Positions 1 through 64,000 of a stretch of DNA of 64,000 nt are shown here, one piece after another. The DNA is taken from positions 61,503-125,502 of IMG/VR virus record IMGVR_UViG_3300034103_001604. The stretch is one strand, 5' to 3'. A program made the position numbers and the translations under genes. This DNA is from a virus. A model generated the notes under the pieces. It did not search any database. It saw only the letters and a program-made list of their open reading frames with translations, and had not been told where the DNA came from. Numbering within the stretch: position 1 is the first letter of the stretch; each line of letters opens with the position of its first letter.

Positions 1-2
1 GA

Positions 3-533
3 AATAATGGAAAAAAAGCCGACGGAAGAAATGCTATTATTATTATGACTAGTAACCTCGGTGCTGTTGATGCTGAGAAAAATAGCGTAGGATTTGGTAA
101 TTTAGAAAGAGACGGTGATCCCAAAGACGCTGTTAATAGATTTTTTGCACCGGAATTTAGAAATAGACTTGACGGCATTGTTAAATTTGGTAAACTTGAT
201 AAACCGACTATGTCTAAAATTGTCAAGAAGTTTATTGAAGAACTTAATGCACTTATTAAAGATAAAAGTATTCATGTTAAACCTACCAATGAAGCAGTAG
301 AATTATTGATCGAAAAAGGATTTAATAGTAAAATGGGTGCAAGGCCCTTACAAAGAATTATCGATGAATTTATTAAGAAGCCAATGAGTAGAGAAATTTT
401 GTTTGGAAAACTTGTTAATGGAGGTATTGTAGAAGTTAATGTCGTAGATAATAATCTCAATCTTAATATTATTGATCCAATGCCAATTTCAAAAGTGAAA
501 GAAACAAATGAAAATTCAGAAACAAAAATCTAG
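3..533 (+). CDS. clpA: ClpA-like AAA+ unfoldase, C-terminal part (5' end outside window)
   Basis: The frame is open from the first full codon, so the gene starts before the window. The visible 177 residues begin in the ATPase core (IIIMTSNLGA, the sensor-1 strand) and continue with the arginine-finger region (FFAPEFRNRLDGIV) and the C-terminal small domain (KMGARPLQRIIDEF, FGKLVNGGIVEV), colinear with bacterial ClpA. ClpA unfolds proteins for ClpP or alone. A phage copy may remodel host or phage proteins; that role is inference. The gene overlaps the next one by 26 nt in another frame. An internal ATG at position 45 is not the start because clear homology lies upstream of it. Confidence 0.9.
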   Translation, partial: NNGKKADGRNAIIIMTSNLGAVDAEKNSVGFGNLERDGDPKDAVNRFFAPEFRNRLDGIVKFGKLDKPTMSKIVKKFIEELNALIKDKSIHVKPTNEAVELLIEKGFNSKMGARPLQRIIDEFIKKPMSREILFGKLVNGGIVEVNVVDNNLNLNIIDPMPISKVKETNENSETKI

Positions 534-1167
534 TAAATTATTTTATAAAAAGTACCCTTTTAAAATAGAATGTTTGTGTGCCGGAGCACATAAATTGTCA
601 TCGTATTACTATAAAAATAGTGGAGATTTATTATTCAATAAAACGGATAAACCAGAAGATAGAAAAAAAATAAAAGAATTTAGCGAAAAAACTAAGTTTT
701 TAAGTTCTATGAGTGATCTAAGAATCAGAACTGAAGGAGTTCATTTTAATATTTTTTGTATGAATTTTGAACAGGTAGAACACATTGAAAAAGAATTAAG
801 TCCATGGATTTCTGCAATTAGAGGTCCAACATCTAAAGAAGAACTTGAATTTTTATTAGAAAATGGGCCTAAAAAAATCCTTTGTGATCGACTTCCTAGA
901 AAAATTTTTAAATATAGGATATATTTTAAAAATAAATTTCCGCTAGATAAAAGACAGCAATTTCTTCAATGGGCTGAAAAAAATTACGATAAAATTTCGC
1001 TCAGTTATACCAGCAAAAGATGGATGCGTGGTGAAAGATCGTGGGCACAAGATCCATTTGGATATGTAAAAGATGACAAAAGTCTTAGCATGATCGGTCT
1101 TCAACTAAGCGGATTTGTTAAAAGTATTGATGAATTTGTCGAAAGGAATCAAGCATTGGTAACATAA
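508..1167 (+). CDS. Hypothetical phage protein, 219 aa
   Basis: I recognise no family. The protein is basic and lysine-rich, with aromatic-rich segments (KYPFKIECLCAGAHKLSSYY near the N-terminus, RWMRGERSWAQDPFGYV near residue 170). No signal peptide or membrane segment is visible. The ATG lies inside the end of the clpA-like gene (26 nt overlap), which suggests translational coupling. Base composition resembles its neighbours. Its stop codon overlaps the late-promoter-like motif of the following virion gene, so it closes the clpA-side transcription unit. Confidence 0.7.
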   Translation: MKIQKQKSSKLFYKKYPFKIECLCAGAHKLSSYYYKNSGDLLFNKTDKPEDRKKIKEFSEKTKFLSSMSDLRIRTEGVHFNIFCMNFEQVEHIEKELSPWISAIRGPTSKEELEFLLENGPKKILCDRLPRKIFKYRIYFKNKFPLDKRQQFLQWAEKNYDKISLSYTSKRWMRGERSWAQDPFGYVKDDKSLSMIGLQLSGFVKSIDEFVERNQALVT

Positions 1168-1178
1168 ATATATGTTAC
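1159..1178 (+). promoter_or_regulatory. Late-promoter-like motif inside an inverted repeat before a virion gene
   Basis: GTAACATA (1159-1166) and TATGTTAC (1171-1178) form a perfect 8-bp inverted repeat around AATA, and the next gene's ATG is at 1180. The motif CATAAATA (1163-1170), one base from the T4 late promoter TATAAATA, lies in the left arm and loop. A late transcript would start at about 1177 and lack the hairpin; a read-through transcript would contain it. Confidence 0.5.
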
Positions 1179-1179
1179 T

Positions 1180-1617
1180 ATGCCAGCACTAAGTCAAAGT
1201 TTAACATTTACACAAAATTCAACCAGTACTGTTCTACTCAGTTACCCCAATACAGGAACAACCGCCCTTACCTATATTAGCGACCGCATAAAAGGCGACG
1301 GCTATTATAACGGAAGTGGCGGTTTTCATACTGTTCAGTTACAAATTAGTGATTTTGTAGGAAAATTTTCAATTGAAGGTTCTCTTGCATCAAATCCAAC
1401 TTCAACTGACTGGTTTACAGTAGAGTTAGGATTGCCTAATAATCAAAGCATCGATACTTCAGGGTTGATCAGTGACGCTAATATTACTTCTATTCAATAT
1501 TCCACAGCAACAACTTTAGTTAAAACCTACAATTTTATAGGAAATTTAGTCTGGGTTAGAGCAAAAATTAGTGAATTTACAGAAGGTACTGTAAACAGCA
1601 TCAAATATAATCACTAG
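1180..1617 (+). CDS. Putative virion-associated protein, 145 aa
   Basis: A beta-rich protein dominated by Ser, Thr, Asn and Gly, without cysteine or charged clusters, as usual for phage decoration or fibre-associated proteins. The segment [20 protein letters not shown] resembles small virion proteins I recall from marine T4-like phages. That resemblance is from memory, so function stays at virion-associated. It is followed 10 nt later by two large fibre genes, supporting a structural role. No Shine-Dalgarno sequence precedes the ATG; the upstream inverted repeat with a late-type motif ends one base before it. Confidence 0.6.
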
Positions 1618-1627
1618 GAATATACAA

Positions 1628-4600
1628 ATGGCCAAGCAAACAATTAACATAGGTACTGGTGAAACTTCAGGTGATGGCGAAAGTTTAAGATCTGCTTTTC
1701 AAAAAGTAAATTCCAACTTTGACGAATTATATATTACACCCGGTATTTCCGGACCAAGTGGACCGACTGGTGCAGCAGGAAGTAGTGGACCAACTGGTGC
1801 AGCAGGAAGTAGTGGACCAACTGGTGCAGCAGGAAGTAGTGGACCAAGTGGACCAACTGGTGCAGCAGGAAGTAGTGGACCAAGTGGACCAACTGGTGCA
1901 GCAGGAAGTAGTGGACCAACCGGACCTCAAGATTTTTCAGCAATATCGGAGCACGTTTTACCGGCAGCAGATTTAACCTACGATCTTGGATCTACCTCTA
2001 GTCAATGGCGTAGTTTGTATGTTGGCACAGGAACAATTTATATCGGTGGAATTCCTTTAAGTGTAACAACCAGTGGTTCTTTAACGATTAGTGGATCTCC
2101 TGTAGTTACATACAGCACTAGTGGTAATTTTGTTGTTAATGGTAACACAGTATTAGGCGGCGGTCTACATACTATCACTGTTCCAGCTGAAGTAGGTTCT
2201 ACTTACAAAGGCCTACACGTAGCCTATGGTAGAGTGCATTCTAACGGTAATTCCAGCGAACTTAATGTTAGTAAAATTGTCATACACAAACCAGCAGCAT
2301 CTACAGTAACCATAGACCCTGTAGGCAATCGAGATGATTTTCGAGTCAGCGAAATCAGCAGCAGTGATGTCCTTGCTATGTTTGTCTTATACGGCAATGT
2401 CAACGGTGCTAAACCTTTAACCGATTTACAGGCATTCGCTGAAGCAGCTATTGACACAGTTATTCTAGATGAGGGACAGGAAGGTGTGTATAACAGTGTA
2501 GAACAAATGAAAACATTGTTCTACGAAAATCATGAAACTCTAGCAGCAGCAGCAAATGGTCTAGACACTGACTTTGTATTTTATAGGACCAGCTTATCTA
2601 CACTTAATGGCGGCCCAACTGTAACACGTCAAGGTTCGGGAGCAGTATTTGATGTAAGTAATAACGGCGACGGAACTTATTCTATTGCGTCAATTGTTAA
2701 CAGCGGAACTAACTATCTACCAGGACATAGAATCAGCATATCAGGAGAAATATTTGGCGCTACTGTTGGTGCGGCATCTGCTATGATAGTAACCAACGGA
2801 CCTAATCTTAACTGGTCTAATACCGACGTATCTGGAGCCGACGGAATGGATTTCTCATTCACGGTAGACGAAAATGGTAATGCCACAGTTACTAATATTA
2901 CTAATGGCGGCACTGATAAGACTGTTGGATACACATTTACCTTACTAGGAACTGCATTAGGTCTAGCAACTCCGGCAGATGATATTAATTTTGAAGTAAC
3001 CGCAATTACTTTTGCTCCCTACGATGCCATAATCACAGTTACATCAGTGACTGATACTACTATTGTTGCTGTCGAAGTCACTGGCACTGCGCCAGACTCT
3101 AGTTCAACAGTTTATACAAATGTCACTGGCACAAACTATAATGTAGGTTCAGGATTTACTGTAGCCAGTGTATCCAGTAGTAGTATTAGTTCAAACAGTA
3201 TAGGAACTAACTATGTTGTAGGTGATGTCTTAACTCTATTAGGAGAAAACATCACCAACGGCACAACTCCAACAAACAACATTACTATAACAATCGACGC
3301 CGTTGACGGCCTTGGCCAAGCATATAATTATACTAGTTCAGGAACAATACCACAAGTTTGGCCAACTAATAATATCAACGACGGTGGTAACGATCAATAC
3401 GATACAGCCAACTATATTAGAACCAATCTTGCCGATCGAATATCCTATAACAATGGCGCGACTGTAGTAGACGGAACAGCAGCATTTGGCACAGGAAGTT
3501 CTTACAGTTTTGTTTACAACACCGGAACATTTGGTCTGTTTGCCACAGGAACTAGTGTTACCTTTGTCGAAACCAATGGTAACAGCGGTGCTGACAGCAA
3601 CAGCATTACTGATTCAGGACATATTTACGGTCCAAGCACAACAACATCAACCTATGACAATGCTGTTACACACCTTAATCTTGTAGGTGATGTTTATGCT
3701 GGTCCGCTGGTAACTTTTGTAAAAGCTGACAATACCAATACTGTTGACATTATAATCGCAGACGATGGTGATGGAGCAGGTGTTGGCATTACTAGAGGCG
3801 AAGAAAACGGTATATACAATCCGTATAGAGAAGACGGTTGGGACAGTGATGTTAGCCCTAGCGGCACACTATGGAACATAGATGGATGGAATGATTTAAG
3901 CAATGTAGAGTCAAGAACCTACAGAAACTTGTATGCAGCATTCGGCAATGGCGGATTAGGTAATAAGATTGTAGGCGCAGAGTGCGTGATGTATCTGCCA
4001 GACAACGGCAAATACTATGCCGTTAAATTTACTCAATGGACACAAGGTGGCGGCGGTGGATTTGCTTACACTCGCAGAGAACTAGATCTCGAAAGTCTAC
4101 AAGAAGGCATACGTTTCAACGACGGTTCTGTATTGAAATCCGCAGAAGGCATCGGTCGTGTTAAGTTAGAATCACCGGGCAATCGTAGAATTGAAGAAGT
4201 CTATGGATTTAAGCAAGTCGTAGTCACTGAAATAATTACTACTAATCTAACTGCTACAGCATCAAGAAGTGCGGTAAGCGAGAATAGAATCTGGGTCGAC
4301 ACTACTACAACTACAATAGATAATGTACTAAACAATTATACTCTTGCTGGAATTTGGGATAGTAATACTATAGAATTTAGTTTAGATAATGCCACTTGGT
4401 ACAAGTATAACGGTGGAATCAGCGCTGACGGGAACGAAAGAGCATATGGATTAAATCTTCCTGGTGGTATTTTAAACTACAACGCGGGTGATACGGTTTG
4501 GTTTAGATACAGCACAGGGGGAGAACCTGTGATATGGTGGGATAAGAATGAACTACCCGGAGGGGGAGGCTACTTCCGTGGTGCTGTTATAGACTATCAT

Positions 4601-4837
4601 GCCTACGATCGTAATGCAGGAACATTAGTTGGCACCATACACATTGTCGATGATAATGGTAACGAACATGTAGCCCACACCGAAGTTACTAGTGGTGGCA
4701 CTGAAAGTGAAAATGTAATACTGTGGCTGCAGGACAACGAAGGCCAACTCAAGTTTAGGCGTATAGACGGTGTCGGAACTACTATAAAAATACAGTGGAC
4801 TGCTAAAGTATTCTACGGTTCAGAAACTTGGGATTAA
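1628..4837 (+). CDS. Large tail fibre protein with collagen-like segment, 1069 aa
   Basis: The N-terminal 38 residues (start [20 protein letters not shown], then [14 protein letters not shown]) resemble the attachment end of fibre proteins in marine T4-like phages. Residues 39-101 are collagen-like Gly-X-Y repeats, probably a trimeric stalk. [17 protein letters not shown] motif, common in fibres, follows. The rest is a long beta-rich Gly/Thr/Asn region without recognised enzymatic motifs. AGGAA at 1616-1620 is a plausible ribosome site for the ATG at 1628. The next fibre gene follows after 15 nt. A receptor-contacting fibre is the best guess; the exact particle position is unknown. Confidence 0.75.
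1742..1930 (+). repeat. Collagen-like coding repeat (27-bp unit plus 9-bp insertions)
   Basis: The unit encoding G-A-A-G-S-S-G-P-T occurs five times almost identically at DNA level, sometimes with an extra 9-bp G-P-S unit. It encodes fibre residues 39-101. Identity between copies suggests recent expansion or exchange by slippage or recombination, so copy number is likely to vary between relatives. Confidence 0.9.
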
Positions 4838-4852
4838 TTAGGGGCAAAATAA

Positions 4853-6922
4853 ATGACACGAGTAAGAAGACTAAACGTAAGTCAAGTTGAAGGTGGAGGA
4901 TCAAACGATAACAATACCAACAAAATTCGCCCCTACGGTGAACTTGCTCTTTATGTTGGTGATAACAATAAATTAGAACTGTTAATGTTTGACGGTGTTC
5001 GCACACATGTAAACAGCAAAGTTTTAAGCAAAGGCACATTCTACGGTGGAGATGCCGACAGCAGTGACGGATTAAATTATGATTCTATTAAATTAGTTCC
5101 TGATGAGTTCTTAAGACGAGACGGTAGTGACCAATATGTTATCATTGAACCTACAGGCGGCGAACCAGGACATGTTCACATTAGAGCAGGTGGCTCTATA
5201 GATTCTAGCACTGCCGACTTATTTTTAGGCGGTGAAAAAAATAATGTGCGTGTCAGTGACACTAATGATCGTGTGACTATTACCACAGATGCTGGTTTTG
5301 ACGATATTACACGCACTTGGACTTTTGACGCCAACGGTGATTTAGTGTTTCCCGGAGCAACTAGTAAAATAGGTGAAAGCGAACCTGGACTGGTAGTATT
5401 CAGCGATAACAGATTTGCCATATTAACCAACGCAGCTACTACATCAAGCCAATCTTGGATATTTGATACAGATGGCGATTTAACATTTCCTAGTAATCTG
5501 GTTATAACTCCTATAGGCGATTTTGCTCCAGTAACTGGAACATTCATTACTCAAGCTCCTGGTGAATTTTTAGGTATAGTTTCAACAGGAGACGGGGGTG
5601 GCAGTCAAATAGGTTGGGCAGAAAATGCCTTTGTTCCAGGTAGGACGGCCGCATTAGCATTTAATGCCGGTAATGCTGGAGATGTGGATATCATAACCGG
5701 TGACTACACAGGGACTGTTTATACTTGGATTTTTAGAGCAAATGGTATTCTAGAATTACCTGGCGGTGGGGAAATTACATCCAATGAAATCACCAATGAA
5801 GTATTTGGAACTACAACAACTTCTTTAACATTAGTTCCGGCTGGTGCAACTGACGCAGGTCAGCGTTTAGAAATATACTCAACTATCGGAGATGAAGGTA
5901 ATCATTTACATCTAACTTCTGGTAGCACATCTACTGAACTATATTTAGGTAATGATTCTCAATATGTTAAATTAGGCTCATCGGGTGAAATAGAAGTCAG
6001 TGCCCAAAGTGGATTGACGTTGCGTGGCGAAGGAGCAGGGTCTTATGCCTACCTAACATTACCAAACAATGTTGATTCGTCATCGACTATGGTAACATTG
6101 AACAATTCCAATGGTGATGTTTTAATACGAGCAGCAGAACCCAGTGACCCAGCTCCTCAACAATGGGCTTTTGGTAAAGATGGTAGTTTAAAATTTACAG
6201 ATGGCACATCAACTATTAGAGCTCTTAATACAACCACCGACGGCCTACCAGGATTGAGTTTATTTGCTCCAGAGAGAATATTCCTTGGCATTAGTGGCAC
6301 AAGCACAAATTGGAGTTGGGACTTTAGAAACTACGGTCAAAGTGACTACTCTACAGATAAAAAACCTGCGGTAATGTTGCCGGGCGGTAGCGTAATTGAG
6401 GAAGATCTAACAAATCCTCTATTGAATAATGGAATGGCGGGTCCATTGACCGTAAGCAGCCAAGATAACTTAACTTTAAGAACTAATACTTTAGACGAAG
6501 CGCAATCTCCGACAGCAACTTACGATTGGGTGTTCGGTAAAGATGGCGTCTTAACATTCCCTAACGATGATTTAACGGTTAGCAGTATTGAAAACGAGTC
6601 AAGAATATGGACAACGGCCACAGACATCACCGTATACCGCAACGGTCAAGATGGTTATGGCATAAAAGAAAATGAAGTAAGTGTCTATGTTAGTAACAGT
6701 AAAATCACTCAAGTTGTTCCAACAGGTTTAGAGATAGTCAACGGTTCATTAAAATTCCCAGACTCTACCATACAGACTACTGCTTTTATAATTGGAACTG
6801 CTCCACTAAGTTCCACATCTACAGGCACAGCAGGAACAATTGCATACGATGCAAGTTATTTTTATGTTTGCACCGCAACCAATAGCTGGCAAAGAATTGG
6901 TTGGGATCCAACACCTTGGTAA
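4853..6922 (+). CDS. Tail fibre-like protein with repeated W-x-F-G-x-L-x-F-P modules, 689 aa
   Basis: The protein is built of repeated beta modules with the core W-[TI]-F-x(3)-G-[DVI]-L-x-[FL]-P (for example WTFDANGDLVFP, WIFDTDGDLTFP, WVFGKDGVLTFP), spread along most of its length. The C-terminus (YFYVCTATNSWQRIGWDPTP) is typical of phage fibres ending in an aromatic cap. It has no enzymatic motif. It follows the collagen-containing fibre gene by 15 nt, so the two are probably co-expressed and may form one appendage. Whether it is distal fibre or part of a whisker-like structure cannot be told from sequence. Confidence 0.7.
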   Translation: MTRVRRLNVSQVEGGGSNDNNTNKIRPYGELALYVGDNNKLELLMFDGVRTHVNSKVLSKGTFYGGDADSSDGLNYDSIKLVPDEFLRRDGSDQYVIIEPTGGEPGHVHIRAGGSIDSSTADLFLGGEKNNVRVSDTNDRVTITTDAGFDDITRTWTFDANGDLVFPGATSKIGESEPGLVVFSDNRFAILTNAATTSSQSWIFDTDGDLTFPSNLVITPIGDFAPVTGTFITQAPGEFLGIVSTGDGGGSQIGWAENAFVPGRTAALAFNAGNAGDVDIITGDYTGTVYTWIFRANGILELPGGGEITSNEITNEVFGTTTTSLTLVPAGATDAGQRLEIYSTIGDEGNHLHLTSGSTSTELYLGNDSQYVKLGSSGEIEVSAQSGLTLRGEGAGSYAYLTLPNNVDSSSTMVTLNNSNGDVLIRAAEPSDPAPQQWAFGKDGSLKFTDGTSTIRALNTTTDGLPGLSLFAPERIFLGISGTSTNWSWDFRNYGQSDYSTDKKPAVMLPGGSVIEEDLTNPLLNNGMAGPLTVSSQDNLTLRTNTLDEAQSPTATYDWVFGKDGVLTFPNDDLTVSSIENESRIWTTATDITVYRNGQDGYGIKENEVSVYVSNSKITQVVPTGLEIVNGSLKFPDSTIQTTAFIIGTAPLSSTSTGTAGTIAYDASYFYVCTATNSWQRIGWDPTPW

Positions 6923-6932
6923 ATATTAAATT

Positions 6933-7415
6933 ATGCGTATACTAGACTTAATCGAATCAGATAATACTATTAGAACTGGAGATGTATTTGCTCTAGAGCT
7001 TGATAACGGACTTCTTATAGAATCTGTTATCGTTGGATTTATGAATGACGGAGTTGTTATTCAAGGTGATGACACGGTGTTATCATATCTATCACATACC
7101 CCTGTCCAAGAATCTATCACTAAATTTACAGAAATGCAACTGGCAATCATGGAGGGCGGTGGCAGTCTTGATGAAGCCGAATATCAAGGACGCAATGTTC
7201 AGTTAGGTAAACCCATGTCTGGTGATGTTAAAAAATCTAAAGTTTATGTAAAAGGTCCAAAAGGAAATGTTGTCAAAGTCAATTTTGGCGATAAAAAGAT
7301 GAAGATTAAAAAGTCTAATCCTAAACGTCGCAAAAGTTTTAGGGCTAGACATAATTGTGCTAATCCCGGGCCGCGGTGGAAAGCAAGATATTGGTCTTGC
7401 AGAGCATGGGAGTAA
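6933..7415 (+). CDS. Conserved phage protein with putative capsid-targeting leader, 160 aa
   Basis: The N-terminus MRILDLIE|S matches a T4-type capsid-targeting leader ending in a prohead-protease site (hydrophobic-x-Glu, here L-I-E). The C-terminal half is very basic (KVYVKGPKGNVVKVNFGDKK) and ends with a Cys/Trp motif, HNCANPGPRWKARYWSCRAW, that I recall as a conserved module in marine T4-like phage proteins. The basic tail fits DNA or scaffold contact inside the head. It starts the run of leader-bearing genes. Packaging inside the head is inference; no enzymatic motif is seen. Confidence 0.65.
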   Translation: MRILDLIESDNTIRTGDVFALELDNGLLIESVIVGFMNDGVVIQGDDTVLSYLSHTPVQESITKFTEMQLAIMEGGGSLDEAEYQGRNVQLGKPMSGDVKKSKVYVKGPKGNVVKVNFGDKKMKIKKSNPKRRKSFRARHNCANPGPRWKARYWSCRAWE

Positions 7416-7419
7416 TCTA

Positions 7420-7785
7420 ATGTTCTTAAAAGAATTTTTCAGCAAACCTATTGACATTGATCATAATCAAAAAAATAAAAATCAAATGCAAAATTTTGAC
7501 GATGACTTATTTTGGTTTATTTTAGATAATGATCGGTTGCATAAAGAACATTTTTTTCCAATTTCTAAAAAAATAAAATCATTAGACGAATGTGGCGATC
7601 GACAAATATACGAATTGTTTATGCCAATGGTCGTAGACGGTTGTAAAAACTTTTATGAAGACAAAAAAATGTCCGGTAGGATGAATAAAAAATTTCCTCA
7701 AGAAATGAGAGAAGGCATTTGTAAAAGGTTGTATGACCACTATTGTGAAAATTATGGTTTGAGAAATAAAAATGAAAATCTTTGA
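7420..7785 (+). CDS. Conserved phage hypothetical protein, 121 aa
   Basis: I chose the ATG at 7420, just after the previous stop, rather than an in-frame ATG at 7357 that would overlap the previous gene's conserved C-terminus. The N-terminus MFLKEFFSK resembles the neighbouring leaders but lacks a clear cleavage triplet apart from L-K-E at 3-5. The central part (DDDLFWFILDNDRLHKEHFF) and the C-terminal part with KKFPQEMREGICKRLYDHY are patterns I recall from other marine phages, with no known function. It overlaps the next gene's start by 14 nt. Confidence 0.6.
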   Translation: MFLKEFFSKPIDIDHNQKNKNQMQNFDDDLFWFILDNDRLHKEHFFPISKKIKSLDECGDRQIYELFMPMVVDGCKNFYEDKKMSGRMNKKFPQEMREGICKRLYDHYCENYGLRNKNENL

Positions 7786-10700
7786 AATTATAAATATCTT
7801 TCAAAATAAAAAATTAACTGAAGGCGGTAATGCTCAAGTCGCCGATAGAGATAATCCAGAGATTGTATATTCTGCTGAAAAAATTGATCTTGAAAAAACT
7901 AACAGAACTCAGGCTGCTAATTTAGTAAAACAAACAATTAATGCGTTGAATCAAAGTTTTCAATCCATTTATAAAGAACCAATTTTTGGAGAAGAATTAT
8001 TTAAATCAAACGAATATTTAAGCGGAAGTTCTAAACACTTTTTTAATACTGCTGGAATTTCAGATCAAGAATTTACAAAATATAAACAAAAAGTCGGCGA
8101 TATCGATGTACAATGCGATGTAGATCAAAAACCACAGATACAAAAATTTTTAGATGATCATTATAAACAACAGTTTGGTCCAGGAAGATTATTGGGATAT
8201 TCTTCTTCTGCGGAACAATTCAATTCAATTTTTCGTATCGACGAAATTGGACTAAATGTTCAAATTGATTTTGAATTTGGGCAATATGATAAAGAATTAG
8301 GTCACCCCACCGAATGGTATAAATTTAGTCATAGTTCAGAGTGGGACGATATTACCGCAGGCATTAAGGGTGTATTTCATAAATGGATTTACAGAGCATT
8401 ACCTGCTGCTAAAGTAACTCCAAAGCACATAGCAGCATATAAAGGCTCGGGAAAAAATCGTGCTATTAATATAGAACCAGAACCTACTCAATCAAAAGAT
8501 ATAAGTTTTGCAGTAGGAAGCAGTCAGGGAGGTGGAGCAAGTTATAAATTCTCTCCTTACTTAGATCCGCAAACTGGAAAACCTATGGATATAAAAGGTG
8601 TTCCTGTACAACAAGAATTGCCCAGCGCTCAAAGAACTTATATACAAAATTTAGATCAACAGTTCGAAATGTTTTTTGGAGTGCAGCCCAGCGGAAACGA
8701 TAAAACTTTACAAAAAAGTTATGTAGGGACTTTAGAACTAATGAACAAATATTTAGATCAAAGTCAAATAACTGCTGCATTTGAAGAATTTATAAAAATT
8801 TGTTTTGACGAAGCAGCACAGATGATCGATCGAGATAATCCAGAATCCGATGCTGAGGCAAAATTTGCCGCAATTGATAAAGGACTAGAAATTTTAAAAA
8901 TTTCAAACAAAAAACAATTACGAGATCAAGCAGTAGCAATGGCAAAAATATATTCAGATGAATATTTTGATTTACAACAATTTAAGAAATGGTTTGATAG
9001 TTTACCTAAAGAAAAACAAGATGCTATCAATGTAACCAGCAAAGGTGCTGCTAGAAAAGATATTCAGTATAATTCTCTTAGAAAAAAATTAAAAGCAGCC
9101 GGACAATGGCCTATTAATGTATTAACAGAAGAAGATGCCAAGCCAAATTATGGTAGGCAAGGTATTGAACACATTTATAGTCGTAGACCCGACGGTACTC
9201 CAAGTAGTACAGAAATGAAGCCTGCTGCATTCGTAGAATTATGCGACGAAATAGCACAACTAGGCGGAAATTTAGATAATATACAGATAAATTTAAAAGT
9301 CGACGGAATGGGTATGAGATTCGGTAAAGACGAATCTGGAGAGCCATTTTTTATTACTAGCAGTAGATCAGATCCAGTTAGATTAAAAGATGTAGGATCA
9401 TTCTTGGCTTATAATCAAGAATTAGTAAAAAAAGGTGAATTAGATCCGAACAGCGAATTAGGTAAAGCCGCAATTGCAAGAGCAATTAATTATGACAAGG
9501 CTGCTGAAACAATTTTAAAAAGTAAATTTATTCAAACTTTACCCCCCGACACAATTGTACAAGCAGAAATGATGTACGATTCGAATATGACTCCAGACAG
9601 TCAAGGATTTAAAACATTTGTTAATATTCCTTACGATGTAAAAAAATTAGGGAAAGTAATGACGTTGGCCCCGTTCATGGTTAAAAAGTATTCAACTAAA
9701 GAACGAATACCCGATGAACAAAATATAATTAAAAAATTACTATCAACAAGTGATTCTAACATTAAAATTATTTCAAACGAATTAGATCAATCAGGAATAA
9801 ATGTTGGTAAAATAATTGCTCCTGTTGTCAATTTGCCTGCAGATTTGCGGGCAACACTGACTAGCAGAAAACCAGCAGACAGAGCCATTAGAGATGCTCA
9901 AGTAATTCCTGTATTAGATAAAGCAAGGGCAGAATTAAGTAAGGCAATTATTGATAGTCCAAAATTAAAAGGTATGGATATGCTAGGCCCATACAACGAA
10001 GGTATTGTTGGAAACATGCCTAGTGGAAGACTATTTAAAGTTACAAGTCCCTTGATGAAAGAAAAAATATTACAAAAGCAATCATTTGGATCTGTTGAAA
10101 AAAGATCTGCGGTTGTTGCCATGGGTAGTTTTGCTGGACATAGAGGTCATGAACAGTTAATAAGTATTGCCATAGATAGAGCAAATAAAGAAGGAGCGAC
10201 TCCATTTGTATATGTAGGTGGTAAAGTAGGACCAGATGATCCATTTCCTGTAGAAACAAAATTAGAAACTCTTAGAAAACTATTTCCAGGAGTAGGCATA
10301 TTAAGTGTAGACGCACAATTTGATTTACAAACAGATAAAGCAACAATTGGTCAATTTGGTAAGAAAGTCGAATATGAACTAATGAAAAAACCGCCGTATT
10401 TTAATCATATTATTATAGCAGTAGGCGAAGACAGAAAAGCATTTGCAGATGGGTTAGTTGCATGGGCAACCAATAGATTTGGAAACCATCCAAATCTAAA
10501 GCATGTTAAATGGGAAGAAGATATAAGTTCTCGAAATGAAGAAGCAGGCGGAACTGGTGTAAGCACTACTCAAATGAGAAATGCATTAAAAACTATGCCT
10601 GAAAATCAAGCCCTTCAAATATGGAGCAAAGGTTTTAATGTAGAAAAATTAGGTGTTGAATATATCAAACACCTAATGGATGTTGCAAGAAAAAATATGA

Positions 10701-11029
10701 ATATCCAACCTCCCGCTGCTGCTCCCGTAGTAGAATCATCTATATTTGATCCTGTACCTGGAAAAATAAATGTAGGTGATTTAGTTTCATTTAAAGGTTC
10801 TAGCGAAACATGGAAAGTAATAGCAGTTAATTTAGATCGATCTAAAGCAAAAATAAAATCAGTTGACACAGGAATGATTCATAAATTCGACACTGAAAAT
10901 CTTTATAAAATTAATAATAAAGATTATACATCAGAAACTAGATTGTTTAATGCACTATTAAGGTTAAATTTTACCAATGAAACAGTATTACATCACTCAA
11001 GAAAATATCGCACAAGACAGCCCCGATGA
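7772..11029 (+). CDS. Three-module nucleotidyl-transfer protein with putative capsid leader, 1085 aa
   Basis: The leader MKIFEIINIFQNKKLTE|GG carries an L-T-E prohead-protease-type site at 15-17. Module 1 looks like a polymerase-beta-type nucleotidyltransferase: GSS at 85-87, D110-I-D112, and a later Asp in VQIDFEF. Module 2 looks like a covalent nucleotidyltransferase of the DNA/RNA ligase superfamily: motif I K509-V-D-G, a motif III-like E599, motif IV E743-G-I-V, motif V F-K756-V. Module 3 looks like a HIGH-superfamily adenylyl/cytidylyltransferase (NMNAT-like): G-H790-R-G-H793 and S931-T-T-Q-M-R936. An SH3-like tail ends the protein. Domain calls rest on motifs read by eye; substrates are unknown. 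Repair, end-joining or NAD-linked chemistry on nucleic acids after injection are possibilities, not conclusions. Confidence 0.7.
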   Translation: MKIFEIINIFQNKKLTEGGNAQVADRDNPEIVYSAEKIDLEKTNRTQAANLVKQTINALNQSFQSIYKEPIFGEELFKSNEYLSGSSKHFFNTAGISDQEFTKYKQKVGDIDVQCDVDQKPQIQKFLDDHYKQQFGPGRLLGYSSSAEQFNSIFRIDEIGLNVQIDFEFGQYDKELGHPTEWYKFSHSSEWDDITAGIKGVFHKWIYRALPAAKVTPKHIAAYKGSGKNRAINIEPEPTQSKDISFAVGSSQGGGASYKFSPYLDPQTGKPMDIKGVPVQQELPSAQRTYIQNLDQQFEMFFGVQPSGNDKTLQKSYVGTLELMNKYLDQSQITAAFEEFIKICFDEAAQMIDRDNPESDAEAKFAAIDKGLEILKISNKKQLRDQAVAMAKIYSDEYFDLQQFKKWFDSLPKEKQDAINVTSKGAARKDIQYNSLRKKLKAAGQWPINVLTEEDAKPNYGRQGIEHIYSRRPDGTPSSTEMKPAAFVELCDEIAQLGGNLDNIQINLKVDGMGMRFGKDESGEPFFITSSRSDPVRLKDVGSFLAYNQELVKKGELDPNSELGKAAIARAINYDKAAETILKSKFIQTLPPDTIVQAEMMYDSNMTPDSQGFKTFVNIPYDVKKLGKVMTLAPFMVKKYSTKERIPDEQNIIKKLLSTSDSNIKIISNELDQSGINVGKIIAPVVNLPADLRATLTSRKPADRAIRDAQVIPVLDKARAELSKAIIDSPKLKGMDMLGPYNEGIVGNMPSGRLFKVTSPLMKEKILQKQSFGSVEKRSAVVAMGSFAGHRGHEQLISIAIDRANKEGATPFVYVGGKVGPDDPFPVETKLETLRKLFPGVGILSVDAQFDLQTDKATIGQFGKKVEYELMKKPPYFNHIIIAVGEDRKAFADGLVAWATNRFGNHPNLKHVKWEEDISSRNEEAGGTGVSTTQMRNALKTMPENQALQIWSKGFNVEKLGVEYIKHLMDVARKNMNIQPPAAAPVVESSIFDPVPGKINVGDLVSFKGSSETWKVIAVNLDRSKAKIKSVDTGMIHKFDTENLYKINNKDYTSETRLFNALLRLNFTNETVLHHSRKYRTRQPR

Positions 11030-11285
11030 TTGCTATCTTGCACCCGACGATCCCGCACATCAAATAAAAAGACTTCAGTTTTTAGGAGGTCTAGGCGGAC
11101 AAGCAAGATTAGCGGAATATAATCAACAGACTGCGCAATCTAGATTAAATCAAGGTGGTAACATTACAACAACCGCAGCAGAAAATGCTCGTATTATGCG
11201 TGAAAAAAATATTCAGCCAGGAACAGAAGAATGGTTTAAACTTTGGTTCAGTAAACCCTACCTAACTGGCGAACGTAAAATTTAA
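10977..11285 (+). CDS. Conserved small phage protein, 102 aa
   Basis: The ATG lies 53 nt inside the end of the three-module gene. The C-terminal half (MREKNIQPGTEEWFKLWFSK, then PYLTGER) matches a short module I recall in many marine T4-like phages, usually near internal virion protein genes; its function is unknown. The middle is Gly/Gln-rich (FLGGLGGQARLAEYNQQTAQ). No signal peptide or membrane segment is seen. Its position inside the leader-bearing block suggests a virion role, but it lacks a clear leader of its own. Confidence 0.6.
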   Translation: MKQYYITQENIAQDSPDDCYLAPDDPAHQIKRLQFLGGLGGQARLAEYNQQTAQSRLNQGGNITTTAAENARIMREKNIQPGTEEWFKLWFSKPYLTGERKI

Positions 11286-11291
11286 TAAATA
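11284..11291 (+). promoter_or_regulatory. Late-promoter-like motif before dps-like gene
   Basis: AATAAATA lies 7 nt before the ATG at 11299, overlapping the previous stop codon. If it works like the T4 late promoter (TATAAATA at about -10), transcription would begin at or next to the ATG, giving a leaderless or near-leaderless mRNA. No Shine-Dalgarno sequence is present in the 7 nt. In so AT-rich a genome the motif also occurs by chance. Confidence 0.4.
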
Positions 11292-11298
11292 TACGATC

Positions 11299-11733
11299 AT
11301 GGAACAATTACACCAATTAGCAAAAATAGCATTTGCCAGCGAGTTTAGTTTTTATCTAAAAGCACACCAATTCCATTGGAACGTAGAAGGTATGTTTTTT
11401 GAACCTTTGCATAATCTATTTGGTAAAATTTACGAAGAAGTTTATGAAAGCATAGATGTGTTTGCTGAACAAATTCGTAGTTTAGATACATATATGCCCG
11501 GCAGTTACACTAGACTTAATATGTTAACACAAGTCGAAGACGAAACAGAAATCTTCGACGGTAAGCAAATGGTTGCTGAATTGCTTAAAGATAATGAAAA
11601 AATGAAAGTTATCTTAAAGAAATTGTTCGAAGTCAGTGAAGCAGCAGGCGAACATGGATTTAGTGATTTTATTGCTAGTAGATTAGATGCTCATGCTAAA
11701 CACGGTTGGATGTTAAAGGCAACACTTAAATGA
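11299..11733 (+). CDS. Dps-like ferritin-family protein, 144 aa
   Basis: The helical pattern and motif AHQFHWNVEGMFFEPLHNLF, followed by ESIDVFAEQIRSL, match the Dps family (DNA-binding proteins from starved cells), which bind and oxidise iron at a dimer interface. By alignment to E. coli Dps, H26, H38, D53 and E57 correspond to H51, H63, D78 and E82, while the position of D67 is G42, so the iron site may be altered. Length is slightly short of the usual 150-190 residues because the N-terminal DNA-binding tail is missing. It overlaps the next gene by 4 nt (ATGA). Protection of genome or host DNA from oxidation is the likely role. Confidence 0.85.
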   Translation: MEQLHQLAKIAFASEFSFYLKAHQFHWNVEGMFFEPLHNLFGKIYEEVYESIDVFAEQIRSLDTYMPGSYTRLNMLTQVEDETEIFDGKQMVAELLKDNEKMKVILKKLFEVSEAAGEHGFSDFIASRLDAHAKHGWMLKATLK

Positions 11734-12095
11734 GAGCACGCGAATTCATGGTTGAACGCAAAGGCGGAAAAATGACCAAGCGTCAACAAAATCCTACCCG
11801 CGGCGTTAACAAATACACTGATGACGATAAGTGGAATAGCGATTACAAATTATATAGATTGGGCTTGGCACTGGCTGCAACTGATGGAAAAACAATGCCA
11901 GAGATGGATGAAGAAAGTTGGATCGGTAGATATAAAAGTCTACATCCATATAGTCAATGTGATCAAGATATGATCAATGTTGCGGCTAAAGTAGCCGGAG
12001 TTAATATACACGATGTAAACAAAGGTGACATGAGAAGTCAAGAAACACCAGATACTTATACAGTAAGTCCAGTGGCGAATTGGAGTAAAAAATGA
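11730..12095 (+). CDS. Conserved phage protein with putative capsid leader, 121 aa
   Basis: MRAREFMVE|R fits the leader pattern seen in neighbours (M-V-E cleavage triplet at 7-9). The rest contains a strongly conserved-looking block (KWNSDYKLYRLGLALAATDG, then SWIGRYKSLHPY and KVAGVNIHDVNKGD) that I recall from marine T4-like phage proteins of unknown function. It is small and soluble, without cysteine clusters. ATGA overlaps join it to the dps-like gene upstream and the mosaic gene downstream, so it is translated with them. An internal head protein is the best guess. Confidence 0.6.
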   Translation: MRAREFMVERKGGKMTKRQQNPTRGVNKYTDDDKWNSDYKLYRLGLALAATDGKTMPEMDEESWIGRYKSLHPYSQCDQDMINVAAKVAGVNIHDVNKGDMRSQETPDTYTVSPVANWSKK

Positions 12096-14041
12096 ACGAA
12101 GAATTTAAAAAAGTTAAATTACCTAATGAAACTAGGTACGTTTTAGAAACAACAACTGCAGGTGCTATTGGAACGAATAGTATTGCTACTGCGGAAAAAC
12201 CCCTAGGTGAACTTCAAAGACGACAGACAATTTCTGTGCCTGTTAATCAGAAGCCTCGTCAAGGTCCGATGAAATCACAGACCGGTGCAGGTGCGCATCG
12301 TGATAAGAAAAAAGAACAAAAACAAGGTAAAGAAAAACATCGTAAGCCTTTTGATGAAGAGAAAGGTGTAGCAGAAGGAATTGAACAAGCCGATCTAAGT
12401 CCAGAGGTTATTGAAATATCCAAGGATCTTTATAAATCCTTGCGTCGTTCAGCCAGAGATTCGTTACGAGCCAAAAAAACTATGTTAGTTATTAAGATAA
12501 CCCGTGAATTGACCCCTCAAGAAAAAAAACTAGTAGATGACACTATGAATCAATCTGGTATTGAGTATCAGATCAAAAATAATGTAAACGATTATGTGTA
12601 TGGAACCTATAAAAATACATTAATCGGTATACCATATACACAATCTACTACGGAACAAGGTGTGGCGGAAACAACAGGTGACGAAAAATTTGATAAATCA
12701 ATGAGAAAAATGACTGGAAAAATTACTCCAGGCGATGCTGACGAGATGTGGCCGACACAAGAATTTGAACCAGTTGATCTTGATCCATCATACTTGCCAA
12801 GTATGGAAAAATACAAGGCAAAATTATTTCCATTGGCTTACCAATACTGGACTGACGGCGACAATGCAGATGAATTAAGGGCATTAGGATGGGAACCCGA
12901 TTATGGCGACGACTATGTTATGGTGGTGCTGTCTGGCATCGGACACGACGGTCACATTCAATACGACAAATATGATTTTGATGCTGAAGATGAAAACAAT
13001 GAAGGTGTGGCGGAAGGCGATCAAGAACCTGACCACGAAATTAGCATGGCCAGCAACGAACTCCAAAGTATCATGTCTGATGCTAAAAAATTATTAGTTC
13101 TAATCAAACGTTATAGCGAGATGGAAGGGCTAGAAGCATGGCAACAAAGTAAAATTACTAAATCGGCAGATTATTTAACTGCTGTATTGCGCAGCATCGG
13201 TGGAGAACAAGGTGCGTTAGAATCTCAAGTTAATGAGTACGAAACCCACACTTATAAAGATAGTCAAGGCAATGTATGGCGTGTCAACGACGAGGGCGAA
13301 AAAGAATTACTTCGTGGAGCACCGGGCAGTAGTTATGGCGGTAGCAGATATGGATCAAGATATCCTAGTAGATCATATTCAAAGCCTTCAGGAATGTATT
13401 TTTATAACGTAAAACCTGGGCAAGAAAATGATGCACAATCTGCTGGTTTAAAACAAAGCAAAAGTGGAAAATGGTATTCGACTTATCAAAATTCACAAGC
13501 AGATAAATTATTTGGTCCAGGAAAGTTTTGGCAACCAAAAAATGAAGCAAGTGTAGCGGAAGGTATGAATTCTTTATCATTCTGGAAGCGTGAAGCACAA
13601 AAGGCCGGTGGTGCTGCCAATATTGATTGGTATGCTATTGGCGTCGAACACGGCAAACAAGGTATTGTAATGAATCCTCCATATGGTGTAGGCGCTAAAG
13701 CCGTAACATTATACGGCAAAGGATTAGATGCCGGTCAGCAAGGTGTAGCGGAAGGCAAGAAAAAAGGTGTAGATGGTAAAGCCTGCTGGAAAGGTTACAA
13801 ACGTATGGGCACTAAAAAGAAAGGTGGCCGCACTGTAGACAACTGTGTACCAGTAGGCGAGGATTCTTATATCGAAAGTCTTATGAATCAACTATATGAA
13901 AAGGCTCCTCCAGGAGACAAATATGAACGTATAGTCAAGCATATTAAAGCAGGATATAGAAAAGACGGTAAACTAACTGATGTAGAAAAACGCAAGGCCT
14001 ACGGTGCTGCTTGGAAGGCAAAAAATAAATCAAAAAAGTAA
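12092..14041 (+). CDS. Mosaic internal-head-type protein with five V-A-E sites, 649 aa
   Basis: Five near-identical linkers ([QEK]-G-V-A-E-[GT] or S-V-A-E-G) place V-A-E sites at E95, E193, E308, E490 and E554, splitting the protein into six segments. V-A-E fits the T4 prohead protease rule (hydrophobic-x-Glu, cut after Glu); V-L-E at 17-19 could be a leader site. Segments are unrelated: a basic N-terminal part, an alpha/beta domain, an acidic domain, a helical domain (LQSIMSDAKKLLVLIKRYSE), a Cys-containing basic domain (DGKACWKGYKRMG), and a C-terminal lysine-rich domain (KYERIVKHIKAGYRKDGKLT). I recall the last three from other phages' proteins. Processing into packaged peptides is inference. 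The gene ends at a -1 frameshift signal. Confidence 0.7.
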   Translation: MNEEFKKVKLPNETRYVLETTTAGAIGTNSIATAEKPLGELQRRQTISVPVNQKPRQGPMKSQTGAGAHRDKKKEQKQGKEKHRKPFDEEKGVAEGIEQADLSPEVIEISKDLYKSLRRSARDSLRAKKTMLVIKITRELTPQEKKLVDDTMNQSGIEYQIKNNVNDYVYGTYKNTLIGIPYTQSTTEQGVAETTGDEKFDKSMRKMTGKITPGDADEMWPTQEFEPVDLDPSYLPSMEKYKAKLFPLAYQYWTDGDNADELRALGWEPDYGDDYVMVVLSGIGHDGHIQYDKYDFDAEDENNEGVAEGDQEPDHEISMASNELQSIMSDAKKLLVLIKRYSEMEGLEAWQQSKITKSADYLTAVLRSIGGEQGALESQVNEYETHTYKDSQGNVWRVNDEGEKELLRGAPGSSYGGSRYGSRYPSRSYSKPSGMYFYNVKPGQENDAQSAGLKQSKSGKWYSTYQNSQADKLFGPGKFWQPKNEASVAEGMNSLSFWKREAQKAGGAANIDWYAIGVEHGKQGIVMNPPYGVGAKAVTLYGKGLDAGQQGVAEGKKKGVDGKACWKGYKRMGTKKKGGRTVDNCVPVGEDSYIESLMNQLYEKAPPGDKYERIVKHIKAGYRKDGKLTDVEKRKAYGAAWKAKNKSKK

Positions 14042-14080
14042 GTGAGCAGGAACCGCAAGATCCGGCACAGGATCCTGCTC
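14032..14080 (+). other. -1 programmed ribosomal frameshift signal
   Basis: The heptamer A AAA AAG (14032-14038) lies in the zero frame exactly as in E. coli dnaX and is followed at once by the UAA stop. After a 5-nt spacer comes a perfect 8-bp stem, GAGCAGGA (14044-14051) with TCCTGCTC (14073-14080), loop 21 nt. Slippage by -1 enters an open frame of 73 codons. The alternative is a single-base error in the six-A run. Confidence 0.65.
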
Positions 14081-14259
14081 AAGATAAACCTAAATTAAAG
14101 CCGGCAGTAAAATTAACTCCTGCCGTGTCATTGGATCAATGGGAACAAACTTTTTTAGATGCTGACCCAGAAAGATATCATCAATTTAGAAATAAAACTC
14201 CTGCTAAAAAAATTCAAATGGCACAGTCTGCTAGAAAACACGCTATTGAGAAAAACTGA
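14038..14259 (+). CDS. -1 frameshift extension of the mosaic protein, 73 aa
   Basis: This frame has no ATG before codon 61 and no GTG or TTG start with a ribosome site, yet it is open for 73 codons and looks like a real protein (AVSLDQWEQTFLDADPERYH, then KTPAKKIQMAQSARKHAI). Entry by -1 slippage at 14032-14038 would give a 722-residue product. Its TGA stop overlaps the ATG of the next gene (TGATG at 14257-14261), as in translated, coupled neighbours. It opens with V-S-E, another possible protease triplet. A weak alternative is independent initiation at GTG 14125 (44 aa). Confidence 0.6.
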   Translation, partial: VSEQEPQDPAQDPAQDKPKLKPAVKLTPAVSLDQWEQTFLDADPERYHQFRNKTPAKKIQMAQSARKHAIEKN

Positions 14260-14687
14260 TGAGAAATTTTATAACATTAGTCGAATCGGCAAATAAAGGT
14301 TGCCCAATTGCCACACATAACATAGATATTAATTTAAAAAATCGGCAAAAAGCCATAGACGAATATCACTACGGGCCAGCCAATCCCGATAAACCAGAAG
14401 ATTATTGGAAAAAATCTGCTAAGATATTTGGAGTAAGTGAGACAACTGCTAAAACAATGCGATGCGGTAATTGTGCAGCATTCGATGTTAGCGATAGCAT
14501 GAGGGAATGCATTGCAACTGGGATTAAAGGCAACGAAAAAAATATTGACCCAAACGCAACTATAAATCTCAGCGATCTAGGATATTGTAATTTTTTACAT
14601 TTTAAATGTGCAGGTAGTCGCAGTTGTAAAGCATGGGTTACCGGAGGCCCAATTACTGAAAAAGATAAAGGTAAGAAAGCAGATTAA
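14259..14687 (+). CDS. Cysteine-rich phage protein with putative capsid leader, 142 aa
   Basis: The leader is MRNFITLVE|S (L-V-E at 7-9). The mature part has a conserved-looking set of cysteines (CPIATHNI; MRCGNCAAFDVSDSMRECIA; GYCNFLHFKCAGSRSCKAW) that could bind zinc or an iron-sulfur cluster. It ends in a motif (VTGGPIT) that I recall with the Cys pattern from proteins of several marine phages. Metal binding is inference from spacing only. The ATG overlaps the stop of the frameshift frame. Confidence 0.65.
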   Translation: MRNFITLVESANKGCPIATHNIDINLKNRQKAIDEYHYGPANPDKPEDYWKKSAKIFGVSETTAKTMRCGNCAAFDVSDSMRECIATGIKGNEKNIDPNATINLSDLGYCNFLHFKCAGSRSCKAWVTGGPITEKDKGKKAD

Positions 14688-14688
14688 C

Positions 14689-15252
14689 ATGAGATTTAAA
14701 GAGTTAAATGAAATTAGTCCTCCGACCTTTAAGGGTAGTTTAACTCCCGATCTGCTAAAAAGTAAACTTTGGCTATGCCAAAATTTAAAAGTGTTAAATC
14801 GAGAAAAATTCTCAACAATTTATATATTAGGATCGTGGTACGGCACAATGGCAATAATGCTAGACCGATGCGGAATAAAATTTAAAAAAGTGATTAATGT
14901 TGATTTAGACAAAAATCATATTGCTATTTCTAAAAAAATACTTTCAGCATTAAAAATAAATCATCAGTGTATCCAAAAAGATGTTAACACGTTAAAATTT
15001 GAACAATTGGATAAAAACAGTCTAATTATTAACACTTCAATAAACGACATTAATGGAACAGAATGGTTTGATAAAATTCCAGATGGGACATTGATAGCAC
15101 TACAAAGTAGAAACAATGCCAACGGAGTATACGATACATTAGAAGAATTAGATCAAGAATTTTTTCTTACTGATACCTTAGTTTTAGACGAAAAAACTTT
15201 CGAAGATCCAGAGACTCAATATCAAAGATTTATGAAAATTGGCATTAAATGA
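14689..15252 (+). CDS. SAM-methyltransferase-like protein with putative leader, 187 aa
   Basis: I chose the ATG at 14689, one base after the previous stop; an in-frame ATG at 14608 would extend it deep into the preceding gene. The leader is MRFKELNE|I (L-N-E at 6-8). Residues 44-52 (IYILGSWYG) followed by VINVDLDKNH (68-77) match motif I and the acidic loop of a Rossmann-fold class I methyltransferase. The C-terminal part lacks a recognisable substrate motif, so the target is unknown. If the leader works, this enzyme would be packaged. It is followed by a promoter and the dsbA-like gene. Confidence 0.6.
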   Translation: MRFKELNEISPPTFKGSLTPDLLKSKLWLCQNLKVLNREKFSTIYILGSWYGTMAIMLDRCGIKFKKVINVDLDKNHIAISKKILSALKINHQCIQKDVNTLKFEQLDKNSLIINTSINDINGTEWFDKIPDGTLIALQSRNNANGVYDTLEELDQEFFLTDTLVLDEKTFEDPETQYQRFMKIGIK

Positions 15253-15253
15253 T

Positions 15254-15283
15254 TTGACTTTAATCCTTTAATTTTTATATAAT
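15254..15283 (+). promoter_or_regulatory. Sigma70-like promoter before dsbA-like gene
   Basis: TTGACT (15254-15259) and TATAAT (15278-15283), spacer 18 nt, are followed by AAGGAG at 15293-15298 and ATG at 15304. The -35 region reads TTGACTTTA, almost the same as the promoters before gene 45 and the VWA gene. Confidence 0.75.
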
Positions 15284-15303
15284 TAAATTATTAAGGAGAA
15301 ATT

Positions 15304-15573
15304 ATGAGTAAATCATTCGGGACCCCCGAGCAGGCCAAAATTAAACAAATTATTTCAGAAGGTGTTACTGTTCTACAAGAAATTCAAGATCTTACTGAAG
15401 GGCTAAATGAAACTATTAAAGCCGTTGCACAAGAGTTAGATGTTAAACCCAGTGTAATTCGAAAAGCAATTCGTATTGCACTTAAAGATCAATGGGATCA
15501 GGTATTCCGTGAATTTGATGACCTCGAAACTATTGTCGATATCAGCGGACATGCTAATCGCCGTGAAGACTAA
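15304..15573 (+). CDS. dsbA: DsbA-like double-strand DNA-binding transcription modulator, 89 aa
   Basis: Length (89 aa) equals T4 DsbA, a DNA-binding protein that binds near late promoters and modulates transcription. The core (LTEGLNETIKAVAQELDVKP followed by VIRKAIRIALKDQW) has the helix pattern of that family, ending with an acidic region (REFDDLETIVDI). It has its own strong promoter and a good AAGGAG ribosome site, so it is likely expressed independently of the leader-bearing genes upstream. The DsbA call is by pattern memory, with no alignment. Confidence 0.65.
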   Translation: MSKSFGTPEQAKIKQIISEGVTVLQEIQDLTEGLNETIKAVAQELDVKPSVIRKAIRIALKDQWDQVFREFDDLETIVDISGHANRRED

Positions 15574-15575
15574 AA

Positions 15576-15866
15576 ATGTTAGATTTGTTAAAGCCAACAT
15601 TTGATTGGATTCGAGATGACTTTCGTTCTTATCCTTTTAGGTTCATTGTTGAGTTGGGTGCTTGGGCAATATCTATTGGTTGTGCAATCACAATGGCCCT
15701 TACAGTCCCAACGCCGCCGCTTCTCGTTCTATATCCTATTTGGATTACAGGTTGTGCTATGTACGCTTGGGCTGCTTACACTCGTCAATCCTTCGGAATG
15801 CTCGCAAACTATCTATTACTTACCACAATCGATTCAGTGGGTTTAATTCGGATGTTAATACAATGA
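15576..15866 (+). CDS. Small membrane protein, 96 aa
   Basis: After an amphipathic N-terminus (KPTFDWIRDDFRSYPFRFIV), three hydrophobic stretches at about 23-44, 47-68 and 73-92 predict two or three inner-membrane helices. The pattern, including LLLTTIDSVGLIRM, recalls short PnuC-like or other small membrane proteins in marine T4-like phages; transport function is not established. It starts 3 nt after the dsbA-like stop and ends in an ATGA overlap with the next small gene. Confidence 0.65.
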   Translation: MLDLLKPTFDWIRDDFRSYPFRFIVELGAWAISIGCAITMALTVPTPPLLVLYPIWITGCAMYAWAAYTRQSFGMLANYLLLTTIDSVGLIRMLIQ

Positions 15867-15967
15867 TTAGATTATTAAAATCACTTTTCCAAAAGTGGAG
15901 ACAAAAAAAGCAATTAAAACAAAGAATTAAAGAATTGCGAAAAAGAGATCCATTTATCTATAAATGA
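15863..15967 (+). CDS. Very small basic protein, 34 aa
   Basis: ATG at 15863 overlaps the preceding stop (ATGA), and its own stop overlaps the next ATG (15964). The sequence is strongly basic and helical (FQKWRQKKQLKQRIKELRKR). A longer in-frame reading from 15662 would overlap the whole membrane protein and is rejected. Tight coupling on both sides supports real translation. No family is recognised. Confidence 0.5.
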   Translation: MIRLLKSLFQKWRQKKQLKQRIKELRKRDPFIYK

Positions 15968-16839
15968 AAATTTTTGGAATTAACGCACTCAATCACGACA
16001 CAAGTATATGCGTGTTCGATAAAGACATACTTTTTCATAAAAAATCAAAAAACAGTCTTTATTTAACTAATGATCTTGTGGAAGAAGCAAAGAAATTTGG
16101 AAATCCAGATGTGATTGCGTGGTACGAAAACCCTTGGCTTAAAAAAACAAGACAGATCTATGCCGGTCAATTTAAAGATGCATTATCTTTTAAAAATTTG
16201 CCGTCTGTATATCTAAAACAATTTAATTTAAATTCAATTCCTATTTTTTATGCACCCCATCATCTAAGTCATGCACATTTTGGTGTTTATTCTAGCGGTT
16301 TTGATAATACGGCTGTACTAGTAGTAGATGCTATCGGAGAGTGGAATACTGTCAGCATTTGGAATTACAGTTATGGAAATTTTGAACGTGTTATGGTTAA
16401 AAACTACCCATATAGTTTAGGTTTATTTTATTCAGCATTTACAGAGTTAATTGGATTAAAACCAGTTCGAGATGAATCTGTATTAATGAATATAAGTCAA
16501 AAAGGAAATCCTTGGATTTACCACGATAAAGTTAAATCTTATTTAGATAAAAATTTGCATAAAGGAATATGGGATTGGGACGTTAACACAAGTAATAGCA
16601 ACGATACAATTAATATTGCGGCTTCGGTTCAGTTTGTGTTCGAGAAAGAAATTATTAAATTAGCCAATATTGCAAGGCAGTATAGTAATAAACTTGTATT
16701 TACTGGAGGTTGTGCGTATAATAAATTTGTACACAACAAAATTAAGATTTTATTCAAAGATTTTCATGTGCCAAATTTTCCCGGTGATGCCGGTTCTAGT
16801 ATAGGTGCCGCTTTATATATCAGCAAAAAAATTCTATAA
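15964..16839 (+). CDS. Carbamoyltransferase N-terminal (Kae1-like) domain protein, 291 aa
   Basis: GINALNHDTSI at the N-terminus, H99-H-L-S-H103-A, VLVVDAIGEWNTVSIW, FTGGCAYNKFVHNK and FPGDAGSSIGAAL are signature segments of the NodU/CmcH carbamoyltransferase family, whose N-terminal ASKHA-fold domain makes and transfers carbamoyl groups to hydroxyls of sugars or antibiotics. The family is usually about 550-600 residues; here the C-terminal domain is absent. A natural short form or a domain recruited for another substrate are both possible. It overlaps the upstream small gene by 4 nt. A role in modifying sugars or nucleotides is inference. Confidence 0.8.
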   Translation: MKIFGINALNHDTSICVFDKDILFHKKSKNSLYLTNDLVEEAKKFGNPDVIAWYENPWLKKTRQIYAGQFKDALSFKNLPSVYLKQFNLNSIPIFYAPHHLSHAHFGVYSSGFDNTAVLVVDAIGEWNTVSIWNYSYGNFERVMVKNYPYSLGLFYSAFTELIGLKPVRDESVLMNISQKGNPWIYHDKVKSYLDKNLHKGIWDWDVNTSNSNDTINIAASVQFVFEKEIIKLANIARQYSNKLVFTGGCAYNKFVHNKIKILFKDFHVPNFPGDAGSSIGAALYISKKIL

Positions 16840-16854
16840 TAAATAATTTTGTTC

Positions 16855-16911
16855 AAGGTTAGCGAGCCATAATTCGCATTATTAAGGTTAACCGGCCATA
16901 AACGGTAGGAG
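16855..16911 (+). promoter_or_regulatory. Tandem twin hairpins and ribosome site before gene 43
   Basis: Two units, 29 nt apart, each begin with AAGGTTA (16855, 16884). Unit 1 forms GCGA (16862-16865), loop GCCATAAT, TCGC (16874-16877). Unit 2 forms ACCG (16891-16894), loop GCCATAAA, CGGT (16903-16906). Loops are conserved while stems differ but still pair, and AGGAG follows hairpin 2 directly, 5 nt before the ATG. The layout fits an autogenous gp43 translational operator as in T4 and RB69. Confidence 0.65.
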
Positions 16912-16916
16912 AAAAA

Positions 16917-19589
16917 ATGAGTTACGTTGATGCTATCTGGGATAGAGAAAAGGACACCGTTTTTGTTGTTGAACGAGACAATAAGAAAGGCAGAATTTAT
17001 CAAGAATATCCTGCAAGATATATTTTTTATTACCCCGATACAAAAGGGAAACACCGATCAATATACGGAGAAAGTCTAAGTCGTGTATTGTGCAAGAATT
17101 ACAAAGACTTTCAAAAAGAACAACGAGTTTATAGCAATCATAAACTTTTTGAACATGACATTAATCCAATCTTTAGAACATTAGAAGAAAACTATTTAGG
17201 TCGAGATGCACCAAAATTACATGCAGCATTTTTTGACATCGAAGTAGATTTTGATCCCGAAAGAGGATACGCTAGTCCAGATGATGCATTTATGCCAATA
17301 ACGGCAATTACTGTATGTCTTCAATGGCTTGATGTCTTAGTAACACTAGCAGTTCCACCAAAAACACTAACTATCAGTCAAGCAACCGAATTAGTTAAAG
17401 ACTTCCCCAACACTCACTTGTTCGAAACTGAAGGTGAAATGTTAGAAATGTTCTTACAATTAATTGAAGATGCAGATGTGTTAAGCGGATGGAACAGCGA
17501 AGGTTTTGATATTCCTTATACTGTTAATAGAGTTGCAAAAGTTTTAAGTAAAGACGACACTAGAAGTTTCTGCTTATGGAATAAGTTTCCTAAAAAGCGT
17601 GAATATGAAAAATTTGGTAAAGCCGCAACTACTTACGACTTAGTCGGTCGTGTACATATGGACAGTCTCGAACTATATCGCAAGTATACATATGAAGAAC
17701 GACATAGTTATAGATTAGATGCTATCGCTGAATACGAATTAGGTGAAACTAAAACAGTTTACGAAGGAACCCTAGATCAGTTATATAACAATGACTTTCG
17801 AAAGTTTATAGAATATAACAGACAGGACGTTTCTCTGTTAGATAAACTAGATAAAAAATTAAAATTTTTAGATCTAGCCAATACAATTGCACACGAAAAT
17901 ACAGTTTTGCTACAAACAACACTCGGGGCTGTTGCTGTCACTGAACAGGCTATTATTAATGAATCACATCAGAGAGGATTGATTGTTCCTAGCAGATCAA
18001 ACAGAGACGAATTAGGAGATACACAAGCCGCAGGTGCATATGTTGCATACCCTAAAAAAGGTCTTCACGACTGGATAGGATCAATGGACATTAACAGTCT
18101 ATACCCTTCAGTAATTCGTGCGTTAAACATGGGTCCAGAAACTATTGTAGGACAATTAAGACCTGTAAAAACTGATCAATTTATACATGAGCAAATGAAT
18201 TTGCATAAAAAATCGTTTGCAGCAGCATGGGAAGGTATGTTTGGTACATTTGAGTATGAGGCTGTCATGCGGCAAGATCGAGCATTTGAAATTACGTTAG
18301 ATTTAGAAAACGGAGAGACTCATATTTTAAGTGCGGCTCAAGTTTATCAACTTATTTTTGAAAATAATAAGCCATGGATGTTAAGTGCTAACGGAACAAT
18401 TTTTAGTTACGAAAACGAAGGTATTATTCCCGGATTGCTAAAAAGATGGTATTCAGAACGTAAAGAGTTACAGGCTAAATTAAAGGAAGCAATTAAAGCC
18501 GAAAATAAAATTGAAGAAGAATATTGGGATAAAAGACAACTAGTTAAAAAGATTAATCTAAACAGTTTATACGGAGCCATTCTTAATGTCGGATGTAGAT
18601 TTTTTGATAAAAGAATTGGTCAGAGCACTACGTTAACTGGAAGACAAATTGCCAAGCACATGGCTAGCAAAATTAATGAAGTAATTACTGGAGAATACGA
18701 TCACACTGGAAAGAGCATCATTTATGGTGATACTGACTCTGCTTACTTCAGTGCATACAGTACATTAAAAATTGACATTCAGAAAAACTTAGTCCCCTGG
18801 GATAAAGATATTGTTATTCAACTTTATAACACTATTGCAGAAACAGTTAATGCCACTTTTCCTCATTTTATGCAAGATTCATTTCATTGTCCAAAATCTA
18901 GAGGAGAAGTAATTAAAGCAGGTAGAGAAATTGTTGCCAGTAAAGGCCTCTTTATTACAAAGAAAAGGTATGCTGTTCTTTATTACGACAAAGAAGGTAA
19001 AAGACTAGACGTCGACGGTAAACCTGGTAAAATTAAAGCAATGGGATTAGACTTAAAACGTGCAGATACTCCAGAATTTATGCAGATATTTTTAGAAGAA
19101 ATTTTAACCAAGGTACTAAACGGTGCTCAAGAAAAAGAAATATTGGAGAGAATTAGTGAGTTCAGAACAGAATTTAAAACTCGCCCAGGATGGGAAAAAG
19201 GTTCGCCCAAACGAGCCAACAACATTACAGAATACGAAGATAAAGAGAAGAAGGCTGGCAAGGCAAATATGCCTGGTCATGTCCGAGCAAGTATTAATTG
19301 GAATACGCTCCGTAAGATGAATGGTGACAAATATTCTATAGGAATCGTTGATGGAATGAAAGTCATCGTCTGCAAAATGAAAGATAATCCCCTAGGATTT
19401 ACCAGTGTTGCATATCCTGTAGACGAACTTAGACTACCTAAATGGTTTCAAGAATTACCGTTTGATCATGCAGAAATGGAAGCCACAATTATTAACAACA
19501 AATTAGACAACCTAATTGGTGTTTTAGAGTGGGACCTAAACTCAACTAAAGATGATAATATGTTCGGAAAATTGTTTTCCTTTAATTAA
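16917..19589 (+). CDS. 43: T4-type family B DNA polymerase (gp43), 890 aa
   Basis: This is the replicative polymerase with proofreading. Exonuclease motifs: Exo I F-D107-I-E109, Exo II NSEGFDIPY, Exo III YNRQDVSLL. Polymerase motifs: A (D391-I-N-S-L-Y-P-S), B (KKINLNSLYGAI) and C (Y-G-D605-T-D607-S). Length matches T4 gp43 (898 aa). The C-terminus (KDDNMFGKLF) resembles the clamp-binding tail of gp43. The start is set by AGGAG at 16907-16911 and the homologous MSYVDAIWDR N-terminus. All catalytic carboxylates are present. gp45 follows after its own promoter. Confidence 0.97.
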   Translation: MSYVDAIWDREKDTVFVVERDNKKGRIYQEYPARYIFYYPDTKGKHRSIYGESLSRVLCKNYKDFQKEQRVYSNHKLFEHDINPIFRTLEENYLGRDAPKLHAAFFDIEVDFDPERGYASPDDAFMPITAITVCLQWLDVLVTLAVPPKTLTISQATELVKDFPNTHLFETEGEMLEMFLQLIEDADVLSGWNSEGFDIPYTVNRVAKVLSKDDTRSFCLWNKFPKKREYEKFGKAATTYDLVGRVHMDSLELYRKYTYEERHSYRLDAIAEYELGETKTVYEGTLDQLYNNDFRKFIEYNRQDVSLLDKLDKKLKFLDLANTIAHENTVLLQTTLGAVAVTEQAIINESHQRGLIVPSRSNRDELGDTQAAGAYVAYPKKGLHDWIGSMDINSLYPSVIRALNMGPETIVGQLRPVKTDQFIHEQMNLHKKSFAAAWEGMFGTFEYEAVMRQDRAFEITLDLENGETHILSAAQVYQLIFENNKPWMLSANGTIFSYENEGIIPGLLKRWYSERKELQAKLKEAIKAENKIEEEYWDKRQLVKKINLNSLYGAILNVGCRFFDKRIGQSTTLTGRQIAKHMASKINEVITGEYDHTGKSIIYGDTDSAYFSAYSTLKIDIQKNLVPWDKDIVIQLYNTIAETVNATFPHFMQDSFHCPKSRGEVIKAGREIVASKGLFITKKRYAVLYYDKEGKRLDVDGKPGKIKAMGLDLKRADTPEFMQIFLEEILTKVLNGAQEKEILERISEFRTEFKTRPGWEKGSPKRANNITEYEDKEKKAGKANMPGHVRASINWNTLRKMNGDKYSIGIVDGMKVIVCKMKDNPLGFTSVAYPVDELRLPKWFQELPFDHAEMEATIINNKLDNLIGVLEWDLNSTKDDNMFGKLFSFN

Positions 19590-19598
19590 AAAAAATTG

Positions 19599-19627
19599 TT
19601 GACTTTTATCATTAACCTAAATAAAAT
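19599..19627 (+). promoter_or_regulatory. Sigma70-like promoter before gene 45
   Basis: TTGACT (19599-19604) and TAAAAT (19622-19627) with a 17-nt spacer lie between the gp43 stop and gene 45; GAAAGGAT at 19632-19639 is the ribosome site for the ATG at 19645. The -35 (TTGACTTTTA) resembles those before the dsbA-like and VWA genes. Confidence 0.7.
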
Positions 19628-19644
19628 AACAGAAAGGATTTTAT

Positions 19645-20379
19645 ATGAAAGATATTTTACAAGACATTGTTAGTCACACACACAGCCTGGGATTCCTTAA
19701 TATTGTTAGGGTAACCGGCACAGATGAAAAAACACAAATCGACAGCATGGCCGATGATCGAACTGTTATCATGTTTGCAGAAACATCTAATCCGTACGAA
19801 GACATGATCGGAGTATTTGGAATGGCACAAATGAATAAACTAAAATATTTGTTAGATTGCCCCGAATATAAAGAAGGTGCAAAAATTGAAGTAGTCAAAA
19901 CTGACAAAAACGGAGAAACTTTTCCATCCGGACTACTTTTTGAAAATGCTTTAAAAGATTTTAAAAACGATTATCGTTTTATGAATTCCGAAGTTATTAA
20001 TATTAAACTTCAAACAGTTAAATTTAGAGGCGTTAAGTGGGATGTCGAAGTTCAACCAAGCATTGCTAGTGTACAAAGATTTGCATTCCAAGCAGCAGCA
20101 AATAGCGAACATGCTACATTTTTAACAAAAACTGACAGCAATAATTTAAAATTTATTTTCGGTGATGCAGCAAGTCACGGTGGTGAATTTATTTTCGCAC
20201 AAAATGTCACAGGTAGTCTAAACAAAAATTGGTCTTGGCCTGTGTTACAGGTATTGAGCATACTCAAAGCATCCGATGTTAACAATTGCAAAATGAGTAT
20301 CAGCAATGAAGGTGCTCTACAAATTACACTGGACAGCGGCCTAGCAACTTACAAATATATTATTCCAGCATTGACATGA
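19645..20379 (+). CDS. 45: Sliding clamp (gp45), 244 aa
   Basis: The trimeric ring that tethers gp43 to DNA and, in T4, also activates late transcription. The N-terminal THSLGFLNIVRVTGTDEKT, central KNDYRFMNSEVINIKLQTVK and C-terminal WPVLQVLSILKASDVN are arranged as in gp45 proteins of marine T4-like phages, and length is close to T4 gp45 (228 aa). It has its own promoter and ribosome site and ends in an ATGA overlap with the next gene, the start of an overlapping run through dpdA to the QueD-like gene. Confidence 0.9.
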   Translation: MKDILQDIVSHTHSLGFLNIVRVTGTDEKTQIDSMADDRTVIMFAETSNPYEDMIGVFGMAQMNKLKYLLDCPEYKEGAKIEVVKTDKNGETFPSGLLFENALKDFKNDYRFMNSEVINIKLQTVKFRGVKWDVEVQPSIASVQRFAFQAAANSEHATFLTKTDSNNLKFIFGDAASHGGEFIFAQNVTGSLNKNWSWPVLQVLSILKASDVNNCKMSISNEGALQITLDSGLATYKYIIPALT

Positions 20380-20732
20380 TTACAAGTCTATCATCTGGAA
20401 AATACATAACTGTTAACGGCTCTTCTGGATCGTATTATAATAATTCTTCTCAGACGTTTACAGGCATGTTACGCTATCATAGCGGCGGACGAGTTGAAGT
20501 TTTTGATGGTACTTCTTGGATGCAGGTTAATTCAAATCAATTTGTAGATTTAAGCCCAGATACTCAAATAATTATAGAATGGGCAAGAAGTAAGATGATA
20601 GAAGATCAAGAATTAGAAAAACTAAGCCAAGAACATCCTGCTGTTAAAGCCGCATATGAAAATTTAAATCATGCAAAAGAACAGTTAAAAGCAACAATTA
20701 TATTGAGTAAAGATGAAGAAACCACCAGTTAA
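20376..20732 (+). CDS. Conserved phage protein with fibre-like N-terminal module, 118 aa
   Basis: The N-terminal half (YYNNSSQTFTGMLRYHSGGR, then VEVFDGTSWMQVN) resembles the short W-containing beta modules of phage fibre proteins, and the C-terminal half is a charged helix (KLSQEHPAVKAAYENLNHAK). I recall similar two-part proteins next to replication genes in marine T4-like phages; function is unknown. It overlaps gene 45 by 4 nt and dpdA by 20 nt, so it is translated with them. Confidence 0.6.
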   Translation: MITSLSSGKYITVNGSSGSYYNNSSQTFTGMLRYHSGGRVEVFDGTSWMQVNSNQFVDLSPDTQIIIEWARSKMIEDQELEKLSQEHPAVKAAYENLNHAKEQLKATIILSKDEETTS

Positions 20733-22266
20733 CTTAACCCCATTACAAAAAGACTATGCTGTATATTTGCCAGCTATTAGTAGTTTCTACAGTACCTATG
20801 TTGCCAAGCAACGCCTAGAAGAATTTGTTCCTAAAGATCGAATTCCTAAAGGATTTGATCGCGGTATTGAGGGAATGAATTTCTTAAATGAAGAACAAGG
20901 ATACTTTACCTACAAATATGCTCTTTATTCAGCAGGCCATGCACAATTAGATCTTCAAAAAAGTCTAGAACAAGAGTCTATGATTCAACAACGTGATCGT
21001 GGACAAACTATGATTTTAGGAGATTCTGGTGGATACCAGATTGGTAAAGGTGTTCTTAAATTTGATTGGTTAAATTTTGAAGGTGCAGAAGCAAATAAAA
21101 CACGTCAAAAAATTCTAGAATGGCTAGAACTAACTGCTGACTGGTCTATGATGTTAGACGTTCCAACTTGGGCCTGTGATCATATACACAGTCCTAAAAC
21201 TGGACTAAAGACATTTGAAGATTGTCTAGAAAAAACACGTTTCAATAACGATTACTTTCTTAAGAATCGCTTAGGTCAAACTAAATGGCTAAATGTTCTA
21301 CAGGGATCAGATTGGGATACTGCGGAACAATGGTACAATGGTGTAAAAGAATTTAGTGACTCCACAGGTCAGTACGCTGGCAAAGAAGCAGAAGGGTGGG
21401 CCTTTGGTGGTGCTAATATGTGTAAGATGGACATTACTCTTAAAAGATTAATGACCATGAGGGAAGATGGAATGCTGAAAGGCAAAAATTGGATCCACTT
21501 CCTGGGCACTGCTCAATTAGATTGGAGTTGTTATCTTACATTAATCCAAAGACAACTAAGGAAACATATCAATGAAGAAGTTACCATATCTTTTGATTGC
21601 GCCTCACCGTTTATCGCAACTGCACACGGGCTTGTCTACACAGACAGTTCACACCAAGCCAAAAGGTGGAGTGTTATTATGGACAAAGCACCAGATAACA
21701 AATCACTTTCAAAATCAGACATCCCATTCCCATGGAAATCAGAAATCGCTGATAGGTTAACTATGGGAGACATTTGCTGGTATGCTCCGGGAATGTTAAA
21801 CAAAGTAGGTAAAGAAGGTAAAACTTCTTGGGATAGTTTTGCTTACGCTCTAATGATGGGCCATAATGTTTATTGCCATATTGCAGCAGTGCAAAAAGCA
21901 CAACAATTAATGGACATCGAATCTGCAAGATTTAATCCAAATTGGAGATTGTCGGGAATCGAAGGTAAAAAAGAAAAAGAATATAGCGAATGGGTTCCAA
22001 ATCGAATACTTTACTTTAAAAACTTTTTAGATGAATTGTTTTCCACAAATACTAAAAAAGAAGCATTTGATCTAATTGAACAAGCATTGCCATTTATAAA
22101 AAGTTTGGAAGGCGCTAGACTACAAGGCGGTCCTGCTCAAAACAATTTTAGAGTTTTATTTAAATCTAGCGAAATTAAAAAAGAAGAAATTGATCTTGCT
22201 AACCCAGATGACGACGAATTAAGAGCCTTAGAAGAAAGTATTACAGGAGAATTAAATGCCTCGTAA
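20713..22266 (+). CDS. dpdA: DpdA-like DNA guanine transglycosylase, 517 aa
   Basis: DpdA enzymes are relatives of tRNA-guanine transglycosylase (TGT) that exchange guanine in DNA for a 7-deazaguanine base. The TGT-type base-binding motif is G-D104-S-G-G-Y-Q. F-D295-C-A-S-P followed by HGLVYTD aligns with the TGT segment FDCVxPT that carries the nucleophilic Asp. WLNVLQGSDWDTAEQWYNGV, GWAFGGANMCKMD and WIHFLGTAQL follow in family order. No TGT-type zinc site is evident at the C-terminus. It overlaps the genes on both sides, linking it to the clamp. The product is probably DNA carrying preQ0 or a derivative; which one cannot be told here. Confidence 0.82.
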   Translation: MKKPPVNLTPLQKDYAVYLPAISSFYSTYVAKQRLEEFVPKDRIPKGFDRGIEGMNFLNEEQGYFTYKYALYSAGHAQLDLQKSLEQESMIQQRDRGQTMILGDSGGYQIGKGVLKFDWLNFEGAEANKTRQKILEWLELTADWSMMLDVPTWACDHIHSPKTGLKTFEDCLEKTRFNNDYFLKNRLGQTKWLNVLQGSDWDTAEQWYNGVKEFSDSTGQYAGKEAEGWAFGGANMCKMDITLKRLMTMREDGMLKGKNWIHFLGTAQLDWSCYLTLIQRQLRKHINEEVTISFDCASPFIATAHGLVYTDSSHQAKRWSVIMDKAPDNKSLSKSDIPFPWKSEIADRLTMGDICWYAPGMLNKVGKEGKTSWDSFAYALMMGHNVYCHIAAVQKAQQLMDIESARFNPNWRLSGIEGKKEKEYSEWVPNRILYFKNFLDELFSTNTKKEAFDLIEQALPFIKSLEGARLQGGPAQNNFRVLFKSSEIKKEEIDLANPDDDELRALEESITGELNAS

Positions 22267-22468
22267 AAAAGAAACAGTAAAAGAAAAAGATGTAAAATGG
22301 CCCAAAATTATTCAAGGTAGTCATAGTACCAGAACCGAATATGAAGATGGTCGAGTAGAATTCGTTACAGATTGGGATGCTCTTCAAAAAGATGTTCATA
22401 ATGCATTGACAGAATATGAAAATTCCGTTAAACTAAAAAAGTCAAAAACTTCAAAAGTTAAAAAATGA
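22256..22468 (+). CDS. Small charged protein, 70 aa
   Basis: No family is recognised. The ends are lysine-rich (PRKKETVKEKDVKWPK; KLKKSKTSKVKK) around an acidic/aromatic middle (TRTEYEDGRVEFVTDWDALQ). It overlaps dpdA by 11 nt and the next gene by 4 nt. Its place between dpdA and the QueD-like gene suggests an accessory role in the modification run, for example DNA binding, but nothing in the sequence proves it. Confidence 0.55.
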   Translation: MPRKKETVKEKDVKWPKIIQGSHSTRTEYEDGRVEFVTDWDALQKDVHNALTEYENSVKLKKSKTSKVKK

Positions 22469-22977
22469 AAAGAAATTACGCATCTGGTGTTAACGAAAAC
22501 ATTGTTTTCTTTACTGGCAAAGAAGTAGAACGGACTCCAGCATACGGAATGACTACATTATTTGTAGTAGGTATTCAATCCGTAGAATCTATTGCACTTA
22601 AAATGCAAGGTTGTGAGCATATCTTCTTTGGTGCTAACCATAGTTATAATCCTCAAACTTATGACGAACATAAGGCTTGGGAAGAAATGATCCAATTTTT
22701 CCTTGATAGAGATTATCTATGCAGTCTTGATATTCCGATGAATCAAGTCGAAGAATTTCATGAAGGTGGTCTTTGCGAATATGATAATTTTATTCCGCAA
22801 ATTCGTGTACCAATTCCGTATATTAAACTTTGGAATTACAATACGATGCTCAAAATTGATGACAAAGGTTTTAATTCAACTAACCCCGGTGTGTGGTCAC
22901 ACAGTCTACATACACTAATGGATCGTAGTAAATTTACAGACTGGAATCAATATAATAAGGACAACGTGCTTCAATGA
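22465..22977 (+). CDS. Unknown protein in the dpdA gene run, 170 aa
   Basis: The N-terminus (MKRNYASGVNENIVFFTGKE, then VERTPAYGMTTLFVVG) is distinctive, and I recall it from other marine phages, without a known function. Conserved-looking features are GCEHIFFGANHSYNP, an acidic SLDIPMNQVEEFHEG segment and PIPYIKLWNYNTMLKID. Several His and Asp residues could bind a metal. It overlaps neighbours by ATGA on both sides, between dpdA and the QueD-like gene. A role in 7-deazaguanine formation or transfer is a guess based only on position. Confidence 0.6.
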   Translation: MKRNYASGVNENIVFFTGKEVERTPAYGMTTLFVVGIQSVESIALKMQGCEHIFFGANHSYNPQTYDEHKAWEEMIQFFLDRDYLCSLDIPMNQVEEFHEGGLCEYDNFIPQIRVPIPYIKLWNYNTMLKIDDKGFNSTNPGVWSHSLHTLMDRSKFTDWNQYNKDNVLQ

Positions 22978-23360
22978 ATACCGAACAATCCATGATTTGG
23001 GTAACTTTCCAAAAAGAAGGCATTCATCATTATCCAGACGCTAGGTTTAATCCTAAACTAGTTACTAATGATGAATATGATGTAAGTTTTTTAGGTTATC
23101 CACATAGACACATTTTTCATTTCAAAGTATATATCCAAGTTCATCACGATGATCGTGATATTGAATTTATTCAATTTAAACGTTGGCTCGAAAGCCTATA
23201 CAACGAAGGCACACTCGAACTCAACCACAAATCCTGCGAAATGATTGCAAGAGATCTTCATGCAACCATTAACGCAAGATACCCAGTCCGAGAGGTCTGG
23301 ATTAGTGTAAGTGAAGACAACGAAAATGGTTGCTTCATTAAATTTCCATCAACCCTTTAA
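22974..23360 (+). CDS. QueD/PTPS-fold protein, 128 aa
   Basis: Residues 43-64 (PHRHIFHFKVYIQV and following D-I-E-F-I-Q-F-K) align with the H-x-H-x-F-x-V strand and (I/V)DF-x-x-(L/F)K segment of 6-carboxytetrahydropterin synthase (QueD), the second step to preQ0. S-C-E-M-I-A and SEDNENGC align with the later P-T-S-E and E-x(4)-GC elements. H18 or H19 with H44 and H46 could be the zinc site. The catalytic Cys that precedes H-x-H in QueD is absent, so activity may differ. It ends the overlapping run with dpdA. Confidence 0.6.
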   Translation: MNTEQSMIWVTFQKEGIHHYPDARFNPKLVTNDEYDVSFLGYPHRHIFHFKVYIQVHHDDRDIEFIQFKRWLESLYNEGTLELNHKSCEMIARDLHATINARYPVREVWISVSEDNENGCFIKFPSTL

Positions 23361-23377
23361 TTTAAGGTATTTTTAAA

Positions 23378-23581
23378 ATGGCATTGTCTCCTAACGTTCA
23401 ACGCACTCTTGTTATGAAGCCCGAAGTGACTAAGATCTTCGATGATCTTGAAGCGTGGCTCGATCATTGTCGGTTTAATCTGCTCAAGTATGACGAGAGA
23501 GATCTTTACAAATCCCCCGAATACAAAGCATGGGCTAAGGAAAAAGGAAAAAAGACAAAAAGTTATAAGAGACATTCATAA
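23378..23581 (+). CDS. Small conserved phage protein, 67 aa
   Basis: MALSPNVQRTLVMKPEVTKI followed by FDDLEAWLDHCRFN is a pattern I recall from small proteins of T4-like marine phages of unknown function; the C-terminus is strongly basic (KEKGKKTKSYKRHS). It starts 17 nt after the QueD-like gene with AAGGTA upstream and is followed at once by a strong terminator, so it is the last gene of this transcription unit. Confidence 0.6.
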   Translation: MALSPNVQRTLVMKPEVTKIFDDLEAWLDHCRFNLLKYDERDLYKSPEYKAWAKEKGKKTKSYKRHS

Positions 23582-23582
23582 T

Positions 23583-23610
23583 AAAAAAGCCGCATTATGC
23601 GGCTTTTTTT
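23583..23610. terminator. Bidirectional rho-independent terminator
   Basis: A-tract, stem AAGCCGCAT/ATGCGGCTT and T-tract. It lies between convergent genes and can serve the plus-strand dpdA unit and the minus-strand FkbM gene. Confidence 0.9.
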
Positions 23611-24455
23611 TAGATCTTTTCTTTTGGAACCCAAAATCTATCCATCTTTTTAGGTACTACTTGCCAATCTCTACCCAGTACTGTACCATCATTAAGTGTT
23701 TGAACATAATCAATATCATTCATATATTCACACAGTTCTTGTGCAGTATAACCAGCACGTAAACATTGTTTTTCTACCATTTCTGTTTGAATAACAGGCC
23801 TATCTCTATCGATCAAAGTCCTAGCACCTTTAATAACAGGCAATTCCCATCCTTCAACATCGATTTTGATTCCATCAACTTCTGTAAATCCAAAACTATC
23901 TAATGTTTTAACTTCGACTGAATATTTAATTTTTTCAACTTTTGGTTCTCGACGTTTTGCCCATCCACTTTTAGTCAACTGCATTTCTCCTTCTGGGACA
24001 ATATGATTATGGCCAGCATTTCTTGGATGACAATACATTTCAGTATTGTATGCTTTATCACTAAGTGCATATGGAAAAATTTCAACTTTCCCCACAGGCG
24101 CTAAACTTGCCCAAGAATCATCTGCTAATTTATACCATCCGTCGCTGTCAATAAATGTAGATTGATTATGTTGTAAGTTTTCTTCAAACCAACTTCTTAC
24201 CCAAGGTGTAGGTTCAAAACTTTTTACTTGTTTTGCCCATGTTGCATATTCAATAGTGTTATTTCCAATATTTGCACCAACATCGATCAATGTTCTTGCA
24301 TTTTTAGTTAGATCTCTGAATCTTCGTAAATTACTAATTTGATAACCTCTTCCTGCCAATCTTTGAAGGTATAATGTATCCTGGTCTTCTAAAATAAATT
24401 TTCTTCCTATGCGATTGGTAATATAAGTAGTTGCGGGACTATAAACTTGTGTCAT
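23610..24455 (-). CDS. FkbM-family methyltransferase, 281 aa
   Basis: Residues 55-70 (TLIDVGANIGNNTIEY) are SAM motif I, followed by KSFEPTPWVRSWFEENL and, near the C-terminus, V-D-G-I-K-I-D-V-E-G-W-E, the hallmark of FkbM methyltransferases, which methylate hydroxyls of sugars or other small molecules. The gene runs against its plus-strand neighbours and has its own upstream AAGGAT ribosome site and late-type motif, plus a terminator shared with the convergent unit. That isolation looks like an independently acquired gene. Its divergent neighbour is a glycosyltransferase, so a glycan target is plausible. Confidence 0.8.
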   Translation of the reverse strand: MTQVYSPATTYITNRIGRKFILEDQDTLYLQRLAGRGYQISNLRRFRDLTKNARTLIDVGANIGNNTIEYATWAKQVKSFEPTPWVRSWFEENLQHNQSTFIDSDGWYKLADDSWASLAPVGKVEIFPYALSDKAYNTEMYCHPRNAGHNHIVPEGEMQLTKSGWAKRREPKVEKIKYSVEVKTLDSFGFTEVDGIKIDVEGWELPVIKGARTLIDRDRPVIQTEMVEKQCLRAGYTAQELCEYMNDIDYVQTLNDGTVLGRDWQVVPKKMDRFWVPKEKI

Positions 24456-24480
24456 ATAATATCCTTAAAATTGTTGAAGA

Positions 24481-24488
24481 TATTTATG
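24481..24488 (-). promoter_or_regulatory. Late-promoter-like motif for the FkbM gene
   Basis: On the minus strand this reads CATAAATA, 25 nt before the ATG, with AAGGAT between. It is the only obvious promoter candidate in the 63-nt divergent gap. Confidence 0.4.
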
Positions 24489-24518
24489 ACACAATTTTTT
24501 TAAAGTAAGGATTCGTGA

Positions 24519-25592
24519 ATGTCAATTTATATAATAGATCTAGAACCGGTTGAATCTAGATACACAGCACAATGGAAAGATCATGTACCAGAACTTCTTA
24601 AAAAAACAGGACATCAAATTCAAGTTATTAGTGGCCCTAAAGATATTCCTAATGCCACTACTCCTGGTGCCTTTCTTAATTTTGGGGGGACTAATGTTTA
24701 TAAGTCTAGCCAAGTTGAGCAACTGGGTCGTTTATTTTGCGCCGGAGCAATTAAGTCTGGTGATCATTTTCTGTTTACTGATGCTTGGCATCCTGGTATC
24801 ATAAACTTAAAATACATGAGTGAACTTCTTAACATCCCAGTTAAGATTCACGCTCTGTGGCATGCCGGTAGTTATGATCCACATGATTTCTTAGGCCGAC
24901 TTATCAATGATGCACCATGGGTTAGACATGCCGAAAAAAGTTTTTTTCATGCCATCGATCATAACTATTTTGCAACTAAATTCCATATTGAAATGTTCAT
25001 GGAAAATCTTTTAGGAGTAGATTTTAGAACAGGTGCGATGAGATACATGGAAAATAAAAATATCATCAGGTCTGGCTGGCCTATGGAATATATGGAAAAA
25101 ACACTTGAGCCTTTTAAAGGTCTCACAAAGAAAAATCAAATTGTTTTCCCTCATCGAATTGCTCCAGAAAAACAAGTAGAAATTTTTAGAGATCTTGCCA
25201 AACATTTACCACAGTACAATTTTGTAGTTTGCCAAGATCAACAACTAACAAAAGACGAATATCATAAAATTTTAGGCGAATCTAAAATAGTATTCAGTTG
25301 CAGTCTACAAGAAACACTAGGTATAGGCTGTTATGAAGGTGCGTTAGTGGGTGCAATCCCAATGGTTCCAGATCGGCTTTCCTATAAAGAAATGTATTAC
25401 GAAGGGTTTAAATACCCTAGCCAATGGACCGAATCTTGGAAGTCTTATGAAATTCACCGACGAGAAATTTGCTTTTCTATAATTAGATTTATTGACAACT
25501 ACGATAAACATCTTGTTTATCTAGAAAAACAGGCAACAGATCTTACAAATTATTTTTTCAGTGCAAATTCGTTATTGGAGAATTTTAAATGA
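24519..25592 (+). CDS. GT-B-type glycosyltransferase, 357 aa
   Basis: The C-terminal half has the donor-binding layout of family 1/4-like glycosyltransferases: IVFPHRIAPEKQVEIFRDLA, YNFVVCQDQQ, then SCSLQETLGIGCYEGALVGA and IPMVPDRLSYKEMY, where the E-x(7)-E-like element contacts the nucleotide sugar. The N-terminal half is a second Rossmann-like domain with several His residues (HALWHAGSYDPHD). The acceptor is unknown: modified DNA, capsid or host glycan are possible. It overlaps the next gene by 4 nt and diverges from the FkbM gene. Confidence 0.7.
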   Translation: MSIYIIDLEPVESRYTAQWKDHVPELLKKTGHQIQVISGPKDIPNATTPGAFLNFGGTNVYKSSQVEQLGRLFCAGAIKSGDHFLFTDAWHPGIINLKYMSELLNIPVKIHALWHAGSYDPHDFLGRLINDAPWVRHAEKSFFHAIDHNYFATKFHIEMFMENLLGVDFRTGAMRYMENKNIIRSGWPMEYMEKTLEPFKGLTKKNQIVFPHRIAPEKQVEIFRDLAKHLPQYNFVVCQDQQLTKDEYHKILGESKIVFSCSLQETLGIGCYEGALVGAIPMVPDRLSYKEMYYEGFKYPSQWTESWKSYEIHRREICFSIIRFIDNYDKHLVYLEKQATDLTNYFFSANSLLENFK

Positions 25593-26062
25593 AATGGTTA
25601 CTAAATATTCTTGAAAAGAATAATCGAAAAAGAATTGTATTGGATAGACAATCAAATGAACCATATCTCGAACGCTATTATCTATTTCTCCGCGACAGAA
25701 AATGGTTTCCTTTCAATGTGTTCTTGCACAAGTTTCTTAAGTCAGACCCCGATGATGTGCATGATCATCCATGGCCTTACGCTACTTTAATTCTCAAGGG
25801 TGGTTACTACGAATGGGTTCCACAATTTAATTCTACTGGAAAAAAGATTGGCGAAATACGTCATTGGAGGGGACCCGGTCATTTTCGTGTATGCCGGTCT
25901 ACTTCGTATCATCGCATCGAACTTGCCGAAGGAGTAGAATGCTGGACAATGTTTATGCCAGGACCTCAACGTCGCGAATGGGGGTTCTTAATTCCAGGAC
26001 AAGAACATGATCGTTGGGTACACAACAACGTATACTTAAAACATAAATCAAAAAATGGATAA
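25589..26062 (+). CDS. Cupin-like protein, 157 aa
   Basis: DVHDHPWPYATLILKGGYYE has the H-x-H spacing of cupin motif 1 with a conserved Gly turn, and a later His in SYHRIEL fits motif 2. GPGHFRVCRS and WTMFMPGPQRREWGF complete a small beta-barrel pattern I recall from phages and bacteria. Metal-dependent chemistry is likely for such barrels, but the substrate is unknown. It sits between the glycosyltransferase and the HIT gene with overlaps on both sides. Confidence 0.6.
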   Translation: MKWLLNILEKNNRKRIVLDRQSNEPYLERYYLFLRDRKWFPFNVFLHKFLKSDPDDVHDHPWPYATLILKGGYYEWVPQFNSTGKKIGEIRHWRGPGHFRVCRSTSYHRIELAEGVECWTMFMPGPQRREWGFLIPGQEHDRWVHNNVYLKHKSKNG

Positions 26063-26429
26063 AAATAAAGAATTAGAAACTGCCGATGTCCCTTGGACAA
26101 ATCCCATTAACGAAGATTATCATGTCACTGTTTACCGAGATGGATATCCTGTTTCTCTCGGACACCTGTTGTTCGTTCCCAATTACAACACTCCAGAAGT
26201 TATTCAAGATGCATTTTACGATGCATATAAGGCAGGACTAGAATTAGTAAAGTCTGGAAAGGCAGATGGGTTTAACATTGGGTTTAATTTTGGTAGTGCC
26301 GCAGGACAAACTGTAATGTATCCTCATGTGCATTTAATTCCTAGATACGAAGGTGATGTTGAAGATCCCGTTGGAGGAGTAAGAAACGTTATTCCAGGAA
26401 AAGGTAATTATAGAAAGTGGCCTAAATGA
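26055..26429 (+). CDS. HIT-family nucleotide hydrolase/transferase-like, 124 aa
   Basis: [20 protein letters not shown] is the HIT (histidine triad) signature; family members cleave nucleotide phosphoesters such as Ap4A or AMP-lysine. Aligned to the usual H-x-H-x-H-x-x, H91 and H93 are kept while the first His is Tyr (Y89). The N-terminal strand order ([20 protein letters not shown]) and length fit a single HIT domain. It overlaps the genes on both sides, ahead of GMP reductase, consistent with a nucleotide role. Substrate unknown. Confidence 0.8.
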
Positions 26430-27532
26430 GAATCGAAGACGAAATTAAGTTAGATTTTAAAGACGTATTAATTCGCCCAAAGCGTAGTACACTTAGTAGT
26501 CGCAAAGAAGTTGATTTAAATCGCACTTACAAATTTAAACATAGCGGGTGGGAATGGACTGGTGTTCCAATCATGGCTGCTAACATGGACGGAGTGGGTA
26601 CTTTTAATATGGCGGAAGCATTGCAAGAACATAAAATGTTTACTTGTCTTGTTAAAAGTTATCTACTGAATGATTTTATTTACATGCAAGAACTTATCAA
26701 TGGTAAGCATTTTGCCGTTAGTACAGGCACCAGTGACAAAGATTGGACCAAATTACAGCAAATTCTAAATACGTATCCAGAATTACATTTTATATGTATC
26801 GATGTAGCAAACGGTTATAGTGAACACTTTGGAGACTTTGTTGCTAAGGTCCGTGCTAGATATCCTACACATACTATTATTGCAGGTAATGTAGTTACTG
26901 CTGACATGACACAGGAGTTAATTTTACGTGGAGCAGATATTATTAAAGTTGGTATTGGGCCTGGTAGTGTTTGCACTACTCGTATTCAGACAGGTGTTGG
27001 CTATCCGCAATTATCCGCTATTATTGAATGTGCCGATGCCGCTCATGGTCTTGGTGGACACATCATTGCTGACGGCGGCTGTACTTGTCCTGGAGATGTA
27101 GTCAAAGCATTTGGGGCCGGTGCTGACTTTGTAATGCTAGGCGGTATGCTAGCCGGTCATGATGAAGGTGGTGGGGAAGTAATTACAAATTATTTTAAAA
27201 CCAATGAAGTCCTAACCAAAGAATTTGATAAAAATGGTGATTTGCTAATTCATAACTATAAAGTTGAAGTAAAAAAATTTGTTGAATTTTATGGCATGAG
27301 TAGTGATACTGCAATGGATAAACACCACGGCGGAGTAGCAAGTTATCGTAGTAGTGAGGGTCGCACAGTTACAATTCCATATCGAGGAAAAGTGAACGAT
27401 ACTGTATTAGATTTATTAGGCGGGTTAAGAAGTGCTTGTACTTATGTAGGTGCACCTACATTAAAACAACTTAGTAAGTGTACCACATTTGTGAGAGTAA
27501 GCAGACAAATAAACGATGTGTTTGTTAAATAA
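26426..27532 (+). CDS. guaC: GMP reductase (IMPDH/GMPR family), 368 aa
   Basis: GMP reductase converts GMP to IMP with [25 protein letters not shown] at the N-terminus, GIGPGSVC183TTR with the catalytic Cys, [20 protein letters not shown] and [14 protein letters not shown] are family signatures. No CBS pair is inserted and the N-terminus is GMPR-like, favouring GMPR over IMP dehydrogenase. It overlaps the HIT gene by 4 nt and convergently overlaps the radical SAM gene by 8 nt. The phage may use it to rebalance guanine nucleotides during DNA synthesis or base modification; that is inference. Confidence 0.88.
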
Positions 27533-28376
27533 TTTTTGTTATTTTTTGATCGTAAATTGACGTACAGGCTTGCATTTTACATGGTTCGGGTTCTTTTAAC
27601 AAATCAAAATTTTTAAAAATATTTCCATGATTGGTATTATTGCAATCTGAACCAGAAATGTAACCTTCTGCCGATATTTTTAATTTTTCAATTCCGGCAA
27701 AACATTTTTTTCCTGTAAATGAGGGACTGGTCTCTAGTATTTCAACCCATTTTTGTTTAAAAGTTTCTTCTTGTTTTCCTCGATTTTTATCAACCCATTC
27801 TTTTCCAAATAATTTTTCTAACTGATTTTCTGTATACGGCAACAATCCTAACATATATTCGGCACTTTTATATAAAGCAGTTTTTTCTACATGCATATTA
27901 TGCATTTCTTGTACTAACTCGGCCCTGTTCCAATCTTCATCGAAATAGTCAGGTCTAATTGGAACCATCATTTTAAAAGTTGTACTCTTAGATTTAAAAG
28001 TTTGAATTATATAATTAATAAGATTAGGATTTTGCCAATAATGATAAGTTAAAATCAAATTATCTAAATTAGGTTCAATAGCAAACCAGTCTAACCAAAG
28101 TTTTCCACCGTTGGTACTTAATGTTGTTGTTCCACCATTTTCTTTACACAGTTTTAACAACATTGGAAATTCAAAAAATTCTAACGGTTCTCCTCCATCA
28201 AATTTCCAATTAATTATTCTCCCCATACTATTAAAATGCTCTATCATTTTTTTAGCAACTGACATGTATTCATCAAAATGCCTAATACCGCCTCCCCAAA
28301 ATTTTGAAGGACAGTATGAACATCCGCCTGTGCAATAATTATGAATGGTCCAAGAAATTTCAGTTTTATTATTCAT
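27525..28376 (-). CDS. Radical SAM protein, 283 aa
   Basis: C15-x3-C19-x2-C22 ([10 protein letters not shown]) binds the [4Fe-4S] cluster of radical SAM enzymes; [14 protein letters not shown] matches the G-G-E-P SAM-binding motif. C-terminal cysteines ([27 protein letters not shown]) could bind a second cluster as in SPASM or twitch domains. The substrate is unknown. It lies on the minus strand, convergent with guaC and divergent from queE, so it may be an independent insertion. It is not QueE, which is the next gene, but may act on a related base or on a peptide. Confidence 0.8.
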
Positions 28377-28382
28377 TGCTCT

Positions 28383-28410
28383 TGATTTTTCTAAATATTA
28401 GTAATATACT
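28383..28410 (+). promoter_or_regulatory. Sigma70-like promoter before queE
   Basis: TTGATT (28383-28388) and TATACT (28405-28410) with a 16-nt spacer lie in the divergent gap; CAAGGAA at 28422-28428 is the ribosome site for the ATG at 28434. Confidence 0.6.
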
Positions 28411-28433
28411 TACTTATTATTCAAGGAATAAAA

Positions 28434-29282
28434 ATGGCAAAAATTAAAGTTAGTGAACTATTTTATTCTATCCAGGGAGAAGGAAGATATATGGGCGTGC
28501 CTAGTGTGTTCTTAAGAACATTTGGGTGCAACTTTACCTGTGATGGATTTGGAATGCCTAAAGGAGAAAAATCAAATGAACGACACAATGTGGCAAGTCG
28601 TATTTCAGAGTTTAAACAGTATAGAGATTTACCTCTTGTTCATACCGGTTGTGATTCTTATGCTAGTTGGGATCCTAGGTTCAAAGACCTTTCACCTATG
28701 GTTGAAACGGATGGCCTTGCGGAGGATATCGTCAACCTCTTACCATACAAAAGATGGACGAGGGAACATTTAGTCATTACTGGAGGCGAACCTCTTTTGG
28801 GATGGCAACGTGCTTATCCAGAGTTACTAGAACATCCAAAGATGCAGAGTCTTAAAGAAATTACATTCGAGACGAACGGTACTCAAAGATTAGACGAAAA
28901 ATTTAAAAAATATCTAAAAGAATGGCAAACTGCTAACCGTGATCGAGAAATTACTTTTAGTGTCAGTGCAAAACTTCCTGCAAGCGGTGAACTGTGGGAA
29001 GATGCAATTAAACCAGATATTGTATATGATTATTCCACAGTCGGTTATACGTATCTTAAATTTGTCGTAGCCACAGAAGATGACATTAAAGATGCGTTAA
29101 TGGCAATGGGAAAATTTAGAGACGAAGGTTTCCTTGGTGAAGTATATCTTATGCCTGTTGGAGGCGTCGAAAGTGTTTATAATTTAAATAATAAAAACGT
29201 AGCACTGGCATGTATGAAACACGGTCTTAGGTACAGTGATAGATTACAAGTACCGCTTTTTAAGAACGAGTGGGGAACTTAA
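28434..29282 (+). CDS. queE: 7-carboxy-7-deazaguanine synthase (QueE), 282 aa
   Basis: QueE is the radical SAM enzyme that makes the 7-deazaguanine core from carboxytetrahydropterin. LFYSIQGEGRYMGVPSVFLR is the QueE N-terminal signature, LVITGGEPLLGW the SAM-binding G-G-E-P motif, and ITFETNG a further family element. The cluster cysteines are C32-x3-C36 and then, after a long insertion, C73 (HTGCDSYASWD), instead of the compact CxxxCxxC. The upstream promoter and ribosome site support this start. It complements dpdA and the QueD-like gene. Confidence 0.9.
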   Translation: MAKIKVSELFYSIQGEGRYMGVPSVFLRTFGCNFTCDGFGMPKGEKSNERHNVASRISEFKQYRDLPLVHTGCDSYASWDPRFKDLSPMVETDGLAEDIVNLLPYKRWTREHLVITGGEPLLGWQRAYPELLEHPKMQSLKEITFETNGTQRLDEKFKKYLKEWQTANRDREITFSVSAKLPASGELWEDAIKPDIVYDYSTVGYTYLKFVVATEDDIKDALMAMGKFRDEGFLGEVYLMPVGGVESVYNLNNKNVALACMKHGLRYSDRLQVPLFKNEWGT

Positions 29283-29283
29283 A

Positions 29284-29730
29284 ATGAATAAATTTATAGA
29301 AAAACTTTTTGGTATTGATAAAATCAAAGCAGAAACTGAAGCAAACATTCGTGCAGCAGAAGAAGCCAAAAAACAAGCAGAAGAAGCAATCGCCGCTGCT
29401 GAAACCGCAAAAGAAACAGAACGTTTAGCCAAATTAAGTCCAAAAGAGTTAGCAACAGAACGAAAAGAACCCTGGGTTGCGGTTTTAGATACCCATGTAA
29501 ATAAAGATAATCTCAGAAACGGTTTTTTTGAACTTGACTGGAATGAATATTTTGTGTTATCGTTACGTGAATCTGGTTACACCGGAGAAACTGAAGAAGC
29601 AGTAGTAGATCAATGGTTTCAGGAACTATGTAAAAACATAGGATCAGAATCCGGTGTTAACATGGAAAGAAGAGGAAGTGGCTATGTCAATCGAGCACTT
29701 CGTGATGATGGTATGACTGAGGTTTATTAA
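29284..29730 (+). CDS. Conserved phage protein with N-terminal coiled coil, 148 aa
   Basis: I chose the ATG at 29284 right after queE; an in-frame ATG at 29236 lies within queE. Residues 15-50 are an Ala/Glu/Lys coiled coil (AEEAKKQAEEAIAAAETAKE). The C-terminal domain (EPWVAVLDTHVNKDNLRNGF, then FELDWNEYFVLSLRESGYTG) is a pattern I recall from many T4-like marine phages, function unknown. The stop overlaps the ATG of the nuclease gene by one base. Confidence 0.65.
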   Translation: MNKFIEKLFGIDKIKAETEANIRAAEEAKKQAEEAIAAAETAKETERLAKLSPKELATERKEPWVAVLDTHVNKDNLRNGFFELDWNEYFVLSLRESGYTGETEEAVVDQWFQELCKNIGSESGVNMERRGSGYVNRALRDDGMTEVY

Positions 29731-30716
29731 TGGCTACATATATTCTTGTCGATACTGCTAATACTTTTTTTAGAGCACGCCATGTTGTTAGAGGCAGTCT
29801 CGAAGATAAAGTGGGCATGAGTCTCCATACTGTATTTGGTAGTATTAGAAAAGCATGGAGAGATTTTAACGGCGATCATGTTGTCTTTTTCCTAGAAGGG
29901 AGATCATGGCGTAAAGATTTTTACGAACCCTATAAAAGGCAGCGTTCAGAAGCAAGAGCAGCACTATCTCCTAGAGAAGCAGAAGAAGATCGTACCTTTT
30001 GGGAAACATTTGATCAATTTAAAGATTTTGTTATCAACAAGACAAACTGCACAGTATTGCATAATCAGCAACTAGAAGCAGACGATCTTATTGCTGGCTG
30101 GATTCGTTTTCATCCTAAAGATACACACATTATCATCAGTACAGACGGCGATTTCGCGCAATTAATTGCACCGAATGTAAAACAATATAATGGTGTAACT
30201 GGAGTTACTACTACACATGAAGGATACTTCGACGAAAAAAATCGCCCTGTTGTAGATAAAAAAACAAAGCAAATTAAACCGGCTCCGGATCCCGAATGGT
30301 TACTTTTTGAAAAATGTATGAGGGGTGACACTAGCGATAACATTTTTAGTGCGTATCCGGGTGTAAGAGAAAAAGGAACAAAGAATAAAGTTGGTCTAAG
30401 AGATGCGTTTGCAGATAGAAACAGCAAAGGATGGGCATGGAACAATCTCATGCTACAGAAATGGATTGATCACGAAGGGGTTGAGCATCGTGTGCTAGAC
30501 GATTACTATCGCAATGTTAAACTTTGTGACCTTAAGGCCCAGCCTGATGATATTCAGAAAATCATCGACGATACCATTATTGCAAATAAAAATTCAAAAA
30601 ATGTTGAACAGGTGGGGATTAGACTTTTGAAGTTCTGTTCAACATATGATCTTCAAAAAATTAGTGAGCAAATACAAAGTTATTCAGAACCGTTGAATGC
30701 GAGGTATACCACATGA
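29730..30716 (+). CDS. rnh: T4 RNase H-type 5'-3' exonuclease (FEN family), 328 aa
   Basis: In T4 the enzyme removes RNA primers during lagging-strand synthesis. ILVDTANTFFRARHVV is the N-terminal metal-binding strand, VFFLEGRSWRKDFYEPYKRQ the arch region, LEADDLIAGW and ISTDGDFAQLI further acidic sites, and RGDTSDNIFSAYPGV the helix-hairpin-helix region. Length is close to T4 RNase H (305 aa). ATG overlaps the previous stop, and the end overlaps the next gene (ATGA). Confidence 0.88.
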   Translation: MATYILVDTANTFFRARHVVRGSLEDKVGMSLHTVFGSIRKAWRDFNGDHVVFFLEGRSWRKDFYEPYKRQRSEARAALSPREAEEDRTFWETFDQFKDFVINKTNCTVLHNQQLEADDLIAGWIRFHPKDTHIIISTDGDFAQLIAPNVKQYNGVTGVTTTHEGYFDEKNRPVVDKKTKQIKPAPDPEWLLFEKCMRGDTSDNIFSAYPGVREKGTKNKVGLRDAFADRNSKGWAWNNLMLQKWIDHEGVEHRVLDDYYRNVKLCDLKAQPDDIQKIIDDTIIANKNSKNVEQVGIRLLKFCSTYDLQKISEQIQSYSEPLNARYTT

Positions 30717-31180
30717 TTATTTCAAAAAATATTGTCCCAAACAAAGAATGGATTTTAGAAGACGAACAAGGAAAAATTGGATCTATTTCAAAAAAGAAAA
30801 AAGGTTACGACTTTCTTAGAAAAGGTCAAAAATTTGAATTTAAAAATCTAAACGAAATCAAAAAAGAGTTAGGAATACAAACATTAGAAAATTCTAACCC
30901 TTCTCCTTGTGTAGAAGAAAAGTACGAAATTTACGACTATCCGTGTAGTTCCAAACCGTTTAATCCTTTATACAACATACGAAAAAAATTACCGTTATTT
31001 TCTAAAAGCAATAAAAGTAAAAGCCAATATTGTGCAGGATATTATTTGGTAAAATTTAGAAAAGGATGGGTAAAAAGTTTTTGTCCAAAATTAATTACTA
31101 TAGAACGATATCAGCATCACGGTCCATTTAAAACAGATACTGATACAAAACTATTTTTAAACAAAATTAATAAAATATGA
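30713..31180 (+). CDS. Conserved phage protein, 155 aa
   Basis: The protein is basic, with a lysine-rich N-terminus. The second half (YEIYDYPCSSKPFNPLYNIR, then AGYYLVKFRKGWVKSFCPKL and ITIERYQHHGPFKT) is a conserved-looking module I recall from marine phages, without known function. Two Cys and two adjacent His could bind metal, a weak guess. It overlaps genes on both sides by 4 nt within the nuclease operon. Confidence 0.6.
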   Translation: MIISKNIVPNKEWILEDEQGKIGSISKKKKGYDFLRKGQKFEFKNLNEIKKELGIQTLENSNPSPCVEEKYEIYDYPCSSKPFNPLYNIRKKLPLFSKSNKSKSQYCAGYYLVKFRKGWVKSFCPKLITIERYQHHGPFKTDTDTKLFLNKINKI

Positions 31181-31398
31181 AACATCTAAATACTTTACCA
31201 ATTGAAGATTTTTTAGATAAAGCAAGGATTGCTATTAAATCAAATCAAAAATCAATCACTTTAACTTTGCAAGAAGTTATCAATTTACAAAGTAGTTTAG
31301 CAATTGTAATGACAAAATTAGCAGGTGATTTAGATCAAAAAGCATCGACTCCTACACCTAGTATGGTCCAAATAAAAATGGACGGCGGAAAATTCTAA
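31177..31398 (+). CDS. Small hypothetical protein, 73 aa
   Basis: No family is recognised. It is mostly helical (FLDKARIAIKSNQKSITLTL, then QEVINLQSSLAIVMTKLAGD) with a short polar C-terminus. ATGA overlap with the preceding gene supports translation. It ends just before the late-promoter and hairpin element at 31407-31443. Confidence 0.5.
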   Translation: MKHLNTLPIEDFLDKARIAIKSNQKSITLTLQEVINLQSSLAIVMTKLAGDLDQKASTPTPSMVQIKMDGGKF

Positions 31399-31406
31399 TT
31401 ATACAT

Positions 31407-31443
31407 AATAAATATACACGTACTTTTTGGAGATACGTGTATA
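31407..31443 (+). promoter_or_regulatory. RBS-sequestering hairpin overlapping a late-promoter motif
   Basis: TATACACGTA (31413-31422) pairs perfectly with TACGTGTATA (31434-31443); the 11-nt loop contains GGAG (31429-31432), and the ATG is at 31446. AATAAATA (31407-31414) overlaps the 5' arm. Transcripts reading through from upstream would hide the ribosome site. Late transcripts starting at about 31420 would lose most of the 5' arm and expose it, as known for T4 genes e, soc and 49. Confidence 0.6.
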
Positions 31444-31445
31444 CT

Positions 31446-31745
31446 ATGAGCCGCCCAAAACCAAAAATTTTATTAGAGATTGTAAATAAGAAAAATTATA
31501 AAACAGATCAAGTTTTAGAATCCGATGCCATTTGGGCTGTTTTTTACAAAGGTAAACCAATAAATTTAAAAACTTCAAGTTTGTTAGGGGAATCTACGGG
31601 TCCAAAATACAAAAAAGTTAGTTTTTCAAATAGTGGTCATGCCTTCAATTTGGCTGAAAAATTAAATAAAATATTTGATACAGACGAGTTTTCTGTTTAT
31701 AAGTTAACTACTGGTCAAAAAATTAATAATGAATCCGAAATTTAA
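31446..31745 (+). CDS. Conserved phage protein, 99 aa
   Basis: The start is ATG 31446 (MSRPKPKILLEIVNKKNYKT), which fits how I recall similar phage proteins to begin; an in-frame GTG at 31437 lies in the hairpin stem and is less likely. The domain (VLESDAIWAVFYKGKPINLK, then GPKYKKVSFSNSGHAFNLAE) is known to me only as a hypothetical protein of T4-like marine phages. The hairpin and late-type motif before it suggest stage-dependent translation. It overlaps the next gene by 17 nt. Confidence 0.6.
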   Translation: MSRPKPKILLEIVNKKNYKTDQVLESDAIWAVFYKGKPINLKTSSLLGESTGPKYKKVSFSNSGHAFNLAEKLNKIFDTDEFSVYKLTTGQKINNESEI

Positions 31746-32127
31746 TATAACCACACTAATAGCAAAAATTTTAAATCTTCCCTGTGACGAAAAAAATATA
31801 AAAAAATATACTCGAGTATGGTGGGTAAACCCAAGAGACAAACGAACTGGAGGTCTTCAACTTACCGAAAAAGGGTTTGAAGTATTCCAAAAGTCAAATA
31901 TAAAACACTACGAAATAGTATTAGAATCTCCAATTATATACACAAACAGTATGATAGTTTGGTTAGACAACAAAATAGATTGTCCTTACTTTTTAACTAA
32001 TAAAAAAATATTTGTATTTGGTGAAAAAACTGCTGTCCAATTGTTATTGTTTTCCGGAGACTTAAACAAAATGAAACGGGCTCAAGACAGATTTCAGCAA
32101 AAAGTCCTTGACAATTCGTTGCGGTGA
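31729..32127 (+). CDS. Conserved phage protein, 132 aa
   Basis: NPRDKRTGGLQLTEKGFEVF, SPIIYTNSMIVWLDNKIDCP and YFLTNKKIFVFGEKTAVQLL form a block I recall from many marine T4-like phages, of unknown function. The first part resembles a small winged-helix-like or RNA-binding region (RTGGLRLTEKG pattern), a tentative reading. It overlaps the previous gene by 17 nt; the promoter for the MoxR gene begins inside its end. Confidence 0.6.
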   Translation: MNPKFNITTLIAKILNLPCDEKNIKKYTRVWWVNPRDKRTGGLQLTEKGFEVFQKSNIKHYEIVLESPIIYTNSMIVWLDNKIDCPYFLTNKKIFVFGEKTAVQLLLFSGDLNKMKRAQDRFQQKVLDNSLR

Positions 32128-32139
32128 CGCTAATATAAT
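32108..32139 (+). promoter_or_regulatory. Possible sigma70-like promoter before moxR-type gene
   Basis: TTGACA (32108-32113) and TATAAT (32134-32139) are near consensus, but the 20-nt spacer is long; TAATAT (32131-32136) gives 17 nt. GAAGGTG at 32159-32165 is the ribosome site for the ATG at 32170. Confidence 0.45.
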
Positions 32140-32169
32140 AAAACAAACTTAAACTTTAGAAGGTGTTTT

Positions 32170-33255
32170 ATGGCAAAAGAAGCAATGTCTGCTAACAGAA
32201 CTGTCAGCCCTAACGAAGCAAAATTTGCTCTTCGTAAGGCTATTAAAAAGCAACGTCCAATTTTCATGTGGGGTCCTCCAGGTATTGGTAAATCTGATAT
32301 TATTAAACAACTCGGAGACGAACAAGGTCGTGAAGTTGTCGACGTTAGATTAAGTCTATGGGAACCTACTGACATTAAGGGCATTCCTTATTACAACAGT
32401 CAATTGAACTCTATGAGTTGGGCTCCTCCTGCAGAACTTCCTACTGATCCAGAATCTACTGCTATTCTATTCCTAGACGAACTCAACTCTGCGGCTCCTG
32501 CTACTCAGGCTGCTGCTTATCAACTAATTTTGAACCGTAGAGTTGGAACATATGTTTTGCCAAAAGGCGTGGCAATTGTTGCTGCCGGAAATAGAGAAAC
32601 TGACAAAGGTGTTACATATCGTATGCCTGCACCGCTGGCTAATAGATTTGTTCATATCGAACTTCGTGTTGATTTTGATGATTGGCACCAATGGGCTGTT
32701 ATGAATCGTCTGCATGAACAAGTTGTTGGTTACATCGGCTTTGCCAAGCAAGATCTTTACGATTTTGATCCAAGGAGCGCCAGTAAGGCTTTTGCTACTC
32801 CTCGTTCTTGGAGTTTTGTTAGTGAACTTCTCGAAGACGACGACGTTAGCGAAAATACATTAACCGATCTTGTAGCAGGTGCTATTGGAGAAGGGCTTGC
32901 TGTTAAGTTTATGGCTCACCGTAAGGTTGCCAAACAAATGCCTAAGCCCGAAGATATCCTTAAAGGTAAAGTTAAAAAGTTCGAAATTAAAGAAATTTCT
33001 GCAATGTATTCTTTGACCATTAGTCTTTGCTACGAACTACAAGAAGCAGACAAGAAAAAAGTCATTGAGTGGGACGAAATGGCTGATAATTTCTTTGGAT
33101 TTATGATGAACAATTTCCCAACTGAACTTGTTGTTATGGGTGCTAAGGTTGCTTTAACTAATTATCAACTTCCGTTTGATGCTAGCAAACTAAGCAATTT
33201 TGATAAATTCCACGACAAATACGGAAAATATATTATCCAAGCAATGGAAGGTTAA
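32170..33255 (+). CDS. MoxR-type AAA+ ATPase, 361 aa
   Basis: Walker A G35-P-P-G-I-G-K41-S, Walker B I-L-F-L-D103-E104, and the sensor region VAIVAAGNRETDKG (MoxR style) are clear, followed by the arginine-finger segment MPAPLANRFVHIEL. MoxR ATPases act with VWA-domain partners to remodel or activate protein complexes. The next gene encodes exactly such a VWA protein. A strong terminator separates the two, so they are transcribed separately here. Confidence 0.85.
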   Translation: MAKEAMSANRTVSPNEAKFALRKAIKKQRPIFMWGPPGIGKSDIIKQLGDEQGREVVDVRLSLWEPTDIKGIPYYNSQLNSMSWAPPAELPTDPESTAILFLDELNSAAPATQAAAYQLILNRRVGTYVLPKGVAIVAAGNRETDKGVTYRMPAPLANRFVHIELRVDFDDWHQWAVMNRLHEQVVGYIGFAKQDLYDFDPRSASKAFATPRSWSFVSELLEDDDVSENTLTDLVAGAIGEGLAVKFMAHRKVAKQMPKPEDILKGKVKKFEIKEISAMYSLTISLCYELQEADKKKVIEWDEMADNFFGFMMNNFPTELVVMGAKVALTNYQLPFDASKLSNFDKFHDKYGKYIIQAMEG

Positions 33256-33256
33256 T

Positions 33257-33280
33257 AAAAAGGCCCTGCAGGGCCTTTTT
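33257..33280 (+). terminator. Rho-independent terminator after the MoxR gene
   Basis: Stem AAAAAGGCCC and GGGCCTTTTT around TGCA, right after the stop codon. The symmetric T/A tracts mean it could also act on the opposite strand. Confidence 0.85.
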
Positions 33281-33282
33281 AA

Positions 33283-33311
33283 TTGACTTTAAATAAAAAA
33301 ACTTATATAAT
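33283..33311 (+). promoter_or_regulatory. Sigma70-like promoter before the VWA gene
   Basis: TTGACT (33283-33288) and TATAAT (33306-33311) with a 17-nt spacer begin right after the terminator. ACAGGAG at 33324-33330 is the ribosome site for the ATG at 33337. Confidence 0.8.
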
Positions 33312-33336
33312 GTATTATGTCTAACAGGAGAAATTT

Positions 33337-34590
33337 ATGTCGTCAGTGATGAAACAAGAACGCCAAAAAAATCAAGATTGGGTCGGAAAAAAATTTAATG
33401 AATCTGAAAAAGCAAAAATTCTTGATAAACTAATTACTGCTCGTGTGGGATTGTTGCTTCGCCATCCCTTTTTTGGTAATTTGGCCACTCGCATGAAATT
33501 AGTAGATGCCAGTGACTGGTGTCCAACGCTGGCTACTGACGGTCGCAATTTTTACTTTAATTACGGGTTTGTTAATAAATTGACTCCAAAAGAATGCGAA
33601 TTTGGTTTCGCACACGAAGTACTTCATAATGTGTTTGACCATATTGGACGTCGCGAAGGAAGAGATCCTCGACTGTCTAATATTGCCGCAGACTTTGCAG
33701 TTAATCAAATTCTTGTAGATGAAAAAATTGGAAGTGTTCCGAAATGGATACAAATTTTTCAACTTGACAAATATCGAGGAAAGGCCTACGAAGAAATTTA
33801 TTCAGACCTTTACGATAATGCTGAAAAAATTAATATCGACGAACTTGGAGAATTGCTAGACGAACATTTAGACGGTGAGGGCGACGACGGAGATGGAGAT
33901 GATGGCAATGACGGAAAAGGTAAACGTCCAAAATTGACTCCAGAAGAACGTAAAGCAATTAGAGACGAAATTAAAGAAGCAATGGTAGCAGCCGCGCAAA
34001 GTGCAGGCGCTGGTAGGGTTCCAGCAGGTGTTGCTCGCCTTATTAAAGACTTTACTGAGCCGAAGATGGATTGGAGACAATTACTTCGAATGAATATTCA
34101 AAGTATTCTAAAAAGTAATTTTAGTTTTGCCCGTCCAAATCGTAAAAGTCAACATTCAGGTGCTATCCTTCCGGGCATGATGAACGAAGAAACTATCGAT
34201 GTTTCTGTTGCTATTGATATGTCTGGAAGTATTTCAGACGTCCAAGCAAAAGATTTTATCAGCGAAGTAAAAGGAATCATGGATGAATACGTAGATTTTA
34301 AACTGGATATTTGGTGCTTTGATACCGAAGTTTATAACTATGCAAAATTCACTGGTGATAACGCAGATGAAATTGTTTCTTATGAAGTTAAAGGCGGGGG
34401 CGGAACTGACTTTGAAGCAAACTGGGGGTTTATGAAGAACGAAAACATCACTCCCAAAAAATTCATTATGTTTACTGACGGCTATCCTTGTGGAAGTTGG
34501 GGTGACGAAGATTACTGCGATACCCTTTTTGTAATTCACGGAAACGAATCTATTATTGCTCCATTTGGTCAAACTGCATATTATAAATAA
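33337..34590 (+). CDS. VWA-domain protein with HExxH metallopeptidase-like motif, 417 aa
   Basis: The N-terminal half contains H93-E-V-L-H97 followed by F-D-H (zinc peptidase-like). An acidic Asp/Gly linker (about 184-196) and a charged helical region lead to a C-terminal VWA domain with the MIDAS motif D294-M-S-G-S and later GGGGTDFEANW and FTDGYPCGSW. This pair layout (MoxR next to VWA/HExxH protein) is known from bacteria and phages as a chaperone-like partner set. A role in phage development is unknown. Its end overlaps a TATAAATA motif for the following small genes. Confidence 0.8.
   Translation: MSSVMKQERQKNQDWVGKKFNESEKAKILDKLITARVGLLLRHPFFGNLATRMKLVDASDWCPTLATDGRNFYFNYGFVNKLTPKECEFGFAHEVLHNVFDHIGRREGRDPRLSNIAADFAVNQILVDEKIGSVPKWIQIFQLDKYRGKAYEEIYSDLYDNAEKINIDELGELLDEHLDGEGDDGDGDDGNDGKGKRPKLTPEERKAIRDEIKEAMVAAAQSAGAGRVPAGVARLIKDFTEPKMDWRQLLRMNIQSILKSNFSFARPNRKSQHSGAILPGMMNEETIDVSVAIDMSGSISDVQAKDFISEVKGIMDEYVDFKLDIWCFDTEVYNYAKFTGDNADEIVSYEVKGGGGTDFEANWGFMKNENITPKKFIMFTDGYPCGSWGDEDYCDTLFVIHGNESIIAPFGQTAYYK
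34582..34589 (+). promoter_or_regulatory. Consensus T4-type late promoter motif
   Basis: Exact TATAAATA at the end of the VWA gene, 13 nt before the ATG of the next gene. Only a weak AGG separates it from that ATG. Confidence 0.45.
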
Positions 34591-34602
34591 ACTAGGTATA
34601 TT

Positions 34603-34890
34603 ATGCCATTAAATAGGGGAAAAATAAATCCATTAAATGTTCTGGGTTTAAGAAAACTATCTTTTATCCCAGAACATTTTTCTAAAATATCTATTGATCA
34701 CAAAACAGATATCAAATTATTAGAACACTGGATTGAATATAACTTAAATAGCAGATATGGTATTCAACAGAGATTTAGCATAGATGATGACAGAAAAATG
34801 ATCAATGTAATTGATATTGGATTAGAAGATCCGAGAGAATTAACTATGCTTACTGTAGGTTGTCAATACATACATAAAAAAAGGAACTAA
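34603..34890 (+). CDS. Hypothetical phage protein, 95 aa
   Basis: No function is recognised. It begins PLNRGKINPLNVLGLRKLSF and contains a helical middle (DIKLLEHWIEYNLNSRYGIQ) and a short beta-like end (INVIDIGLEDPRELTMLTVG). It is probably transcribed from the late-type motif just upstream. The next gene follows after one base. Confidence 0.55.
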   Translation: MPLNRGKINPLNVLGLRKLSFIPEHFSKISIDHKTDIKLLEHWIEYNLNSRYGIQQRFSIDDDRKMINVIDIGLEDPRELTMLTVGCQYIHKKRN

Positions 34891-34891
34891 A

Positions 34892-35116
34892 ATGGAAAAT
34901 TTAGATAATACAAAAAATACACCAGAAAATAAAACACCAGATTTAACAATTGCAGATCTTACAAATTTAAGAGCAGTGGTTGATGTTGCAGTAAGACGAG
35001 GTGCATTTAGTGCATCAGAAATTTCCGGTGTTGGTTCTGTCTATGATAAACTTAATGCATTTTTAAACGCATTACAGCAACCTAAGTCAGAAGAACCAAA
35101 TAAAGCACCACAATAA
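34892..35116 (+). CDS. Small conserved phage protein, 74 aa
   Basis: The core (LTIADLTNLRAVVDVAVRRG, then AFSASEISGVGSVYDKLNAF) is a helical module I recall from many marine T4-like phages, with polar tails on both sides; function unknown. It lies one base after the previous gene and 10 nt before the next, with AAAGGAAC upstream as ribosome site. Confidence 0.6.
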   Translation: MENLDNTKNTPENKTPDLTIADLTNLRAVVDVAVRRGAFSASEISGVGSVYDKLNAFLNALQQPKSEEPNKAPQ

Positions 35117-35126
35117 GGAGAAATAA

Positions 35127-35732
35127 ATGAAACATGTGGGAAAAATGAAAAACAATGCAGCAAGAGTTGCAGTTGTTTTTAGAACATTGCCCGGAGAAGC
35201 AAATAATGCATTAGTAGTAGGAACTTCCGGACTTCCTGATGCATATCACGACTCTCTAATGAGTCTTATTGAAAGTGACACAGGTCAACAAGCAAATGAA
35301 TTAGCAGATGTATTAGCGTCCCGTCGTTTTCCAGATGGGGAAATAATGCTTCAATGGCTACATTCAAGAGGGCAACTGAAAAAGGTTCCCACTAGTTTAG
35401 TTTTAATGACTCCTAATACTCAAACTGCGATTCCATTGGACCAAGTAAATCAGGCTATTGCAGAAAGTAAAGGAATTCGTGTTGAAGATCTAGCAGTAGG
35501 TGAAAATTTAACCGCAGTTGAATCAAAAACTACTGAAACCAAACCAACTCGTCAACGAGAAGAAATCATCGTCGATACTACGGAAACTACAACTCAAGAC
35601 TCACCTATTACACCTTCCGATCTTAGATCGATGGCTGACAAACTGTTTAAAGAAGCGCAGGCTCTTAGGAGAAAAGCAGACGAGATTGATCCGCCTGCAA
35701 AAAAAACAAAGACAGTTAAAGCGGAAGCATGA
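35127..35732 (+). CDS. Conserved phage protein, 201 aa
   Basis: The N-terminal domain (MKHVGKMKNNAARVAVVFRT, then GLPDAYHDSLMSLIESDTGQ and FPDGEIMLQWLHSR) is a conserved-looking module I recall from marine phages without known role. The middle is a Thr/Glu-rich linker, and the end is a charged helix plus a Lys-rich tail, suggestive of DNA or protein contact. Strong AAGGAG ribosome site. It overlaps the DHFR gene by 4 nt. Confidence 0.6.
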   Translation: MKHVGKMKNNAARVAVVFRTLPGEANNALVVGTSGLPDAYHDSLMSLIESDTGQQANELADVLASRRFPDGEIMLQWLHSRGQLKKVPTSLVLMTPNTQTAIPLDQVNQAIAESKGIRVEDLAVGENLTAVESKTTETKPTRQREEIIVDTTETTTQDSPITPSDLRSMADKLFKEAQALRRKADEIDPPAKKTKTVKAEA

Positions 35733-36211
35733 TCAACTGTATAGTTGCAGTAGAACGCAACCAGGGCATTGGATTTGAAGGTCAAATGCCCTGGCCTCGC
35801 CTTACCGGCGACATGCGTTGGTTCAGAGAACAAACTACTGATCAAATTGTTATTATGGGTCGAAAAACTTGGGATAGTATTGGTGCAAAAATTTTGCCTA
35901 ATAGAATTAACTTAGTGTTAAGTAGATCTAAAATTAAAGGTCCAGATTTTTGTTCAGACGACCCAGATAGACTTTTACAGTACTCTAGAATGTTTTATCC
36001 TTTTAAAGAAATTTTTATCATCGGCGGAAGTGCCGTTTATCAGCATTATCTTGATATTGTAGATCGATTTTACGTTACAGAAATTGATGCAGATTATAAG
36101 TGTGATACATTCTTTGATTTAAATTATGTTCGAGAAAACTTTACAAAAATAAAAGAACATGCTACATTTAATGAACCAATCAAATACACAATAAAAGAAT
36201 ATAATTTATGA
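35729..36211 (+). CDS. frd: Dihydrofolate reductase, 160 aa
   Basis: The enzyme regenerates tetrahydrofolate used by thymidylate synthase. INCIVAVERNQGIGFEGQMP followed by WPRLTGDMRWFRE carries the substrate-binding loop with the catalytic acidic residue in T-G-D-M-R-W-F; VIMGRKTWDSIG and EIFIIGGSAVYQHYLDIVDR are the NADPH-binding signatures. Length is typical (about 160 aa). It overlaps the thymidylate synthase gene by 4 nt, as frd and td adjoin in T4. Confidence 0.95.
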   Translation: MINCIVAVERNQGIGFEGQMPWPRLTGDMRWFREQTTDQIVIMGRKTWDSIGAKILPNRINLVLSRSKIKGPDFCSDDPDRLLQYSRMFYPFKEIFIIGGSAVYQHYLDIVDRFYVTEIDADYKCDTFFDLNYVRENFTKIKEHATFNEPIKYTIKEYNL

Positions 36212-37092
36212 AACATCAAGAATTTGTATATCTAAACGCATTGAAAGATATTTTAGAGAACGGCGAACATAGGCCGGACAGAACCGGCACAGGAACTATT
36301 AGTAAATTTGGTGTTCCGATGCGTTTTAATTTAGAAAACGAGTTTCCCGCAATCACAACTAAAAAATTAGCGTGGAAATCAGTAGTTAGCGAACTACTGT
36401 GGTTTATTGAAGGCAGTGGCGACGAAAACAGATTGAAAGAAATTCTCCATGGTGAACGATATATCGATAAAAAAACTATCTGGACTGAAAATGCCAATGC
36501 ACCATATTGGGTTGAAAAAAGATTAAAACGGCATGCCGGAGATCTTGGAAGAATATATGGAGTTCAATGGCGGAAATGGCGACAACCACTAATTCGAATT
36601 AACAAAGTCATTTTACAAAATTTAGATCAATTGCAAAATTTAATTGACGGTATTAAAAAAGATCCATACGGTCGGCGCCATATAATCACTGCATGGAATC
36701 CAGGAGAACTAGACTTAATGGCATTGCCTCCATGTCATATGATGGCACAATTTTATGTAGCAAATGGGAAACTTAGTTGCCAAATGTATCAGCGTTCAGC
36801 AGATATGTTCTTAGGTGTTCCGTTTAATATTGCATCATATGCTTTGTTTACACATATGATTGCTCAAGTTACTAATTTAAAAGTAGGAGAATTAATTGTT
36901 GTGTTAGGAGATGCACACATCTATGAAAATCATATAGAGCAGGTAAAAGAACAACTTACAAGAAATCCTTTACCATTTCCTACACTGAGTTTAAATTCAG
37001 AGATTAAAGATATCAATAAGTTTACAATGGACGATGTACAGTTGTTAAATTATAACAGCCACGATACCATTAAAGCACAGATGGCTGTTTAA
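36208..37092 (+). CDS. td: Thymidylate synthase (ThyA type), 294 aa
   Basis: The enzyme methylates dUMP to dTMP. RPDRTGTGTISKFGVPMRF is the phosphate-binding N-terminus, LPPC176HMMAQFYV holds the nucleophilic Cys, and QRSADMFLGVPFNIASYALF holds the Asn that selects dUMP over dCMP, so plain dTMP synthesis is expected. No intron interrupts it, unlike T4 td. The stop overlaps the stop of the minus-strand fibre gene by 4 nt with no terminator between. Confidence 0.96.
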   Translation: MKHQEFVYLNALKDILENGEHRPDRTGTGTISKFGVPMRFNLENEFPAITTKKLAWKSVVSELLWFIEGSGDENRLKEILHGERYIDKKTIWTENANAPYWVEKRLKRHAGDLGRIYGVQWRKWRQPLIRINKVILQNLDQLQNLIDGIKKDPYGRRHIITAWNPGELDLMALPPCHMMAQFYVANGKLSCQMYQRSADMFLGVPFNIASYALFTHMIAQVTNLKVGELIVVLGDAHIYENHIEQVKEQLTRNPLPFPTLSLNSEIKDINKFTMDDVQLLNYNSHDTIKAQMAV

Positions 37093-38345
37093 ATTAAAAT
37101 TTCAATTAATCCCTTTATTCCAGAATAGTCAACCAAAGATTTTCCTAAAACTGCATTTGGGTTATCACCCTGTCTATATGCCTCTGCATATCCAGGATAA
37201 GAACTAGTAACTAACAGTTCACCTTTTTTAATAGGTCCAATTACTTTACAAAAAACTCTGCCCCTTAATGCAACATAAGGATGTGTTTTATCATCTCCTG
37301 CTGCTGCATTCATCATATAAGCAGGATTTTTAGAAATAACCCCTGCAACTGAGGTATCTGCTCTGTTGTGTGTTTCAGTTATTTCTTTTTTCCCACCTAT
37401 TACTACCACAGTTCCAACATCGTATGATTGATCTGTTTCATATCTTTCTGCTAGGTCTGCATAATAAGCACTGGTCGCAACTCCCCTAAATAAAACAGAA
37501 TTTACAGATCTTTCAGTAGGGTTATAGAAAAACGTAGATGTAGAATATATTTCTGTTGCTTTTAAAACTGAAGTAGAAGTATTAACGTATGGAATTGGAA
37601 AATTTCCTGTTGGTGGAGAAATTTTCATAGTTAACCCAATCGCCGAGGTTGCTGTATTTGCTTCTACAGCATGGCGTGCTGAACCCCAAAAATAATTCCC
37701 AGAAGATTCAGAATTTCCAGTAATTGCATCTGCACCAATTAATGTAATTCCTTTTGATACTTTAGTTACAGAAAAATTATTATATATAGGATACTTAGGA
37801 AACGGAGATTCAGTTGCAAGGTCAACTGTAAAAGTCTCGGCTGATGCAACGGCAATAACTTCATTATTAATCCCCACTACCGCCTTAATCATATATTTTT
37901 TAGCACGATCTTCTGCGCTGTCTTCGATGTCCCCCCTCCACTGTGCTCTAGTATCAGCACCGCTAGGAGGACCGATTAACCCAAATTCTGATCCATTAAA
38001 TGCGTATAGTTGTTCTTCAAATGTATTATACCAAAGATCTCCAATTTTTGGCTGTAATGGAGTATCTGTAGAATTGGTTAAATTTGCTAGAGATTTCCAA
38101 CGCTCGCCATCAAACGCATTTACGTTTTTATTACTTGTATCAAACCACAGTTGACCTTCAATAGGCTTAGGTGGACTAATAGTATTAGCAAAATTTTCTA
38201 AAAGTTTAACAAAATTTTCATTTTGCCATTCGCCATAACCTGCATAATTTCTACCAACAAAAATTAAATCTGTATTAGTATCAATTGTAGCATCTTGAAC
38301 TACAGCAATTGTAGTTCCATTAGTTTTGTTTAAAATATATGGCAT
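37089..38345 (-). CDS. Tail fibre-like protein with conserved C-terminal domain, 418 aa
   Basis: The N-terminus shares a module with the next two upstream genes: (N/D)YGxxxxxNFxxLLxNFA, then two G-x-[LV]-W-[FY]-[DN]-T...W units (GQLWFDT, GDLWYNT). The C-terminal domain (AYYADLAERYETDQSYDVGT, then GVISKNPAYMMNAA and VALRGRVFCKVIGPIKKGEL) is one I recall at the ends of many marine phage fibre proteins; it resembles the self-cleaving or chaperone-like ends of some fibres, unproven here. It is the last gene of the minus-strand structural block. Confidence 0.7.
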   Translation of the reverse strand: MPYILNKTNGTTIAVVQDATIDTNTDLIFVGRNYAGYGEWQNENFVKLLENFANTISPPKPIEGQLWFDTSNKNVNAFDGERWKSLANLTNSTDTPLQPKIGDLWYNTFEEQLYAFNGSEFGLIGPPSGADTRAQWRGDIEDSAEDRAKKYMIKAVVGINNEVIAVASAETFTVDLATESPFPKYPIYNNFSVTKVSKGITLIGADAITGNSESSGNYFWGSARHAVEANTATSAIGLTMKISPPTGNFPIPYVNTSTSVLKATEIYSTSTFFYNPTERSVNSVLFRGVATSAYYADLAERYETDQSYDVGTVVVIGGKKEITETHNRADTSVAGVISKNPAYMMNAAAGDDKTHPYVALRGRVFCKVIGPIKKGELLVTSSYPGYAEAYRQGDNPNAVLGKSLVDYSGIKGLIEILI

Positions 38346-38348
38346 ACA

Positions 38349-39314
38349 TTAATCCTGAAATACAATATTGTTGTTTATTGTGGTATAACTATTCAAATAG
38401 TTGTCAACCGGTCTCCACAATAAAACACCACCAAAATCTTCTATTTGAAAATGTCGAATAGATATTTTTGCATTATATTGACAAAGAACTTTTACTTCAG
38501 AACCCGCTTTAAATGTACTTGTACTAAACAAATAAGGTAAAACCTTTGTTCTCAATGCATCATTACTCGATTGAATTCTTGTGTCATTTGTAGAAGTCGA
38601 TCCTGTCTGTGTATCGCCGTAAGAAGTAATATCTAAATAAGTCGTTAGATTTTTATCATATACAGTATTACCACGGACATACAAATCTCCCCTAATGTCA
38701 AGTGTACCTAATAATGTTACCCCGGACACTACTTCAGTAACCTGAGAAGTATTAAAATATACTGTAGAACTTGATGTCGACATATCAAATGTCGCAGTTG
38801 TTATCAATGCAGTAGGTCGACCATATGAATATAAAACTGCAACATTTTGTTCTTGATTAAAATCATTTTCTAAAATAGGAGTTGCCGGCCTATCTAAACC
38901 AAATTTTCCATATAAAGATGATACTTGCGGTCCAATAACTTTAAATTTATTTCCATCCCATATATTCAATTGACTATTGACAGTATCATACCATAAATCT
39001 CCAGTACTAGTAGAACTAAATCCGCTGTCAGAAACAGATGCACCGTCTAAAGTCTTCCATCCTGTTCCGTCCCAAACAGTCAATTTTTTTAATGTAGTGT
39101 TAAACCAAACTTGACCAACTTGCGGGCTTCTGGGTTGATTAGCCGAAGATGATGCAAAGTTTGTTAATAATCTTGTAAAATTATTATTTAAATACTGACC
39201 ATAATTATTTAAATTTTGGCCGAATAAATCCAAACTAGTAGAAACAGAATCTACTTCTCCTGTCGGTAAAGTTAATAAAACTGTTCCATCATTATTATAA
39301 ATTACATAGGCCAT
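38349..39314 (-). CDS. Tail fibre-like paralogue, 321 aa
   Basis: Same N-terminal module as its neighbours (SLDLFGQNLNNYGQYLNNNF followed by GQVWFNT...W and GDLWYDT...W). The C-terminal half is beta-rich with a distinct end (IRHFQIEDFGGVLLWRPVDN) and no enzymatic motif. It is probably anchored to the same site as the 418- and 591-residue fibres. It begins 4 nt before the preceding gene's end in the operon, with AAAGAGAT upstream of its ATG. Confidence 0.65.
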   Translation of the reverse strand: MAYVIYNNDGTVLLTLPTGEVDSVSTSLDLFGQNLNNYGQYLNNNFTRLLTNFASSSANQPRSPQVGQVWFNTTLKKLTVWDGTGWKTLDGASVSDSGFSSTSTGDLWYDTVNSQLNIWDGNKFKVIGPQVSSLYGKFGLDRPATPILENDFNQEQNVAVLYSYGRPTALITTATFDMSTSSSTVYFNTSQVTEVVSGVTLLGTLDIRGDLYVRGNTVYDKNLTTYLDITSYGDTQTGSTSTNDTRIQSSNDALRTKVLPYLFSTSTFKAGSEVKVLCQYNAKISIRHFQIEDFGGVLLWRPVDNYLNSYTTINNNIVFQD

Positions 39315-39318
39315 TATT

Positions 39319-41094
39319 TTATCTCTTTATTATGTAATGAATTGGAATGCCTCCGGCAGCAGATGTAACTCCTGTCAAATTAGGCAAATTAAAATTAGCA
39401 CCAGACCCACCATAGGTATATCCAATTACTGTGAATAATTTTGAATCTGTAATAATATTTTTCGATGATCCATTGCAAATATACCAATCATTTTGCATTA
39501 ATGTTGTTAAAGTTGATGTACCGTATGCTGTTATCATTCCAGTTTGAAATATCTGAGCATATACATCTGAAAGAAAATCAGATTTACTAATTTTGTTTAA
39601 TTGACCAGATGCAATAGTGGATGTATCAACTACAAGAATCGTTTGAGTAGCGGTAGTAGATGTAGTTAAAACTTGTCCAGTAATTAATTGTGAAGTCGCT
39701 GTTGTTACTAAATTCACATTGCTAGTTCCGTTAAATGAAACAGGCGAGGATGTTTGAACTTGTCCGGAGATAGAAAAATTTCGCCCAACTTCAAGTTGTG
39801 AAGAAGTAGTTACCGCCCCGTAAATAGTAATTGGCGAGGAAGGACTTCCAATTTTAGAAACAAATATCTGTCTAAATGCTTTAATTGGAGATCCTAGATC
39901 ATATGAATCGTTTGCCGCCGGTTCAATAATTACTCCAGAACCCACAGCGGCTCCAACGACCACCTTTCCAGTTAATGTACTGATCCCACTTACTCTTAAA
40001 TTTTCATTTATATTGACACTTTTAGCAAAGGAAGAAAGTCCGCTAACACTTAATGCCAATGATGTTGTAGTAAGATTTAATGTATTTGAAAATCTTCCAG
40101 AACCTAATACGTCAAACGTTGACTGAGGATCAGGATTGTTAACCCCAACCGTATTTAAAGATCCAACAAATTTAATATAAGACTTATTGGTTATTCCTAC
40201 TGTAAAGTTAGACGTTTGATTTGTGTATTCTACTTTGCCGCCAGCATTCGAAAAAACATTAATCTGTTCACCAGAATCAGCGTTTCTAATTTGTATTCCT
40301 GCTGAAGATTCTACTCTAAATGTTCCCGTATGCGTTTGAGGGGTTAATAAAGATTTGTTTTTTAATACTTCAGTTGCCCTTATTGACAATGTCGGAGAAA
40401 TATATAAAGAAGTAGCACTTTCTGCCACACCGTTATATCTTGCCGGTATTCTTCTAGTTAAATTTGTTCCAGGTTTTATAGTAGAAAAACCATCAATAAC
40501 AGTTCTAGGTGTAAATTCATTGTATGCTAAAATTTCAACAACCTTGCCATTAATCCAATTTAATATTACAGGATAAGTTACATTGGGATCAATATTACTC
40601 TGTAGCCTAACTGTTTCAGAACCAGACTTTAGTTCGCCTGCTTCTATATTTGGCCCAACTGTGATCCAACTACTTTGATTTCTAATCTTTACTTGATACG
40701 ATGAAGTATCAACCCAAAGATCTCCAACTTTTACGTTTTGACTGTAACTTAAACTTGGATCTTGAGCCTGCTGAAACACTCCATTAGTAGGTTGCCATCT
40801 ATTGCTTGTATTCGATCCGTTATTGACTCGCAACACACTTCTTTCGGGATTACTTGTATCATACCATAACTGGCCTTTTATAGAATTAATTGGCGGATTA
40901 GGTCCGGCAAAATTTTCTAACAATTTAAGAAAATTTTGCGAAATATCTTGTCCGTAATTAGTATAACCCGAACCAACAAGATCTAAACTTGTACTGTAAT
41001 TATTTTTTCCACTGCCAACAGAAGTACCAAGAACTTCAATAACTTCAGTATTATTAGGATCTGAAAAAGTTAAAGTAAAAATATATGATGACAT
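39319..41094 (-). CDS. Tail fibre with tail-collar domain, 591 aa
   Basis: The N-terminal module matches the two downstream paralogues (SLDLVGSGYTNYGQDISQNF, GQLWYDT, GDLWVDT). A middle region carries YDLGSPIKAFRQIFVSKIG, a common fibre motif. The last 75 residues form a phage tail collar domain (WYICNGSSKNIITDSKLFTV, then IGYTYGGSGANFNLPNLTG), as in T4 gp12 short tail fibres. A role in host binding or baseplate fibres fits. Confidence 0.75.
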   Translation of the reverse strand: MSSYIFTLTFSDPNNTEVIEVLGTSVGSGKNNYSTSLDLVGSGYTNYGQDISQNFLKLLENFAGPNPPINSIKGQLWYDTSNPERSVLRVNNGSNTSNRWQPTNGVFQQAQDPSLSYSQNVKVGDLWVDTSSYQVKIRNQSSWITVGPNIEAGELKSGSETVRLQSNIDPNVTYPVILNWINGKVVEILAYNEFTPRTVIDGFSTIKPGTNLTRRIPARYNGVAESATSLYISPTLSIRATEVLKNKSLLTPQTHTGTFRVESSAGIQIRNADSGEQINVFSNAGGKVEYTNQTSNFTVGITNKSYIKFVGSLNTVGVNNPDPQSTFDVLGSGRFSNTLNLTTTSLALSVSGLSSFAKSVNINENLRVSGISTLTGKVVVGAAVGSGVIIEPAANDSYDLGSPIKAFRQIFVSKIGSPSSPITIYGAVTTSSQLEVGRNFSISGQVQTSSPVSFNGTSNVNLVTTATSQLITGQVLTTSTTATQTILVVDTSTIASGQLNKISKSDFLSDVYAQIFQTGMITAYGTSTLTTLMQNDWYICNGSSKNIITDSKLFTVIGYTYGGSGANFNLPNLTGVTSAAGGIPIHYIIKR

Positions 41095-41097
41095 ATT

Positions 41098-41718
41098 TTA
41101 AGTTCCAGTACTCAAACTTTGAATTCTAATTGTATAATCAATTTGAATCATTCTGTTTAAAGATTTTTGAACAGGATGGAAAATTACATGAGTTAACAAA
41201 TCTCCAGTATTCGGACCGTCTGGGTTAAATGCCCTTAACCCTAATTCGTCAAAAACAAATGGACTATCTAAATTAGTTTCATTGTCAAATGCAGACTGAC
41301 CACTAGGTTCTCCAAAATCTAATAAACAACTTATTAAAATATCTGTGTAAACAGTGCCTTCTATGTGCCTAGTTTCCATGAAATTTCTTGCAGGATCTAA
41401 AGAATAACTGCTCTTAGAATCTACATTTTTATAATAGGTTTGATTATATAAAGTTGCACCTCTACCAATGGAATTTGGAGTTAGATAAGTAATAACGCCA
41501 TTTGTTACTCTAGTCCCTCCGTTACCAAAAACCATTTCGGAAATGATTCCTCGTCCTTGATTAGAAATACTTTGAGCAAGTGCAATAGAAAAATTTTCAT
41601 AATGAATTGCATTTCGTTTGTTAATAAAAATTTCTCCAGTACTAGGATCAAATATTTTTATATGACCTTGAATACTAAACGCACCGGTCTCATGTTTTAA
41701 ATCTTGTTTGTTATTCAT
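41098..41718 (-). CDS. Putative virion structural protein, 206 aa
   Basis: NFSIALAQSISNQGRGIISE, EMVFGNGGTRVTNGVITYLT, DPARNFMETRHIEGTVYTDI and LLDFGEPSGQSAF form a pattern I recall from structural proteins of marine T4-like phages. It lies between the nitroreductase-like gene and the collar-domain fibre in the baseplate block, so it may connect fibres to the baseplate; exact role unknown. The late-type motif GATAAATA is just 5 nt before its ATG. Confidence 0.65.
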   Translation of the reverse strand: MNNKQDLKHETGAFSIQGHIKIFDPSTGEIFINKRNAIHYENFSIALAQSISNQGRGIISEMVFGNGGTRVTNGVITYLTPNSIGRGATLYNQTYYKNVDSKSSYSLDPARNFMETRHIEGTVYTDILISCLLDFGEPSGQSAFDNETNLDSPFVFDELGLRAFNPDGPNTGDLLTHVIFHPVQKSLNRMIQIDYTIRIQSLSTGT

Positions 41719-41723
41719 AATGG

Positions 41724-41731
41724 TATTTATC
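41724..41731 (-). promoter_or_regulatory. Late-promoter-like motif before the 206-aa gene
   Basis: Minus strand GATAAATA, with only 5 nt (CCATT) before the ATG. If active in T4 fashion it would give a leaderless transcript. No Shine-Dalgarno sequence is visible. Confidence 0.4.
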
Positions 41732-41740
41732 CATATAATT

Positions 41741-42418
41741 TTATCGAATTTCTACAATAGTTTCATTACTAGGTTTTAATTTTCTAATTTTATCTGTTAA
41801 GTGTTGAGGAATATTATAATTATCGTATCCAACTATTTTATTTTCATGGTATACTGCTTTTAATAAACATGGATTAGAGACATCACTATGATCTTGCATG
41901 TATCCCACACCCAATGCAACTAAAGCATATTCGTCTGTATAACCTAAAGCATTGGCTACATTTTTTGAATCAAAACAAATAGAAAATCCTGTATCTAACC
42001 CAAGATCTTCAGCAATTGTCATTACTACGCCTGCACCAATTCCAGATTCTAAAAATGCCTTTTGTATTCTTTTTTCAAATCTATATTTTTGAATTGCCCA
42101 ATTTTCTTCAGTTCCGTCAACTTCCTTATATCTAGTTACCCACATAAAAAGATATTGTGCAAGTAGTTGCCCGTTAAAATATTTAACAACACCGGGTCCT
42201 AATAATTTATTATTTTCATCAGCCCAAGCATAGTTATCGTAAATATTTTTTTTAATATCATAAGAATTTGGACCAAAAATGACACATTTTTGTTCGTATC
42301 CGCATTGTTTACTAGGAACTCGATATAAGTTTTCAATAATAGTATCAATTTTTTCTTTTTCTACTACTCTTGTATAATCCCACCATCTTGCGGTAATTCT
42401 ATTTTCTAAGTATGTCAT
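41741..42418 (-). CDS. Nitroreductase-like flavoprotein, 225 aa
   Basis: The N-terminus (RITARWWDYTRVVEKEKIDT) has the R-R-(S/W)-x-R-x(n) FMN-phosphate pattern of nitroreductases in altered form; RVPSKQCGYEQKCVIFGP, a helix with SGIGAGVVMTIAEDLGLDTG (the family's dimer-core helix) and LVALGVGY near the C-terminus complete the fold signature. Enzymes of this family use FMN and NAD(P)H. Its place among baseplate genes is unexpected: it could be a virion component or an enzyme expressed late. AAGGAA precedes the ATG. Confidence 0.65.
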   Translation of the reverse strand: MTYLENRITARWWDYTRVVEKEKIDTIIENLYRVPSKQCGYEQKCVIFGPNSYDIKKNIYDNYAWADENNKLLGPGVVKYFNGQLLAQYLFMWVTRYKEVDGTEENWAIQKYRFEKRIQKAFLESGIGAGVVMTIAEDLGLDTGFSICFDSKNVANALGYTDEYALVALGVGYMQDHSDVSNPCLLKAVYHENKIVGYDNYNIPQHLTDKIRKLKPSNETIVEIR

Positions 42419-42438
42419 ATTGTTCCTTCAAAAAATTA

Positions 42439-45400
42439 TTAATTTGAATTTCCGTAATACCATTTATCAGGAATTTCTGTAGAATGTCGCCTTATGAACT
42501 TAGATTGAATTGACTCGGATTCCATCAACGATGTTGATGTATTCCAATAATTTCCTATTTTTTGTTCTATTTCAACTTTAGTTCTTAAAGTAAAATCTTC
42601 AACATGAATATTTAATTCAAAATTACCAGTTGATTCATTAAATTTAACAGTAAATTCTGGATCAAGTGTTCTTAAACTTGTAGACGTAGAATCGTATGCT
42701 AAATTGTAATCATGTACTTTAGACGCAGTTTTTCTCAACAGTCTACCACCAAATTTAACAGAAATCTGATCGTTAAGGTACTGCTCTAAACCATTTGTTG
42801 TACTTAATATAATACCATCTCCACCAGACTGATACATAGTTCCGGTGTTAATAACAAATGAACTTGAACTAATAGCAATCGTGTACGTTCCATTAGAATT
42901 TGTAACAGTATTAACAACATATGTTCCAGTGGCTTCAGATGTTATATGATACTGTTTCTTAATGGTATCAGTATAAGGAATAAATTGTTGAGGGCTTTGA
43001 TCAAAGACTTTTGTTCCAACATCGGATATTTCTGCAGGAGAAGTACCCATAGTACCCCTTCTAAGTCCGCTTAGTACATTACTATCTTTAGAGAAAAATT
43101 CAATTCTTTCGCTATCGACGAATATAACTCCCGGAATATTTCTGTGGAAATTAGGAGGTATTAAACTTGAAGAATCTGTTACATGAATTTCAGTATCAGT
43201 TAACTTTAATTCTTTAGTTAATCTTGTACCGTAAAAATTAGATAATCTAGAATATGTGGTTCTATTAAAAATGTCATTAAATATTTTATATCCATAAACT
43301 AAATTAGATCGTAATGTTGTCGAAACATATGAAATAGTAATTTCGTCATCAGATTGAATACTAATAGAATTGTTTAGTGAAACTGTTCTAAAATCATCCA
43401 AAATAGTAAAATCATTGTTAGCAATCAAATATTGTTTATTCAATGCTACCCAAACATATCTACTATCAGATACCGGCAATCCTAAAGTAAATTTTAGACC
43501 AGCATCGCCTTTAAATCTTTCCGTCCTCAACATCATTCCATCATAATCAGCAAATGATATAACTTTAACTGAACTAGAAGGTTGAATTGGAGTTGTAAAA
43601 ATTATAGTGTTATTATTAATTACATAATCAAAATTAACTAATGATTCAATTGCTAAAATTGCGCCGTTAGATGCTATTCCAGATGATATTGTCACTGTAC
43701 CAGTAACACTATTAATAGAATAATCAAAACCAGGAGCAAGCAATCGACCGTTTAAATAGACTTTAATATTTGAATTAGTATATGTTCCCGGAGGACGGCT
43801 TGTATTGTCAATATTGAAAGTTGTTGTCGATCCATCCAATTTATAGTAATTAACATCAGGAGGATTTAAACGCTTTCTGCCTTTAACTAAAGTAGTCGAA
43901 TCTGGTTCATATACTTCAACAAATACTTGAGCACTTAACGGCTCAGTTGTTCCTAATAAATTTGTGACCAAAATACTAGAAGTAGGTGCTGCAATACTAA
44001 ATTGTTCTTCAAATATTTGACTAAATTTTCCAAAATTAGATTTTAAAAACCAAGCCTGGATTGTTCGTTTACTGTCTGCAATATTAGTTACCCTAACTGC
44101 CGCCCTCTTATTTTTTGGTCCCGCAGGTATTAGTTCGTAATTGCTAGAATTAACTTCACGACCGTCTATTGTCACATATACACTTCTTATATCATCAATA
44201 AACGCAGAACTAATCAATGTCGCAGTACTCTGTCCATATTCAGTTAATAACGTAACCGAGTCTGCAACATATTCTCCGCCAATAGTTAATAAATTGTAAC
44301 CTACTTTACCGTTAACATCTTGAGGCGCAATATACAATTCATCATTCATAACGTAAAATTGAGAAGAGGTTGTAAAGAAATACTCATCAACAACTCCACT
44401 GCTAGGAGGTTCATATATTCTATCTAACATCTTTCCTTCGAAATTTACAGTTATATAAATTGATTCTTCTAAAGGTACTCCCAATTTAAACGATGATATA
44501 GCGTTTGCACTAATAGGGACTATACCGGACATTGCAATCGGCGACGATTTATTTTCTTGAGTAAACACATTGATAGAAACAGATTCATATGTATTACCTT
44601 TAACATGCTCTTCCGGTGATTGACCAATATTTTGAGATATTAATCCACTACCGTCAATAACTAAATCACCAGGATTAATGCCAAGGGCTCCTACAAAATT
44701 TCCAGAACCGTTCCACGACCCTGCACTTATTTCAGTATCTAATTCATCAAAACTAAAGTTATCTTTCCAAAATTCTACAATTGGATATCCATACAAATCA
44801 ACTTTTATTTTGTTTGTTACATTTGAATTTAGATTAAAAATTTCAACATTATATGTGTTATTTGAAGTAGTTGAAACATTATAATAACTTCCATACAATA
44901 GATCGTTTACATATATGGTAACCGTAGAAACACTGTTAAATAAAACATTTGTGTCATAGGCCACTGTTGAAGTATTAGATACTAAATTTTCAAAAGAATA
45001 AATGTTGTAAAGAGAATTTACATTAACTTCATTAAATACCGCCGGAACAGTTACCTTTGCAGTTACACCTAAAGTTTTTACTGTTGATGTTGTCAATAAT
45101 GTAATAGCGTGTGTTCCGGTTCCTACAGCAGTAAATCTATCTGTTCCAGAATTAGTAACAATATATTTTCCGTCAAATCCTAAAATAGTTCCGTCGTCAA
45201 CTCCGGATATTTCTATAATAGAACCACTAGTTATTTTTCCATTAAAATCTTCGGTAGTAAAAAATACTATATTTCCTTGAGTAGTTAAGGAATCAGATAT
45301 AATTCGTTTTAATCTGTATTCAGAATTTGCAATAGAAACTGTTTTAGTAGAAGTATTAACAGCAGATACTACTGCATCACTTCTTATATGAGATGTAGAA

Positions 45401-48400
45401 GTATTTGTTAATAAAATTTTCTGACCAATACTTACACCTTCAACAGAATCTAGATAAAGAACTGTTCCAGAATAATTTATATTTTTAACTAATTTAGCCG
45501 AAGTATAATAGTTAACTAAATTTGACCACGCTGAATCGTTATCAAAATAACCGTAATTCCATGGTAACGAATAACCAAAATTTAACCCTTGAATTACTGT
45601 ATTTTTATATTCTGCTCCCGACATCAATAGCGGGATTTCTTTACCTACCATATCGTCCGTTGGTTGATAAAATTTGTTAATTCTATCAACAGCATGATAA
45701 ATTGATATATTTTTCTCGTAGGTAATTTTAAATTTTTGTCCTAATTTTGGAATATAATTTAAAAATACAAACTCACAATATTGACTTGTATAATTATTAA
45801 TATTTTCTGTAAAATATTCAATTGTATAATCAGTTGAAAAAATAATTTTACTATCCAATAAAGGAACAATTTTTGATTTATTCGGTTGCGCTAACCATGT
45901 TAATCTAAATCTATTATTTCCAGTACACTCAAAAGTTTCAGTAATTCTAGAACTATCTATTTCTTCATTAACTCCAGTTCTATCAAATTTAATGCCTAAT
46001 ATATTTTTTCTAATATAATCATTGCCTAATTCTACCGAAACCTTTGCAGGTTTTACAACATTTGGGCCGCCACCGACTATAGTAACAGTAGGTGGTCGAA
46101 CATATCCGCTTCCAGGATTTGAAACTAAAACTTTAAATACTCCGCCATTTCGAATATATGCTTCTGCAGTTGCTCCACTGCCTGTATCACCGAGTGCAGG
46201 AGTTATAACTACCGTAGGATTCTGTGTGTATCCTTCTCCGTTGTCAGCAACTAAGACATTCTTAACATAATATTTGTAATTGTCAGCCCACCATTTCCAA
46301 GGATACTCAGTAATCTCACTACTTGTCAATCCAACTAATTCATAACTGTTTGAAACAGTATTAAAATATGCAGGCAAATCAAAATCTGTAGATACACTAT
46401 TTGAAGTTTCATTTGTTAATGAGTATTTTGATGTGTAAGATCTAATTTTTGTTCTATATGGTTTTACTTCTCTAATATAATCTTCGAAATAGTTTTCGTT
46501 GTCTAACCTATAAACTGATTTTTGATCTAATTCGCCAACTTGATTGTTAACAGAAATAAAACTAGTTTTAAATACCCAATCTAAAAGTTTTTGTTCAGTA
46601 AATGCATATCGAACTGCTTTAAAGAAGAATAAATTCCAATTTATTTTTAGATTACCTACAAAAATATCGTCTTTTAGGGCATATAAAATATGATTTAATT
46701 CTTGATCAGGAATTTGATCATATAAAGTTTCTTCCAATGTAGCAGCGTCATAGGAATAATTAGATTCTTTAAAATTCCAAATTTCATCAGAAATTTGAAT
46801 TGTTCCATTTTGGCTATAGACAATTTTATATTGTAGGGCAAAATCTCCTATTTGATCACTATCTAATTTTTCTAGAATTATGTATCGACCATCACCTACA
46901 TTATTGATTTTTACATAATCACCCGTGACAGTAGAAGACGCTATCGGCAATTCTGTTGGATCTTTTAATACTACTGCGTAGTCTTTATAACCATTGTAAT
47001 TTTCGTCTACCCAATCTACATAATTCCAATACAACGGAGTATTATAAGATTGTGTCTGAATTCTTGTCCAATTTTTAAATTCATAATTGAAAAGATGTTT
47101 AGTCCACCTGTTTCCGTATTCTGAATTTGTTCGAACAATCGTCGTGTGCCCTCTTATAATAATTTTTTCTGAACTATCTAAATTTCCTAGATAATTTTTT
47201 CCAGGGTTAGAAATTATTACATTAATAACTCTTCCACTTCCGTCAATTTCAGATAATAGTTCGGCACCTTCTCCAGAACTAGAAAGTATTTCAATTTTTG
47301 GAGGAATGCTATACCCAAAACCAGGATTTATAATTTCAACACTAACTACTTTTCCATTATATGTACTATAGATTAGTTCTGCTTGTGAGAATTTAGAAAT
47401 ATCAATTTGATCTAATTCTTCTAAATCATCAACAATAAAATCATACTCTCTAGATAAAATATCTGGTATTTCTTCTTTCTTATTTAGGTTAGTAAAATCA
47501 TAAAACCCAGTAATTTTATTTTTTATTAGTACAGAATTAGTAAACTCAACAAGATTTCTTAACGCCAATAATCTATCTTTAAACATTGATTGACGAGGTC
47601 TTATTTCTATGCCATACCTATTTCTTACTGATAAATTTAAATCAGGAACTGTTTGACCTAAATCATCGTGACCTAATAAACTATCAAATAACTTTTTAGT
47701 TAACGTGGTAGTTGGGACACTGTCTTTATTTCCTTCTTCTAATAGCAACCATTCTGTATGTTTAGGAATATTATTATTAATTTCATCAAATGAAATGTTT
47801 GAATTAATTCTATCGCCGACTAAAATTGGTTGAACATTCGCAAACGAAATAGCATTTTGAGACAATATCGATGCAAATCTTATTCCATTTGCAGCAGGAT
47901 CTAAAATCAAATTAGCAACTTGTATAGCACTGATTCTTCTATTACGAGAATTAGGTACAGTAACTTTATTTTTTACCCAGAAATAATAAACATTCTCAAA
48001 AGAATTAGTAACATTGTTGAACACCTGTTTAACAGACATTACTGAATTATCTGGATATTTTGGTTGTCCGCTAATTCCTTTTGTTAATCCTTCATTAGTA
48101 TCTGCTTGCGCAGCCCATTCTGACGGCAATAAATCGGATTTAACCCATTCGTAAATATCTATACTTGATCCAGGAAAAATTTTACCCCAATTATTTTTTC
48201 TAAATATTTCATCGCCCTGTTCATACCATAGATATTTAACAGTACTTAGATCCCACCATAAATCACCTATATGGTCATCAATCCAACTAGAATTTGAATC
48301 TACAGAATTTAATGCAGTTCCTATCGAATACATTGCAGGATCAAACGTAGATTTGTATTTTAACTCTTGTTCTGCTAATCCTATAATTTTTCCTTTTACA

Positions 48401-51400
48401 GGATCAAAAATATCTAGATACTCAATTATTTCTTCTTTAAAAGAATCTATTAATTTAATACTTTTGATTTTTTGAGAATCTACTAGATTTGGTTGATTTC
48501 TTAAAACTTTCCAACTGTTGATTGAAGTATCTAATTTGTCAAATTTAAAGAACGTAGAATCGTCTAGAGAAGTAGCATTTTTAATCCACGGTGCGCCTAC
48601 AAGAATAAAATCATTTAGAGAAGACACAGAAAAACCAAATCTACTTCCTTCTAAAATTGAAGAATCGCTTAATTCTTCAGATTGAATAAAATATCCATCT
48701 AAGTTGTTGAAAACATAAACAGTTCCAGAATCGTCAACAGGTGAAATAAATTCTGTGCTTCCTTTATCAAATGTTGTTTTTCCTACATTTGAATTTTCAT
48801 CAAATACATAAGTTGATGATCTATTTCTTCCAAGAGCGCCTACTGTTAAAATATCTTCATTCTTGTTTAGAGAAATACTTACTCCAAATTTTAAATCTGT
48901 AGTAAACGATGGATTTTCTATAATTTGATTTAAGACGTAAGTTCCAGTAGATGTTAAATTTGTAGCAGAATAAACTGCAATATTTCCAAATGTACCATCA
49001 CTATTTTTTATGTCAGGAGACGAAATTAATAAGAATTTTCCTGACGATGAAACAAAAATATCAGAACCAAATGTTCGATTTTCTTCAAACGGAGAATATA
49101 TAACTTGCTTTGAAACTAAATTTTTATTAAAAATTTCCACCAACCCTGTTTTACTACCGGTTGTAAATCCAGGTGCCGAAACTGCAATAAAATTTCCATT
49201 ATCGCTTCCGGATATTTTTTCACCCCACTTACTGTATTGAGTAAGTATTACGGAAGAAGTTAAAGATATACCAGCGGTATGTTGAACTAAACTTATTGCG
49301 TTAGAATCAGTAGAAGTAGTTAAATGATATGCAAACACAAATCCAGTTGATGTATTGTTAACTCCATCGCCAGGTGCTCCAATTAATACTGTCGTAGCAG
49401 TTGATTTGTTAACTTTATCAACATATATTGTATTTCCGAATCTTAAATAATTTGCTTTAGCAGATGTGTTAGAGTAAGAGCCTGGAGCAAGCAATATTGC
49501 TACAGTTTCTTCCTCTTCTACTGTAGATTTTTCTCTACTAATTTTTACTAATCCTTCAGAAATAAATCCCTTAGAACTTCCCGTGCCCGTACTAAAAGAA
49601 ATTGTTCCAGTGTTGTTAGTAATAATATTAGATGCTTTAGGTGCTCCAGCAAAAATTAATTCTTTACCATCATCATAATTTAATGTATATCCAAATTCAG
49701 AATTTGTCGATGTACTGCAATAAATTTTGTTGTTTGAATTTAAAATGTATTCGAACAACTTATCTAATATATTCTGTTTTTGGTTGTAAACCCATATTCT
49801 TCCAACACTATTAGCACTACCGCTGTTCCAAGATGGAGAAGAAACTAAAACAACTTGAGAATTGTCTCTAGCATAAATTGAATACCCTAATTCTTGTCCA
49901 AAAGGATTACCCAAAGAATTAAAATAGGTTCCTGTACTATAATTTTTAACTTTTTCATAGACAGACCACTTTTGATCAACTTTATCTACCCAAATTTTTT
50001 CTCCGTTTTCAAATTTATATAATTCTTTAAACTCTGAAACTTTTAAAAAATCTTCAAATCTAACTGATTGAAATTTAAAAATACTACCTAGTTCAACAAG
50101 ATCGTCGTCTACAATCGAAGATAGAGTAGAATCAACTGTAAATTGATTTAATTTTGGTACTGCTTTAACATTATAGATACCGTTTACTTGATCATTAAAA
50201 TTAACAACGGAAACAATATCTCCAATTTTTAAATCATGAAATAGATCACAAGAAAATGTGATATCAATTCCAGGTGAACTTACAAACACTCCTGTAATTT
50301 TTGCTGTTTGTTTAGAATACCTGTAAACGTCCCAATTTCCATTGTCTAAAAATCCTATCCATATTGTATCTTTTTCATTTAATAAATTGTTGTTTGCAAT
50401 ATCAAGAATACTGTTAGTGTTGTATGCTGTTACATTTACATCATCGGGTCTAACATAACCTGCTGAAGGAAATTGAAATAAACTTTCGTCTTGCACTTCA
50501 TTTTTACTAATCTTAAATACGTCATTTATTTCAAAATTTGTAGGCTTAATTAAAATATCTTCTGATAGAATATAATTAATTAAGTTATTTTTTTCTGCAG
50601 GAACTTCATTGCTAAACTTAACAATATAAGGATTTTCTAAAGAATTTCCTTCATTTAATTTAAATTCTACTTCTTGGAATGTTTCGTATCCACCATAATG
50701 ACCGACTCTAAATGCCCACTCTTCAGTAAAATTAATACTTCCTTTTCTAGCATAAGATCCAACTTTTACAATTTTATCTAATGCGTTTTTGGTTCCTTTT
50801 TCTTTAATGTAACCTTGATAAAATTTATACTGAGTTGTTGGGTTAGTAAAAATGTTATTTAAATAAGGTCTCTCAGAGTAACCTATTAGGTGTTGCGCTA
50901 ATTGTTGTTGAGAGATATCAAAATTATCAATATCTAAACTGTAAAAATCTTCAAACTGATTAATCTTATAAGAAAAATTAGGCAATAAATCTGGAGAAGG
51001 TTGTTCTCTTAATTTCGACCATTCATTAAAATTAAAAAATTCACTTCCCACAATTTTAATGTTTGATTGATAATAAACTCCATTATACCTAACAATTGAA
51101 CCCGGCAAGTAGGAAACAAATGGTTTCCAATCGCCAACAAAAACTTCATCATAAACAAATCCCGGACTAAAGAAATCACCGTTCCAATTTGCTGTTCTAA
51201 ATCCAGAAATTTTTAATCTTCTTTGTCTGTAGCCGGTGTCTAAATCATAAATTATATCATTGAATAATGTCCTATTATCAAAAATCATTGCATGTTCTTT
51301 TTGTACAGTATTCAATAATGCAAAAAACAATCCTTCTTCAGTGTTAACAGTTTCGATGACACAAATACCATCATCTCTAGATAACTTAATATTTTCTTTT

Positions 51401-54400
51401 GGAAAACTTTTTCCATCTGCTTTTAATAAGTTATATTCATAAGAATTATAATTGATATCATCAACTATAGAATTCTTATTTCCAAATTTTAAAGATTTTG
51501 CAAAAGGACTAATTGTTATGAGATTATTATTACTCCAATTTTGAGTTGTCCAAAATAAAAATTCTTTCGCGGAAAATTTCCAATCTAATATCTCAGTTAG
51601 GTCATTATCATACTGATCAAATATAAAACCATTTGATTCTAACCAACGACTGTAACCTAAAATAACATTATAAACTTCTTGAATTGTAGAATACATTGTT
51701 CCATACGGAATACGAACAGACCTTGATTCAAATAAAGATGGGACTAAAACAGTAACTCCGCCTTTTACTGGTAATTTTGATATTGGTTGGAATAATGTAG
51801 GATCAAAATTTGAAGAAGCATTATGACCAACTTTTACTCTATAGTATGAATTATTGTATCTAACCAGTTGACCTGATTTATAATACCTAGTGGTATTAAC
51901 GTTGGCTGTAGTTGTATCAGAAAAAGTTACACTAGAATTTGCATTACCAGTAATGCTAGACCATTCAGTAAACGGTTCTGCAATCCCTCCGACCGTAACT
52001 GATTTTGAATTTCCAGATATAATAGCAGGAAAAATTTCAAAATATGGATTTGATTTATCGTATCCTTTAATTAAAAATTTTCCATTGTATTTTTGAATTA
52101 CAATACCAGAAATTCTAAATGATTGAATTGTATTACTTTTATTTAAAATAAGGTCATAATTTTCAGGAGGTAAAATGGCGCCCTGTGACATAGAAGAAAC
52201 ATCAACAGTGTCCATAATCAATTGAATTTTGTTTTTACTTGTAAATCCTCCCAATTTATGAAATAGATTAAAGTCTAAGAAAGACAAATCATTTTTTAAA
52301 GTGTTTAAATAATTGAGATTTTTCAATCTACCATATTCTATAATTAAATTTCCAAATCCAGAACTTTGGTTATTTTCATTATCAAAAATTAACTTATTTG
52401 GGTTCAAATATAAATCATCATTGTATAAAATTTGATTTAATTCATTAATAGTTGTCCTACTAACATCAAACAATTTAGAAGTATATGAACAAGGATCAAG
52501 TAAGGCCGCTACAATGTTTAATGCAAAAGGCCAAAGACTGCTTCTTCTCCATGCAACTTCTGCAGGACTGAAATCTCCAAATTTCCAATCTTGTTGTTTT
52601 TCAAATATAGAAGATTCTGATACTAAAAATGTATCAGGAGATTTTAAATTTCCAAATTCATCTACCGGTATAATAGATAACAATCCAGATCTTGCATAAT
52701 TTAAGTTATATCTATTTTCTCCTCGAATGTATCCATTACTCAAGTCTGTCCAAAGCAATACATTTGAAGATGTATACGGTGCTAATCCGTAAGTAGTTGT
52801 CCACCAGTTTGGTCTTTCATTAAAACCCAACATTTCCCACGGTGTTAAATGAGGCTTATCTGTATCATAAAAATACTGGTATATTCCTCGCCATGAACCG
52901 CTTACATTTTTTGAAAATAAAGTATCAACAGTTGTTGAATAGTTAAATGTAAAAGGATTTGTTTCATCAAAGGTTGTATTTGACGAAAAATTAACATTAA
53001 ATTGATTTGTCCAATTTATAAATTCTTTTATTAAAATATTATTAGAGTCGTCGATTGTATATCTGTTGATTCTGAAAGCACCAGAAATGACAGAATTCAT
53101 ATCAAACAATTTAGAATTGTAACTTACTTTGATATTGTTATAAATTCTTTTTTCAAATTCTAAAATAATTTGATCCCTGTAATCACCATATGCCTTTGTT
53201 AAACTTCCATCGTGTCCAAGTATCATCGTCACTGGACCTTGTACATAAGAAGTATCTTCGACTATTGCAGGTTTAAATTTTGGATACAACCCCAATTTGC
53301 TAGGAGTCGGTGGCACAAAAGATCCTGTGGTGTCGTTATAAAAATAAATTTTAATTTTATCTCCAGTAGATAAATTTGATAATATTTCTACTGTCGAGTC
53401 TAACGAATTTATTTGATAATCTTGACCGTTAATTAGTAAACTATCATTTACATACACAGAAAGTGCATTAAAACTTAACTTTGTATTGTCAAAATTATCT
53501 CTAATAGGGTAAATTTTATTAACTACGATACCAACCGTAAATTCAGTAACAATTTTGTCTTCACCATAAGGTACCATATCGGACCTGTAAAATAAAGAAT
53601 CTATATTGTTGTTTCTGTTAATATACTTCAGTGCAATATCTAATGCTTCTGCAGGAGAAAACTGACTTTCAATCTTTCCTAATGTGTCAAACAAATTTAA
53701 TTTATATTGGTTATATAAGTACCCAACAAATCTTAAGGAATCTAAAACATTATGATCTTTTTTTGCTAAAAATAATTTTGAATATACTAGCGGAGTAGAA
53801 TTAATTATAAGCCTTGTACCAAATTTTGAATAATTGCTTAAATCTCTTAAATTGCTTTTTCCCGGAAATTGTCCTTGAAAATTTGTAATTTTTGGTATCA
53901 TCGATCCTACATGATCTGATAATTCACTTAATGTAAAACTAGAAATTGGACCATTTAATGGATTGTTAGTTAAGTTTAAAACAGGTTCATAAAATCCGTT
54001 GTTGTTTGGAGAATTATTAGAAAATATATTAAAATAAATGGCATCATTTTCTTTTAGCGGCTGTGAAAATGTGACCGTTGCTGTTTGATTAAAAGAAACT
54101 GTAGATTGAACAATATTATTGTTAACATAAGAAATTACTTGAGTAGATGTATCAAAAGGATAATCTAATGATTTTAATTCTATTGTTGTTGTATTTGTTT
54201 GAACCGTTTGATTTTCAACAATTGGAATTTTATATCCTTCCGCCGAAGACCAAACATTAACTAAAAAGTTACCTAATTTTAAATATCCTAATGCAAGACT
54301 TTTTTGAGAAGTTACGTTATCAATAGTAACATTTATTGTATCAGTAGTGAAATAGTTTTTAAAAAGATAGTTTCCTATTCCCGAATTATTATTCTTTAAA

Positions 54401-56160
54401 GGAAATCCTAAAATTGAATCAGAAATTCCACTACCAATTTCGTAACCAAAAATCTTTGTTCCCGAAAAATCATTAGTTATTTCTTGTTTAGTAAAACTAA
54501 TACCATTTTTATCAAACAAATCAAACAACGGAGCATCATTTATAGAGGCATGTTGCTGACCAAATTTCCAGTTTTTATCGTCAGCACTGAAATACCATTC
54601 AGTTCCTCCATAAATATTTCCAAGATTAATTGCTACAGAGTCTAAGTCATTAGGGTTATAAAATTCTACTAATTTTATCACAGTAGAATCTAAAAACGGA
54701 TCATAATTTATAGATTTAATTAATTCATCGCCTATTTCTTTAATCCAAGTCGACTGGCTTAGATTGAAATACCATCTAGATTCTGATTGAGAATTTCCAT
54801 TTTTAATATAAACTAAATCTCTATCTTTTGTTTTATAAAATTCAACTAATCTTAATTTTAGAACTGAGTTGTCATTGAATTGTTGAACTCTATAAATAAT
54901 TCCTCTTTTGGTTAAATCAGCAGCAGCATTATAAACCACTAATTGATTTTCTAATAAGGGTACACCGTCTATTGAAGAACTAACAACTCCATTTAAAAGT
55001 GAAGTTAAATTTGTAGTTGCTGTATCAATTAAGTTAATTTGAATTCTATTTTTAAATTCAATGCTGTAAATTTTTCCTTTTACATTTTCATTTAAATCAT
55101 TGTTGAAAATAACTTTTTGTCCGCCTTCAACTAACACACCGTCTACATAATAACCGTATGTTCCATCAATTTGATCAAAAGCGTTAGTTGTTATTGTATC
55201 TATTAAATCAACATTGCCAATTCCCTTAACACCATAATTGTATAGTTTTAAATTTGCTTTAAATTCTATAATTGGTCTCTTTGCTTTACTTTGAACAGGA
55301 TAAATTGGTGATTTATTATTAATCAGAGCAACAGTCTTAATTACATCTTCATGAAACCATCGATTATATCTAGTCCAAGGATTTAAATCATTGCTAGATT
55401 TATTAATTGTGATATATTCGGGTGTTCCGGGAAGTTTTCTGTCGCCGTCAAAGGGCAACGAATCAAACGGTGCATTATCAAATTTTTCGTTAAAAGTTTC
55501 TGCAAAATTCTTATTAATTTCTAATTTGTCAAAATCAACTAAAACAATAGAATCTCCTACCCCTTCAACGATATATTCTCTACCAACGCTTATTTCAAAT
55601 CCATTATAAGTTTCATTTTTACTAAATGTTAATTTCATACCATTGGATAATTTGTATCCATAACTAGTAGTATAATTTTGATTTCCTAAAATAGATGGCA
55701 AAACATTTGAAGACAAATTGTCAATTAGTATTGATTCAGGACCCGACGGTAACCAGTAATAAAAAGAATAGTTGATTAGTTTATCCCAGTCAATTAATGG
55801 ATCGTATGCACTAAACTCATTTTTAAAAAGTTTATTATGATCTTGTGTATTTCCACCTTGATTTTTTATTTCATTTAATAAATCATCATATGCAATAGCA
55901 TCTTTTACATTTGACAGAGAATCTTTAATAATTAAAGCCGGCTCTAACTGATAATTTCTTCTTAATGGGGTATCTTTTTCTAAATAAAGATCTAAAATTG
56001 TATTATAATTAGGTGTTAATTTTGAACCAATAAATGCATTAATTCTTTCAAGTTCGGGCTCTTGAATAAATTGATCAATGGTGCTAGATAAAAATTTAGA
56101 ATTTTTTTCTGATCTAATATATTCAGGAAGAAGATTTACGGTTTTTCTTTTTTCTGCCAT
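42439..56160 (-). CDS. Giant modular tail/baseplate protein, 4573 aa
   Basis: An unbroken 13.7-kb reading frame. The N-terminus (TVNLLPEYIRSEKNSKFLSS, then LERINAFIGSKLTPNY) resembles the attachment end of large virion proteins in marine T4-like phages. About residues 2090-2525 hold seven FG-GAP-like repeats (for example GYSIYARDNSQVVLVSSPSW, GEKISGSDNGNFIAVSAPGF), predicting a seven-bladed integrin-type propeller. About 2950-3360 carries four N-P-G-x-G/N-Y or related units (INPGFGYSIPP, NPGSGYVRPP). Repeated VxVNGxLLxxGxDYxI-type beta modules lie near 900, 3990, 4130 and 4240. It lies after gene 6, in the place of T4 genes 7-8. A baseplate-arm or adhesin role is inferred. Confidence 0.75.
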   Translation of the reverse strand: MAEKRKTVNLLPEYIRSEKNSKFLSSTIDQFIQEPELERINAFIGSKLTPNYNTILDLYLEKDTPLRRNYQLEPALIIKDSLSNVKDAIAYDDLLNEIKNQGGNTQDHNKLFKNEFSAYDPLIDWDKLINYSFYYWLPSGPESILIDNLSSNVLPSILGNQNYTTSYGYKLSNGMKLTFSKNETYNGFEISVGREYIVEGVGDSIVLVDFDKLEINKNFAETFNEKFDNAPFDSLPFDGDRKLPGTPEYITINKSSNDLNPWTRYNRWFHEDVIKTVALINNKSPIYPVQSKAKRPIIEFKANLKLYNYGVKGIGNVDLIDTITTNAFDQIDGTYGYYVDGVLVEGGQKVIFNNDLNENVKGKIYSIEFKNRIQINLIDTATTNLTSLLNGVVSSSIDGVPLLENQLVVYNAAADLTKRGIIYRVQQFNDNSVLKLRLVEFYKTKDRDLVYIKNGNSQSESRWYFNLSQSTWIKEIGDELIKSINYDPFLDSTVIKLVEFYNPNDLDSVAINLGNIYGGTEWYFSADDKNWKFGQQHASINDAPLFDLFDKNGISFTKQEITNDFSGTKIFGYEIGSGISDSILGFPLKNNNSGIGNYLFKNYFTTDTINVTIDNVTSQKSLALGYLKLGNFLVNVWSSAEGYKIPIVENQTVQTNTTTIELKSLDYPFDTSTQVISYVNNNIVQSTVSFNQTATVTFSQPLKENDAIYFNIFSNNSPNNNGFYEPVLNLTNNPLNGPISSFTLSELSDHVGSMIPKITNFQGQFPGKSNLRDLSNYSKFGTRLIINSTPLVYSKLFLAKKDHNVLDSLRFVGYLYNQYKLNLFDTLGKIESQFSPAEALDIALKYINRNNNIDSLFYRSDMVPYGEDKIVTEFTVGIVVNKIYPIRDNFDNTKLSFNALSVYVNDSLLINGQDYQINSLDSTVEILSNLSTGDKIKIYFYNDTTGSFVPPTPSKLGLYPKFKPAIVEDTSYVQGPVTMILGHDGSLTKAYGDYRDQIILEFEKRIYNNIKVSYNSKLFDMNSVISGAFRINRYTIDDSNNILIKEFINWTNQFNVNFSSNTTFDETNPFTFNYSTTVDTLFSKNVSGSWRGIYQYFYDTDKPHLTPWEMLGFNERPNWWTTTYGLAPYTSSNVLLWTDLSNGYIRGENRYNLNYARSGLLSIIPVDEFGNLKSPDTFLVSESSIFEKQQDWKFGDFSPAEVAWRRSSLWPFALNIVAALLDPCSYTSKLFDVSRTTINELNQILYNDDLYLNPNKLIFDNENNQSSGFGNLIIEYGRLKNLNYLNTLKNDLSFLDFNLFHKLGGFTSKNKIQLIMDTVDVSSMSQGAILPPENYDLILNKSNTIQSFRISGIVIQKYNGKFLIKGYDKSNPYFEIFPAIISGNSKSVTVGGIAEPFTEWSSITGNANSSVTFSDTTTANVNTTRYYKSGQLVRYNNSYYRVKVGHNASSNFDPTLFQPISKLPVKGGVTVLVPSLFESRSVRIPYGTMYSTIQEVYNVILGYSRWLESNGFIFDQYDNDLTEILDWKFSAKEFLFWTTQNWSNNNLITISPFAKSLKFGNKNSIVDDINYNSYEYNLLKADGKSFPKENIKLSRDDGICVIETVNTEEGLFFALLNTVQKEHAMIFDNRTLFNDIIYDLDTGYRQRRLKISGFRTANWNGDFFSPGFVYDEVFVGDWKPFVSYLPGSIVRYNGVYYQSNIKIVGSEFFNFNEWSKLREQPSPDLLPNFSYKINQFEDFYSLDIDNFDISQQQLAQHLIGYSERPYLNNIFTNPTTQYKFYQGYIKEKGTKNALDKIVKVGSYARKGSINFTEEWAFRVGHYGGYETFQEVEFKLNEGNSLENPYIVKFSNEVPAEKNNLINYILSEDILIKPTNFEINDVFKISKNEVQDESLFQFPSAGYVRPDDVNVTAYNTNSILDIANNNLLNEKDTIWIGFLDNGNWDVYRYSKQTAKITGVFVSSPGIDITFSCDLFHDLKIGDIVSVVNFNDQVNGIYNVKAVPKLNQFTVDSTLSSIVDDDLVELGSIFKFQSVRFEDFLKVSEFKELYKFENGEKIWVDKVDQKWSVYEKVKNYSTGTYFNSLGNPFGQELGYSIYARDNSQVVLVSSPSWNSGSANSVGRIWVYNQKQNILDKLFEYILNSNNKIYCSTSTNSEFGYTLNYDDGKELIFAGAPKASNIITNNTGTISFSTGTGSSKGFISEGLVKISREKSTVEEEETVAILLAPGSYSNTSAKANYLRFGNTIYVDKVNKSTATTVLIGAPGDGVNNTSTGFVFAYHLTTSTDSNAISLVQHTAGISLTSSVILTQYSKWGEKISGSDNGNFIAVSAPGFTTGSKTGLVEIFNKNLVSKQVIYSPFEENRTFGSDIFVSSSGKFLLISSPDIKNSDGTFGNIAVYSATNLTSTGTYVLNQIIENPSFTTDLKFGVSISLNKNEDILTVGALGRNRSSTYVFDENSNVGKTTFDKGSTEFISPVDDSGTVYVFNNLDGYFIQSEELSDSSILEGSRFGFSVSSLNDFILVGAPWIKNATSLDDSTFFKFDKLDTSINSWKVLRNQPNLVDSQKIKSIKLIDSFKEEIIEYLDIFDPVKGKIIGLAEQELKYKSTFDPAMYSIGTALNSVDSNSSWIDDHIGDLWWDLSTVKYLWYEQGDEIFRKNNWGKIFPGSSIDIYEWVKSDLLPSEWAAQADTNEGLTKGISGQPKYPDNSVMSVKQVFNNVTNSFENVYYFWVKNKVTVPNSRNRRISAIQVANLILDPAANGIRFASILSQNAISFANVQPILVGDRINSNISFDEINNNIPKHTEWLLLEEGNKDSVPTTTLTKKLFDSLLGHDDLGQTVPDLNLSVRNRYGIEIRPRQSMFKDRLLALRNLVEFTNSVLIKNKITGFYDFTNLNKKEEIPDILSREYDFIVDDLEELDQIDISKFSQAELIYSTYNGKVVSVEIINPGFGYSIPPKIEILSSSGEGAELLSEIDGSGRVINVIISNPGKNYLGNLDSSEKIIIRGHTTIVRTNSEYGNRWTKHLFNYEFKNWTRIQTQSYNTPLYWNYVDWVDENYNGYKDYAVVLKDPTELPIASSTVTGDYVKINNVGDGRYIILEKLDSDQIGDFALQYKIVYSQNGTIQISDEIWNFKESNYSYDAATLEETLYDQIPDQELNHILYALKDDIFVGNLKINWNLFFFKAVRYAFTEQKLLDWVFKTSFISVNNQVGELDQKSVYRLDNENYFEDYIREVKPYRTKIRSYTSKYSLTNETSNSVSTDFDLPAYFNTVSNSYELVGLTSSEITEYPWKWWADNYKYYVKNVLVADNGEGYTQNPTVVITPALGDTGSGATAEAYIRNGGVFKVLVSNPGSGYVRPPTVTIVGGGPNVVKPAKVSVELGNDYIRKNILGIKFDRTGVNEEIDSSRITETFECTGNNRFRLTWLAQPNKSKIVPLLDSKIIFSTDYTIEYFTENINNYTSQYCEFVFLNYIPKLGQKFKITYEKNISIYHAVDRINKFYQPTDDMVGKEIPLLMSGAEYKNTVIQGLNFGYSLPWNYGYFDNDSAWSNLVNYYTSAKLVKNINYSGTVLYLDSVEGVSIGQKILLTNTSTSHIRSDAVVSAVNTSTKTVSIANSEYRLKRIISDSLTTQGNIVFFTTEDFNGKITSGSIIEISGVDDGTILGFDGKYIVTNSGTDRFTAVGTGTHAITLLTTSTVKTLGVTAKVTVPAVFNEVNVNSLYNIYSFENLVSNTSTVAYDTNVLFNSVSTVTIYVNDLLYGSYYNVSTTSNNTYNVEIFNLNSNVTNKIKVDLYGYPIVEFWKDNFSFDELDTEISAGSWNGSGNFVGALGINPGDLVIDGSGLISQNIGQSPEEHVKGNTYESVSINVFTQENKSSPIAMSGIVPISANAISSFKLGVPLEESIYITVNFEGKMLDRIYEPPSSGVVDEYFFTTSSQFYVMNDELYIAPQDVNGKVGYNLLTIGGEYVADSVTLLTEYGQSTATLISSAFIDDIRSVYVTIDGREVNSSNYELIPAGPKNKRAAVRVTNIADSKRTIQAWFLKSNFGKFSQIFEEQFSIAAPTSSILVTNLLGTTEPLSAQVFVEVYEPDSTTLVKGRKRLNPPDVNYYKLDGSTTTFNIDNTSRPPGTYTNSNIKVYLNGRLLAPGFDYSINSVTGTVTISSGIASNGAILAIESLVNFDYVINNNTIIFTTPIQPSSSVKVISFADYDGMMLRTERFKGDAGLKFTLGLPVSDSRYVWVALNKQYLIANNDFTILDDFRTVSLNNSISIQSDDEITISYVSTTLRSNLVYGYKIFNDIFNRTTYSRLSNFYGTRLTKELKLTDTEIHVTDSSSLIPPNFHRNIPGVIFVDSERIEFFSKDSNVLSGLRRGTMGTSPAEISDVGTKVFDQSPQQFIPYTDTIKKQYHITSEATGTYVVNTVTNSNGTYTIAISSSSFVINTGTMYQSGGDGIILSTTNGLEQYLNDQISVKFGGRLLRKTASKVHDYNLAYDSTSTSLRTLDPEFTVKFNESTGNFELNIHVEDFTLRTKVEIEQKIGNYWNTSTSLMESESIQSKFIRRHSTEIPDKWYYGNSN

Positions 56161-56161
56161 T

Positions 56162-59100
56162 TTAAGTTCCGCTTGATGTTACAATATTCGAAGATGACTT
56201 TAATTGCGACGCAGTTATAGCACTTATTACTTCGATATCATTAATTGATACTGAATGAATAAAAAGTTCATTCGGTTGACTTGAAATTTCATAAAAACTT
56301 CCGAACCCTGAATTACCTTTTGGTACTATAACAAAGTTAGTTATGTCTGGAGTTAACTTGTTCATTACGTATGTAGAAAGTTCACTAAAATAAAAAGTTT
56401 GTCCAAATTCCCAATTTTCTAAAGAGAAAAATTCATTTATAGCATTTAAAATTTTAGTTTTTATATCATTATCAGTTATTAGTCTTTCGTTATTTTTTAC
56501 TGCTTTAAATGTTGCTTGCAAATTAGGATCTGCTTTTTCTCCAAATAAAATTTTATACTTTACAGGATGAAAAATAATTTCATCACTAATAGATTTAATG
56601 TTGTCTAATTTTGATTTATAGTTTTGTTCTAAACTTTGCGTAGTTGGCGCAAGTGGTTCTTGATTAACCACTCCTGATAGATATTGTCTAAATTCATTAT
56701 CATACGAAACTGTTAAAAGATATATATCAATAATATTTGATTTACTCGGATCTATTCTTCTATTGTTTCCACTATTGTGTGTATATTGAAACTTTAAATC
56801 AGCCCTTCCTGATCTTCCTATATAGTTTTCGTCAAATATCAAAGTTGAAGTTTCTGTAGACCACTTTTTTACCACATTCTCGTTTGGATTATAAAAATAA
56901 AATAAATCTCCATTATTAATCGGTTGGTTAATTGGATTCAAAAGATAACTATTCCAATTATCTTCTGATTCAATAGCATCTCTTACATCTGTAGTTAATC
57001 TATAAATGCCATCAGAATCTAATTTAAAATAAACAAATTTATTATCGCCGACAATTTTATCAAAAGAATCAGGATCTTCAATTTGACCTAGCGTGTTAAA
57101 ATCATAAAAATTTATTTTAACTTTTCTAGGATTTACATAGCCATCTTTTTCTATTGTAGGACTTTCAATTTGCCATAGAAAATCATTACCTAATTCTCCA
57201 GTAATATTTGAACTTTGTACCCAAACTCCTGACATTTTTTGAAATATAGTTCCATTAGTAGTGTTCAAATAATAAGACCCATCCTGTCCAATAGTATTAG
57301 AAGGATTTGTAGGGCCTCCAAACCATTTTGGTATACCTGTTGGAACTGAATTTACCGATAATACATTAATTTTATCTTTTAAAACTGTATTATCATTAAA
57401 ATTGTAATTCACAGAAGAGTTGTCAACAAAAAATGCTGTTTTTTGATTACTTTCAAAAACAAAATTTAAAGTTCTATAAGTTACTTTATATTTTTTACCA
57501 GTCCATACAAATGAAATTATCCAACTTGAATCTAATCCTATATCTTCGATATTATTTTGATTTGCTAACGAAAATGCATCTTGAAGATTTAAATTAGAAT
57601 TTAAAATAAATTGCCATTCCCTCGAAACAGAATCAATTGTTAAACCAAAATTTCTTTGTCCTAAACAAAAATTAGAAATTTCATTTTCTAAACCAAAAGA
57701 CAGCAAATTGTTATACTTGGGTATAACTTCTGTAGGAATAGCACTATTTGAATTTGTACCGTCACCGGGAATTTTTGTTGAAAAAATTATAGGACCAGTG
57801 CCGTCGTCGAGCGCACCAAGCCCACCGTTTGAACCATCTAATACTACCTGTTTTACCATCGACCAAAAATATATTTTTCCACCAGATGGAATAATATTTG
57901 ATGTTGGAATAGTCTTAATGTTGTTGTTATCGTCAAAATACTTGCCGGTAGGAGCAATGAATTTTACTAAAGCACCTGGAGTTATATATTTTAAATTAGA
58001 TATAGAAAATGTTCCAACTGAAAAAACTTGAGATCCTAAATTAAAATATCCTCTACTTTCGTTAGGAATTTTGTTAACTTCGGTCCATCTTATACCTAAA
58101 TATGCTAAATCAATTTTAGAATACTTGTCTAAATAAAAATTTTTTAATTTTGAACTATTAACAATAGGCGCTAATTGATTTTTAATTACAGAAAGTATTT
58201 GAGATCGGCTGGCAAAATCAAATTCAAAAAATTCTTCTATTTCTTCTTTATACAAAATCCCGTCATCTGCAAAAATGTTTGTTTGACTATACTTTCCTGT
58301 TACATCAGAAATATCAAAATATTTGCTTAATCCACTAGAAATTCTATTAATACTTTTAACTTTTAAAATATCAGACCCGGCATTTAATGGAGAAATGTTA
58401 TAATCTTCTCCAGTAATCATTCTATTTTGTGTGTAATAAAGTTGAGGTGCTTTTAACTGTATACTAGCATTTGATTCTGGGCCAGCACTATTGCTTACCG
58501 TATATTCAAGACTTAGCGTTAGTTGCAATTCTTGAGACTGACCAAATGAATTAAAATATGGAATAGTAATAACTACTCCAGACATCTGCTCTGGTTTAAT
58601 TATATAACTTAAACCATTGCTCTGTCTGTAAAATAATCGAAAATCTCCTTTAGGTAAATCTCCAAAAACGCCATCAGCAAAATTTAAATCAATTTGATCA
58701 TCATTTCTAGTTGATACAGCATATATAGATCTCAAACTTTGATTTAAACTATTATAAATTACGTTATTTCCTAGTAATGCCGGGACTTGAGTCCATAATG
58801 TACTATAATTTCCGTTTTTGTCTAATTGCCATAACCAAACATCAGAATTATTAATATTAGGAGTATTAACGCCAACAATTTCATTAGGTACCGGATTATC
58901 TAAACTAAAGTTCGCCAAACTTAATGTTCCTTGTCTAAAATGAACTAAAAATCCTGTATTTGGACTAGCCGAGCCTTGATTGTCATTTTTATAAATTAAA
59001 CTAAATGATTTTCCAGGTGCTGGCGAATCTTCATAAATGTACGATTCTCCTGTAAAAGTACAAGGAACAATTTCAAAATTCATTGACACCCCATTAATAA

Positions 59101-59701
59101 CTTTTGAAAAATTAAAAATAGGCACATCATTATTAGAACTGTTAACTACATACCTTTCTGTTAACGCTCCAGATATTGTATCTCTATCAACTGGATTGCC
59201 AAACGCTGTAGTCATTGCAGAATTCATTATGTTGACAAATTGCTGATACCAATCTTGATTTGTTGGATCGTTCCACGCAATAACTGTGTTTGCTAAATTT
59301 ACACCGTTTGCATCAAAAACATTATCTGTAGTAGAAATAGCAGTAACTTTTAAAAATCCGTTTGCTGGAACATTTCTTGCAGGATTATAACTAATTAACT
59401 GTGCTAATCTTAAAATACTCTCACGACGTTCAGCAGTTTCTAAAAAGTTTTCTCTAGCATTTAAGTCAATTCTAAAACTTAAATTTTGGCCAAGGTACGC
59501 AATTAAATCAATTAACGCAATGTATTCACTACTGTCAATGAAGTCATTAAATTCTTCAGGATAATTTTCACGAAGATAAGAAATCATTACCCTTTTAAGG
59601 GTTTCAAAATCATAACTTTTAAAATCGGCATTTTTAAAAGATTGGTATACTTTTTTCCAATCTTCTGCCACTAATAATTTTGTATTTGTAGATGGAATCA
59701 T
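56162..59701 (-). CDS. 6: Baseplate wedge protein (gp6-like), 1179 aa
   Basis: The N-terminal region (LIDLIAYLGQNLSFRIDLNA, then RENFLETAERRESILRLAQL) is the conserved gp6/baseplate-J signature of T4-like phages; gp6 dimers form the ring that joins the wedges. It is much longer than T4 gp6 (660 aa), with added beta-rich inserts in the middle. The last 200 residues (DEIIFHPVKYKILFGEKADP, then FSLENWEFGQTFYFSELSTY) resemble the gp6 C-terminal core. The stop lies one base before the giant's ATG, and gp25 is upstream. Confidence 0.85.
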   Translation of the reverse strand: MIPSTNTKLLVAEDWKKVYQSFKNADFKSYDFETLKRVMISYLRENYPEEFNDFIDSSEYIALIDLIAYLGQNLSFRIDLNARENFLETAERRESILRLAQLISYNPARNVPANGFLKVTAISTTDNVFDANGVNLANTVIAWNDPTNQDWYQQFVNIMNSAMTTAFGNPVDRDTISGALTERYVVNSSNNDVPIFNFSKVINGVSMNFEIVPCTFTGESYIYEDSPAPGKSFSLIYKNDNQGSASPNTGFLVHFRQGTLSLANFSLDNPVPNEIVGVNTPNINNSDVWLWQLDKNGNYSTLWTQVPALLGNNVIYNSLNQSLRSIYAVSTRNDDQIDLNFADGVFGDLPKGDFRLFYRQSNGLSYIIKPEQMSGVVITIPYFNSFGQSQELQLTLSLEYTVSNSAGPESNASIQLKAPQLYYTQNRMITGEDYNISPLNAGSDILKVKSINRISSGLSKYFDISDVTGKYSQTNIFADDGILYKEEIEEFFEFDFASRSQILSVIKNQLAPIVNSSKLKNFYLDKYSKIDLAYLGIRWTEVNKIPNESRGYFNLGSQVFSVGTFSISNLKYITPGALVKFIAPTGKYFDDNNNIKTIPTSNIIPSGGKIYFWSMVKQVVLDGSNGGLGALDDGTGPIIFSTKIPGDGTNSNSAIPTEVIPKYNNLLSFGLENEISNFCLGQRNFGLTIDSVSREWQFILNSNLNLQDAFSLANQNNIEDIGLDSSWIISFVWTGKKYKVTYRTLNFVFESNQKTAFFVDNSSVNYNFNDNTVLKDKINVLSVNSVPTGIPKWFGGPTNPSNTIGQDGSYYLNTTNGTIFQKMSGVWVQSSNITGELGNDFLWQIESPTIEKDGYVNPRKVKINFYDFNTLGQIEDPDSFDKIVGDNKFVYFKLDSDGIYRLTTDVRDAIESEDNWNSYLLNPINQPINNGDLFYFYNPNENVVKKWSTETSTLIFDENYIGRSGRADLKFQYTHNSGNNRRIDPSKSNIIDIYLLTVSYDNEFRQYLSGVVNQEPLAPTTQSLEQNYKSKLDNIKSISDEIIFHPVKYKILFGEKADPNLQATFKAVKNNERLITDNDIKTKILNAINEFFSLENWEFGQTFYFSELSTYVMNKLTPDITNFVIVPKGNSGFGSFYEISSQPNELFIHSVSINDIEVISAITASQLKSSSNIVTSSGT

Positions 59702-59719
59702 AATTTTAACTCGATACCA

Positions 59720-59727
59720 TATTTATT
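59720..59727 (-). promoter_or_regulatory. Late-promoter-like motif before gene 6
   Basis: Minus strand AATAAATA, 18 nt before the ATG, in the 46-nt gap between gene 25 and gene 6. The leader has only a weak GAG as ribosome site. Confidence 0.4.
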
Positions 59728-59747
59728 TTTAAAATAAACTGCATACT

Positions 59748-60185
59748 TTATTCTGCAAGAAGGCCAAGTTTTTGATCAAACATTAACCTCAATTGCGTAC
59801 TTTGATTTGTCTCAGTTAAATTCAAAGTAATTTCTAATAAAAATCCCTGTTCGTATTCTCTTATATCAATCTGTGTAGGATATGTTCTAGGATCAAAAGT
59901 ACAAATTGTTTTTATATCATTAGTTAACAATTCTCTTGTTTCTTCAGTTAAAGGTTCCATTAATAAATCCCAAATTATTGTTCCAAACTGAGGATTCATC
60001 ACCCTACTACCTTTTCTAGTATTAAAATGATTTAAAATATTTTGTTTGATAAGATCATAATCATACAATTTTGATCCAAAGTTTAATGGGTTAACTGTAC
60101 TAAACCCTTTATAAAATTGGCTTAATTTATTAGTATGAGTTTCTCTGTAATTAGAAACATTAATTTCAATAGTTTTGTAAGGCAT
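59748..60185 (-). CDS. 25: Baseplate wedge protein gp25, 145 aa
   Basis: gp25 (GPW/gp25 family, lysozyme-like fold but structural) links wedge to sheath. YDYDLIKQNILNHFNTRKGS followed by RVMNPQFGTIIWDLLMEPL and the acidic IKTICTFDPRTYPTQIDIRE strand are family signatures; length matches T4 gp25 (132 aa). It precedes gene 6 in the usual order. Its ATG is 5 nt after the motif AATAAATA, without a Shine-Dalgarno sequence. Confidence 0.92.
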   Translation of the reverse strand: MPYKTIEINVSNYRETHTNKLSQFYKGFSTVNPLNFGSKLYDYDLIKQNILNHFNTRKGSRVMNPQFGTIIWDLLMEPLTEETRELLTNDIKTICTFDPRTYPTQIDIREYEQGFLLEITLNLTETNQSTQLRLMFDQKLGLLAE

Positions 60186-60190
60186 AATAA

Positions 60191-60198
60191 TATTTATT
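60191..60198 (-). promoter_or_regulatory. Late-promoter-like motif before gene 25
   Basis: Minus strand AATAAATA between the hub gene's stop and gene 25, 5 nt before the ATG. Same close spacing as at 41724-41731. Confidence 0.45.
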
Positions 60199-62523
60199 TT
60201 AACCTCCAGACCCGGTTCTTATAGGATTTCCCTGACCATCTGTTACAATTCCACCAGAGCCTGTTCCTAAAAGTTGTCCTTGCAACTGACCTAAAAAGCA
60301 TTCATAAAAACCTTTTTTCTTTGCTTTAATATCAGCAGTATTATTTCCAACAGCCTTGCAAGCGGCTTCAAAATAACCAGGATTAGTTTGATCTAATTTA
60401 ACTCTGTCTAGTAGATATATAACTGCGGATTCCGCTGCAAGATCTGGTCTGTTTAATAGTTTAGGATTTTTAACTAAATCCCATTTCATTAATTTTCCAT
60501 ATTTTTCATAGTTGGCTCGACCGGTTATTTGTATATAGCCTCGGCCAATAAATTTTGTTCCGTCACCAGGTTCTTTATTTCCTAATTCTCTACCTTTTGC
60601 GCCTTGATACCCATATAAAAATTCAGGTAAACTATTATTAGGATTTCCTGCATACTTTTCTGCAAGGCTTCGATCTCCTTTAAATATACTAGGAAACACT
60701 TGTAACAATCGATTAGCAGTATAATTAAAATTTTCTTCTTTTACTTCCCATAATGTTTCTCCTCCGCAAATCCCCAATAACGAAGCGACTGCATAAGGAC
60801 TTTTTAACCCATATTTTTCTGCGGCAGTTTTTAAAGCATCTATCCCAAACCCAGATGTTCCTTTGTTAATTGCTCTAGCATATTCAATTGTACAAGTTCC
60901 CGGAACAACTACTGGAGGGTTTGTTGGTTCAACTGGCGGTGTATTTTGACTTACTTGTCCCGATGCTCGAGCAGCAGCAGAAGCAGGATTTGGAGGGATT
61001 CCGTCGGCTGTTCTATCTGCCAATGTTACATCTGTTTTGGGCGGTTCTACTTTTGGAGGATTAATGTTTTCGTGTTGATCCCACGGTTCGTGTGTTGGAA
61101 CCCTCTGCATAATACTTTTAATATCTGGTGCTTTATAAAATTCTCCGTTTGACCAACCAGAGTTTGCTTTTCTATTAGGTAAAGTGAATAAAGGCAAATC
61201 TGGAGGAATTGCTGCATTTTCTGCACTGCTAGGTGCGGCAGCAGCAGGGCCATTCAAATGAATTACTGACCCGCTTGCTATAATTTGTCCGTTGGCGCCT
61301 AAATTTAGTGTTGCAGCAGTTCCTATGTTGATATTTGATTCTGCTCCTATATTAAAACTTGCGCCCGCTGTTTCTTTAATATCACCGGCGACATTTAAAT
61401 TAAACGAATTAGCAACCGAAACTTTAGCCACTCCCCCAATCGTTTTATCATAAGTTTTCGTAACAGAAATTTTGGCATCTTTATCAACATTTAAAAAATA
61501 ATGGCCGACAATATTTGTTTCCATGTTTCCATCGGCCCTAATGTGTATGTTGCGACCTGCTTCTAAATTTATATCTCTATCTGCTCTAAAATTAAAATCA
61601 TTTTCAGTATGAATACTAACACTATCCTGAGCAAAAATATCAATCTTACCGTTACTAGTTAATTCAATCCATGCTGTACCTTTACTGTTAGCAATGTAGA
61701 TTAAATCTTGACTATTATGCATTAATATTTGATGCCCGGTGCGTGTTCTTAATCTTACTAATTCATTTTGACCATTAACATCCCCGTCATCCATTACAAA
61801 AGTTGTACCACCCAATCTGCTTACAGGTATCCTTGCTTTAGATTGATATCCAATTTCTCCACGTTTTGCACCGGGGCTATCATCAATGGGCCCTGGTGTA
61901 GATATTCCGAATACTCCGCTAGGTATTTCTCTTCTTGCAGAACTAGACGTAACACCTCTTGTAGTATCTAGTAATAAACCTTGTTGCAATAGCCTATCAG
62001 CAAAAGGATGAACAGGTTTGGTAAATTTGTCAACACTTAAAGAAAACTTTCGAGAAGATTTATGAAATTCAGCAACTGGTAACAAATCTGTACCGTATTT
62101 TCTTCGTTGCTCGTCCGTAATAGCAGATTGTTTTGATGCTGCAATTCCAGGAATCATGTGATTTTGAAACATGTCAGAAACACAACCAAACCAATATCCC
62201 TGATTAGGATCCCCGTCAATAAACACAACCATAACTGTTGATCCAATGTCCGGAGGTACTGCCCACCATCCGTAACTTTTTTGAACATCGTTAAAATCAG
62301 AACTGTTAGTGCCTTCGTATTTTATGCTTGTATTTCCTGCAAATGGACTTAAATATCTAACAATATATGTTTCTGCTTGAAGATCAAAATCTGGTGCTAC
62401 ACCTTTAAATAGTGCAACTTCTAAACTTCCCATATAAGTGGGATCTAGGTGATTTCTAACCTCTGCTAAAAAAGGGCCGGGCGACCCTAATTTTGCCGAG
62501 CGTCTTTTTTCAAAATTTGCCAT
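60199..62523 (-). CDS. 5: gp5-like baseplate hub/spike with C-terminal GH19-like domain, 774 aa
   Basis: Residues about 13-130 form the gp5/VgrG OB-fold (LAEVRNHLDPTYMGSLEVAL; IGSTVMVVFIDGDPNQGYWF). About 265-440 is the spike beta-helix with repeated V-x-I/L strands (GKIDIFAQDSVSIHTENDFN). A Pro-rich linker follows. About 545-745 is a GH19 chitinase/endolysin-like domain with GGETLWEVKEENFNY and FIGRGYIQITGRANYEKYG, likely to cut peptidoglycan during entry. T4 gp5 instead carries a GH24 lysozyme between OB-fold and helix. The last residues are a Gly/Ser tail. It is followed by genes 25 and 6. Confidence 0.88.
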   Translation of the reverse strand: MANFEKRRSAKLGSPGPFLAEVRNHLDPTYMGSLEVALFKGVAPDFDLQAETYIVRYLSPFAGNTSIKYEGTNSSDFNDVQKSYGWWAVPPDIGSTVMVVFIDGDPNQGYWFGCVSDMFQNHMIPGIAASKQSAITDEQRRKYGTDLLPVAEFHKSSRKFSLSVDKFTKPVHPFADRLLQQGLLLDTTRGVTSSSARREIPSGVFGISTPGPIDDSPGAKRGEIGYQSKARIPVSRLGGTTFVMDDGDVNGQNELVRLRTRTGHQILMHNSQDLIYIANSKGTAWIELTSNGKIDIFAQDSVSIHTENDFNFRADRDINLEAGRNIHIRADGNMETNIVGHYFLNVDKDAKISVTKTYDKTIGGVAKVSVANSFNLNVAGDIKETAGASFNIGAESNINIGTAATLNLGANGQIIASGSVIHLNGPAAAAPSSAENAAIPPDLPLFTLPNRKANSGWSNGEFYKAPDIKSIMQRVPTHEPWDQHENINPPKVEPPKTDVTLADRTADGIPPNPASAAARASGQVSQNTPPVEPTNPPVVVPGTCTIEYARAINKGTSGFGIDALKTAAEKYGLKSPYAVASLLGICGGETLWEVKEENFNYTANRLLQVFPSIFKGDRSLAEKYAGNPNNSLPEFLYGYQGAKGRELGNKEPGDGTKFIGRGYIQITGRANYEKYGKLMKWDLVKNPKLLNRPDLAAESAVIYLLDRVKLDQTNPGYFEAACKAVGNNTADIKAKKKGFYECFLGQLQGQLLGTGSGGIVTDGQGNPIRTGSGG

Positions 62524-62535
62524 ATTATTCTTCCA

Positions 62536-64000
62536 TTATTCTAACGGTGGTAGTCCTAATCTTTTTCTAATTATTGGATCATCACCTGTATAAGGAGGCG
62601 CATTGGGATCATTTAATTTATTAAACAGTCGATCAAGTGGACTTGGAGAAGATGCATTACTTCCAAATTTAGACCCAACTGATCCTAATATACTTTTATC
62701 TTTTACAGATTTACTTCCTATTTGATTCGAAATTAATTTTGACGAAGTTTCATACTTATCTTTAATAATAGTACTATCAATTCTATTTTCAGTCGAAATT
62801 AAATTTTTATAAGGATTAATTTCAAAATTTTGAGGGTTATTTGAAACTTGACTTAATAAATCTTCTGGTACAATATTCGTTGACAAATTTTTAAAACTTC
62901 TAGACCCATATAAGTCTGCAAGACCTTGCACTCCTTTTTTAGAAACTACAGATCTTGCATAACTTTTGTCAATCTCAGATAAAGGATTAGGTGCAACAGA
63001 ATATGGCGCAGTAGGAGGAATATTTGGAATCTTGCTCGACGGCAATATATCAAACGCTAAACCTGTATCCACGGCTTGTTCTAAATTAACATCAGAGGGA
63101 ATAGATTTTGATAGGTCTTTTATTTGCCCTAAAACTTTACTTTGTAATTTAGGATCAATACCAGATAAAGAAGAAGGATTAATTCCTACGCCGGCAGCAA
63201 CTGCTTCTGGATCTGCAGGACCTCCGGCAAAAGATTTAATTTTATCTCCAACTTTTCCAACAAACTTTCCAACATCATTTGCCATTCCAGAAACTGCATT
63301 TAAGGTATCTTTACCTAACTTCTTAAAAGGCTCTACTGTACCTGAAAATTGATTTTCAGGCAAACTAGTATCAGCAGGGTTTGTTATAGAAACAGTTGCC
63401 CCCTCACCAATTCCAGAACCGACATTAGATTGATTTTTAATAGATTTTAATGCAGAATTAATAACTCCTGTTGCTAATAACCCTATAGCTCTTTCTTTAG
63501 GCAAATTTCCAGTAAGAACATTTGTAGCAATTGCCAATGCTGCTGCAGAATCTATATCTCCCTTGGCTCGATCAAATAAACCACCAGGATTAATAGAAGG
63601 TTGAGGAATTCTTGAAACTGCTGGTACTATATCTTTAGCCTGTCTAGAATTAATATAAAGTCCTGTAACACTGTTTTGCATTCTTGATCCTTGAAAGATT
63701 GCAGATGAAGGAATGTTATTTGACATTAATCTAATGTTTGATGAGACATCAACTGGCAAAGGTTGTCCAATAACAGATGATCCTGCAAATAATCCGCTAG
63801 GTCTGCCTGCCAGTCCATAGGATCTAGTTAAATTAGTAACAGGAGTACCACCAAGACCACCGCTGGGAGGTGGAGGGGGTGGAGGAGGTGCCTCTTCTTG
63901 AATTTGATCTGCGGCAGTTGTAGCAGAAGATCCTTGGCTAAGTTGTTCTGCTATCGTTGCAGAACTAGGTCTAAAACTAGCACCCCTAGCAGTTGAAGAA
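62536..64000 (-). CDS. Virion structural protein upstream of the hub, partial (5' end outside window)
   Basis: The frame stays open from 62536 to the window edge, so at least 487 residues are encoded and the start lies outside; a TTG at 63759 is not needed as start. The visible N-terminal part has a seven-proline stretch (EEAPPPPPPPSGGLGG). Later regions are Ser/Asn/Gly-rich with helical segments (DSAAALAIATNVLTGNLPKE, KKLGKDTLNAVSGMANDVGK) and end in DPIIRKRLGLPPLE. I do not recognise the family. Its place directly before the hub gene suggests a baseplate or tail-tip role. Confidence 0.6.
   Translation of the reverse strand, partial: SSTARGASFRPSSATIAEQLSQGSSATTAADQIQEEAPPPPPPPPSGGLGGTPVTNLTRSYGLAGRPSGLFAGSSVIGQPLPVDVSSNIRLMSNNIPSSAIFQGSRMQNSVTGLYINSRQAKDIVPAVSRIPQPSINPGGLFDRAKGDIDSAAALAIATNVLTGNLPKERAIGLLATGVINSALKSIKNQSNVGSGIGEGATVSITNPADTSLPENQFSGTVEPFKKLGKDTLNAVSGMANDVGKFVGKVGDKIKSFAGGPADPEAVAAGVGINPSSLSGIDPKLQSKVLGQIKDLSKSIPSDVNLEQAVDTGLAFDILPSSKIPNIPPTAPYSVAPNPLSEIDKSYARSVVSKKGVQGLADLYGSRSFKNLSTNIVPEDLLSQVSNNPQNFEINPYKNLISTENRIDSTIIKDKYETSSKLISNQIGSKSVKDKSILGSVGSKFGSNASSPSPLDRLFNKLNDPNAPPYTGDDPIIRKRLGLPPLE

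Follow-up and report, generated by a model that had tools for sequence, protein, structure and literature searches.

Why does a phage encode three nucleotidyl-transfer modules in one protein, behind a short leader? The gene lies in a 64,000-nucleotide stretch of a viral genome record (the window). An earlier note on this DNA had read its product as one joined enzyme. We propose that it is a capsid-targeted polyprotein that is cut by the prohead protease and whose modules have Pol-beta-type nucleotidyltransferase (NTase), RNA-ligase-like and NMNAT-like folds, a joint reading to which we assign a probability of roughly 0.7.

The gene is a single open reading frame (Table 1). When it was translated, the leader and all three motif sets picked out in the earlier note proved to be present in the 1085-residue protein, each at the residues quoted for it. 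The same gene occurs on four other contigs, which share 99.0-100% DNA identity with the window over the stretches compared.

Table 1. Features of the three-module gene and its neighbors, in window positions.
Feature	Position	Strand	Basis
Upstream gene, with a homologue joined in frame ahead of LME-GGN in L064	7420..7785	+	48% identity over 111 residues to L064
Whole open reading frame, 1085 aa	7772..11029	+	ATG start, no internal stop
Leader, residues 1-17, ending L-T-E17; putative capsid-targeting-type propeptide	7772..7822	+	[LIV]-x-E ahead of GGN/GSN
Pol-beta-superfamily NTase, predicted mature residues 18-453; G85-S86, D110-x-D112, D166	7823..9130	+	PHROG 19290, model, conserved residues
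Second candidate prohead-protease site, L451-T-E453, at NTase/ligase boundary	9122..9130	+	Equivalent [LIVM]-x-E in 52/52 linkers
RNA-ligase-like nucleotidyltransferase module, about residues 454-777; K509-V-D-G, E599, E743-G-I-V, K756	9131..10102	+	Structure match, conserved residues
NMNAT-like HIGH module, about residues 778-985; H790-R-G-H793, S931-x-T-x-x-R936	10103..10726	+	Structure match, conserved residues
Third candidate site, V986-V-E988; V is off the strict T4 L/I-x-E	10727..10735	+	Sites in 44/47 tails
C-terminal tail (residues 989-1085) plus stop; position of variable cassettes in relatives	10736..11029	+	Sequence, tail variation
Neighboring 649-aa protein; five x-V-A-E sites between segments (E95, E193, E308, E490, E554)	12092..14041	+	

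The three-module arrangement is not unique to the window's phage. Relatives of the ligase-HIGH pair were found on 74 viral contigs, 70 of which are from other phages. Setting aside L049-L052, which are from the window's phage, and four loci with a cut-off 5' end (L056, L082, L093, and L102) left 66 loci, which together with the window protein (67 in all) were dereplicated to 52 non-redundant fused proteins and aligned. Some of these rows are truncated at their 3' end, and L047 and L048 enter no count. All 52 rows carry identical residues at G85, S86, D110, D112, and D166 of the NTase and at K509, D511, G512, E599, E743, G744, and K756 of the ligase module. H790, H793, and R936 of the HIGH module are identical in the 51 rows that have letters there, the remaining row being gapped, and S931 is serine in 46 of 51. 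Judged from this alignment, motif conservation exceeds chance. A check for close relatives that lack K509, H790/H793, or D110/D112, which would have counted against the earlier assignments, found none among the aligned fused rows.

Sequence profiles gave weak or no matches, and structure comparison was therefore needed to assign the modules. The window protein matched PHROG 19290, a family of unknown function, over residues 15-377 (E 7e-30), and PHROG 3041, labeled “cytidyltransferase” (E 5e-7). Searches of Pfam, NCBIfam, and PDB sequences returned no credible match for the NTase or the ligase module, and only weak FAD_syn/RibF-type matches for the HIGH module. Pfam FAD_syn matched the HIGH module under its cut-off (E 6e-4), and PF09414 (RNA_ligase) had no match to the ligase module in the window's record or four related records. 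Elsewhere in the genomes of phages X1, CP21, and Mendera, PF09414 does match, two of these matches being under the cut-off. A search with two short peptide patterns for a cellular NTase relative gave 86 matches in genome_contigs, none of them confirmed; the result holds at the sensitivity of those patterns. A second NTase-like protein, outside the window, had no Pfam, PHROG, or phage-record match.

AlphaFold models are compatible with Pol-beta-type NTase, ligase-type, and NMNAT-like folds. The structure matches of the NTase model (pLDDT 95.6) were modest, with no Foldseek match at 1e-3 and a best VIA Z of 7.8, below 8; all 50 VIA matches listed are Pol-beta-superfamily enzymes. Against BFVD it gave three matches at E 1e-3 or better, two nameless and one an “uncharacterized” phage protein. 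The ligase module matched the Naegleria RNA ligase 6vt1 (VIA Z 11.3, rmsd 3.4, 189 aligned residues), and the ligases among the matches listed are RNA ligases, the lists being mostly taken up by matches to the HIGH module. That module matched NadM 2qjo (VIA Z 12.8) and archaeal NMNAT 1m8j (12.7); the overall ligase/NMNAT model has a pTM of 0.56. At the level of fold, these models place the first module in the Pol-beta superfamily, the second with RNA ligases, and the third with NMNATs. The earlier assignments, for which a comparison of predicted structures with known folds had been proposed, are correct at this level.

What chemistry the modules perform is a more tentative matter. Our proposal is that the NTase and the ligase may mend the ends of RNAs that host defence RNases have broken, by 3' nucleotide addition and then sealing, and that the NMNAT-like domain may make or use a 5'-5' adenylated dinucleotide such as NAD. 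RlaP is a functional parallel, in that there too a Pol-beta NTase goes together with an RNA ligase of a phage, but section 3.4.9 of PMC7824862 describes no NMNAT partner for it. RlaP was rejected as the identity of our NTase, since PF10127 had no match in nine records (the window's and eight related; P0001 has no row in the Pfam search).

The NMNAT-like domain might instead refill NAD+ drained by host NADase systems, with the ligase module adenylating a target other than RNA. NadM/NMNAT is the best fold match of the third module, and phages carry NadV/NadM/NadR salvage genes (PMC9503650). We nevertheless consider this unlikely. PPAT and FAD synthetase score Z 12.2-10.9, within 1-2 of NadM 2qjo, so the fold does not fix the substrate, and this reading does not account for the strict link to the NTase and the ligase-type module. 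Furthermore, HxGH seems by eye to be degenerate in the distant relatives Va1 and CP21, whereas K-x-D-G is kept. Phage NadM and NadR share the HIGH-superfamily NMNAT fold with our third module, but are fused to Nudix or kinase domains in the cases given there (PMC9503650), not to a ligase-type module.

It is improbable that the NTase and ligase mend or circularize the injected phage DNA, as Pol mu would do together with a ligase. The best structure matches of the NTase include Pol mu, beta, and lambda, but RNA uridylyl- and adenylyltransferases score equally (Z 7.8-7.2), the ligases among the matches listed for the second module are RNA ligases, and DNA-end repair gives the NMNAT-like domain no role.

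We find that the modules, although encoded in one frame, probably do not persist as the one joined enzyme of the earlier note. The candidate site at E453 would part the NTase from the ligase-NMNAT pair, and the candidate site at E988 would remove the tail. An [LIVM]-x-E motif occurs in the NTase/ligase linker of 52/52 fused proteins (mean 15.9 and maximum 27 in shuffles, which ignore kinship) and lies no more than nine residues from the ligase start in 49 of them. The strict [LI]-x-E is present in 41 of the 52 linkers, and V, which is off the T4 L/I rule, stands at P3 in 11. The window protein's linker was bounded by hand; without it, the strict count is 40/51 (shuffles: mean 10.5, maximum 18). 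At the ligase/NMNAT junction, a site is present in 1/52, and this distribution weakens the case for a single lasting enzyme. Counting against our reading, the window protein alone has an [LIVM]-x-E near that junction (M-K-E764). Site density is 3.4 per 100 residues in linkers versus 0.9 and 1.0 in cores. Among the 47 rows with a tail of at least 60 aa, 44 have a site within its first 60 residues, against a mean of 29 and a maximum of 38 in shuffles. In some relatives, such sites flank extra domains (HD, lysozyme, ParB, and a zincin motif); of 12 tails searched with Pfam, three had a domain over the cut-off. With cuts at E453 and E988, the fusion looks like a means of packaging multiple enzymes under a common leader, and not like a single three-step catalyst.

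Processing could also stop at the leader, so that the protein is packaged, loses residues 1-17, and stays one multifunctional enzyme with its linker motifs uncut. This fits the fact that cutting at E453 is read from a sequence motif. It also fits known phage heads: T4 Alt and the internal proteins lose chiefly short end pieces (PMC9026906), and 13 of 14 mapped cuts in SPN3US take off N-terminal propeptides (PMC10052503). We rate the chances of leader-only processing as low, since a site is held just before the ligase despite unlike linkers and is almost missing from the next junction, cassettes are inserted between sites, and the modules are separate genes in other phages. NTase and ligase/NMNAT genes co-occur as separate genes in four other phage groups. 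In Campylobacter phage CP21, the NTase has a leader and the ligase-NMNAT protein has none. Xanthomonas phage X1 and Stenotrophomonas phage Mendera share the NTase family and the order NTase, unknown, ligase, NMNAT, but as separate, leaderless genes with the extra gene between.

Capsid targeting and cutting are strongly suggested by the leader. The NTase begins G-G-N (G-S-N once), and the residue before it is either Met or the end of [LIV]-x-E. In 52/52 fused rows it is the latter, with L (33), I (13), or V (6) at P3 and E throughout. This agrees with the T4-type leader and the mature N-terminus at residue 18 that had been predicted earlier. The six leaders with V are off the strict T4 L/I-x-E rule, which the window's L-T-E17 fits. 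Leader length is 12-18 residues in all 37 rows that have an ATG and no preceding module; 10 rows without an ATG in the leader and five with an upstream module were excluded. L064, L070, L071, L073, and L119 have a module of about 120-510 residues upstream and still carry [LI]-x-E ahead of GGN. By eye, a homologue of the window's upstream gene is seemingly fused in L070 and L071, as it is in L064.

Stand-alone NTases show both states. In 15 distinct loci (24 less five fused and four repeats, with CP21's own record, L035, excluded), the residue before GGN/GSN is E in eight and M in seven; Met also precedes the NTase start in X1, Va1, and Mendera. L028 has an open frame that extends 186 residues further upstream, yet AAGGAG stands nine bases before the ATG of M-GGN. 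A tree of 18 of the 52 fused and 17 stand-alone rows, with Mendera on a very long branch, places the fused rows in one clade (100/99) and needs six changes of the Met/leader label, at least four of them forced. Packaging appears dispensable in the phages with stand-alone M-GGN NTases, because those relatives have no leader.

A gp21-type protease (PF03420, E 2e-26) is encoded around G003:78455-78883; contig G003 is from the window's phage and shows no difference from the window over 12.7 and 20 kb. PF03420 found nothing in the partial record from which the window itself comes, and protease and capsid matches were both absent from 12 of 19 related records. The major capsid proteins of relatives carry L-x-E followed by [SA] in 7/7 cases. 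The leaders of L020 (FKTYSEFLLE) and L025 (MKSFNQFITE, then NKILNE) resemble the T4 leader. It is very improbable that the leader is not capsid-targeting and that the protein acts unpackaged, late in the infected cell: leaderless M-GGN relatives do not require packaging, but the fixed leader end at varying length, the repeated label switches on the tree, the gp21-type protease, and the T4-like leaders all speak against this.

We return to the packaged polyprotein. Led by its 17-residue leader, the 1085-aa chain would enter the core of the prohead, much as T4 proteins do with their capsid-targeting sequence. The gp21-type protease would then cut after E17 and E453, for which the case is strong, and after E988, for which it is less so. 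The predicted products are an NTase of 436 aa with a G-G-N N-terminus, an RNA-ligase/NMNAT-like protein of 535 aa, and a tail of 97 aa. These pieces may be ejected together with the phage DNA; packaging and injection, as suggested in the earlier note, are supported by comparison among relatives. The fusion would let a single leader carry several enzymes, its junctions being slots for more cassettes. A far bolder joint reading, which we regard as a long shot, takes head-targeted polyproteins as T4-type cargo racks (one leader, protease sites as slots, and swappable cassettes cut in the capsid and injected) and has NMNAT-made NAD, or another 5'-5' adenylate, ligated to RNA 5' ends by the fused RNA ligase, giving an RNA-capping or NAD-RNA tagging kit instead of a repair kit.

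This arrangement has partial parallels. T4 gp21 cuts after L/I-x-E, and leaders of 10-19 residues target proteins to the head; T4 Alt and IPI-IPIII resemble our protein in having a short leader ending in L/I-x-E, a gp21-family protease, and a capsid protein with L-x-E, but are single proteins with a leader each, whereas here one leader serves several enzymes with sites between them (PMC9026906). Polyvalent proteins likewise join domains of unlike predicted activity in one polypeptide, are thought to be injected, and have been proposed to release their domains by proteolysis; relatives of our protein carry further domains too. According to the available portion of that work, RelA/SpoT, lysozyme, and ParB-type domains are phage-type and Pol-beta NTases are plasmid or conjugative type, and the NTase/ligase/NMNAT trio was not found there (PMC5512222). 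The proposed protease of polyvalent proteins is an embedded zincin, common but not universal (PMC5512222); here, a head protease would act in trans at [LIV]-x-E junctions. The window protein has no HExxH, the mark of an embedded zincin-like peptidase, and only one of the 52 fused rows (L073) has it. Searches of open-licence papers brought up polyvalent proteins, T4 and SPN3US head maturation, RlaP, and NAD salvage, but no prior description of a prohead-protease-cut enzyme polyprotein or of the trio.

Phages benefit from acting ahead of their first gene expression, and such a virion would bring a ready-made enzyme kit. If a packaged polyprotein is cut by the head protease, virion cargo becomes partly readable from sequence: any segment that follows a leader and is bounded by [LIV]-x-E would be a candidate injected effector. 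Many unknown phage domains would become testable, and the scheme suggests a way to load T4-type heads with more than one enzyme by means of a single leader. The uncharacterized Pol-beta NTase of PHROG 19290 and the RNA-ligase-like and NMNAT-like enzymes would also be placed in one likely pathway. From its x-V-A-E sites, the neighboring 649-aa protein is a possible second polyprotein.

The 1085-residue protein of the window can be read as a polyprotein that would be packaged into the phage head and cut by a gp21-type prohead protease after [LIV]-x-E. Its virus record totals 125,502 bases, and the window takes up the right-hand portion, 61,503-125,502. The earlier note had picked out nucleotidyltransferase (NTase), ligase and HIGH motifs by eye, and a check of sequence and alignment found each at the residue quoted. 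Sequence profiles say little about this protein. The Pfam FAD_syn match to residues 776-814 is below cut-off, and the PHROG matches are 19290 ('unknown function', residues 15-377) and 3041 ('cytidyltransferase', residues 775-943).

Predicted folds match the three superfamilies that the earlier note had proposed. For module A, the NTase (residues 18-400; mean pLDDT 95.6, pTM 0.91, input 49 sequences), Foldseek gave no PDB match at E 1e-3 (best E 0.016), most of the sub-threshold top rows being Pol mu, Pol beta or CutA. Among the VIA matches listed, 50/50 belong to the Pol-beta superfamily (Pol mu, beta, lambda, TdT, CutA and RNA uridylyl/adenylyltransferases) at Z 7.8 to 7.1, all modest by VIA's own note (Z < 8); the assignment is made because these rows agree and the motifs fit. 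Residues 451-990, covering modules B and C, were modeled together with pLDDT 79.7 and pTM 0.56 (input 45 sequences), so the relative placement of the two modules is unsure. Module B resembles Naegleria RNA ligase (VIA Z 11.3, 189 residues), and an archaeal RNA ligase is among the Foldseek matches listed (E 0.004). Module C resembles NadM (Z 12.8) and NMNAT (Z 12.7), with PPAT and FAD synthetase only slightly lower.

Catalytic residues are conserved throughout the fused relatives. Searching 50,697 phage records with the whole protein returned 22 relatives, all partial, none covering 80% of it. IMG/VR yielded 29 loci with the NTase alignment and 74 with the ligase-NMNAT alignment, 4 in each case from the window's own phage. 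With 4 own-phage loci and 4 rows cut at the 5' end left out, 66 loci and the window protein were dereplicated at 95% identity to 52 fused rows (open frames of 955 to 1922 residues, certain ones ended by a contig edge). The catalytic residues of the NTase and ligase are identical in 52/52 rows, and HxGH plus the last Arg of module C in 51/51 aligned rows; the loss of K509, H790/H793 or D110/D112 in close relatives, which the earlier note had held would count against it, is not seen. Translations of the distant relatives X1, Mendera, Va1 and CP21 retain the NTase D-x-D and ligase K-x-D-G; HxGH is kept in X1 and Mendera, but to the eye it seems to have degenerated in Va1 and CP21.

The same modules occur as separate genes in other phages. 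X1 and Mendera have the order NTase, unknown gene, ligase, NMNAT, all separate; Va1 and CP21 have two genes, NTase and ligase-NMNAT. PHROG 12709, one 552-position family, covers both the intermediate gene of Mendera and X1 and the ligase. Records with the NTase and records with ligase-NMNAT or NMNAT are equal in number (Campylobacter 15 and 15, Vibrio 6 and 6, Stenotrophomonas 16 and 16, X1 1 and 1), counts that include several GenBank/RefSeq pairs and represent few lineages. The accessions coincide except for Campylobacter phage IBB_35, where they are two different contigs. More distant HIGH NTases lacking an accompanying NTase match come from 8 Klebsiella phage records, 3 cyanophage records and 1 uncultured phage.

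The NTase N-terminus may be reached in two ways. The module starts with G-G-N (GSN in one fused row), and the preceding residue is Glu in 52/52 fused rows, with L 33, I 13 and V 6 at P3. Of 15 distinct stand-alone loci, 8 have Glu and 7 have Met there, and Met directly precedes GGN in phages X1, Va1 and Mendera. Five loci (L064, L070, L071, L073 and L119) carry an extra module of ~120 to 510 residues N-terminal of the NTase and retain [LI]-x-E before GGN despite it. In a tree the fused rows form one clade (support 100/99), and the Met label requires 6 changes, at least 4 of them forced by well-supported branches. Most simply explained, loss of Met in some proteins and a cut behind Glu in others would be alternative routes to an identical free N-terminus. 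The leader of L029, an NTase relative, is perhaps derived from a repeated N-terminus.

Candidate cleavage sites also occur further along the chain. A [LIVM]-x-E lies in the last 25 residues of the NTase/ligase linker in 52/52 rows, ending <=9 residues from the ligase start in 49/52; the shuffle control for linker sites, which ignores kinship among rows, had a mean of 15.9/52 and a maximum of 27/52. P3 is L in 32, V in 11 and I in 9, and Glu is followed by A 42, E 7, D 2 and T 1. Strict [LI]-x-E is present in 41/52; excluding the window protein it is 40/51, where shuffles averaged 10.5 and never exceeded 18 (kinship again ignored). Density per 100 residues is 3.4 in linkers and 0.9 and 1.0 in cores. 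The ligase/NMNAT junction has a site in 1/52, the window protein's own M-K-E764. Tails after the NMNAT module have one within their first 60 residues in 44/47 (shuffle mean 29, maximum 38), and the tails as a whole contain 58 V-A-E against 5.5 expected (maximum 13), both comparisons ignoring kinship. The candidates in the window protein are E17, E453 and E988; its remaining matches, E158, E764, E886 and E944, are intramodular.

Sites bracket whole domains as well. A Pfam search of 12 tails found 3 with a domain over cut-off and none in the others (table), and NTase-ligase inserts of L063, L078 and L083 are also bracketed. Fusions similar to that of the upstream gene in L064 are visible by eye in L070 and L071.

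Features of the polyprotein, its relatives and neighboring genes
Feature	Location	Observation	Bracketing sites
Polyprotein gene	window 7772-11029 (+)	single uninterrupted frame, 1085 codons	
HD_4	L112 tail	Pfam E 2e-17	E1019 and E1206
Phage lysozyme + LysM	L091 tail	Pfam E 5e-16	E957 and E1297
ParB_N	L078 tail	Pfam E 3e-6	E1165 and E1282
HELHH zincin-type motif	L073, N-terminal of NTase		E16 and E139
Gene directly upstream	window 7420-7785	homologue fused in frame in L064, 48% identity	
Repeated NTase start	L029:3424-3462	M-GGN, then E-GGN ten residues later	
Gene between NTase and ligase (Mendera/X1)	L010:3285-4229, L006:6849-7853	D ... x-x-K nuclease-like pattern by eye	
Leader-like start	window 6933-7415	MRILDLIES	
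Ferritin/Dps-type protein	window 11299-11733	Pfam Ferritin E 6e-20; adjoins polyprotein gene downstream	
Leader-like start	window 11730-12095	MRAREFMVE	
649-aa protein	window 12092-14041	five x-V-A-E motifs separating segments; PHROG matches of unknown function near C-terminus	
Leader-like start	window 14259-14687	MRNFITLVE	
353-aa protein	L042:13481-14542 = G000:53281-54342, left of window	leader-like M-L-I-R-E-L-I-F-E/G-G-W; G-S ... D-M-D pattern by eye	
Small separate HIGH-type protein	G000:51196-51672, left of window	DLLHAGH, by eye	
QueE-like radical SAM protein	window 28434-29282	by eye	
Long open frame	window 42439-56160 (minus)	one frame, 4573 aa	

A gp21-type protease is encoded by the same phage. 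In T4, according to PMC9026906, gp21 cleaves after L/I-x-E and internal proteins are targeted into the head by 10-19-residue leaders. A PF03420 profile search of the window's own record gave no match; G003, a record of the same phage (identical to the window in both stretches aligned, of 12,714 and 20,000 bases), encodes a PF03420 protease (E 2e-26) near a T4-type major capsid gene. In a search of 19 records, matches to the protease and to the gp23 capsid protein occurred together in 7, and 12 had neither, certain of these being > 160 kb. The sequence N-T-R-[KR]-x-L-x-E/[SA] stands near the N-terminus of the capsid protein in 7/7, and by analogy with T4 this L-x-E/[SA] is probably a cleavage point. 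The fused gene is present without a gp21 or gp23 match in records G013, G015 and G022 (192, 164 and 229 kb); G016, whose 1605-aa protein has the same length as those of G015 and G022, matches both.

With sequence, predicted folds, conservation, sites and protease gene established, a mechanism can be proposed. The leader probably packages the polyprotein into the head, and the protease probably cuts at E17 and E453, less surely at E988; the products would then be ejected from the virion. Tentatively, the NTase might extend, and the ligase seal, RNA ends broken by host defense, and the NMNAT-like domain might either provide an adenylated dinucleotide or consume one. Phage repair by a Pol-beta NTase paired with an RNA ligase is already described for RlaP (PMC7824862, section 3.4.9). 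NAD defense and DNA-end joining are both live alternatives to RNA repair. The profile search did not identify the window protein's NTase as RlaP.

The nearest mechanism to head packaging and cleavage is that of T4 Alt and the internal proteins (IPs), and a cut at both ends of Alt is reported in PMC9026906. For SPN3US, 13/14 mapped cuts in PMC10052503 take off N-terminal propeptides, and the remaining 1 matures the protease. Polyvalent proteins are the nearest concept; their processing is ascribed, in PMC5512222, to an embedded zincin. The literature searched gave no description of an enzyme polyprotein jointed by head-protease sites, nor of the NTase/RNA ligase/NMNAT trio.

Neighboring genes may add to the head cargo. 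To judge from their sequences, the 649-aa protein may be a second polyprotein, and the three products with leader-like starts are possible additional cargo. The 353-aa protein, which had no match in Pfam, PHROG or phage records, is maybe a second packaged Pol-beta-type NTase. The QueE-like gene could possibly act in 7-deazaguanine DNA modification; in X1, too, QueE-like and queuine genes lie close to the NTase cluster.
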